64,000 bases of DNA from the NCBI GenBank assembly GCA_944472155.2, contig OX235279.1, forward strand, positions 178,601,868-178,665,867, given 5' to 3'. Source of the stretch: Trichobilharzia szidati. Its lineage: Eukaryota > Platyhelminthes > Trematoda > Strigeidida > Schistosomatidae. This document shows positions 1 to 64,000 of this stretch, in pieces. The translations under genes were made by a program, and so were the position numbers. The notes under the pieces are model-generated. The model saw nothing but the letters and a program-made list of their open reading frames with translations, did not search any database and was not told the origin of the DNA. Each line of letters opens with the position of its first letter. Position 1 is the first letter of the stretch.

Positions 1-499
1 CTTATCCATAATGGAGTTATACTCTACCACCACAGTGCCCAAGTTTTATACTTATAGCAATGAAAGGTAGTTGGTTGTCTGAAGCTAAGTTTTATTTCAA
101 AGGAATTGGGTTTTGTTATAGCCCGAATAAGCATTTTTGTATGTGCAAGAACATTGATCCTAGCAGGTTCGGAAGAAAATGGCTGATAACAATGTCTTCT
201 CAACAACTTCGAACAGTCGTTGATAAAATTAGCAAAAAAAAGTATAAACCCTGCGTAGTGCTCGTCAACTGTTTAAGACCATTAGGGAAGTGGAAAAGTG
301 AAATGGTCGCCTAGAAAAATGTGACATGAGTTATTTATTGAGTTAAAGGGCCATGGCGTTCGTTAGATACCGTCTATTTAGCTTATTTTACAACTATACT
401 ATGGTTGTACGTCACTAGTGATGGACTGCAGGCGTGATTTTCGAGTTCTGGTGAGAAGTCACGATCGAGGGACTTTTATCGAGTTGAATGTTTAAAAAC

Positions 500-660
500 A
501 GGTACTTGCTGATGACATTGGCTGGTGGTGACGCTCTGTATTTCGTAGAAAGGCATTGGACTCCGTTCCAGTATCTGAATGCTCAACGCGTCAGCCTCGT
601 TAGCTAAAGTTTTGGAGTTCGATCCCCGATGGTGTCATGCATGAGTACTGCTTAAAAGTC
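500..660 (+). repeat. Sm-alpha-like repeat relic
   Basis: Shares the GATGACATTGGCTGGTGG block with 20230-20260 and, in reverse, 18905-19085. It is followed by a degenerate tRNA-like B box (GTTCGATCCCCG) near 617. The hammerhead region is lost. Confidence 0.4.
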
Positions 661-663
661 CAG

Positions 664-1584
664 TGTGGTGAGAGTTGGCTGCTAGCCAAAGTTGCTAGAC
701 AGTGATTTGCGTCAATGTTTACGTCCTCAATATTGGTCGTGAGAAAAATATGAACAAAGACTGATTCAACAACCAACCACAGCAGACTTTGCGTAGGCGG
801 ATACAGTTAGCATAAATATGTGTTGATTTCCTTAACAAACGATCTGTTGCCTGGCCCTTGTCTTCAGTTGTCACAGTTGGTGTCGCTGCCTACGGACAAA
901 TGGAAAGCCTATGCCCTGCAGTTTTTGATGAAGACATATGGATCTTCGGGCAGGATTTCGAGGCTTCTGCGCAGTTGAGTGGCGTTCTGTCAGATCTGTC
1001 AGCGATGAGGCTGCTACCTGAGATGCTGCTGGAAGGTCGGGAGAAAGCAGCATATGGAAGTGCGAGGCGAAATACCAACGAATGTGCGATAGGATCAGGC
1101 AAACAGTTTCCAAAGTGGGAAGGACCACATATGGTCACTTTGAGATGGGGTTACGCAGACACAGTCGCAATGGTAAACAAAGAGAAACAGGTGAACATCA
1201 ACGAGCGCCGCGATTCCAAACAGCAAGACGAACGAACAAAGCCCCTAGAACCAACTCCAATCGCAAATCTTTGACGGGGGGACGAGTGTGGTGAGAGCTG
1301 GCTGCTAGCCAAAGTTGGTAGACAGTAATTTACGTCAGTGTTTATGTCCCAAATACTGATCGTGAGAAAAATGAGAACAAAGACTTTGCGTAGGCGGATA
1401 CAGTTAGCATATAGATGATCTGACATTCAAGAAACAGTCACAAAGAGATGAAAGATTAACTTTCAGTGAGAAATAACCAATCAGAAGACTGTGTTTGTCT
1501 GCTAACAATAATCTATAATAATGTATATGTGTTGATTTCCTTAATAAACGATCTGTTGCCTGGCCCTTGTCTTCTGTTGTTACA
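664..1584 (+). mobile_element. Short LTR retrotransposon with large internal deletion
   Basis: Two direct repeats, 664-875 (212 bp) and 1287-1584 (298 bp), each start TGTGGTGAGAG and end with ACA. They flank only about 410 bp. A purine-rich run (GGGGGGACGAG, 1276-1286) abuts the second repeat, as a polypurine tract should. The upstream LTR lacks about 85 bp present in the other. The interior reads MESLCPAVFDEDIWI and so on in one frame, which could be a gag start fused to the 3' end of pol. I see no reverse transcriptase and no clear target duplication. Probably a non-autonomous Gypsy-type derivative. Confidence 0.65.
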
Positions 1585-1709
1585 CAGAACTAGAAAGAAA
1601 CACTTGTTCAGTACTCCGTGATGTTCCTTTGTAAACAATACTTCTATAATTAATGTCAGTTCGTGATAAAAATTCAAAATCTCTCATTTTTTGTTTCTTT
1701 GTTTTACAG

Positions 1710-1957
1710 ATTTTCCTGATTGTCAAACACATTTACTGGGAGTTTTAATACCTTCAGGTGAAGCCTATACACTGATTACAAATCAGACGGATTTAAGTTC
1801 ATATCTTGAAAAATTGTCAACAGAAATTCAAGAGAGTAGTACTCATTCAAACATCACTAGTAAAGATTCAATAGGCTTTATTTTTGAACAAACTAATTTT
1901 TTCACATCTTCCGGTGGTCAAGACAGTGATACTGGGTTTATTTATTCACCTTCTAAG
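1710..1957 (+). CDS. AARS2: AARS2 exon a (start of editing domain)
   Basis: The acceptor is a T-rich tract ending in ACAG and the donor is AAG|GTAAGA. The exon encodes a segment ending near IGFIFEQTNFFTSSGGQDSD, which matches the conserved AlaRS strand just before the editing domain (FYAEQGGQ..D). The first codon is split with an exon upstream of the window. Confidence 0.85.
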
Positions 1958-4900
1958 GTAAGACAATGTGTTTTTTTTTCAAAAAAAACTTTTCACTTTG
2001 GCATTAGTTGTTCTGTGTAGGTGTACAGTTAAGTTATCACATTGTGGGGGTGGTACTTTCTCTGCTATTGTTTACTTATTTATTTTTATTTTTTTAATTT
2101 ATTTTGATTTACAGCTTGATTCCACACCGTATTTTCAGTACAAGTGTGGAATTTTCAGCATGGATATCGGTAGCCCAAATTCAGGCCGATCATAGATATC
2201 GGGTGTGCGCCGGCAGGGGATCGAAGCCCGGATCATGTGCATGGTCGGTGAGAGTCCTAACCACTGTGCCACCGACGCACATTGATGTACTAATGGAATT
2301 TACGCTAACTGACTTTATCGACCTAGAGGTTGACTTGTTACCAGGTAACAATCTTGTTGACCTGGAGTATGGGGATGATACTGTTTTCCTAGGTGAAGAC
2401 GTTAATTAGATGTGTAGCGTCTTCTTAACACCATGAGCAGAAATTTTCAAATTTTTGGCCTTCGATTTATTCCAGTCAAATTAAAGATGATGCTACAAGA
2501 CTAGTATCTGCATCGACTCGTATTCTATGGGTACAAAGTGAAGTGGTTGAGTGAGTTGACCAGTTCTTCACTTATTCAGGAAGTTGTCTCAACTTTAATG
2601 GACTGGTCGGTGATGAGATCTCAGCACACATCCCAAAGGCCATGTGGCATTTGCCAAACTCCCTCATCTCTGGCGTATACGTGATATCCGGCTATCGAAC
2701 AGTGGACGTGTGAACTGAGCAGCATGTCACTCTGCCTGTGAGACTTCACATTTGAAGATGACAGGCATGAAAAGAATCGATATCTTTGACCTTGGATATT
2801 TGCATTCTATCCCTGTTTCTCCCTCATGTTAAGTGTTATAATATTGCGGGTAATAATATTGAGAATAGGCGTACTATGTCACATAAGTAGGGAAGTCAGT
2901 CGGCCAATGAAATTCTCTGGGAACTTGTTACATATATCAATCCACAGTCTTTCCCGACGAATGATATTATCTGACATAGGATTAGATTGAAAAAGAGTTC
3001 AGTAGGACGGTTAAATCTAAAACTGGAATCAATCTGTGAAATCTTCTATCGTCGGTTTAACCTGGCGGTGTAGTGAGGTGTAGATTGCCTGGCTGAGGTC
3101 ATGAAGATGCCAATAGAGAATGGGGCAAAGTTCTACAATAGAGTCCCAAGGGATGCGAACGCACGAGTGACTTTGAGTCGACCAATCAGGAAAAATGACG
3201 ATTTTTGCATAGAATTTTACGTATATTTACATAAAAAAACAATAAACAGGATATTTTTCTCTAATATGAGATAAAAAAATCTCCCAATTTTGTAGAGGGG
3301 TTTCGGTTTTTAAATTGAACCAATTTCTCTACATATATTCATGTAGGTGACTGAAAACAACTTCGTTTTGAGATCCGTTGATCGCTCTGATTCTATTTTT
3401 CAGTCTTCCCCAGAAGCCTTCGATTGAATTGGTATGAGTACTGGTCCTGGGGTCGACGAAGTCATCGGAATGGTTGACTCGATGATGTATATAACCCAGT
3501 TGCGATAACCGGTTGTATACTGCCCATTCATCTTGGTGAATGGTGGTGCCTGGTAAGACGAGACGCTGAATAATAGGGAGGAGTGTATCAGTACTCCAAT
3601 CTGGAATCAGCTCGATAAACCCTTTGCGAATCTGGGTGTCATAAATTCCTAAAACCCAAACGTTATTCGCTCTGGCACGCCCCCGATTGTACTTCTTCTT
3701 GATAAGAACGGTTTCATCGATATGGACGACTACATCGACTCCTCCCAACACCTGAGTAATACTATTCATCTCGACAAAATTGAAACCACTGCACAGTAGA
3801 CGTCAACGTATTAGCTGTTTGAGCCGCAGTAGATCGCACCCCGGAATTTAAAACCCAGTAATTGGACAGAAACAAGGTATTCGTCAAAGACAGTTTCGAC
3901 TTTTCAAAGAAAGTTCCTAAAAGACAGTACGCACACTTATTCGCTTCATACACTGTGTACATCTGAATACATATCCATCTGTGACCTGGGTATACGACTG
4001 GAGGTTCATGGAAGCATATCCGAGTACGTTCTATCAATCCATTATCTAGGCAGTACTGGAAAACGTGATCTGGATGGAATTTGCCTCTGCGCTCATGAAC
4101 AGGGTTCATTTTAGCGCTAGAATAATGGTAAGCTTCCTCAATCAATGGCTAGCATGCGTTCAGGGTCATTGGAACATTTATAATCCTGGGACTCTATTCT
4201 TGTGCTTCGGCGAGAATGGCTGGAGACTGTTGGTGAAATGACTGAAAATCGTTCTCAATGGCGCAGTTACATCCACTCTTCATTAACCCTCAGATCTCTG
4301 TACATTCTCATTATTCTCTACGTAACTATTCCTTCTGTCGTACATTTTAAAAATTATAATTCCTTCCATTTTTTTGTCTACGGTTAAATTCTACACGGAA
4401 TGTGACTGAAGTGATATGCTACATTTCTCTGTCGAGTTCTACAATAAAAAAACAGACTCATTCGGTCAGTCGGAGACGTTTCAACAATTTTAACCAGGGC
4501 GTTCACTCAGGACCTTCAATTTGAATCGTCAGTGAGCTGGTCGCGTAACCTGATGGTCGTATGTTTTGATCCTTTGTAGAGTTGTTGATGCTCACTGATG
4601 AATAGTCCCAGGACTCAGATGAAGCAGCAGCTGTGAGAATTCGTGCATTAACTATTCCATGTTGGCTTCCTGTAGATTACTCTGAAGAGAAGCATCAAAT
4701 CGTCTTTGTTATAAAATATGTTCATTATATGCGACAAGAACTGCGACTTGAATGACATTCTGAAAGTATTCATTGATAGTCGTCCTGCTATCCAGTCGAC
4801 CGTAGAAAAGAAAACCAAAGGAAAAATATTTTTCCTTGATGTGCTACTCACAAGGAGAGCTGACGGGTCTTTGAAAAAGATCTGTTTACAGAAAATCGAT

Positions 4901-5868
4901 GTGGATGGGACAACTGACCAATTTTTACAGTTTTGTCTCCGTAGACAGAAAAAGGAATCTAATCCGTTCTGTCTCAACACGGGTGCGGAGAATTCGTAGT
5001 GAAGGTAGTGTTGATAATGAACTCAAACAACTAAAGGAAACCTTCATAGAGAACAGGTATCCACTACGCTTCGTAGAGGCCAATAGCAAAGTACGTGGAA
5101 GAAATACAGAGATTGATATGATAGTTAAAAAAGTGTTGCACCTAAACTTGGAATTTAGGGTGACACTGCGAGTGAAATACTTAAAAATCGTCTGACGAGA
5201 TCATTGAGAAAAACGTTACAAACAACCTACTTTAGCCGTCCACTGGTGCACTTTAATGTCAAGGAAATGTTACCTCGATTGTCTAATTCCATGTGTATTT
5301 ATATGTTCACCTGCTCTTACGGAGCTAGGAACATAGGGCGTTCGTCGAGAAACATATCCTGCCGCGTTCGGGAAGACTTCCCGGTTTGGCTGAGCAAAGG
5401 AGAACGTAGAGATATTAATTCATCCATATTGCAACATCGATATTGTAGATACTGACCACACAGCATCTGACACATCATTTAATATAGTCTACAAGGTCCT
5501 ACAAAGTTTGCCGAAAAGGAGACGAGGGCATTTGCTTTGTATAGCAGAGGCTTTAGCAATACATAACATAAAACCAGAACTTTGAGTACAAAAACAATCT
5601 GTACGATCTCTTTCGTTACCATGGCCTTGATTTTACTATGTAATTCACATAACACTTTATCTAGTCTACTACTTTGACAACATTTCACTCATCCTATGTC
5701 CCCATTATATTATATTCACATTTCCTAATGCACTTTATTTTCCGATCATCTATTTCACGCATGTTTATTGAACTTTAGGTTGACCTCTAGTTATTTAGTT
5801 ATTCATTCATATATCTAGTCAGTTCAATTGTGACTCATAATCCTATACACCTGTATTATTGCACTTTA

Positions 5869-5915
<47 letters not shown>

Positions 5916-6114
5916 AGAGCGCTTATTGAAATACTCTGAGGCTATAGCTATTCATAAACTTAAGCCCCCCCCTGTGTATTCAAAAACAGTTTATTATTAC
6001 TCATAACCTACCTTGGTAATCCTTATTTGGTTGGATTATCAAACGTTGTGTTAAGTATTCTTGTAATTCTTAAATCCTTTTTGTCAATTTGTGTACTTTA
6101 AGTGCCCTTAATTT

Positions 6115-6157
<43 letters not shown>

Positions 6158-9100
6158 CTTGACAAGTGAATGCATGACGGATCAGATTGTTCGAAAATGT
6201 ATAGCGCAAATACATCACATTTTTCAGATAACCTCCGTCTTATTCTAATAACACTATCCAAAGCTTCCATTATCAATTTCTCCCTCCACCCAGCTGTTAC
6301 ATTGGATGTTAAAACTGTCATCTCATCCCATCGTATATTGTAGGATTGTGTGTAACTGCATGTAGTGAGTGGTATGGCTGAACTATTCGCCAGATCTTCT
6401 TATCTTATTCGGGTCGACTAATCTAGATTTTGCTAGGTTTTTATGCTCCGCTAGTGGGGTAGTGCAGGTTGTTTGTGAGGACAAATACTCGCCAGCGATA
6501 ACACTGGCTAGTAGTCGGACCATGTCGTGGATAGGCAGAAGTTAGAATTCATGGGCCATTGGATCGGATCCCAGTGGCTGAATGGTATACGAGCTTGCTA
6601 GCCTTGTAACCGGAAGGTCCTGGGTTCGAACCCGTGTAGTGGGTGCATACTGCCGATGATTCCCAAACTAGAGTGAAACAGGTGTCCAGTACTCCGGTAC
6701 TGGTTTTCAATAGTTCTCTAACTGATATCAATCTGTGATCAACTCGTAAAAACATTACTAACAATTATTTATTTATTTATTCATTCACTCATTGCGTTTT
6801 TAGTGAAACATAGAAGTGCAGTGGTTTATCTCCATTTCACTCTGTTCACTGCTGTCATTTCCAGTTGTTGGCACGTCCTTTTAAATGCTTTCATTTTACT
6901 CTTTCCACATGAATTTCTCCGTATTACCCTGCAACATACACTCAACTCGCTGCTGGCATCCCATTCGGCTTGCACTTAAGTATGGTGTGTGTGTTGTCAT
7001 GTGAAGTTCTCCTCAGGGTATGTCCATTTCCCGCTGCATACTTGTTGATTTGACAATGGCTTTTTGGTTGGTTTGCTTTCAAACGTCCTTGTTGTTTATC
7101 CTTTCTGGTCGACTATTCGAGTTCATCCCAATAGGAAGACGCTGAAACGATATGCACTAAACCAAACAGACTCTTTATCTGATATTCATTGTCGTGGCAG
7201 CGAGATGCGGTATGTGTCGAAGAATGTCTACAGTAGCCTGTCGAATTCAGAATAATGAAGGCTTATACTTCTTTCGCTTCAACGTCTTCATCCATATCGC
7301 CTGTAGGTAAAAGGATCCTGCTTGTGAAAGGAAGTGTAAGAGAGGATTTCTCCAACTATTCCTCTCATTGATGATTGCTGATTGTTGTTCCTGTCTTCTC
7401 TCCTTGTTCTTCGGAAATCTTGTCTGCTCTGTCAACATATTACTTTTCGCTTGTAAATCTTTAAGTTCTTGCAATATGAGATATAATAAATTCCCTGTGA
7501 AATTCACCATCTTCTAGGTTTTGCTTTTGTCAGTTCGCGTTAGGTTCTCCTTCTCATTACACACACCACGGTGTGCTGTAAAATCCATAATTCAGCGCAA
7601 TCAGGAAGATGGTCATTGGCAGGTGATAGTAGGTTGTCTTGTCTTACTCATGCCTTCATTTTAAACACTTCAATGAACTTTTCTGTATGGTAACTTAATT
7701 ATGATATTTTTATTTCCCTTCAAAGTTTTATACATCACTTGATATTTACATGTTTATTTATTTATCATTCCCTTGGGTTCCTAGTGGAACATTGGGTTTC
7801 ACCAACACATCTCCACTTTGTTCTATTTTCTGCCGTCCTCTTCAGCTGGGTCCACGACTGCCCAAACTCTCTCATCTCATCCTCACCACAAAATCTCCTC
7901 CTTGTCACCCAAGGAGAACCCACTCATCGCTTCCCATTTGGATTTCACTCGATCTATGCATGCATTGCGCGCGATGTCTTCCGACGGCCTCCTTCCTCAG
8001 CGTATGTCTACCCAATCTATCTCCATTTTCCATACATATTGTGGACGATCGGCTCTTGGTTGATTTGTTTATTGCCAGAGTTTCTTGTTGCTAACTGTTT
8101 CTGGCCAGCTGGCCATTTGATCTTCAGTATGGAACTAGCGAAGGCAACTGTAGACAAAAGTCTGCAACCTGTTGGAAATCTCTTTCGTGTACACAGTGCA
8201 AATTTCTGACCCGTACAGGAGGACCGACTTGACATTCCATTATGGATAAGATTTTATTTTGATAAATCACACAGTGTTGTACAGTTATATTAACTGATGA
8301 CCACGTTTCGAGCACAACTTATTACTGCTCATAATCATATCAAGTCACTCACACAACCTTTTTCCTTCATTTATATACATGAGTGGAATTGATGATTAGA
8401 CATTTGAATAAAAATCAATATGGGATAATGTACATTCAGAAATAATAATATGAGTGTTATTGATCAAATACAATCAGATGGGAAATACGACGAGTGTTTT
8501 TTATAGTCATAATAAGTAACTTGTTAGAATGTTGTGATGTGTTTGAATTGAAATAGAATTTTAAGATTATTTATTATCCTCTTCTGATTTGAATGGTGGT
8601 AATAATATCTTCCATATTTCTGGTATTTGCATTGAGTCATTTCTGTGTGTGTGATTTATCAAAATAAAATCTTATCTATAATGGAGTTATACTCTACCAC
8701 TGCCCAAGTTTTATACTTATAACCTCTTTCAAGTTTATCCTGTCGATATTGATTGGTGCCGATTGTTGTTGCTGTTGCGGTTCGTTGGTTATCTTCATCA
8801 CCTCCGTTTTCTCTATGTCCATCTGCAGTCCTGTCTTCGCTGCCAGCCAGTCCTCTTCTACCAATTCGTCGGCCTTCATCTGCAAGCCTTCGAGTTTGTG
8901 TGACATTAAACATAAATCATCCACACGCGAAATCCACATCTTCTAGACAGTGTCTTCTTATCGGTCAGTGCAGCGTATTCCTGTCTCCTCGCTCCCATGC
9001 ACAGTCTGATGCAGAGTCCAGTCCACCACAGTTAGCAATATCATCGTTGTTGATAATAAGCAAGCAGCCTTGTCTTACTCCTGTATTCACCTCGAATATT

Positions 9101-12100
9101 TCTGTCTGTGCATTTCGGATTGTGAGGGCGATTGTTACTTCTCGGCTGCCCACACCGTGAAAGTTGGCTGCGTGACCCCAGAGCCCATGGGGACAACTGC
9201 TTGAGGCCGGTCACACACGGCCTGTTTTTGTTTGTTCTTTTTTATTTGGTGTGTCTCAGTAGCATATTTGTCACTTCTGCCCTGTGACACGGCAGCAGGA
9301 AGCGCGGTCGTTGTTAATCCGGGCCCCGACCGATCCGGCATGATATTTTGTGATTTTGTTTGAGTCATAGCGTTGGATTGGGTAACTGCTTTTTGTCTAA
9401 CCGCTATCCAAACAACCTTTCTGGCATGGTAGGACCTCAAGCGACATAAGTCTCAGCCAGTATAGCTTGTTGGGTCATTGCGGTGTTCAAGCCCGACCAC
9501 CACGTCAAGGTAGCAGCTTTCGGTCGGGCCTCGAATATTTACATGCAGTATAGCTTTTCTGCTGTTTAGTTAATTGTTTTATAAAGTTCATCATCTATTA
9601 GCTTTTACTCAATTGATATTTTTAAGCTTTCCTCTTTTTAGATTCATCAATTTCAAGTGAATGAAACCACCTTTCTAACTGATAATACATCATCGAATTC
9701 CCAAACTGATGGTTGGGTGATACATTGGTGTCAAAGACCAAGTTCTGCCGTCTTAACTACTGATTTAAGTAGTAATCTCTGCTTTAATCAACCTTTTACT
9801 TTAAGTATAGACAAAGTGAGTTGTGATTTTTTTATATGCTGTTATATGAGTTTGTATATATAATATTTATCATGCCTATATTAGTGTATGGTCTAGATAT
9901 AGCTACAGAATCGATAAAGTTGTGATTGGCTAGGACAATACGTGTTACGCATTCCGGCTCACCGCTTTCCTCATCCAGCAGTCGTTAACTGACATAGGAT
10001 TAAGTTTGAAAAGAGTTAGATTGGATGGTCACATTTGAACTTGCCATCAATCAATAAAGTGATTGGCTGTCACTCTGAGCCAGGCGCGTAGGAAGGTGTA
10101 GACTGCTTGGTTGAATGAGACTGTTGGACTGATATGGCTAAAAATCGCTGTCAATGGAGCAGTTGCACTCACTCCTTGTAATCCCCCATTATCCGTTAAA
10201 GCCTCATGTTTTTCCATCTTATCATTCCTTCTCCTGTGTACACCTGATTATTATTATTTCCTTTAATTCCTAGAGGAACATAGGGCTTCAGCTGCACGTC
10301 TCCATTGCGTTCGGTTCTCTGCTAGAGTTTTCACCTGGCTCCACGTCTGCCCACATGCTTTCATCTCCTCTTCACATGACCTCGTCCAAGTCACCCTTAC
10401 ACTGACGACCAACTCGCCGCTTCACTTTCGGGTCCCACTCGAGCAATGGCTTATCTAGTGTTGTCACTTGATGGTTTCCTCAGAGTGTGGCCAATCCATC
10501 TCCATTTCTTCCTGCCTATTTGTTTCACAATCGGTTCCTGGTTGGTTCGCTTCCAGAGATCTTTGTTGCTGATCCTTTCCGGCCATCTGATCTTGAGTAT
10601 TGAGCGAAGACAGCTGTTGTTGAATGCCAGTAGTTTGTTTGAGGTGCTCCTTATGCTGCACAGTGCAAGTCTCTGATCCGTATAGTAGCACTGACTTCAC
10701 ATTGAAGTTGAAAATCTGGATCTTATTTTTCATGCTGAGTACTGTTGACCTCCACACAGACTTGAGAGAAATGAAAGCTTGTCTTGCTTTTCCGATTCTT
10801 GCTTTGATATCCTCGTCAGTTCCGTCCTCCTGTAGTTGAAACGATGCTTCCAAGGTAGGTAAAAGAGGTTGTTTCTTTCAGGTTCCTCCCATTTATGCTG
10901 GCTGATCGTTGTCTGTTGTTGTTGTTGCTGTTGGTGGTGTTGGCCAGGAATCTTCATCACCTCTGTTTTGTCTATGTTCACCTGAAGTCCCTCCTATCTT
11001 TGATGCTTCTTCTGCCAACTTGTTGCTTTTCGCTTGCATATCTTCCAGTTTGTGGGAAATCAGACATATATACGTATTATAATTGTTTAAAATGTTTATT
11101 TTGTCGCGTTTTTCTAGCTTTGTTTCCTGTACGCAGTGTGGTAATTTCAACTGCGGAAGGCTTGTGCAGTGTTCTGCACTGCAACTTATTCAGTCAGGCA
11201 GTGTAGTTTTATCAGTGTATTTCATAATGTAAGATATGACCTTAGTGGCATAAATACTGAATTTTCAGTTAGTAGTAGATCTCAGTATCTCGAATCCTGC
11301 GGGCTTCTACTTCACTCTTACTTAAACGATTACTGGTGTTATCTATCAGCAGCTCCCACCTCCTCACACTCATACAATGAATGGTATATCTCGTAGCCTG
11401 TTATGTGAGTAAACAACTGTATTCAACGAACTACACTAGATGGGACGGTGATTCTAACACACCAGAAAGATCGTCTGAATGGCATTTAGACTAAAAGCAG
11501 TTACTGTTGTCGGGTTATTCGCTCATATTATGTTGGGAATATGAGGATGAACTCATACTTCTGGGGAACAGGGATGTAATAACAATAAAGGCGTTCTCTT
11601 GGAACGATGGCTCTAGCCAACTATGCTGTGACTTCGCTTAAAAAAGAATATTTATGTCCTGACTTACTGTTCGTCGATAAGATCTTTATATATATGTAGA
11701 AAACTCCAAAAGCCACTTGAAGTAATCAGCAATGTTTGACCAGCTTGAAACAATTGTCCCAAGAATACCAGAGCGAAAGCAATCCACGGTGAGTCTAACA
11801 CAGCACGCGAATGTCTGGATATATAGTGATAAACAGTTTTCAACACAGAGTTGAATATAAAATAAAGCATGTGCAACGGATAATACTTATCTATTAGAAC
11901 ATTTTTTTTCATTCCTTCACGTTCCCAGTGGAACATAGGGCTTCAAGCTAAAGGCTGGAAGTTTCGGTAGCAGTGGTGTTTATTTTTACAGGATGGGGTT
12001 GCTAGCCACCTCATGTCCAACCTTTCCTCTTTACCAGCTTTATTACTGGCTTAGCTAGGTAAAGGAGTGCGTCGGTGGCCGGGGATCGAATCCCGGTCCA

Positions 12101-15100
12101 CATGCGTGGTCGGCGAGCATTCTACCGCTGTGCCGCCGACGCACAAACTATTAGAACATAATTACTATAAACTAAATAGAATATTTACACACTAAGTGAG
12201 ATAAGTTTCAGTGAAGTGACAACATAGAAAGCAAAATATAAACTTATACTTATTATTATTATTGTTCCCTTGGGTTCCTAGAGGAACATAGGGTTTCAAC
12301 TGCACGTCTCTACTTGCTTCTGTCTTCTGCAGTACTTTTCACTTGCATCCATGTTAATCCATACTGTTTCAACTCCTCTTCACACGATCTCCTCCATGTC
12401 ACCCACACTTGGACGTCCCGCTCGCCGCTTCCATTTCGGGTTCCACTCGAGTGATGGCCTGACGCGCGATGTCACTCAGCGGCCTCCTCAGCGAGTGTCC
12501 AATCCATCTCCACTATCTCCTGCATATTTGTTGGGCGATTGGTTCCTGTTTCGTTTGTTCCCATAGTTTCTTGTTGGTTCTTGTTCTTTCTGGCCATCTG
12601 ATCTTCAGTATAGAGCCAGCGAAGACAGTTGTTGATAAAGGTCTGCAACCGGCTGTTGGAAATATTCTTTGTGACCTGCCAAGTTTCTGATCCATCCGTA
12701 TAGAAGAACTGACTGACTTGACGTTTGTATTGAAAATCCGAATTTTGTTGTTGATGCAGGCTGAGTGACGAAGATTTCCAGATTGGTTTCAGGTTGATGA
12801 ATGTGTTTCTCGCCTTCTCGATTCTCTATTTAACATTCTCGTCCGTTCCACCTGTAGTTGAGACAATGCTCCCTAGATAAGTGAAAGAAGTAACCTCTTC
12901 CAAATTCCTCCCGTTGATGGTGATTGGCGCTGGATGTTGTTGTTGTTGCTAGTTGGTTGGTTATTTTCACAACCTCGGTCTTGTCTATGTTCACCTGGAG
13001 TCCTGTCTTTGCTGCTTCTTCAACCAGTTTGTCGGTTTTCGCTTGTGAGTCTTCGATTTTGTGTGACATCAAACATAAATCATCTGTGAAATCCAGGTCT
13101 TCTGGGTGCTTCACTTCGGTCCAGGATATCCCTGTCTTCGCTGTCTTTGATATTCAGGCTCAAATGACCAGCCGGAAAGGATAACCAACACGGGGCTGTG
13201 TCAGTCAACAAACCGACCGAAAAGCTTTTGCCAACCCAATAAATATGTAGAAAAACAAAGTAGATGGGGATTGGATACACACTTTGAGATTGCACGCTAG
13301 ACAGATCCTCGAGTGGAACCCCTATGGGGAAACGACGAGTCGGTGACACGGAGGGGTTTTTATTGTCAGTATGAGATGAAAGTTTATAGGCAAATCGTCG
13401 GACCAGGGTAAAGGCGACTGCAGAGAACATAGGATGCAAGGAAGGTGTACTTCATTCAGTTGAAGCGCTATGTCCCACTCGGGACTGTAGGCAAGAATAA
13501 TCATAAATACAACTTGAAATGTGTACATACACATTTATATATTTTTTTGATTTTATTTCCAGGAGCGCAGATATAATCTTATGTGTTCACATACTGGTCA
13601 ACATTTATTCGCTACTGCTCTAGAATCATTAGTAGCACTATCAGATAATTCAAAAATGTCAACATTTCAACATCATGGTGGCGCATCACATCCAAGTTAC
13701 TTTACGTTGAAGGCTGCTTTTGTTGGACCAGCAGCAGATCAGATGAATGAAAATCTAGGTGGATTTATTCAACGATTAGAAGAACTCTGTCGAGAATTGA
13801 TCCAAAAGCATATCCCTATATCTGTTTGGAATACAGATGTGAGCAAGGCGACAAAAGTGAGTTGTGTACAACTAACATGATTATTTAGTTTCATTAGTGT
13901 TCACTTACTTTGTCATGGTTGCTCTAGTGGTACGCCTATCTGTGTGACACGAGAATGCCAAATAGGAAAGATAAGCTGGACTAAGAATAGTATTTAAAGC
14001 TCTAGTTTCAATAATCATCCATAGTCTAAGTGGCGCTGAGGAGAAACAATCCGGTTTTAGGCCAGGAAGAGGCAGATTTTCGGGGGTATAGACATACTTG
14101 TCAGCTTTCAGAATCTGTCATATTTCTTCACCTGAAGACGGTATTCAACTCTGTCAACTGAAAGGTGCTGTGGTAATGTTGTTTGGCTGTAAAAGTATGA
14201 TGTAGGAGTCAAGGCATTCTACTCGAACTTACGAAGCCGTGTATTAGTTTACAGACTTGTCATCTGAAGAGATAGCAGCCAACGGTGTCCGTCAAAGATG
14301 CCCACTATCCCTATTTTTGTTTAATTTCATCTCAGATGTATTAGTGGAATTGACTCATACTGACTTTAGGAGCTTAGGGATTGATTTGTTACCAAGTAGA
14401 AACCTTGTTCACTTAGGTGTCTGCGTTCTATCTCTCGTGTGAAGTGGTATGATAACGTGAGCAATACTGAGGTTAGGCATCGAGTGCTAGGTAAGTAGGG
14501 GAAGTCAATCGACAAGGCTGCAAAATTACATCAACTGAGATGGTTAGGACATGTGTTACGCATGTCTACCCATCCATCGCCTTCCTCGACGGGCAATGTT
14601 AGCTGATATAGGGCCAGGTTAGAAAAGAGCTAGCGGCGGTCAAATGAAAACATGGCACCAATGAATGAAATCCACAACAGTTAGTCTAAGCCAGTCACGT
14701 AGGAAGGTGTAGACTTCCTGACTGGTTGGAGTCCTCGGGACTGTAAAAACCAATGACGGCTGGAAACAATTGGTGATATGGCTCAAAATCATTCTAAATG
14801 GTTGGCGCGGATGCATCCACTCCTTGTGACTTATGATTTCCAATGAAACTGTTTTGTTCTCCGTTATTACTGTTCCTTTTGTCTCACACCTCTGTTTACT
14901 GTGTCTATTATGCATTTCTTCTACTTTCTTTTGTTTTGCATGCTACATGGAGGGAGTGTGGCGACTTGAACTGCCGCACATCGGTGCAAAGTTCTATGTC
15001 GAAAACAGACAGACAGAGTATGTGGATGATGCTGTTATCCTTGGTGAAGATGTTGATAAGACGCAGTGTCTTCTGAACACTTTGATCAGAAATCTTCGAC

Positions 15101-18100
15101 TGTTTGTTGTGCAATTCGTCTGAGTGAAATGTAAGGTGATGGTTCAGGACTGGACCGATTTCTAACCTAAGGATAGGGAGTGAAATGGTCAAGTGTGTTG
15201 GCCACTTCGCTTATTTGGGAAATTATATTAGCCCTAATGCTAACTAAATCTCAGCATGGATACAAAAGAATGGCGTGACACATTTGTGGTGCCTAGAACA
15301 CCGGCTACTAATGCCTATCCACTATCTTCCTCGTCGAATTACGTTAGCTAAAACATAATTTGTCTGCAAAAGAGTTAGGCATGGTCAAATTGAAACATGG
15401 AACAAATCCATGAAGTTTTTGACTGGCTTTCAGTGCCAGCCTTGTAGGGTGGGCTCTTCAGGTACCTGAAATCTAGAGAGACGTTAAGAACCAATGGGTG
15501 AAGTCTGTTGATAACATGCCTCAGAATCATTCTCAACTGCACACACACAGATGGTATTCACTCTTTTATGATCTTTCTGGTCTATTCAGTACTCTACTTT
15601 TCCTTATTCCACACATTTCTCTTCACTAAGATAAAAGAAGTAAGATATTTCCCATGGGAAGAATATACCGAAAAAGTACGGACTGTGTGTATTGGACAAG
15701 TGAAACCAACATCCAGTGATGGACATGCTGATGAATCGGTCGATTTTACTTCTGTTATATCAGCGGAATTGTGCTGTGGTACGCATCTTTCGCAATTGTC
15801 AGATTTACAAGATATAGCTGTGATCGCGGTGAAAGGTCGTCAAAGCACTATAAAAGAAGTAAGCTGAATGTTTTCTGAAATAGTGTTCCTCTTTTTTTTC
15901 TTTTCTGTATTTCATTTCTCTACATCCCGAATGAAGCATAGTGAGGGCATTAAGTTTTCGTAGCGATGGTGGATGATAAGTGGCCAATACGACCTAAGTT
16001 CCTTGTTGGACCTAGGCGCAACCGACCCACTGGATAGTACCACCAATCGTCATTCACACAATATGTATGGTTTATCGTTCGGTATGGGAATTCAAAACAT
16101 CAGTAGTCTTTCCCCACCAAGAAGGAACCCCTGAAACTCAACGTATAATTCCTTATGAAGCAGAAATAAAGGTTTTCAAAAGAATGGACACGGAACAAAG
16201 AGTACTCTTTTCGATAAATTTATCATCAGGTTCTACAATTATAAATACATTATAATGAATGAATGAATTAGTCTTATGAACGACATTAATGCTGTTTAAA
16301 TAACATCGAATCAATAATATTGGTAAATTACAGCTGAACATCATCAACATAAAACAAGCTGAATGTCAGAGAAATTAGGAAAGATAATATATTACAAATT
16401 CATGAGTTTATAGTTTCTACTGAAGGCTGGCCAGGGCAGTAGTAGGGGCTGGATTTGCTTCTTTTGAACACAGAGCACTGGTTGTTTGAGGCGAATTGCA
16501 ATAGCTTCTGCTGTTTGGAGCATGCGGTACTTCAATGTTTTTGGCAATTTATTCGGCACCTGGTCGATGATAGAGAAGGATTCTTCTACGCTGGCTTTGT
16601 GACTGGTTTGCACCAGATGGCTCAGTATCGAACTGTTGGTGGTTTTCACTACACCTTTACTTAGCCATAGTGAGAGATGTTCTCGAGCACGAAAAATCAA
16701 GTTCCTAGAGCAACGGCCAATATAACTCTCCACCCCAAGCACAGTTGAATTGGTAGAGACGATTTGAAGTGGCCAGCTAGTCTAGGTACTTCATCTTCCA
16801 GTCGAGGTAGCGCCATCGGTCGTGTAGAGAATAAGACGTGTAGTTCGCCAGCATTAAAAGCCCTTTGAAATGATTTTCTTAATTTCTCCGTAATTATCTC
16901 GCTTGGTATATCGCCCATGAACTGTAGTCGTATGTATAAAGGCTTTTTGTTGACAGACAGTGAGTGGTCCTTTTCGGCTTTCTTTGTCATATGTTTCTTG
17001 GTAAACTTGTCGGGATAGCCATTTTCGATCAAAGTATCATATACAATGCTTAATTCATCTTCAATCACTTCTTCTGAGCATATAGCTCTAAAAGTGGCAT
17101 TCAGTCAAACACAAACTGACTTCAAAACAAATTGTATCGATTCAAGGATCGGTCCTGTGGAGGACATTAAGCAAAATAATAATAATAACGATTTAATTTA
17201 TCGAATACTCCGAAGTGATTCTCAGGTGAAATACATAGGCCGAGTGTAAAAACCCAAGCGAAATCCAGATTAGCTAACCCTAATAAGATAAGAAATCTAG
17301 AAAAAACTCAGCTATAGCGCACACACTACATAAAGTTACAGACTCTAGGATGGGACAAAGTGAGTCTCTTAAAATCTAATAAAACAGGGTGAAGATAAAG
17401 CCAGATTAATAATTGAAGCTTTATTGATTGAATCAACTGAGAAAAGGTGCAATAGGGACATTTCAACACCTGTCCACCCAGACGTTTAGATGATGTCTAC
17501 TATTACCTCTGCAACAAATGGAGAAAAAGGAGGAGAACTTTGAGAAATCGAGTTTTGAATTCATGAAAAATTCCCATTTGAACATTAATAGACAGCAAAA
17601 GACCAGTAGTTCAGCAAAGAGTCTCTTTTCGGCGGCGAATTCATTTTCATAGCTGCACAATCGCAAATATATATGGTTGTTTTGTATGTGTGTGTACATT
17701 AAATTTGTCAAACGAAAATACAATTAGTAAGTTCAGATGAATTGGATGTTGATATAAGAGAGTAGTAACAAAAGTGATGAGTTGTCACAAACGATTGTTA
17801 AAGAAGAGTTACGTAATAACATGAATAGTTTGATGAAAGAGTTGTGCTCAGGGTGTACATGGAAACAAAATAACATACGGAATTACGCAAGGGTTTTAAG
17901 TAGTTAGAAAAATAAGCATACAAACAAAAGTTAAGTCAAATCAACGGAGTTGTTACCATGAGAGTAGAAGTGGTTGAATAATTTTCTTTTGTATGCACAG
18001 TTCTGGTTCTTCCAACTTAATGGCTAGGGCTTCTGCAATGCAAAGAAGACGGAAACGTATTGTCTTTGGAAGGCTGTTCTTCACTTTGTAGATTACTTTG

Positions 18101-21100
18101 AAGGAGGCGTTTGTTGAGATGGAATGACCAGTGTTGACGAGGTGTTCTATTATTGCACTCCTTATGCAGCCATTACTTCCTTTCTGTAGCCACGCTGGAT
18201 AGTGTTCTTTGACCCTTTTTGACAGGATACGCGTTGAACGACCGATGTACCTGGCTCCACAGCAACAGGTGAACTGATATATACACATAGAAGTGGTCAG
18301 GTGCGGGATCTTGTCTTTTGGGCTTCTGCAGATCAGCGGGCGACTAGAGAAGGCTACTCTCAATGTTGCCGCAAAGAAAGTTCTTCTTAAAGAGGTGGAG
18401 CTTCTCCTTCTAAGGACGTCACTGAGTAGGTCTCCTTTGAAGTCGAGGTTCATATAAAGTATCATTTTTGGCACAGATGCTGTTTCTTGCTTTTGGATTT
18501 TCTGTTTGATTTTTTTGTCCACGAATCTTGATGGATAACCGTTTTGTATGAAGGTTTCTTTCAGGAAGTTTAGTTCTTCTTCCATTGTGGCAAGAGATCT
18601 AATTAAGTTTCTTTTCCGACTGGTTGGTACCCAGCTGTAGAAGCTTGTCAGTTGGCCATTGTGTGTAGTTGCAACGGTTATGATTATGAACAGTAATAAC
18701 GGGTTGTGTTCGAAGCATCGTCATTCAGTTAGTCATATTATTTCACTGTGTGATACCTCTAATTAATTTGCAGCTGTTGGTTTTCCATTAATTTCAATTT
18801 TGATCATGAAGCGACTTTAGTTAGTGAACCAATGAAAACCAACAGAGACTACTTACTGGACTGCTGTTTTGCCCTTGTTTTAAACTCTTCAGCAGCACGC
18901 TTCAATGAGACTCCATCATCGTGGGTAGAACCCAAAACTTCCAGATTACACATGGCGAGCTTGTCAACCATTGTAGCCATCCATCTATTCTAACTTCTAC
19001 CAATTGGCGATACATACATGCATACAGCGTGACCGCCAGCCAATGCCAACGGTGAGTAACTGTCCTAATGCCGAACTTCCTGGTGGAAAAATAATGTAGT
19101 AAGCCTGAGTAAGCAAACACTATTTTTTTTGTTCTGTGAGCTTCGTTTTCTATCCATCTTAGTGACAGACAGCAGTATTGATTACATCTTCTGTTACCCC
19201 CCCCTCTTCTCTCTCTGTCTCTCTCCTCTAGTTCACCTGTATTTTTGGTCATTTAGCAAAATCCGCTCATCAACGTGCTAACACATTAATTAAAGAAGGT
19301 GAATTAAGACAGAAACAAGCATTGAATAATCCTCAGGAAACTGTTGAGCACATTAAATGGTTTGAAGGCATTCTAAATGATTCCCACCAGCAACATCAAT
19401 GTGGATATCTTCCATTGTATGCTCGTTTAGCGCTAGAATCGAATCTTCATCGTATTCATAATAAAATCGGTAATGATGGTGATGCTGGTGACGTAATAGA
19501 CGGTGTTCAAATTCAGCTACATGTTGACAATTTAAGAGACCTGATTTCAAGGAATAAAAGCAGGATTTCTGATGTTATTGTCTCAGGGTTCACTTTTAAT
19601 AAACCAGATGAAGTAAGTTAGTGGGTTGGGTTTGTTTTGATTGATTAGTTATTGAATTTGTTGTAATTAGTAATTATTATCATTACTTGTTTTCCTCAGT
19701 GTGTATTTCTAATCCATGTATTTCCATATCCTGCATATTTGTTTATCAATAGACTTTGTTACTGTTGTCTTATCTATCCTCAGGTAATGAGGAATATTGG
19801 TGGACGTCTGCAGGCATCTATTGTGTATATGCTTTCAGCACGTTGATCTGTCTCTCCAAGTCTCTGAACTATATCTAAGTAATGAAAGCACTGTCGGAAT
19901 TCATCTTTCGGTTATCCTTTTTCGTTGGATAGACTAAATGAAATTCTTATTCAAATTCTCATGGTACGACAACAGTGACAACTACGGAGGACTGAATTAT
20001 TCCGTTTCGTCCTAGTTTGAATCTCCTCTAGCCATGAATATCAGTAGGCAGATACTGACCGTTGAAGTTTGTAAAAAAGTGGTATACTAAACACACACAC
20101 ATACATAGAATAACTTTAAGTCAATAGTGAAACAACTTATTCTGTACAGGATCATTCGGGATACAGAGTCTTCCACCTCTTCAGCGGCTGTTGGCAGTTG
20201 CATGGAGTTGACGACCAGCTTGCTTCACCAAGTTAGCCGATGACATTAGCCAGCGGTCGCCCTGGAACTTATGTGCTATTGGAGCGGATCGCAATTTTTG
20301 AATAGTCTACGAGCTCGCTTTGAAAACCGGAAGACTCTGAGTTCGAATTTTGATGGGTGCGTACATGTGGGGAGACCGAAGCTAGGAAGAAGCAGCTGTC
20401 TGTCTGTATTCGACATAGAACTTTGTACCGATGTGCAGCAGTTCAAGTCGCCACACTCCTTGTAGCACACAAAGCAAGAGAAGAAATGCATAATATAGAC
20501 AGTGAACAGAGGTGTGAGACAAAAGGAATAGTAATAACGAAGAACAGAACAGTTTAATTGGAAATCATAAATCACAAGGAGTGGATGCATCTGCGCCAGT
20601 CATTGAGAACAATTTTGAGCCATGTCACCAATTGTTTCCAACCGTTGGTTTTTACTGTCCCGAGGACCCTAACCAGGAAGTCTACACCTTCCTACGTTAT
20701 TTTATTTTTATTTAGACGCATTAAAACTTGGTACAATATGGCACCAAGAAGGATGCGCCACACAATAATAATAGAACAACTTAGATGAAAAAGAAAGGAA
20801 GGAAGGCAGGAAAAAAAAATATATATATAAGTAGAGAACGAATAGAGAACTTCATCTGGAAGGAAAACACTCATTCTTAACAGGTTCAAACAGTGTTCGT
20901 TAACTATCATCGGGAATGGAAGAAAGAAGGAAATCGCAACACATTCGCCATTGATTACGATTCTTGGCCATATCCGATAACGTTTCGAGCCATCGATTTG
21001 AGCTATCTCTCAGACCCCAACCAGGGAGTCGTGACACACCAACCGATGCTAATCTAGCACAGAAATCCTTCATCCCACGACGCCACGTCATGGGCTGACC

Positions 21101-24100
21101 ACGTCTCCGTCCCAGGGCTAGCGAACAGAGACCTGTACGGAAGTCTCTGGGATGACATTCGTAGCACATGTCCAAGCCACCGGAGCCGGTGTTTCCAGAT
21201 GACGACACTCAATGAATGGTGATCTCCACTGTGCTCAAACACACGCCGCCGAACCTCAGAATTACTCACGCGATGATGCCATCGAACGCAAGCAATCCTG
21301 CGGAGACAGCGGTGATTGAACACGCAGAGTCGCCTCACATCCTCAGCTCGGAGAGGCCAGGTTTCACAGGCGTAGAGCGGCGCAGCCCGCACCGAAGCAT
21401 TGTATATCCGACCTTTGACAGCCAGGCTAACGTCGCGACGGCGCCAGAGGTGGCTCAAGTTGATGTATGCCACCCTAGCTTTCATTATACGGTTGGAAAT
21501 CTCATCCGTCACCCCTCCGCCAGCACTCACACAACTACCTAGGTACACAAACTTATCGACAACTTCAAGCGGTTCACCCATAAGAGTGAGTGCAGGTACA
21601 GGCTCCTGCCAATCTTGTAACAGTACTTTGCACTTAGACGGCGCAAAGCACATACCATACTTACAGACACTGATCGCCAACTGATTAAGTGCGATTTGGG
21701 CAGCCTGCATGCTATCGCACAGTAAGACGATATCGTCTGCATACTCGAGGTCGAAAAGTCTATCTCCAGGTAGCAGATCTACACCACCTTCACAGACATC
21801 CTTCAGAGCTGACTCCGGAATGTCATCGATGGCAAAGTTAAAGAGAAATGGAGAGATTGGGCAACCCTGTCTAACCCCACTGTTGGTTGGGAACATTGGT
21901 GATAGTTGGTTGTATGCCCTCACTCTACCTGAGGTGTTTCTGTATAGGGCTTTCAAGATGTTAACAAATTTCTCAGGTACACCTCTCTCCAACAGACAGT
22001 TCCAGAGCACAGTTCTGTCCAACGAATCGAAGGCAGCCGTAATATCAAGAAACACAACGATCGTTGGCCTGCAATACGTGTGGCGGTGTTCCAACAACTG
22101 ACGAAGGGTAAACACATGATCAATGCATCCACGACCTGAACGAAACCCAGCCTGCTCTTCGCGAATCAAACCTTCACGTATTTTGTACAGTCTGCGAAGC
22201 ATGACAGCAGCCAATATTTTAGACGCAACTGGTAACAGACTGATACCACTATGGTTGTCACACGAATTACATCGACCCTTTTTAAAGATGGGGACGATAA
22301 TGGCTTCGTTCCACATTGATGGTACGCTCTCTGTCTCCCACACCCTCCTGAACAACGCAGTTAGAGCCATTATGAGAGTCTCGCCACCATCTTTAAAAAG
22401 AGCCGGGGGTAATTTGTCTGGGCCGGGCGCCTTATGGCGTTTCAGAACTTGGAGTTCCTTACGGACCTCCGCTTCGGTGGGTGGAACGGTACTAACCGAC
22501 CAAGGAGCACTCGGGCTAATGATAGTAGACATTGAAGCTGGTGGCCGGCTAAACTTTCCCGAAGTGCTCTGCCCAGCGTTCCAGGTGTCTTTTCAAGCTG
22601 GTAATTGGCGTGCCATCTGCCTCACACACCGTCTCGCTGACACCTTGTTTCTTGCTGCCGGTGGCTCGTATGAATTGGAACAGCTTCCTACTGTTGCCAG
22701 ATGCGGCAGCTGACTCCATCTCATACGCACGTTCTGACCACCAGGCTTCGCGGTCCTTACGTAAACACTGTCTAATCTTGCGCGTGAGCGCCTTTCGCTG
22801 ATTGTTGTATTCACTGCCAGCCGGAATGGACCGGCGTTCATCCATGAGTTGCAAGGAACTCGCAGAAACCCAGTGGTTGTTAGCGGAGCATTCTTTCATG
22901 CCGCAAGCGGCTACACTCGCCTTTTGCATGGCACCTTGCACATGAAGCCAGTGTTCATCTAAACTATTTGGAGGGTTGCTGGCAAGCATTGTTTTCAACT
23001 CATTCTGATATTTCAAAGAAGTAGCAGGTGCTACTAGTTTGCTCACATCAACGCTTAGACGACGGTTTTTACGAACCCCACCAAATCGTAAGACGAACTT
23101 GGCACACACTAACTCATGATCGGAGTCCAGGCATGTGCTCCAGAAGGAGCGACAGTCTTGTATGCATCCTCGCCACCGGAAACTGACCGCAATATGATCA
23201 ATCTGAGTCCAAGCTTGCTTCGCAGAGGGAGGACGCCAGGTAGCGCTACGGCGATGGCTGTGCCGGAAGTTGGTGCTGGCTAGAAATAGGTTGTGATCCG
23301 CGCAAAGCTGCAGAAGACGGTCTCCATTATCTGACCTGCGACCATGTAGTCCCCACTGACCACCTAGACGACTCTCCTCTGAGCTTAGACGCCCGACCTG
23401 TGCGTTCAAGTCCCCAGCTAGCACTACGATATCCCTCCGACCCGCCTGTTTCAACAGATCGCTCAGTTGGTAGTAAAACTCATCCTTCATTTCATCCGGG
23501 CTGCAATCCGTCGGTGCATAGGCAGAGACAACAAATAGACACCGCCTATCTGGCCTACTACTTCTTACTTTCGTATATCCTTCCAGCCTCACAGCACATA
23601 AACGACTGTTAATGGGAATCCAGTCGAGCAGTGCAGCTTCAGCTCTAGAGCTCAGTGCGACACCGACACCAGCTACGCCGGATGCCGATGCCACAGGGTC
23701 CCTGGATAAGCGCAGGTGGTACATACTACTAGAACTTCCAGATGAAGAGGATAGTCGAAGCACTTCACTGGGATCTTGAATGCGGGTCTCCGAAATGCAG
23801 CAGACATCGATAGCGAGGCTTTCCAAAGTTCTTGCCAACCCTACCTGTTGTCCGATTTGCATCAGCGTCCGAACATTGTAGGTAGCCAGCTTGAACGCAG
23901 CACGCGGTTTCAGGATATCTGTGTTAGAAGTCACATTGGGAACAACCATTTTGAGGACTACTCAATAACATCTCGAAACGACACGGATAGGCTGGGAATC
24001 TCGACAAAGGCGAAAGGCTGTCGAAGGTTAAGAAGCCAAGGTTAGCAAAGGTAAAGTACAGGAAACTATGTGTAAAAATAAAAGTAAGATAGGAAGGAAG

Positions 24101-27100
24101 TAAGTTGCTTGAGGGATCAGTATTGCTTGGAATCATTTTTACTAGCGCGCGTTGAGTTTCAATGAGAGTTCGTTGCTTCAATGCATTCATTGTGTGCGGG
24201 CTGAGGTACTGCCCGGGCGCCCAGACCGAAGCAGGTGGTTTTATTAAGGGACCACCCCGCGAGCCTTTGACTTGGAGTCTAATCCGCAAGGCAGCGGAGC
24301 AGCGTCAGGAGCTGCATTCCCATGGTTGCCGGTGACCCATATGGGTTCATACGCCATTCGATCCAATTGGAAACTGGAGCCCATCTACCTTATAGTAACT
24401 GCTTTTAGTTTAACCGCTATCCAGAAAACCTCCCTGACATGGTAGGACATGTAGAGACAGAGTCCCAGTCAGTTCAGCTTCTTGGGTCATTGTGGTATTT
24501 AAGCCCGACCACCACGACAAGGTAACAGTTATCGGCCGGGTGCCATGTTTTGGTTTGACCGCCGCTAGCTCTTTTCCAGCCTGACCCTATATCAGCTAAC
24601 ATTTCCCGTCGAGGAAGACGATGACTAGGCATACTTAACACATGTCCTAACCATCTCAGTCGATGTAACTTCACAGCCTCGTCGATTGATTTCCTCTCCT
24701 TACCTAGCACTCGGCCGATGTCTAATCTCAATATTGCTCACCTTATTATACCACTTCACGCAGGAGATAGAACGCAGACACCTATGATCAAAGACAGCTA
24801 ATCTTTTCATGTCTTCCACGAAACAGCTGCCCTTCACTCCCTCGTTTTCACTGGTTCTCTAACTGATGTCAATCAAAAACCATATATTATTGTCAGGTCA
24901 ATTGCATACATTGAATGAGTAGTTTGAAGTAAATTAGACTATTGGAATTACGGGCATTTAGTTAGATCTAGAATGATTGACCGTAATAAATTAGAGTAAT
25001 CTGCAATAAAGCTCAGTCATTTCTATGAATATTTACTTGCATGTAATTACACCATGGCAGATGAAATAGGATAAAAGTATTACAGAGTAATATCAGATGT
25101 AGAGATAGTGGGAGAGGTTACTCACCAAATCTTTGTTCATCGAATCAACATCAAATACATGCAATCAAATTGAGCTGACTAGATGAAGTCAGGCCATATA
25201 AGGTGAATCAGGAAGTCGTGAGAAAACACAATGATATAATTTATGAGTAGTAATAAATTGTCGTCAAAATGTCTTCCAGCGATTAATACTCCATACTTTA
25301 CCGTGTCTGTTATATCAGATAAACTTATCTCTTAGGTGATTATATTCTACTCTGTAGGGTCTAAATTCAGGCATGCTTTAGACCAGGAAGAGTTTGTATT
25401 GGTCACATATTCACACTTCGACAGATTGTCTTTCATAGGCGTGTTTAACGCAGGCGTCCAACAAATGCCTTATTTCTTGCCCTAAACGGGGTTTTCGAGT
25501 CCGTCGACCGAGATGTACTATGGCAATGTTTGGCCGTGAAGGGTATGCCGAGGAAATACATCGCACTGATCAAGGAACTCACTCTACTCGAACTCATGCA
25601 GTCAGCCAGGTAAGGAAGGGCCTACGGAGAGTTGTCATCTGAAGTGATAACAACCAGTGGTGTCCGTCAGGGATGTCCACTGTCCCCATTTCTCTTTAAT
25701 TTCATCATCCATGTACTAATGGACTTAAAGCTAACTGACTGGCTTCAGCGACTCAGGGCTTGACTTTTTACCAGGAAATAATCTCGTTGACTTAGAATAT
25801 GCGGATGATATAGTCCTCCCTCCTAGGTGAGCAAGACGCTGACAAAATGCCGAGTCTTCTCAACATCTTGAGCAGCAATCTCCGAATGTTTGACATGCGA
25901 TTCGCTCGTTCTGTCAAATGTAAGATGATGCTACAGGACTCGACCGGAATACATCGATACCTAGCTTAGAAATATACAGTGAATTGGTATGTGTTGTGAG
26001 TTTTCGTCTTCACCTATTTGGGTATTTTCGTCAGCCAACGCCATCTGTTTTATATCTGACTGATTTTTCTCACAAAATGGAAGGATTTCTTTTCGGATTT
26101 CTTTTTTTGGCTCTCGGATTTTGACTTTCTGTTTACCTGGTGTTCTACGAATAGTCTCTTTTTGTTTTTTGCAATTATTTCGGTCCAGCCTCATTTTTCT
26201 GCAACCTGGCCGGTTATTGTTTATGACGTGTAATCCTTGCTAGCTGTCTTTGCGCATCAGTGCATGCTTTCCTTCTTCCTTTTGCAAATGTATATTTTTT
26301 TATGGAATACTCATTTATGGCGTCATCTGCTAGTTAAGGAAATCAATCGACAATGCTCGGAATCTGCATCGACTGAGATGGTTAGGACATGTGTTACGCA
26401 TGCCTAGCCATCCATCGCCTTCCTCGACGGGCAATGTTAGCTCACATAGGGTCACGCTGGAAGAAAGCCAGTGGTGGTCAAACTAAAACATGACTTCATC
26501 AGTCAATGAAGTTCACAACAGTTAGTTTAAGCCACGTAGGAAGGTGTAGGCTCCCGTCTGGTTGCCTCCTCGCAACAGTAAATACCACTGGCTGGAGAAA
26601 ATCAGAAAATCGTTCTCGTTCTGGCTGGCGCAGATGTATCCACTCCTTGTGACTTACAATATCCAATAAGACGATATTGTTCTTCCATATTACTATTCAT
26701 TTTGCCCAGGTTCGCTCTCCCCCACCCTATTTTCAATTTTGTACAAAACAAACGTCAGACCTCACCTTGAATTGTATAGCATCATTGCTCCACCATCACT
26801 CTGAAGAGACGCCAGTCTTTTGGAAGGAGTCCGAACACATGTGGAAAAAGGAGTGAATGGTCTCCGAGATGAACTATACAATGAAAAGCTCTAGGAAACC
26901 AGTTAGTTACGCTGCCTGAGTGACTTTGAACTCGCTTCTAGTTGATTTCTACTAGAAATAACACTCACGATAGATGTGTGGCCATCTATCCTGCTTGACC
27001 TGAACTCTGGAAACACTACCTGCAGACTGTTTAGTTTGGCTCGCCCAGCCTGGTGACCGGGCTGTCTTTAACAGCACCCTTAGCTACCGAAAGGATTTAT

Positions 27101-30100
27101 TTCTTGACAATGATTTAAGGAGAATGTAGGGATAAGCAATCACATGACGACAAAGCTGTCAGGCTCTTGTCCTATGATAATCTAGTGACCCCTCTCTCTT
27201 TCACTCTGTACAGATAAACAAGTATATCGTTGATGTTTTGATTAGTTCGAAGAACTTGTGTGATCCCCTACAAGGCTAAGAGAATTAGGTCTTCTCATAC
27301 TTAGCTACCGTCTACTTAGAGGTGACCGAATTTTCCACCACAGAGATTACAAATGAACGGAATCACCCAAACACAGGTATTCTGCTATTAAGTAAGTATA
27401 GGCTTCTTCACAGTAATCCTCGGAAAATAGCTCATCCTATAGTAAAGTTTCGACTGACTGACACTGATGCCTTTTCCATGTCTCTTGCGCTTGTCGCTCA
27501 CCACTGTTTTCAATTGTTGTGGAGACTCTTGCTTAGCTTTGGTTGGATTAACCTTCTCTCCTCATCATATTCAGAGCTCGCCGGAATCAGTCGCCTCGCA
27601 TTACTCAGTTCGGATGATGCAACAGAAATCAACTGGCATTTAGTAAGCTTTGGTTTTGAGTTATGAGCAACCGTAGCAGTGGTTTCTACAACTGAATGTA
27701 TGTTATGACGAGCTTCCTCAGGATAAGTCTTGATGTCCCAAACTCAGACACACGTTCAGCGATCTCTTCCTCGAATGGGGACCTAGTGTTCCGATCAAGT
27801 TCGGGGTGTAGAGGCTTCACTGCTGCCTTTTTTCTATATCCCTTCAATCGTAAACATATACCTGTACCTAGATGTCTCTTGCTAAGTAAGCCCTCTATTA
27901 CACAAACTGAGTCCTGGGTCACTAATTGGCTGCATTCCTACTTCTCTAACAGAATGCAATACACCGTATACAAAGGCAAATCCTCCTCTGTTGTGCTCAC
28001 TGAAGCTGGTGTCCCCCAAGGTGCTGTACTCTCCCCACTTCTCTTTTCTTTCTTTCTACATGACTTACCATCTTTAAATGACATCAATTTTGTCAAATAT
28101 GCTGACGACCTAACAGTATCTTTGCCTGTCAAATGTCAAAGTGACTGCTCTAATCTAAGTGGCTTTCTATCAGAAATCAGCCAGTGGTCCAAGGAAACCA
28201 GTCTTACCTTAAACCCCTCCAAATACCAAACAGTCAATTTCACCTTTAGGTATAAATCTGACCTAAACAAACTGGTTAGCTCTCACGAGGTTTGCAACAT
28301 AGATGACACTGAAATAGGAACAAAGTCGGAAATTAAATACCTAGGCGTAATTCTATCTGCTGATCTTTCCTCGTCGTCCCATATCTTGGCGATTTCTAAG
28401 AAAATATTCCGTCTTACCTTCTACATCAAGAAGTTAAAACATTCTGGTATAACCTAGCTCTTACTGCTGCAATTCGTTAACTCTCGCATCCTGCCTATTA
28501 TTCTCTCTTGTTCCCTCTTAGTTTTTCCAGGGCTACTGAAGAAAGACTATAACATATTACGCAGGATGTTAAAGGTTGTCAGCAGGGTAAGCCACGTGCC
28601 ACTTAACCTGGTCGACAGACGGGCACTTGGACTCATGTGAAAAATGGGCTTAATCCATTTTATCTAACTCAAACCACCCTCTTCACTCACAACTCTCCCC
28701 TTGCATCTCATCAGACAAAACCAGAAAACTATATGCTCGCACTAGCAAGTACAAAAACTCAACCATACCTTACTTAGCTCGTGTTCTGTGCGATAAAGAA
28801 AGCATTAGGCGTGATACCTATAACTTATTTGTTTCTTTCTTCCGCTTACGCCAGTAGATATGATAACACCTACTTTTCTAACACCTTCAAATACTGTTCA
28901 ACTTTGGCTTTGATACCGACATGCCAATATGTTGTTGTCATAATGAACTGAGATTACCCTTAATCTATGTAGAATTTTATTTGTTGATAATGTACTAACT
29001 GGATGCAATGCTGTAGTAAAAATGGTGGGAATTCCATTCTGTACCACAAGTACTGTTTTGGAATAAAGCAAATTATTATTATTCTTGGACATTGATAATT
29101 CTCCACTTTTTATTCTTTTTTTCCTATTTTCTCAGCTTGTCCTGGCTTTTCAACAACTCAAACCATCTCAATCATTTGTTGTCTATCATAAGAATGTAGC
29201 TGTTTGTTATTTCCCAAGTCTACAAGTAAGCTAGCTGATTTAATTGAATGTGTTTATGTACCATGATATGATAACCAATCATCATTTATTCCCTAACCTT
29301 CCGAATATGGAATACATAAAGCGTCAGTGGCCCATGTCTCCATTGCACTTAGCTCTCTCTCTCTCTCTTATATCCGTCAGTCTTTCACAACTGTGTCTCC
29401 AAGACTGTGGCCTGCCTGCATGTCACTGCTGATCACCTACTTAAGTTCCATTCAAATAACTACTACCTAGCATGTAGGTTATCTGTGCATCGGTGATACA
29501 GCGGTTAGGACGCTCGCCGACCATGCACATGGTCCGGGGTTCGATCACCGGTCGACGCACTCCTTTACATTGCTGAGCCTGAAATAATGCTGGTGAAGAG
29601 GAAAGGTTAGGCATGAGGCTAGCAACCCCATCCTGTAAAATAAACACTGCTACAGAAACTTCAAGCCACTAGCTTGAAGCCCTATGTTTCACTGGGGAAC
29701 GTGAAGGAATTAAAAAAAAGGCCATAATAATATTCTAAAACAAAAAAAAGGGTTTGGGTGATTGTATAGTAAAAGAATTAATTAAGAACTATACACCTAG
29801 CTATTGTAATGCCAACTTTCATCGAAAACTACCTTCGCCAGTGCCATACTCAAGATAAGATGATCGGCTAGAAAGAATTAGCAACACAAGGAACTCTGGC
29901 TAGCAATAAACCAGTCAAGAACCTATCGCTTAACTAGTATCCTGAAGGAAATGAAGATAAGTTGGACACATGCTAAGGCGACGGTTAAGTGACATCACAC
30001 ACCATACTGCATCCAAAGCCTCAGGATGGTCGGGGGTGGGTGCCTTGCGCTGTGGCTTGACCACCCCTCCGCACACCTCTTGAAATGCTCTCATATGACC

Positions 30101-32038
30101 GGGCGTCTTACATAGCCTCTCCTGAGGAAGTCCTACTCACTGCCTTCACGTGGCGGGGGGTTTTTCACCAAAGTGAGAGGACGAAAGCGGATGCCCGGCG
30201 CTCTTCACCGGGTTGACTGTCCATTGGATGACAGTCTAGGGGAGATGGCTAAACCCTGATTTCAAACCTCCAACGACTGGCGTATGAAGCTCACTGGAGC
30301 TCACCGGCAGACGTATGGACAAAGGGCTTGTTGGATGTCCTGGATATCTGGCCCCATTCAAAAAGGCGTATGAACCGAACTCCGGTCACCGGCTGCCAAT
30401 GGATAGTGGACTCCCTACTCCACTCCTACTGCCTTGCAGGTCACACTTGGTTGTGTAAAGGCTAGAGCTGCACTCTCAAACAAATGGCCGAGCGATTCTG
30501 GGGACATCACTCGTACCAAATTCCCATGAAACTTCATGAACTCTCTTACAAACGAAGATCGCCGCGCCTGGGCAGCGATGATTCGAGATGTTCATCAAGC
30601 CGGCTCATCCTCCCGTAGGAGATAGCCGAAGTAAAGTGAAGTACACACCCTACCTTCTCTAGAGTGGGAATCAAGTTGAGTGTGGAGGGCATCATATAAA
30701 CTGGAGAAAATGAAGGCTTCTAGGTAATCGTGGAGCTATCTATAAGTGACTGCAGAGAACAAAGCAAAGTGGTGATGTGCGTCGGCTGAAGCCTTGTGGT
30801 ACACTTGGAAAAGAATCAAATCCCTTTAAATTAACACTTGTTGATTATGATTACTATTATTATTATTTCATACATTTTTTCCCCTTAATGAATTTAAACA
30901 AAGCAACAACTACAGATTTAGCGGAATAAAATGGTACCATATTTTATTTCGTCGCCTTCTCTTCAGCTGCTTACAGGGCAAAAACATTATTAAATGTATC
31001 TACAATAACAATTTAACATACTTACACAGAGTTCATTTTAAACAGAGATCAATCGATCAATATACACATACACTAATAATATATACAAATATATATATAT
31101 ATATATATGCATTCTTGAACACAATTCCGAGCAATAATAATCATACAAAATGAAAACTTTTCAGTATCTCGCATTAAGATGAAAAATATCCAGTTACCAG
31201 GGCTTTTGGTTCCAAGTTAAACTGCAAACTGACTCATCATTTAGAAACAGCATTCAAAACTGGAAAGTACTGGAGAGCTATTCCACCGCAGTTTGAGACT
31301 CTTCAACGGCAGACACCTACACGACCTCACCGGGGATCGAACTGACAGTCTACAAGGTATTACGAGAATAAGCTCGTTAATCAATCAGCGATTGCAACCT
31401 AATCTAGTCGAATTCGCCAGCCAATGTCTTCGGTGAGCTTTTTCCCTCACACCCGACCTGGTGGATCGTCTGATCACGCCTGCTCACTAGAACCCCAGTC
31501 AACCTCCTTCTGTTGTCAGTCAGTCAGCCAGTCACTAGTGGGCATCAGGTTAATTTACAAGTGTTAGTATGCAGGGATACTATTCGTTTTATCAAACTTG
31601 AATTCATAATATAATAATAATCAATTATATATAGTACCCAAGTTTTGTGCATATATATTAATTTTTCCCCTTAAATTTTTCGTTTTTCTTTTTCTTTCCT
31701 TTCAAAAGTTTAGTCAGACAGCATTGAATATAGCTCATCAGTTAGCTAAACAGTTATCCGATGAACAATCGGTCGCTACTAGGCATTTATACGTCAAAGG
31801 TCGACCTTTACGTTCGTCTCATTTGATGATGCATAGCAATAATGATACTGATCGATATAAATATGCATGTCTTCAACTCTTGCCTACATCATCAGCTAAT
31901 ACAACGACAACAACAGCAACAACAACGACAACTGGAGATGAAGTAGCGCCAATGAATCCTTCAGATTGGAAACAGTATCATGATTTATTATGTGACTGTG
32001 TCAATTCAGTTCAAATGAATTACTCCAATGAAGGCTGA
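1710..32038 (+). CDS. AARS2: Mitochondrial-type alanyl-tRNA synthetase, C-terminal half (7 exons, 5' part outside window)
   Basis: Exons are 1710-1957, 9642-9815, 13563-13856, 15631-15858, 19232-19612, 29136-29225 and 31709-32038 (stop TGA). All internal junctions are phase 0 with AG/GT borders; the first exon starts two bases into a codon, so coding exons continue upstream. AlaRS charges tRNA-Ala and clears mischarged Ser/Gly through its editing domain. What is seen: the FFTSSGGQ segment equivalent to the family's FYAEQGGQ, an HTGQH (HxxxH) motif, an ELCCGTH (CxxxH) motif, and then the helical and C-Ala-like part. The LCCGTH form is that of mitochondrial AARS2, whereas the cytosolic enzyme has FCGGTH, so I favour the mitochondrial enzyme; this was judged from memory of the family. 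The catalytic domain is not in the window. The introns, up to 9.5 kb long, are filled with transposons. Confidence 0.85.
2200..2283 (-). repeat. tRNA-derived SINE head (partial)
   Basis: In reverse complement it reads as a tRNA-like head with an A box (GGCACAGTGGTTAGGAC) and a B box (GCTTCGATCCC). It lacks the usual body, so it is a truncated or different subfamily member. Confidence 0.6.
2284..3132 (+). mobile_element. RTE-like retrotransposon fragment (decayed)
   Basis: The start encodes DLLPGNNLVDLEYGDDTVFLGEDV, the RT motif-C region with YGDD in place of YADD. 2480-2780 and 2860-3125 carry the downstream coding and 3' tail sequence of the same family with many stops. The tail continues at 4203 beyond the Merlin element. 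Confidence 0.65.
3134..4200 (-). mobile_element. Merlin DNA transposon inserted in an RTE tail
   Basis: The transposase pseudogene lies between short inverted repeats: ATAGAGTCCCA at 3139-3149 and TGGGACTCTAT at 4187-4197. The RTE 3' tail appears to stop at about 3105-3130 and resume at about 4203 (AATGGCTGGAGACTG). No clean 8-9 bp target duplication was found, so the exact ends are provisional. Confidence 0.6.
3329..4145 (-). pseudogene. Merlin-family (ISXO2-like) transposase, one frameshift
   Basis: Two overlapping frames on the minus strand, 4145-3762 and 3769-3329, make up one transposase interrupted by a 1-base shift. Seen: HIDETVLIKKKYNRGR, WVLGIYD, LPGTTIHQDEWAVY, YIHHRVNHSDDFVDP and HTNSIEGFWGRLK. 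These are hallmarks of the ISXO2-like transposase fold used by Merlin elements, known from schistosomes. The first Asp (HIDE), second Asp (QDEW) and the Glu of NSIEGFW are kept. The N-terminal part has Cys and His residues that could bind zinc. A zero-shift reading would need splicing instead; no good splice sites were seen. Confidence 0.8.
4203..4385 (+). mobile_element. RTE-like 3' tail (continuation after Merlin)
   Basis: TGGCTGGAGACTGTTGGTGA and GGCGCAGTTACATCCACTC match the 3' tails at 14755-14830 and 53500-53590. It completes the fragment broken by the Merlin insertion. Confidence 0.6.
4450..4645 (+). repeat. Sm-alpha-like repeat with hammerhead remnant
   Basis: A weak tRNA-like head is followed by CTGATGAATAGTCCCAGGAC (4589-4608), which resembles the hammerhead core CTGATGA plus stem-II bases AGTCC/GGAC. 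The expected GAAA is changed, so it is probably inactive. Confidence 0.4.
4670..5690 (+). mobile_element. Penelope-like element fragment (RT end plus GIY-YIG region)
   Basis: Broken frames on the plus strand. 4718-4999 reads IICDKNCDLNDILKVF and GKIFFLDVLLTRRADGSLKK (the late RT/thumb region of Penelope-like elements). 5204-5400 reads SMCIYMFTCSYGARNIGRSS and RVREDFPVWLSKGE, the GIY-YIG endonuclease region with its Arg. Several frameshifts and stops separate the parts, so no intact protein remains. Confidence 0.75.
5866..5905. repeat. (TA)n microsatellite
   Basis: About 40 bp of alternating TA with one G interruption, in an AARS2 intron. Confidence 0.95.
6119..6154. repeat. (TA)n microsatellite
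   Basis: A pure AT dinucleotide run of about 36 bp. Confidence 0.95.
6480..6760 (+). repeat. Sm-alpha-like repeat with tRNA-like head and hammerhead remnant
   Basis: The tRNA-like head (about 6571-6640) has an A box (AGTGGCTGAATGG) and a B box (GGGTTCGAACCC). Then CCGATGATTCCCAAACTAGA followed by GTGAAAC (6652-6678) lies where the CTGATGA...GAAAC hammerhead core of schistosome Sm-alpha repeats should be, followed by the cleavage-side GTGTCCAGTACTCC. The core carries substitutions. Confidence 0.6.
6785..7680 (-). mobile_element. Decayed non-LTR element of the WRWIGHT-tail family
   Basis: The minus strand contains LQELKDLQAKSNMLTEQTRF, matching the HKLEDMQAKSNKLAEE segment at 10893-11150, plus the family's 3' tail. 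Many stops. Older and more diverged than the copies at 10.2 and 12.2 kb. Confidence 0.5.
7752..8237 (-). mobile_element. WRWIGHT-family non-LTR element, 3' part
   Basis: In reverse complement this is the 3' part of a non-LTR element (KQINQEPIVHNMYGKWR and RPAGQKQLATRNSGNK). It is interrupted at 8238 by a repeat and resumes at 8695. The 3' end is at the left (AAGGGAATGATAAATAAATA). Confidence 0.6.
8238..8692. mobile_element. Repeat of 455 bp with about 38-bp terminal inverted repeats
   Basis: The left end, CCATTATGGATAAGATTTTA, is the inverted complement of the right end (TAAAATCTTATCTATAATGG), and the match runs on into TTTGATAAATCACAC. The interior (CGTTTCGAGCACAACTTATT) resembles 18600-18730 upstream of a Penelope-like ORF, so this may be a Penelope-derived terminal repeat rather than a MITE. 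The right end also matches bases 1-60 of the window. Confidence 0.6.
8695..9160 (-). mobile_element. WRWIGHT-family non-LTR element, upstream part
   Basis: Frames on the minus strand read DDLCLMSHKLEGLQMKADEL and LQMDIEKTEVMKITNE, and then RQGCLLI (RT motif B). The piece is collinear with 7752-8237 across the inserted repeat. Confidence 0.65.
9161..9545 (-). mobile_element. RTE-like 5' region relic
   Basis: CTAACCGCTATCC through AAGCCCGACCACCACG (about 9398-9530) repeats at 24412-24545 next to the nearly complete RTE-like element. GC-richer than its surroundings. No coding frame recognised. Confidence 0.5.
9642..9815 (+). CDS. AARS2: AARS2 exon b
   Basis: 58 codons between ...TTTTTAG and AAA|GTGAGT, phase 0 at both ends. 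The product ends in NLCFNQPFTLSIDK, which leads straight into ERRYNLMCSHTGQH of the next exon. This is the position where AlaRS proteins read GDxVxxxVD-xxRR. Confidence 0.8.
9935..10195 (+). mobile_element. RTE-like 3' tail fragment
   Basis: TACGTGTTACGCATTCCGGC, GTAGGAAGGTGTAGACTGC and CAATGGAGCAGTTGCACTC match the 3' tails of the RTE copies at 14.5 and 53.4 kb. 5'-truncated and decayed. Confidence 0.6.
10245..11150 (-). mobile_element. WRWIGHT-family non-LTR element, 3' third
   Basis: Minus-strand frames read MKLPHCVQETKLEKR, HKLEDMQAKSNKLAEEASK, DEDIKARIGKARQAFISLKS, NVKSVLLYGSETC, then the tail (EMEMDWPHSE). This is the post-catalytic part of a reverse transcriptase ORF, frameshifted. 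The 3' end is a short ATT-rich run at 10250. Confidence 0.7.
11151..11904. other. Intronic sequence without recognised feature
   Basis: AARS2 intron b. No exon, RNA gene or repeat family recognised. Confidence 0.5.
11905..12145 (-). repeat. tRNA-derived SINE, full length
   Basis: In reverse complement it starts GTGCGTCGGCGGCACAGCGG (A box), has GGGATTCGATCCCCGG (B box), then a conserved body and a 3' end near GGGAACGTGAAGGAATG. The same layout appears at 29484, 33205 and 51795. Confidence 0.75.
12245..13140 (-). mobile_element. WRWIGHT-family non-LTR element, 3' third
   Basis: The minus strand reads HPEDLDFTDDLCLMSHKIED, LQVNIDKTEVVKITNQ, NLEEV.. and the tail SILKIRWPERTRTNKKLWEQ, with stops. 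It contains the FTDD form of RT motif C. The 3' end has an AATAATAATA tail at about 12255. Confidence 0.7.
13150..13500 (+). mobile_element. WRWIGHT-family 3' tail, inverted relative to 12245-13140
   Basis: The plus strand carries GATGGGGATTGGATACACAC, CTCGAGTGGAACCCC and GAAGCGCTATGTCCCACTCG, the family tail. It lies head-to-head with the previous copy and ends 60 bp before AARS2 exon c. Confidence 0.6.
13563..13856 (+). CDS. AARS2: AARS2 exon c (HxxxH editing-site motif)
   Basis: 98 codons between TTTCCAG and AAA|GTGAGT. It carries HTGQH at 13590-13604, the first pair of zinc/editing-site ligands of AlaRS, followed by the helical part of the editing domain. It ends in KATK, which joins IKEVRYFPWEEY of the next exon. 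Confidence 0.88.
14030..14416 (+). mobile_element. Older RTE-like fragment, 5' piece
   Basis: Encodes GFRPGRGR, VRQRCPLSLFLFNFISDVLV (RT motif B) and DLLPSRNLVHL, then stops abruptly at the insertion site of the next element. It continues at 15016. Confidence 0.7.
14417..15015 (+). mobile_element. Younger 5'-truncated RTE-like insertion
   Basis: Starts within the C-terminal coding part (GTCTGCGTTCTATCTCTCG), carries the family tail (AGGAAGGTGTAGACTTCCTG) and ends at the typical 3' terminus GTCGAAAACAGACAGACAG. It sits inside the YADD region of an older copy. Confidence 0.7.
15016..15550 (+). mobile_element. Older RTE-like fragment, 3' piece
   Basis: Begins EYVDDAVILGEDVDKTQCL, the RT motif-C region whose upstream half lies at 14416. 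It then runs through a decayed C-terminal region and tail (CCTTGTAGGGTGGGCTCTTC). Ends about 80 bp before AARS2 exon d. Confidence 0.7.
15631..15858 (+). CDS. AARS2: AARS2 exon d (CxxxH editing-site motif)
   Basis: 76 codons from an ACTAAG acceptor to GAA|GTAAGC. It carries EKVRTVCIG (family: DPVRVVSIG) and ELCCGTH, with the Cys-Cys-Gly-Thr-His motif at 15772-15786. The Cys and His complete the four metal ligands with exon c. The acceptor was chosen because it keeps phase and the family alignment; a second AAAAG five bases on would break the frame. Confidence 0.87.
16150..17068 (-). mobile_element. Penelope-like element, 3' part with terminal repeat
   Basis: The minus-strand frame 17068-16697 reads KKPLYIRLQFMGDIPSE, and 16742-16392 reads GVESYIGRCSRNLIFRAREH, the GIY-YIG domain (ESYIG then R..EH). 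To the left, 16150-16350 matches the terminal repeat at 47640-47770. One frameshift separates the two frames. Confidence 0.75.
17090..17660 (+). repeat. Unknown element tail shared with 48115-48650
   Basis: A short open frame ends in RSDSQVKYIGRV-stop and lines up with the frame at 48119-48310. Conserved non-coding sequence follows (AATAAGAAATCTAG). Family not recognised. Confidence 0.5.
17953..18585 (-). mobile_element. Penelope-like element C-terminal ORF (210 aa, intact frame)
   Basis: A continuous minus-strand frame of 210 residues: EEELNFLKETFIQNGYPSRF, DLLSDVLRR, then TTSMCIYQFTCCCGARYIGR (GIY-YIG with the Cys-rich CCCG insert), RVKEHYPAWLQKG and IIEHLVNTGH. It ends ELCIQKKIIQPLLLSW. 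This is the region between the RT and the end of a Penelope-like polyprotein. The RT part itself is absent, so it is 5'-truncated, but this copy is the best preserved in the window. Confidence 0.8.
18586..18745 (-). repeat. Penelope-associated upstream sequence
   Basis: The reverse complement contains CACACAGTG, CTTCGAACACAACCCGTTAT and ACTGTTCATAATCAT, matching the interior of the 8238-8692 repeat. Confidence 0.5.
18905..19085 (-). repeat. Sm-alpha-like repeat relic
   Basis: The reverse complement contains TTGGCATTGGCTGGCGGTCA and TTTTGGGTTCTACCC, the family's opening block and a degenerate B box. Lies about 150 bp before AARS2 exon e. Confidence 0.4.
19232..19612 (+). CDS. AARS2: AARS2 exon e (helical linker)
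   Basis: 127 codons between CTCCTCTAG and GAA|GTAAGT. It begins FTCIFGHLAKSAHQRANTLI, aligning with the RRIxAVTGxxAxxA helix that follows the editing domain in AlaRS, and it is rich in charged helical residues. Starting at the nearer ATTTAG site instead would break the frame from exon d. Confidence 0.82.
19613..20140. other. Intronic sequence without recognised feature
   Basis: AARS2 intron e start; AT-rich, with a short CA run near 20093. No feature I can support. Confidence 0.5.
20140..20395 (+). repeat. Sm-alpha-like repeat
   Basis: Contains GATGACATTAGCCAGCGGTC, a tRNA-like head (20290-20360) and a B box (GAGTTCGAATTTTGATGGG), collinear with 6480-6650. The hammerhead part is cut by the RTE tail that follows. 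Confidence 0.5.
20396..20694 (-). mobile_element. RTE-like 3' tail fragment
   Basis: The reverse complement is the full 3' tail of the RTE family, ending at 20396 in the typical GTCGAATACAGACAGAC terminus; 5'-truncated at about 20694. Confidence 0.7.
20900..21208 (-). pseudogene. RTE-like C-terminal end in shifted frame
   Basis: Reads RRRGQPMTWRRGMKDFCARL, ASVGVSRLPGWGLRDSSNRW and LETLSDMAKNRNQWR, the usual end of this polyprotein. It overlaps the main RT frame, so one indel lies between about 21060 and 21150. Confidence 0.75.
21054..22532 (-). pseudogene. RTE-like reverse transcriptase (frame-broken)
   Basis: 492 residues: KRHKAPGPDKLPPALF, AGFRSGRGCIDHVFTLRQLL, motif A VVFLDITAAFDSLDR, motif B NSGVRQGCPISPFLFNFAID, motif C DLEYADDIVLL, then YLGSCVSAGGG and LRWLGHVLRMSSQR. 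The catalytic Asp residues of motifs A and C are intact. The coding sequence continues upstream without an ATG from the endonuclease frame. At the 3' end it shifts near 21120 into another frame (GRRRGQPMTWRRGMKDFCAR, down to 20900), which carries the normal C-terminus. Confidence 0.85.
22549..23949 (-). CDS. RTE-like apurinic endonuclease domain
   Basis: 466 residues from ATG. Motifs of the exonuclease/endonuclease/phosphatase fold are in order: KLATYNVRTL (about residue 19), ISETRIQD (52), VVLAGDLNAQVG (about 177), TQIDHIAVSF and DSDHELVCAKF (about 276). The catalytic Asn, Glu, Asp-Asn and Asp-His residues are present. This domain nicks the target DNA to prime reverse transcription. The frame stops at AEHFGKV, but the RT frame continues the same protein one base out of register, so this is the N-terminal half of a single polyprotein. 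Confidence 0.85.
   Translation of the reverse strand: MVVPNVTSNTDILKPRAAFKLATYNVRTLMQIGQQVGLARTLESLAIDVCCISETRIQDPSEVLRLSSSSGSSSSMYHLRLSRDPVASASGVAGVGVALSSRAEAALLDWIPINSRLCAVRLEGYTKVRSSRPDRRCLFVVSAYAPTDCSPDEMKDEFYYQLSDLLKQAGRRDIVVLAGDLNAQVGRLSSEESRLGGQWGLHGRRSDNGDRLLQLCADHNLFLASTNFRHSHRRSATWRPPSAKQAWTQIDHIAVSFRWRGCIQDCRSFWSTCLDSDHELVCAKFVLRFGGVRKNRRLSVDVSKLVAPATSLKYQNELKTMLASNPPNSLDEHWLHVQGAMQKASVAACGMKECSANNHWVSASSLQLMDERRSIPAGSEYNNQRKALTRKIRQCLRKDREAWWSERAYEMESAAASGNSRKLFQFIRATGSKKQGVSETVCEADGTPITSLKRHLERWAEHFGKV
24412..24545 (-). repeat. RTE 5'-region repeat (shared with 9398-9530)
   Basis: CCGCTATCCAGAAAACCTCC to CCCGACCACCACGACAAGG, a copy of the 9.4-kb block; joins the 5' end of the large RTE-like element. 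Confidence 0.55.
24546..24840 (-). mobile_element. RTE-like 3' coding fragment
   Basis: The minus frame reads MRLDIGRVLGKERKSIDEAV and KLHRLRWLGHVLSMPSHRLP. Same segment as 32445-32890. A scrap of Sm-alpha tail (GGTTCTCTAACTGATGTC) follows at 24855. Confidence 0.65.
24890..25365. other. Intronic sequence without recognised feature
   Basis: AT-rich, single copy as far as I can see. No feature supported. Confidence 0.5.
25369..26725 (+). mobile_element. RTE-like fragment related to the 33.5-43.3 kb array
   Basis: 25369-25960 is almost identical to array copies near 34815 and 40472, including CGTGTTTAACGCAGGCG. 26330-26725 carries the family's 3' tail. About 26050-26325 is an unrelated AT-rich insert. 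Confidence 0.75.
26870..29085 (+). mobile_element. CR1-like non-LTR retrotransposon fragment
   Basis: The frame 27696-28457 reads VTNWLHSYFSNRMQYTVYKG, AGVPQGAVLSPLLFSFFLHD (motif B), FVKYADDLTVSLPV (motif C), LTLNPSKYQTVNF and IKYLGVILS. These are typical of the CR1/SR1 group and unlike the RTE copies (GVRQGCPLSP). 5'-truncated, with a short ATT tail at 29070. A diverged second copy is at 43285-45570. Confidence 0.75.
29136..29225 (+). CDS. AARS2: AARS2 exon f (C-Ala-like strand segment)
   Basis: A 30-codon exon between TTTTCTCAG and CAA|GTAAGC. The product (LVLAFQQLKPSQSF then VVYHKNVAVCYF) matches the C-Ala pattern in which a helix is followed by a strand reading like ITCLCQVP. It keeps phase with both neighbours despite lying 9.5 kb after exon e. 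Confidence 0.75.
29480..29725 (+). repeat. tRNA-derived SINE, full length
   Basis: A box GGTGATACAGCGGTTAGGAC, B box GGGGTTCGATCACC, body with GGTTAGGCATGAGGCTAGCA, end GGGGAACGTGAAGGAATT and an A-rich tail. Reference copy for this family here. Confidence 0.8.
29790..30020 (+). mobile_element. WRWIGHT-family scrap
   Basis: AGAAAGAATTAGCAACACAAGGAACTCTGG resembles the family segment before the tail; very decayed. Confidence 0.35.
30020..30640 (+). mobile_element. RTE-like 5' region
   Basis: GC-rich block with AAGGCGTATGAACCG and CCGGTCACCGGCTGCCAATG, which resembles the 5' region of the element at 24.3 kb in reverse complement. No open frame of note. Confidence 0.5.
30640..30830 (+). mobile_element. 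WRWIGHT-family 3' tail scrap
   Basis: GACTGCAGAGAACAAAGCAAAGTGG and CGGCTGAAGCC match the tail at 45640-45720. Confidence 0.45.
31087..31108. repeat. (TA)n microsatellite
   Basis: About 22 bp of alternating AT. Confidence 0.9.
31200..31530 (-). repeat. Sm-alpha-like repeat with hammerhead remnant
   Basis: The reverse complement has B box AGTTCGATCCCCGG, then CTGCCGTTGAAGAGTCTCAA, ACTGCGGTGGAATAG and CTCCAGTACTTTCC, collinear with the hammerhead block at 6650-6705 but more degenerate. Lies 180 bp before the last AARS2 exon. Confidence 0.45.
31709..32038 (+). CDS. AARS2: AARS2 terminal exon g
   Basis: 109 codons plus stop, starting after TTTCAAAAG and ending in TGA at 32036-32038. It begins FSQTALNIAHQLAKQLSD. 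A run of Thr codons interrupted once by Ala (about 31897-31935) and the end SVQMNYSNEG are not typical of AlaRS, whose C-Ala domain normally contains a Gly-Gly-Lys segment that I do not see here. The C-terminus therefore looks lineage-specific or degenerate. Confidence 0.75.
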   Translation, partial: FSQTALNIAHQLAKQLSDEQSVATRHLYVKGRPLRSSHLMMHSNNDTDRYKYACLQLLPTSSANTTTTTATTTTTGDEVAPMNPSDWKQYHDLLCDCVNSVQMNYSNEG

Positions 32039-32052
32039 TTCAACGCAAAGCT

Positions 32053-32093
32053 CAATAGGATTATTATTATTATTATTATGCTATTATTATTAA
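32053..32093. repeat. (ATT)n microsatellite
   Basis: Trinucleotide run just after the AARS2 stop codon, within the likely 3' UTR. Confidence 0.9.
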
Positions 32094-32390
32094 CGGCACA
32101 ACAACGTTAGCGAAAAGCCACTGGTATATATACCTTTTACCCTAATTGATTGATATGTAAATGTGCCTTATTATTATTACTACAGTTGAAAGAGGGCAAT
32201 TGAATCCCCTCTATTCTGTTTGTAAAATCCTTTCCCTCCTCCTGCGGCTACCTGTACTCTTATATAAATAGAAATACTTATCATGAAATATACGATAGAG
32301 CGTTACCTGTCTCTTGTTACAATCGGTAGAGTGTTGTACGATTATGTAGCAAAAAGAGAGAAGTGGTGAGGTAGTGTTTAAGTGGTCTGT

Positions 32391-32930
32391 CTGTTTTCGA
32401 CATAGAACTTTGCATCGATGTGCACCAGTTCTACTTGCCATACTCTATGTAGCACACAAAGCAAGAGAAGAAAGTAAAAGAAATGCAAAATGGAGACAGT
32501 AAACAGATATATGAGGCAAAAGGAATAGCAATATCGAAGAAGAATATACTTTTATTGTAAGGCGATGACTAGGCATACGTAACACATGTCCTAACCATCT
32601 CAGTTGATGTAATTTCACAAACTCGTCGACTGATTTCCCCCCCTTACCTAGCACTCGACCGATGTCTAATCTCAATGTTGCTCACCTTATTATACCACTT
32701 CACACGGGAGATAGAACGCAGACACCTATGATCGAAGACAGCTAATCTTTTCATGTCTTCCACTCTCAATGGCCATGTTTCTCTCACAGCCATAAAGGAG
32801 GACGGAGCGGACTGCTGAGAAGTACACACGCCCTTTGGTCGATAGTCGGATATCACGTCTACGCCTGAGACGGCGTAAACTGGCATATGCGAGAATGAAT
32901 ACGAAACTGTATATATTCTTCAGAGAAGGC
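32391..32930 (-). mobile_element. 5'-truncated RTE-like element
   Basis: The minus frames 32886-32644 (MPVYAVSGVDVISDYRPKGV, LRVEDMKRLAVFDHRCLRS) and 32675-32445 (MRLDIGRVLGKGGKSVDEF) are the C-terminal RTE region. The 3' terminus at 32391 is GTCGAAAACAGACAGAC in reverse complement. Confidence 0.7.
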
Positions 32931-33204
32931 TGAATTCCTAAGGAAATTTGATTATGCCTATGACATCAGTTATATATGAAATTGTAATCATAATAAGATA
33001 ACCATGTATTCTGCAGTGATCGATAACTGGAAAGCTAACTGTGCGTGTTAATTAAACATTGGGAAAAAAGACTCACCCAGCATAACCTCTAACAAACATA
33101 ACGTTTTCTTTAGTGCTTCAACATATTCGAGAAAGTTAGAAATTTATACAATTTGACGTAGAGGAGTAGAGAAATACGCTAACATTGCACCCACCAGACT
33201 CTTA

Positions 33205-33440
33205 GCAACGCGCGTCAGTGGCACAGCGTTAGAATGCTCGCTAACCAGTCAGGTGGTTCAGTGTTCGGCCACCGACTCATACGTATACATCGCTAAGGTA
33301 GTAATAAGACTGGAAAACAGGGAAGGTTAGGCACGAGGCTAGCAAACCTAACCCCGAAAAATTAATTCCACTGCTACTGAAACTTCAAGTGTCCAGGTGT
33401 AAGATTTATTTTCCACTGGGAACGTAAAGAAATGCGAAAG
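33205..33440 (+). repeat. tRNA-derived SINE (degenerate)
   Basis: CGCGTCAGTGGCACAGCGTT head, GTGTTCGGCC degenerate B box, body GGAAGGTTAGGCACGAGGCTAGCA, end GGGAACGTAAAGAAATG. Confidence 0.7.
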
Positions 33441-33551
33441 AATATCACTGACAGATTCTCTCGTTTTACTCTGGAGCCGCAGATATATTCTCACCGCAGA
33501 ATTATTAAAATTGGCAGAAAGGTAAAGTCAAAATAACAGAGAAACCATCCC

Positions 33552-36500
33552 AATGTTCGGCAGTGAAGATTATGGCGAGGGAATACATCGCACTGATCAA
33601 GGAACTCACTCTACTCGAACTCATGCAGTCAGCTAGGTAAGGAAGAGCCTACGGAGCGTTGACATCTGAAGTGATAACAACCAGTGGTGTCCGTCAGGGA
33701 TGTCCACTGTCCCCATTTCTGTTTAATTTCATCATCCATGTACTAATGGACTTAACCCTAACTGACTGACTTCAGCGACTCAGGGCTTGACTTCTTACCA
33801 GGAAATAATCTCGTTGACTTGGAATATGCGGATGATATAGTCCTCCCTCCTAGGTGAGCAAGACGCTGACAAAATGCCGAGTCTTCTCAACATCTTGAGC
33901 AGCAATCTCCGAATGTTTGACATGCGATTCGCTCGTTCTGTCAAATGTAAGATGATGCTACAGGACTCGACTGGAATACATCGACACCTAGCTTAGAAAT
34001 AGGCAGTGAAGTGGTGGAGCGTGTTGACGACTTGACTTATTTGGGAAGTTGCATCAGCCAACGCCATCGGTTTGATCGCTGACGAAATCTCAGCACGGAT
34101 ACAGTTAGCACAGTTCATGCACTCACCCTCAGTATCATAGGATGAAGGGTAAGTTTTAAAATCTAATATAATCAGTAGAAAATCGATCACGGAGTCTTTA
34201 TCTAATTAATCTACACTAAATACACACAACTGCAATAACTGGACACCGATTAAAGGTATCTGGAAAATTCTGTTGCCAACAAACCTGTCTTCGTCAATGG
34301 AAATAAGCTTCATAGCCTTATAAATGCTCTATGAAAGTCAATCTCCGAGAAAAATGCCACCCTAATTAGCTCTCAGGGTAGACGACTGGAAGAATTTGAG
34401 AAACAATTTAACTGGCCTACAGCCACTCTCAACTCACCGAGCATCCAACACCTCCCTGAATCGTATATAAACACCGGTCCTCCGTCCCCAACTCAGGTTA
34501 CAAATGCTGTCTCTAATCTGAAACGAGGCAAAGCAGTGAGACCTGATCGAATGACTCCAGAGATGTTTAAGGAAGGTGGAGACAATTCACTGTCTCGGTT
34601 AACTAGGGTGTTAGGCATCGTCTGGGAATCAGAGATATTCCAGTTTGGCTGGTGTATGTCATTGGTTATCCCGGTATACAAGAAGGGAGACAAGTTTTCC
34701 TGTGATAATCACAGAGTGATTAGCTTGACTAATATCGTGGTATCTAAAGTTCTAGGCTGAATGATAATGCGTAGACTAAGGGGTTCTCGGGAGGAGCAGA
34801 CACGAGAAAATCAGGCATGCTTTAGACCAGGAAGAGTTTGTATTGGTCACATATTCACACTTCGACAGATTGTCTTTCATAGGCGTGTTTAACGCAGGCG
34901 TCCAACAAATGCCTTATTTCTTGCCCTAAACGGGGTTTTCGAGTCCGTCGACCGAGATGTACTATGGCAATGTTTGGCCGTGAAGGGTATGCCGAGGAAA
35001 TACATCGCACTGATCAAGGAACTCACTCTACTCGAACTCATGCAGTCAGCCAGGTAAGGAAGGGCCTACGGAGAGTTGTCATCTGAAGTGATAACAACCA
35101 GTGGTGTCCGTCAGGGATGTCCACTGTCCCCATTTCTGTTTAATTTCATCATCCATGTACTAATGGACTTAACCCTAACTGACTGACTTCAGCGACTCAG
35201 GGCTTGACTTCTTACCAGGAAATAATCTCGTTGACTTGGAATATGCGGATGATATAGTCCTCCCTCCTAGGTGAGCAAGACGCTGACAAAATGCCGAGTC
35301 TTCTCAACATCTTGAGCAGCAATCTCCGAATGTTTGACATGCGATTCGCTCGTTCTGTCAAATGTAAGATGATGCTACAGGACTCGACTGGAATACATCG
35401 ACACCTAGCTTAGAAATAGGGAGTGAAGTGGTGGAGCGTGTTGACGACTTGACTTATTTGGGAAGTTGCATCAGCCAACGCCATCGGTTTGATCGCTGAC
35501 GAAATCTCAGCACGGATACAGTTAGCACAGTTCATGCACTCACCCTCAGTATCATAGGATGAAGGGTAGGTTTTAAAATCTAATATAATCAGTAGAAAAT
35601 CGATCACGGAGTCTTTATCTAATTAATCTATACTAAATACACACAACTGCAATAACTGGACACCGATTAAAGGTATCTGGAAAATTCTGTTGCCAACAAA
35701 CCTGTCTTCGTCAATGGAAATAAGCTTCATAGCCTTATAACTGCTCTATGAAAGTCAATCTCCGAGAAAAATGCCACCCTAATTAGCTCTCGGGATAGAT
35801 GACTGGAAGAATTTGAGAAACAATTTAACTGGCCTACAGCCACTCTCAAATTACCAAGCATCCAACACCTCCCTGGATCGTATATAAACACCGGTCCTCC
35901 GTCTCCAACTCAGGTTACAAATGCTGTCTCTAATCTGAAACGAGGCAAAGCAGTGAGACCTGATCGAATAACTCCAGAGATGTTTAAGGACGGTGGAGAC
36001 AATTCACTGTCTCGGTTAACTAGGGTGTTAGGCATCGTTTGGGAATCAGAGATAGTCCAGTTGGGCTGGTGTGTGTCATTGATCATCCCGGTATACAAGA
36101 AGGGAGACAAGTCTTCCTGTGATAATCACAGAGGGATTAGCTTGACTAATATCGTGGTATCTAAAGTTCTAGGCTGAATGATAATGCGTAGACTAAGGGG
36201 TTCTCGGGAGGAGCAGACACGAGAAAATCAGGCATGCTTTAGACCAGGAAGAGGTTGTATTGGTCATATCTTCACACTTCGACAGATTCTGGTACATAGG
36301 CGTACTTACTGGCGTCCAACAAATGTCACATTTCTTGACCTGAAGGGGGGTTTCGATTTCGTCGACCGAGAGGTACTATGGCAATGTTTGGCCGTGAAGG
36401 GTATGCCGAGGAAATACATCTCACTAATCAAGGACTCACTCTACTCGAACTCATGCAGTCAGACAGGTAAGGAAGAGCCTACGGAGAGTTGTCATCTGAA

Positions 36501-39500
36501 GTGATAACAACCAGTGGTGTCCGTCAGGGATGTCCACTGTCCCCATTTCTCTTTAATTTCATCATCCATGTACTAATGGACTTAACCCTAACTGACTGAC
36601 TTCAGCGACTCAGGGCTTGACTTCTTACCAGGAAATAATCTCGTTGACTTGGAATATGCGGATGATATAGTCCTCCCTCCTAGGTGAGGAAGACGCTGAC
36701 AAAATGACGAGTCTTCTCAACATCTTGAGCAGCAATCTCCGAATGTTTGACATGCGATTCGCTCGTCCTGTCAAATGTAAGATGATGCTACAGGACTCGA
36801 CTGGAATACATCGACACCTAGCTTAGAAATAGGCAGTGAAGTGGTATGTGGAGCGTGTTGACGACTTTACTTATTTGGGAAGTTGCATCAGCCAACGCCG
36901 TCGGTTTGATCGCTGACGAAATCTCAGCACGGATACAGTTAGCACAGTTCATGCACTCACCCTCAGTATCATAGGATGAAGGGTAGGTTTTAAAATCTAA
37001 TATAATCAGTAGAAAATCGATCACGGAGTCTTTATCTAATTAATCTATACTAAATACACACAACTGCAATAACTGGACACCGATTAAAGGTATCTGGAAA
37101 ATTCTGTTGCCAACAAACCTGTCTTCGTCAATGGAAATAAGCTTCATAGCCTTATAACTGCTCTATGAAAGTCAATCTCCGAGAAAAATGCCACCCTAAT
37201 TAGCTCTCGGGATAGATGACTGGAAGAATTTGAGAAACAATTTAACTGGCCTACAGCCACTCTCAAATTACCAAGCATCCAACACCTCCCTGGATCGTAT
37301 ATAAACACCGGTCCTCCGTCTCCAACTCAGGTTACAAAAGCTGTCTCTAATCTGAAACGAGGCAAAGCAGTGAGACCTGATCGAATAACTCCAGAGATGT
37401 TTAAGGACGGTGGAGACAATTCACTGTCTGGGTTAACTAGGGTGTTAGGCAACGTCTGGGAATCAGAGATAGTCCAGTTGGGCTGGTGTGTGTCATTGAT
37501 CATCCCGGTATACAAGAAGGGAGACAAGTCTTCCTGTGATAATCACAGAGGGATTAGCTTGACTAATATCGTGGTATCTAAAGTTCTAGGCTGAATGATA
37601 ATGCGTAGACTAAGGGGTTCTCGGGAGGAGCAGACACGAGAAAATCAGGCATGCTTTAGACCAGGAAGAGGGTGTATTGGTCATATCTTCACACTTCGAC
37701 AGATTCTGGGACATAGGCGTACTTACTGGCGTCCAACAACTGTCACATTTCTTGACCTGAAGGCGGGATTCGATTCCGTCGACCGAGAGGTACTATGGCA
37801 ATGTTTGGCCGTGAAGGGTATGCCGAGGAAATACATCGCACTAATCAAGGACTCACTCTACTCGAACTCATGCAGTCAGCCAGGTAAGGAAGAGCCTACG
37901 GAGAGTTGTCATCTGAAGTGATAACAACCAGTGGTGTCCGTCAGGGATGTCCACTGTCCCCATTTCTCTTTAATTTCATCATCCATGTACTAATGGACTT
38001 AACCCTAACTGACTGACTTCAGCGACTCAGGGCTTGACTTCTTACCAGGAAATAATCTCGTTGACTTGGAATATGCGGATGATATAGTCCTCCCTCCTAG
38101 GTGAGGAAGACGCTGACAAAATGACGAGTCTTCTCAACATCTTGAGCAGCAATCTCCGAATGTTTGACATGCGATTCGCTCGTCCTGTCAAATGTAAGAT
38201 GATGCTACAGGACTCGACTGGAATACATCGACACCTAGCTTAGAAATAGGCAGTGAAGTGGTATGTGGAGCGTGTTGACGACTTTACTTATTTGGGAAGT
38301 TGCATCAGCCAACGCCGTCGGTTTGATCGCTGACGAAATCTCAGCACGGATACAGTTAGCACAGTTCATGCACTCACCCTCAGTATCATAGGATGAAGGG
38401 TAGGTTTTAAAATCTAATATAATCAGTAGAAAATCGATCACGGAGTCTTTATCTAATTAATCTATACTAAATACACACAACTGCAATAACTGGACACCGA
38501 TTAAAGGTATCTGGAAAATTCTGTTGCCAACAAACCTGTCTTCGTCAATGGAAATAAGCTTCATAGCCTTATAACTGCTCTATGAAAGTCAATCTCCGAG
38601 AAAAATGCCACCCTAATTAGCTCTCGGGATAGACGACTGGAAGAATTTGAGAAACAATTTAACTGGCCTACAGCCACTCTCAAATTACCAAGCATCCAAC
38701 ACCTCCCTGGATCGTATATAAACACCGGTCCTCCGTCTCCAACTCAGGTTACAAATGCTGTCTCTAATCTGAAACGAGGCAAAGCAGTGAGACCTGATCG
38801 AATAACTCCAGAGATGTTTAAGGAAGGTGGAGACAATTCACTGTCTCGGTTAACTAGGGTGTTAGGCATCGTTTGGGAATCAGAGATATTCCAGTTGGGC
38901 TGGTGTATGTCATTGATTATCCCGGTATACAAGAAGGGAGACAAGTCTTCCTGTGATAATCACAGAGGGATTAGCTTGACTAATATCGTGGTATCTAAAG
39001 TTCTAGGCTGAATGATAATGCGTAGACTAAGGGGTTCTCGGGAGGAGCAGACACGAGAAAATCAGGCATGCTTTAGACCAGGAAGAGGTTGTATTGGTCA
39101 TATATTCACACTTCGACAGATTGTGGTACATAGGCGTGTTTACAGGCGTCCAATAAATGTCTTATTTCTTGACCTGAAGGGGGTTTTCGAGTCCGTCGAC
39201 CGAGAGGTACTATGGCAATGTTTGGCCGTGAAGGGTATGCCGAGGAAATACATCGCACTAATCAAGGAACTCACTCTACTCGAACTCATGCAGTCAGCCA
39301 GGTAAGGAAGAGCCTACGGAGAGTTGTCATCTGAAGTGATAACAACCAGTGGTGTCCGTCAGGGATGTCCACTGTCCCCATTTCTCTTTAATTTCATCAT
39401 CCATGTACTAATGGACTTAACCCTAACTGACTGACTTCAGCGACTCAGGGCTTGACTTCTTACCAGGAAATAATCTCGTTGACTTGGAATATGCGGATGA

Positions 39501-42500
39501 TATAGTCCTCCCTCCTAGGTGAGCAAGACGCTGACAAAATGCCGAGTCTTCTCAACATCTTGAGCAGCAATCTCCGAATGTTTGACATGCGATTCGCTCG
39601 TTCTGTCAAATGTAAGATGATGCTACAGGACTCGACTGGAATACATCGACACCTAGCTTAGAAATAGGCAGTGAAGTGGTATGTGGAGCGTGTTGACGAC
39701 TTGACTTATTTGGGAAGTTGCATCAGCCAACGCCATCGGTTTGATCGCTGACGAAATCTCAGCACGGATACAGTTAGCACAGTTCATGCGCTCACCCTCA
39801 GTATCATAGGATGAAGGGTAAGTTTTAAAATCTAATATAATCAGTAGAAAATCGATCACGGAGCCTTTATCTAATTAATCTACACTAAATACACACAACT
39901 GCAATAACTGGAAACCCATTAAAGGTATCTGGAAAATTCTGTTGCCAACAAACCTGTCTTCGTCAATGGAAATAAGCTTCATAGCCTTATAACTGCTCTA
40001 TGAAAGTCAATCTCCGAGAAAAATGCCACCCTAATTAGCTCTCGGGATAGACGACTGGAAGAATTTGAGAAACAATTTAACTGGCCTACAGCCACTCTCA
40101 ACTCACCGAGCATCCAACACCTCCCTGAGTCGTATATAAACACCGGTCCTCCGTCCCCAACTCAGGTTACAAAAGCTGTCTCTAATCTGAAACGAGGCAA
40201 AGCAGTGAGACCTGATCGAATAACTCCAGAGATGTTTAAGGAAGGTGGAGACAATTCACTGTCTCGGTTAACTAGGGTGTTAGGCATCGTCTGGGAATCA
40301 GAGATATTCCAGTTTGGCTGGTGTATGTCATTGGTTATCCCGGTATACAAGAAGGGAGACAAGTTTTCCTGTGATAATCACAGAGTGATTGGCTTGACTA
40401 ATATGGTGGTATCTAAATTTCTAGGCTCAATAATAATGCGTAGACTAAGGGGTTCTCGGGAGGAGCAGACACGAGAAAATCAGGCATGCTTTAGACCAGG
40501 AAGAGTTTGTATTGGTCACATATTCACACTTCGACAGATTGTCTTTCATAGGCGTGTTTAACGCAGGCGTCCAACAAATGCCTTATTTCTTGCCCTAAAC
40601 GGGGTTTTCGAGTCCGTCGACCGAGATGTACTATGGCAATGTTTGGCCGTGAAGGGTATGCCGAGGAAATACATCGCACTGATCAAGGAACTCACTCTAC
40701 TCGAACTCATGCAGTCAGCCAGGTAAGGAAGGGCCTACGGAGAGTTGTCATCTGAAGTGATAACAACCAGTGGTGTCCGTCAGGGATGTCCACTGTCCCC
40801 ATTTCTCTTTAATTTCATCATCCATGTACTAATGGACTTAACCCTAACTGACTGACTTCAGCGACTCAGGGCTTGACTTCTTACCAGGAAATAATCTCGT
40901 TGACTTGGAATATGCGGATGATATAGTCCTCCCTCCTAGGTGAGGAAGACGCTGACAAAATGACGAGTCTTCTCAACATCTTGAGCAGCAATCTCCGAAT
41001 GTTTGACATGCGATTCGCTCGTTCTGTCAAATGTAAGATGATGCTACAGGACTCGACTGGAATACATCGACACCTAGCTTAGAAATAGGGAGTGAAGTGG
41101 TGGAGCGTGTCGACCACCTGACTTATTTGAGAAGTTGCATCAGCCAACGTCATCGGTTTGATCGCTGACGAATTCTCAGCACGGATACAGTTAGCATAGT
41201 TCATGCGCTCACCCTCAGTATAATACGATGAAGGCTAAGTTTTGAAATCTAATATAACCAGTAGAAAATCGATCACGGAGCCTTTATCTAATTAACCTAC
41301 ACTAAATACACACAACTGCAATAACTGGAAACCCATTAAAGATATCTGGAAAATTCTGTTGCCAATAAACCTGTCTTTGTCAATGGAAGTAATCTTCATA
41401 GCCTTATAAATGCTCTATGAAAGTCAATCTCCGAGAAAAATGCCACCCTAATTAGCTCTCGGGATAGACGACTGGAAGAATTTGAGAAACAACTTAACTG
41501 GCCTACAGCCACTCTCAACTCACCGAGCATCCAACACCTCCCTGAATCGTATATAAACACCGGTCCTCCGTCCCCAACTCAGGTTACAAAAGCTGTCTCT
41601 AATCTGAAACGAGGCAAAGCAGTGGGACCTGATCGAATGACTCCAGAGATGTTTAAGGACGGTGGAGACAATTCACTGTCTGGGTTAACTAGGGTGTTAG
41701 GCAACGTCTGGGAATCAGAGATAGTCCAGTTGGGCTGGTGTGTGTCATTGATCATCCCGGTATACAAGAAGGGAGACAAGTCTTCCTGTGATAATCACAG
41801 AGGGATTAGCTTGACTAATATGGTGGTATCTAAAGTTCTAGGCTCAATGATAATGCGTAGACTAAGGGGTTCTCGGGAGGAGCAGACACGAGAAAATCAG
41901 GCATGCTTTAGACCAGGAAGAGGGTGTATTGGTCATATCTTCACACTTCGACAGATTCTGGGACATAGGCGTACTTACTGGCGTCCAACAACTGTCACAT
42001 TTCTTGACCTGAACGCGGGATTCGATTCCGTCGACCGAGAGGTACTATGGCAATGTTTGGCCGTGAAGGGTATGCCGAGGAAATACATCGCACTAATCAA
42101 GGAACTCACTCTACTCGAACTCATGCAGTCAGCCAGGTAAGGAAGAGCCTACGGAGAGTTGTCATCTGAAGTGATAACAACCAGTGGTGTCCGTCAGGGA
42201 TGTCCACTGTCCCCATTTCTCTTTAATTTCATCATCCATGTACTAATGGACTTAACCCTAACTGACTGACTTCAGCGACTCAGGGCTTGACTTCTTACCA
42301 GGAAATAATCTCGTTGACTTGGAATATGCGGATGATATAGTCCTCCCTCCTAGGTGAGCAAGACGCTGACAAAATGCCGAGTCTTCTCAACATCTTGAGC
42401 AGCAATCTCCGAATGTTTGACATGCGATTCGCTCGTTCTGTCAAATGTAAGATGATGCTACAGGACTCGACTGGAATACATCGACACCTAGCTTAGAAAT

Positions 42501-43262
42501 AGGCAGTGAAGTGGTGGAGCGTGTTGACGACTTGACTTATTTGGGAAGTTGCATCAGCCAACGCCATCGGTTTGATCGCTGACGAATTCTCAGCACGGAT
42601 ACAGTTAGCACAGTTCATGCGCTCACCCTCAGTATAATAGGATGAAGGCTAAGTTTTGAAATCTAATATAACCAGTAGAAAATCGATCACGGAGCCTTTA
42701 TCTAATTAATCTACACTAAATACACACAACTGCAATAACTGGAAACCCATTAAAGATATCTGGAAAATTCTGTTGCCAATAAACCTGTCTTTGTCAATGG
42801 AAGTAATCTTCATAGCCTTATAAATGCTCTATGAAAGTCAATCTCGGAGAAAAATGCCGCCCTAACTAGCTCTCAGGATAGACGACTGGAAGAATTTGAG
42901 AAACAACTTGACTGGCCTACAGCCACTCTCAACTCACCGAGCATCCAACACCTCCCTGAGTCGTATATAAACACCGGTCCTCCGTCCCCAACTCAGGTTA
43001 CAAAAGCTGTCTCTAATCTGAAACGAGGCAAAGCAGTGAGACCTGATCGAATAACTCCAGAGATGTTTAAGGACGGTGGAGACAATTCACTGTCTGGGTT
43101 AACTAGGGTGTTAGGCAACGTCTGGAAATCAGAGATAGTCCAGTTGGGCTGGTGTGTGTCATTGATCATCCCGGTATACAAGAAGGGAGACAAGTCTTCC
43201 TGTGATAATCACAGAGGGATTAGCTTGACTAATATGGTGGTATCTAAAGTTCTAGGCTCAAT
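33552..43262 (+). repeat. Tandem array of a 1417-bp RT-derived unit (about 6.9 copies)
   Basis: The RT segment GKAVRPDR recurs at 34536, 35953, 37370, 38787, 40205, 41622 and 43036, giving spacings of 1417, 1417, 1417, 1418, 1417 and 1414. Each unit carries the linker and fingers/palm part of an RTE-like RT (LNSPSIQHLPESYINTGPPS, YKKGDKSSCDNHRGISLTN, ACFRPGRGCIGHIFTLRQI, VRQGCPLSPFLFNFI), ending in DEISARIQLA and then about 150 bp of non-RT sequence that bridges to the next unit. The array begins and ends mid-unit. Shared stops (for example GGCTGA ahead of ATAATG in copies 1-4) mean that no copy encodes a full RT. Copies differ at few sites, suggesting recent amplification. A collapsed or expanded assembly cannot be excluded. 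Confidence 0.9.
41622..42140 (+). pseudogene. Longest open RT frame in the array (172 codons)
   Basis: In this copy the codon that is TGA in copies 1-4 reads TCA, so MGPDRMTPEMFKDGG runs on through NQACFRPGRGCIGHIFTLRQ and motif A (VTFLDLNAGFDSVDREVLW) to a stop at MQSAR. Motifs B and C lie beyond this stop, so it is not a working enzyme. Confidence 0.75.
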
Positions 43263-43284
43263 TATTATATATAATGCTCTCGGT

Positions 43285-45570
43285 AACCAATTAACTAGTC
43301 TGCCTTAATGGCTTTGAGGTCGCTTCTAGTTTTTTTATCTACAACTAACGCTTGCGATTGATGCCTGGCTATCTATCCTGCTAGACGTTAATTCTGTACA
43401 CACTACCTGCAGATTTTTTATTTTGCCTCCATTAACCTGGTGGCCAGGCTGTCCTTAACAACACCCTTAACCACCGAAATGATGTATTTTACTGATGTAT
43501 TTCTTGACAATGTTTTAAGGAGAATGTAGGGATAAGCAATCACATCACGACAAAGCTGTCGGACTCATATCCTATGATAATCTAGTGACCCACCTATCTT
43601 TCACTCTCCTCAGATAAACAAGTGTATCGTTGAATTTCTGATTGGTTCGAAGAACTTCTGTGATCCCCTACAAGGCTAAGGGAATTAGGTCTTCTCATAC
43701 TTAGCTACCGTCTACTTAGAGGTAACCGAATTTTCTGCCACAGATATTACGAATGAACGGAATCATCCAAACATATGTATTATGTCATTAAGTAAGTTTA
43801 GGCTTCTTCACAGTAATCCTCGAAAACTAGCTCATCGTATAGCAACGTTTTGACTGCGGCTGACATTGATACTTTTTCCATCTCTCTAGCCTTTATCGCT
43901 CACCACTGTTTTCAATTGTTGTGGAGACTTTTGTTTAGCTTTGGTTGGATTAACCTTCTCTCTTCATCATGTTCAGAGCTCGCCTGAATCAGTCTCCTCG
44001 CATCACTCAGTTCGGATGATGCAATAGAAATCAACTGGCATTTAGTAAGCTTTGGTTTTGAGCAACCGTAGCAGTGGTTTCTACAGCTGACTGTATGTTA
44101 TGATGAGCTTCCTCAGGATAAGTCTTGATGTCCCAAACTCAGATACACGTTCAGCGACCTCTTCCTCGAATGGGGACCTAGTGTTCCAATCAAGTTCGGG
44201 GTGTAGAGGCTTCACTGCTGCCTTTTTTCTACATCCCTTCAATCGTAAACATATACCTGCACCTAGATGTCTCTTGCAAAATAAGCTCTCTATTACACAA
44301 ACTGAGTCCTGGGTCACTAACTGGCTGCATTCCTACTTCTCTAACAGAATGCAATACACCGTATACAAAGGTAAATCCTCCTCTACTGTGCTCAATGAAG
44401 TTAGTGTCCCCCAAGGTGCTGTACTCTCCCCACTTCTCTTTTCTTTCTTTCTACATGACTTACCATCTCCAAATGACATTAATTTTGTCAAATATGCTGA
44501 CGACCTAACAGTATCTTTGCCTGTCAATTGTCAAAGTGACTGCTCTAAACTGAATGGCTTTCTATCAGAAATCAGCCTGTGGTTCAAGTAAAACAGTTTT
44601 ACCTTAAACCCTTCCAAATACCAAACAGTCAATTTCACCTTTAGGCATAAATCCGACCCAAACAAACTGGTTGGCTCTCACGAGGTGTGCAACATAGATG
44701 GCACTGAAATAGAAACCATTTCGGAAATTAAGTACCTAGGCGTAATTCTATCTGGTGATCTCTCCTGGTCGTCTCATATCTTGGCGATTTCTAAGAAAAT
44801 ATTCCGTCTTACCTTCTACATCAAGAAGTTAAAACATTCTGGTATAACCTAACCCTTACTCCCACAGTTCGTTAACTCTCGCATTCTGCCTATTATTTAT
44901 TCTCTATTGTTCCCCCTTAGTTTTTCCCGGTTCACTGAAGAAAGACTATACCTTATTACGCAGGATGTTAAAGGTTGTCAGCAGGGTAAGCAACGTGCCA
45001 CTTAACCAGTTTGTTAATATTCTGGTCGACAGGCACATGGACTCATGTGAAAAATGGGCTGAATCCATTTTATCTAACTCACACCGCCCTCTTCACTCAC
45101 AACTCTCCCCTTGCATCTCATCAGGCAAAACCAGAAGCTTATATAGAAAACTATATGCTCGCACCAGCAAGTACAAAACTCAACCATACCCTACTTAGCT
45201 CGTGTTCTGTGCGACAAAGAAAGCATTAGGCGTGACACCTATAATTCATTAAATAGTCAGTAGAACAACTTGATCTCGTCTTTCCAACTCATATCATTTA
45301 TAGATACAACATTTTCTTTCTTTCTTTTCCTTTACTCTCTCTCTTTTCTGTTATGTGGTGCTTTTTTTTTTTCTTCCGCTTACGCCAGTAAATATGATAG
45401 CACCTACTTTTCTAACACCTTCAAACACTGTTCAACTTTGGCTTTGCTACCAACATCCAAATATGTTGTTGTCATAATGAACTGAGATTTCCTTAATTTA
45501 TGTAGAATTTTATTTATTGATAATGTACTAACTGGATGCAATACTGTAGTAAAAATGCTGAGAATTCCAT
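43285..45570 (+). mobile_element. CR1-like non-LTR fragment, second copy
   Basis: Homologous to 26870-29085 throughout (VPQGAVLSPLLFSFFLHDLP, FVKYADDLTVSLPVNCQSDC), with a frame end at 44591 and other mutations. The first copy retains a longer frame. The right part includes an extra T-rich insert (45300-45375). Confidence 0.75.
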
Positions 45571-45589
45571 TCTGTAGCAATGAGTTGGT

Positions 45590-45750
45590 CGTCCAAGGTT
45601 GACATGAAGGAAGTCATGTGAAGAGGAGATGAAAGTATGTGGACAGACGTGGAGCCAGATGAAAACGTTGGCAGAGAATTGAACGCAATGGAGATGTGTG
45701 GCTGAAGCCCTATGTTCCTCTAGGAACTAAAGCAAACAATAATAATAATA
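45590..45750 (+). mobile_element. WRWIGHT-family 3' tail
   Basis: GAAGGAAGTCATGTGAAGAG to GCCCTATGTTCCTCTAGGAA, ending in AATAATAATAATA. Confidence 0.65.
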
Positions 45751-45970
45751 GTGTATCGGTAGTGCAGTGGTACTTAACGCGCTAGCCACCTGGGGGGCCC
45801 AGGTTCGACTCTCAGCTAACACACTCCTAAACCCTGTCTATTTTACTAGCCGGGTTGGTAAGCCTGGAAAAGAGGGAAGGTCGGGACGACCCAACCCAGT
45901 AAACAAAACACCATCTCTGCGAAAAGGCTGAAACTCTATGTATGCCTGAAAACGTTAAAAAAAACGAAAG
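45750..45970 (+). repeat. tRNA-derived SINE (diverged subfamily)
   Basis: GTGTATCGGTAGTGCAGTGG A box, CCAGGTTCGACTCTC B box, body GAGGGAAGGTCGGGACGACC, and tail GAAAACGTTAAAAAAAACG. Confidence 0.65.
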
Positions 45971-46009
45971 AACAGTCAGGTGAAACGTATTTACTGCGAC
46001 AGCTAGCTA

Positions 46010-46031
46010 ATAATACTACTACTACTACTAC
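46010..46031. repeat. (TAC)n microsatellite
   Basis: Seven tandem ACT/TAC triplets just downstream of the CHK1 3' end. Confidence 0.9.
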
Positions 46032-46407
46032 CCAGTTAGTCAAATTGAATCAGATGCAGCGCAGCTCGAAACTGTGATCCCCTGACTGAATACCTAGTGC
46101 TCCCTGTGTTTTCAACAATTCTAATAGAAAAGACAATGTTTCATTACAGAATAGATTTTTTTTCTCTCAAGTACTGATGAAGCACTAAAATCTACACACA
46201 CACACATACACACATACACACCGGGTAAAATAATATGAGATATAATAATAATAATATAAGATTCAAGTGAACATCGATATCAAAATTTTCTTTCGATAAA
46301 AAAGTAAGTTAGCGTAGAAAAATATGTAAAAATTTGTTCAGCATAAGTCTCATAAGTGAATGCTTTTTTTCTTCTCTAAACAATCTCTGAATTGACAAAA
46401 ATTATAA

Positions 46408-60091
<13,684 letters not shown>

Positions 60092-60529
60092 AGCATCAAA
60101 GAATAACGACAAGATAGTTATGTCTATGAGAATACAAATAATCATATTAAGTGTACGTATGCAATGAACAAACATTTAATTTCAACACTAATAAGAAACG
60201 AATCCAAGTGCGTACCATAAAACTTCTGCAGGGAAAACGTTGACTATTAGTATCACCCCAATAATACAGCTTAAGTCAAAACACTGTGCTAATAAAGATG
60301 ATCAACACCAATTTAAATTCTAACACTGATATATTTAATAAACCGATCACGAACATACGACACAAAACAAGGAAAAGGCAAATTGACAAAAGAACACCAC
60401 CATACCAGAAGCGTAGAAGGAAATACAGCAAAATACAAGGTTAACCAGATGACAAAAAATTACAAAGCCAAAATGAATTCCACTTCATCATAAAAAATTC
60501 ACATAAAATTCAACGCGAACAAATAGCGT

Positions 60530-63146
60530 ACTCATACTTCACACCCTCGCCCTGAATTACCAATCACTTCACTTCATAGAGATAGATAAATGGGGATAAA
60601 ATACAGTTGATTATGCACCACACACACGTGTCCTGCAAGTTATACTAGGAAAGTAATGCACATCGATATTTTAACAGCCACCTCAGGAAGTCCAACTCGA
60701 GTATTATCAGATGTGACGGTTGCTGTGAAAGCATCACAGGTGACGTTTCCCTTCTGAAACGTCTGTATCACGAACAGCCACATACGAGACGAAGAAGTGG
60801 ATATGCAGGTGTTCATGTGAGTGAGGACTACGACTACAACCCGTGGGCGTCTCCATGGATTCCTGCTCCAACTGCTTCCACCTGAAAATCTAGGTAATGT
60901 ATTCAGGTCTCTCTCCCCCACTCCTACAATCCTTTCGTCCCATAACATAGTTACTACGTGAAAGACGTCTTCCAGATAGCTGAATTCTAACTTCACTGGA
61001 CATTGGATGAAAATGTGCACTAAACATTCAGTCTGTTATGGTGAAATTAAACGAACTCGTCCGAGGAGCTACTTCACGTGCTCCAAACGTTGTTTCACTT
61101 ACGCCTGTTGACCGAGACACACACTGAGACTTAAGTGCGCAGGGCACTTGATGAAAACACCTGAGGCAAGATGTCTGAAGGAGCAATGACGGAGTGGAGC
61201 TATTCATTCGTTTCAAGAAGCAGATTCAAATATTCACTTTCAACACACTCAAGTAGTCAGAAAGCACAACAAATTAACTGCAAGTGCCTATCTAGCCAAC
61301 GAATACAGAGTGAAGGGAGCACTGTGATAAGATTTGGATGAAGAGCGAAAGAAATGTAGAATCAGTCAAGTGTGCAGTGATTTGACTAGCTAGTAGTTCA
61401 CTGCCAATCTCGATGAGGAAGAGGGACAATTGACAAGGCCCTTCAAAGTGAAAGTGGCGGATGGCATCTTGGAGAAGGATCAATGAGGTTGAACACTGAG
61501 TGCAAACAATCATGACCACATGTCCTTTGCAAGAACCAATGTACTCCTCTCTGTCAGCTTTCTACTTATTTGCTAGCCCACACCAAGCATAAAGTGCCAT
61601 AGTGACGGTTCTGTCAATGCGAATTGACTGAGTTATCACATTCAGTGAATTAGTGAGGTTTCCCTTCGGAACAGTTAATGGCTTTGATCCCTCCAATGTG
61701 CATACATGTAGAAACATCCGTATAGGTAGTCTCCGAAATCTGTGTATACGAGTGCACACACAGATATCCGTGAAAATTTACCATTTAATGGTGGGTTAAT
61801 TATGTTGGGCTAGACCCAACGAACAGACACTGCTGATATTCCTCAAAAACCACTGGTACTGAAACTTTGTCGGGACCTGACCACCGTCGAAACATTTGAT
61901 GGCTGGTGCTCCTGTCTGCCTGCTGCCCAACATTTATGCTTCCCATGAAGACGTTTAGCCAGATGGAGTGATCTGGTGTCCCATGAGGAATTAACAACTT
62001 CCGACATTGTCGTTACAATGAATGATTCCCAAATTCACACCGCTCGATAACTAGGGTATGACTGTCATAGAGATTGAAGTCTGTGTCATCACCACGTCCA
62101 GAAAAAATATGTCCATATGCTCGAAACTCTCGACAACTTACACGCAATGGAGAGCGCATCAACCGACCCAGTGGACCAGCTGCAAAGTCCAACAAGCGAA
62201 TTGCCGCCCTACTATGCGCCACTTATATTGTGAATCAAGTAAACAAACAAACGGAGATATTCAATGAACACATGGCGTTGTCGAAATTCAGTGAAAATGA
62301 TCACAATGAGATTACATCTTCATACTGTTCTTTTCCTCAGTGGATCTTTTTTCACCTGTGTACAGCATAACGACATATGTTGACATCAAATGTTTCTTGT
62401 GATTCACGGATTACGATTAAAATCCCCGCTCTAGGACTGGAATGATAAGAGCCTCTGTCAATCGACTTCAGTCAGATACCCGTGTTCATCCAACCGCCTC
62501 GTGAATGAATCACTTCGAGGTGGAGATATAACTTCTTCAGGGAGTCGACTACATGAGTCAGTGATCCGTCGTGATAACTCCTGCCTCAATGTAACATTGT
62601 TTCACCGTCAGCCTTGTCTCCCTCCCAGGTGCGCCCTTCGGGCTATTCTCACTTGGTTTATAAGAGTGCGCCAACTGAACACAGTGCAGCCACCACGTCC
62701 AGGGTCCTCCACACTACCACACGTCTGAGATCTGTCTTGTTCGATCCCCATCTGTAGACGTGAACAAGTCGACTGTTGACAACGAAATGTCTGAAGTTCA
62801 ACTGGATTCACAGATTTTTCGACACCTCACGTGCTGATGGAGGATGCTCCCGACGCTCGACGAGCATATTCGGTTGGGTGATTGCATCGGGCAGCCACAT
62901 TGATGGAAGTGATTAATGCAGCACCTCCATCGCCGACTGAATTCCAATTGAATCCTAAATCAAGGTATACATGCTTAGACTTCGGGAGATTGAAAACTGA
63001 CTACACTAAAGCAGATGTATGTGCACATCGCCACCACCTATATCATAAAATCTCTATCAGTGTGTATTAACAGCCTTTCTTTTCACCCGATCTTTAACTA
63101 TTCACACCAACAGAAATATCAAATTTCACCAACATACAACGAACGT
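60530..63146. repeat. 2617-bp unit, first copy of a direct duplication
   Basis: 60530-61383 repeats almost without change at 63147-64000 (offset 2617; one difference seen in the GTTCATGTGAG/GTTCATATGAG stretch). Minus-strand frames of 60-126 codons lie nearly end to end from 62222 to 60640 and no known domain was recognised. The second copy runs off the window, so the number of units is unknown. Confidence 0.85.
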
Positions 63147-64000
63147 TCTCATACGTCACACCCTCGCCCTGAATTACCAATCACTTCACTTCATAGAGAT
63201 AGATAAATGGGGATAAAATACAGTTGATTATGCACCACACACACGTGTCCTGCAAGTTATACTAGGAAAGTAATGCACATCGATATTTTAACAGCCACCT
63301 CAGGAAGTCCAACTCGAGTATTATCAGATGTGACGGTTGCTGTGAAAGCATCACAGGTGACGTTTCCCTTCTGAAACGTCTGTATCACGAACAGCCACAT
63401 ACGAGACGAAGAAGTGGATATGCAGGTGTTCATATGAGTGAGGACTACGACTACAACCCGTGGGCGTCTCCATGGATTCCTGCTCCAACTGCTTCCACCT
63501 GAAAATCTAGGTAATGTATTCAGGTCTCTCTCCCCCACTCCTACAATCCTTTCGTCCCATAACATAGTTACTACGTGAAAGACGTCTTCCAGATAGCTGA
63601 ATTCTAACTTCACTGGACATTGGATGAAAATGTGCACTAAACATTCAGTCTGTTATGGTGAAATTAAACGAACTCGTCCGAGGAGCTACTTCACGTGCTC
63701 CAAACGTTGTTTCACTTACGCCTGTTGACCGAGACACACACTGAGACTTAAGTGCGCAGGGCACTTGATGAAAACACCTGAGGCAAGATGTCTGAAGGAG
63801 CAATGACGGAGTGGAGCTATTCATTCGTTTCAAGAAGCAGATTCAAATATTCACTTTCAACACACTCAAGTAGTCAGAAAGCACAACAAATTAACTGCAA
63901 GTGCCTATCTAGCCAACGAATACAGAGTGAAGGGAGCACTGTGATAAGATTTGGATGAAGAGCGAAAGAAATGTAGAATCAGTCAAGTGTGCAGTGATTT
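63147..64000. repeat. Second copy of the 2617-bp unit (cut by window end)
   Basis: Starts near CTCATACGTCACACCCTCGC. The same minus frames recur at 63637-63257 and 63833-63645 as in the first copy (61020-60640, 61216-61028). Confidence 0.85.

Follow-up and report, generated by a model that had tools for sequence, protein, structure and literature searches.

A 64,000-nucleotide stretch of Trichobilharzia szidati DNA (the window) contains a piece of a reverse transcriptase (RT) repeated head to tail, which raises the question of what kind of structure this is and how it arose. The array was mapped by autocorrelation and unit alignment. Between 31 and 47 kb, the autocorrelation peaks at lag 1417, and cutting from 33552 gives 6.85 head-to-tail units in the assembly. 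An earlier note on this DNA had placed nearly seven copies at 33552..43262, with unit-to-unit spacings of 1417, 1417, 1417, 1418, 1417 and 1414 bp; these figures are exact. The array is absent from the Tandem Repeats Finder list because the longest period there is 500. The array and its units are as follows, with RT residues numbered on the reference protein P0070.

33552..43262, + strand: whole tandem array, 6.85 units (autocorrelation, unit alignment)
33552..34968, + strand: unit 1, 1417 bp, RT part from about residue 242 (unit alignment, tblastn)
34969..36385, + strand: unit 2, 1417 bp (unit alignment)
36386..37802, + strand: unit 3, 1417 bp (unit alignment)
37803..39220, + strand: unit 4, 1418 bp (unit alignment)
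39221..40637, + strand: unit 5, 1417 bp (unit alignment)
40638..42051, + strand: unit 6, 1414 bp (unit alignment)
42052..43262, + strand: unit 7, truncated, 1211 bp, stopping in the RT at about residue 173-183 (unit alignment, tblastn)

In pairwise comparison the units are 94.6–98.5% identical, that is, 1.5–5.4% different, and the difference between units peaks at 12.3% in one ~200-bp block. The spread of the array can therefore be called recent, as it had been, only in a relative sense. The very even spacing is correct as a set of figures but overstates how uniform the unit sequences are. Specifically, the units differ by a 4-bp indel (GTAT), a 3-bp indel (ACG) and one 1-bp indel, which partly cancel out, so the evenness is partly coincidental.

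Comparison by tblastn with P0070, a 602-aa RT protein of Trichobilharzia regenti, defines the composition of the unit. It consists of an internal fragment of a non-LTR retrotransposon RT, corresponding to P0070 residues 29-418, and a spacer of ~218 bp. The earlier view of an internal RT piece fused to other DNA is thus borne out; the ~150 bp assigned to that other DNA is too short, the gap between tblastn blocks on P0070, measured on units 6 and 7, being ~218 bp. The spacer and the longest open RT frame of the array lie next to each other.

41203..41420, + strand: spacer in unit 6, ~218 bp without RT homology, one per unit in 7/7 units (tblastn gap, 22-mer count)
41421..42140, + strand: open RT frame of 239 aa between stops, the longest of the array, spanning the border of units 6 and 7 (Pfam RVT_1, E 2.5e-9)

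A Pfam scan of two other array frames returned no family. A 22-mer from the spacer has seven exact matches in the window, all within the array, and none in 100 dinucleotide shuffles. The spacer was considered as belonging to the element or to some other repeat, and no convincing match was found: its best match in the array-masked window has an E value of 2.0 (75% over 28 bp), and its frames gave a single chance-level match among 172 proteins (blastp, E 0.96). With that match as the sole result from the spacer frames, and with P0070-type homology in the RT part beginning at residue 29, the unit has no endonuclease domain. An intron reading of the spacer is disfavoured, as the GTAAGT-like word at its start is altered in units 2-4 and 6-7.

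An Rfam scan of the window found no family at gathering score, hammerheads included, and a hammerhead retrozyme was rejected for this reason. At E values up to 5, the scan of 33400-36500 returned nothing but mir-3492. Its sub-threshold matches, at 34029-34110 and 35446-35527 on the minus strand (30 bits compared with a gathering score of 44; E 0.0018), lie inside the RT coding part. Our guess is that the mir-3492 family may itself derive from a transposon.

The RT part of the units is broken in a uniform manner. All seven units carry a +4-nt frameshift, with 10 nt instead of the necessary 6 between the Ser and Gly codons of the P0070 motif SPNGLI, and the RT also carries further stops, so that an intact RT reading frame is absent from the units. 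Polymorphic sites are distributed 9/9/12 over codon positions 1/2/3 (30 sites in columns 794-1290 of six units, all in the first RT half). Variation is thus spread about evenly over the three positions, and within the limits of such small numbers the units show no trace of constraint on the protein. A gene or an array of functional RTs was rejected on these two grounds, the frameshift in 7/7 units and the distribution over codon positions.

The best unit copy has 75% amino-acid identity to P0070 over residues 29-309, and the unit 6 ORF has 76%; divergence between units is far lower than divergence between the units and this intact relative. The frame at 41421-42140 is closest to Trichobilharzia proteins (71–77%), the best long Schistosoma matches being ~60%. 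The word schistosome, used in the earlier note, is thus correct at the level of the family, the closest named relatives being Trichobilharzia proteins. The RT of the units is taken to be RTE-like, akin to SR2, SR3 and SjR2.

The +4 shift is also found outside the array. Among the matches listed, three plus-strand copies outside the array cover the SPNGLI motif; CAACGCCATC is present in those at 26015 and 52950 and absent from the one at 15212. Among the 172 proteins, the terminal peptides of two, P0001 (T. regenti, 13 cluster members) and P0003 (T. szidati), fit the +4 shift of the units, as judged from the protein sequences, while T. regenti P0070 and P0103 are without the insertion. P0001 shares 99% identity with P0070 over 98% of its own length, and a simple old dead lineage is disfavoured because P0001 is so close to a protein free of the insertion. 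A dead frameshifted RT subfamily common to several species would be one possibility, with recurrence or conversion as alternatives.

The pattern of variation defines how the units have exchanged sequence. Among the six full units, 100 columns are polymorphic and 61 of these are informative; 775/1830 pairs of informative columns are incompatible with one tree. Only 9/60 adjacent informative pairs are incompatible, compared with 25.4 expected (0/5000 permutations as low), so whole blocks moved between units. Consistent with this, the variation is clustered, with a polymorphism-free run of 137 columns from column 171 (p 0.0026) and 14 polymorphisms in the densest 75-column bin (p 0.008). In the block 575-960, units 2, 3 and 4 are only 0.3–0.5% apart.

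Neighbouring units are the most alike. Mean divergence at separations of one to six units is 2.03, 2.78, 3.15, 2.98, 3.89 and 3.89% (columns 4-1215). The increase is not strictly monotonic, units four apart (2.98%) differing less than units three apart (3.15%); units 1 and 5, at 98.2%, form one of the closest pairs overall, which fits the dip at four-unit separation. The longest exact run between neighbouring units (lag 1417) is 753 bp; between units two apart (lag 2835) it is 489 bp, and between units four apart (lag 5669) 374 bp. The mosaic test and identity by separation indicate that the units have evolved in concert, and the mosaic copies together with the likeness of neighbours support growth and homogenisation by unequal exchange or conversion. 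Two modes of spread had been proposed at the outset; these observations uphold unequal exchange and are compatible with rolling-circle copying without supporting it.

Mosaic copies could also result from chimeric joining, in which case the assembly would have chained a single, double or several dispersed copies into a false array. Each unit is 1.5–5.4% different from the others, with shared indels and ordered blocks, and within the window the spacer 22-mer is confined to the array, which makes an artefact highly improbable.

Two related RT copies are dispersed in the window.

25363..26650, + strand: copy A, a single related RT copy upstream of the array, P0070 residues 191-602 (repeat search, tblastn)
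52790..53580, + strand: second dispersed relative, P0070 residues 345-602, carrying CAACGCCATC (repeat search, tblastn)

The second relative is 81–83% identical to the units over ~200 bp. Copy A is a mosaic: ~366 bp are near-identical to array sequence, followed by private changes and then by a strongly diverged 3' half that reaches the element end. Specifically, its first ~366 bp have one mismatch to the unit pairs 1/2 and 5/6. In the alignment of 25363-26060, the first 300 columns have one mismatch to these two pairs and 17–31 to the remaining four; in the last 99 columns, every unit pair differs from copy A by 20–31. This suggests ectopic exchange, in either direction, between the array and copy A, ~9 kb upstream. 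Together, the 374-bp exact run at four-unit offset and the block in common with copy A suggest multi-unit exchange and ectopic conversion.

Several other repeats and frames were observed in the window. Another RT-bearing repeat is present in two copies (88.5%), at 26885-28823 and 43273-45244, directly downstream of copy A and of the array, respectively, in the same orientation. A near-complete non-LTR element lies at 21054-23961 on the minus strand, its endonuclease and RT frames separated by a frameshift; the RT frame (21054-22592) has 93% identity to T. regenti P0089, compared with 71% for the best long match in Schistosoma and up to 78% over part of the frame, which, together with the frame at 41421-42140, points to an origin in or near Trichobilharzia. 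An 857-bp direct repeat (60527-61383 and 63144-64000; 99.65% identity) reaches the window end and possibly represents two LTRs or another tandem duplication. The minus strand also carries an ISXO2-like transposase domain at 3329-3802 (DDE_Tnp_IS1595, E 2e-23) and, at 52242-52709, a frame that resembles an exon and encodes a protein kinase domain (E 4.3e-9), probably part of a host gene. Published Trichobilharzia PLE primers have no match in the window at up to 4 mismatches.

The edges of the array bear on its origin. The left edge starts within the RT; the right edge, mid-RT, adjoins the RT-bearing repeat starting at 43273. No target-site duplication of the whole array was found, the only word common to both flanks being the 8-bp AATTATTA at 33500 and 43260. 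This word is equalled or beaten in 35% of 1248 random flank pairs, which is chance level, and insertion of the whole array with a target-site duplication was rejected. With its frameshifted RT, no endonuclease and no target-site duplication, the locus is no ordinary retroelement insertion, as the earlier note had held.

Most of these observations are accommodated by a small satellite-like array of a broken RTE-like fragment and a spacer, which probably began by out-of-register recombination between two nearby direct copies; unequal crossing over and gene conversion then likely enlarged it and kept its units alike. At founding, two direct copies of the RT fragment flanking the spacer would have recombined out of register, and the resulting unit would contain a single RT fragment as the repeat, joined to the spacer as the DNA that had separated the two repeats. 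Unequal crossing over and gene conversion would account for the later growth and homogenisation, and the start of unit 1 in mid-RT would fit a 5'-truncated insertion. The two founding copies are not visible, because the array begins mid-RT on the left and is truncated on the right. Several findings count against this account: both diagnostic outer ends of the array are missing, divergence does not rise strictly with separation, units 1 and 5 are unusually alike, and the spacer has no convincing source match in the masked window or among the 172 proteins.

Exchange after founding would look alike had the founder been a circle or a replication slip. In the former case, a circle of ~1417 bp closed at the spacer would have been copied by a rolling-circle or extrachromosomal route into a multimer and inserted, with the units diverging and exchanging later. 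Insertion of a multimer in one step does not by itself predict that neighbours are most alike, and the flanks, with a common word at chance level, show no target-site duplication. The very regular unit length, the position of the array ends at unrelated points within the unit and a spacer that could hold the closure point would all fit a circle, for which no RNA-circle-making ribozyme was found in the window (Rfam). We consider a circular founder unlikely. Founding by recombination of two direct copies probably gave rise to an array for which no function is expected beyond that of a recombination substrate; silencing or small-RNA production from it is possible.

The array is real, and its structure is of an already-known kind, comparable to the transposon-derived satellites of Schistosoma mansoni. 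It has head-to-tail copies, a unit derived from part of a transposable element (TE) and concerted evolution, as TE-derived satellites do. Schistosome sex chromosomes are rich in satellites with retrotransposon pieces. By itself, the array is an ordinary outcome of repeat-mediated recombination. Being short, with exchange between units that can be traced and with a copy 9 kb away that matches in part, it provides a readable early stage of chimeric units, and it supplies a junction and a spacer as testable markers. The earlier statement that the array is not a simple satellite is too strong, since several S. mansoni W-element satellites hold non-LTR pieces, according to the available text of two papers (PMC3701142, PMC8490949).

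The array might also belong, as one arm, to a larger family of W-element-like satellites in the genus, dispersed or sex-linked, with this locus as a small euchromatic block. In the portions available of the same papers, the W-elements of S. mansoni are arranged in tandem, reach a unit length of 1,294 bp and include part of a retrotransposon (PMC3701142, PMC8490949), and small blocks of up to five tandem repeats occur on autosomal scaffolds (PMC3701142). The spacer 22-mer has no exact match in viral_contigs or genome_contigs, which says little against such a family as neither is a fluke collection; the absence of a match for unit 3 in plasmids, also not a fluke collection, is similarly weak. 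We regard membership of such a family as quite unlikely. Doubtful to the same degree is the idea that an avian schistosome shows here the birth of a young W-element-type satellite. In that case a frameshifted RTE subfamily in more than one Trichobilharzia species would seed RT-plus-spacer satellites, conversion from dead copies in the vicinity, copy A for one, would recruit or overwrite copies, and female-linked expansion would occur elsewhere in the genome.

In a literature search that was not exhaustive, the accessible parts of Trichobilharzia papers, including one on a Penelope-like RT (PMC4465651), contain no description of the array. The closest known structures are the W-specific repeats of S. 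mansoni. As far as the available text goes, 36 were described (W1-W36), including W9, 803 bp, a LINE similar to SjR2 (PMC3701142), and they were reclassified into 19 families (WEF), among which W5.2 (1,104 bp) holds 120 bp of the Perere-2 RT gene, W11.2 (1,294 bp) holds 150 bp of Perere-3, and four WEFs contain hammerhead-like sequences (PMC8490949). The array resembles them in having a composite tandem unit, up to ~1.3 kb there, with a partial retrotransposon inside, a likeness in structure. Unlike them, it belongs to a different genus, has ~1.2 kb of RT in a 1.4-kb unit and is without a hammerhead (Rfam).

TE dimers and unequal exchange are routes to satellites according to the accessible part of a review (PMC12628747), which also describes the hobo case of McGurk and Barbash and the model of Wong and Choo. 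As in these, two TE copies out of register would yield a tandem array of TE part and intervening DNA. The elements there are other ones; the unit of the present array comes from the interior of a LINE coding region, and its founding pair is not visible. The schistosome non-LTR retrotransposons SR2, SR3 and SjR2 are placed in the RTE clade, a name for which PMC1291365 is one basis. The RT of the units aligns with intact P0070-type schistosomatid RTs; unlike these elements, the unit has a frameshifted RT and no target-site duplications, and it contains neither an endonuclease nor the 5' or 3' end of an element.
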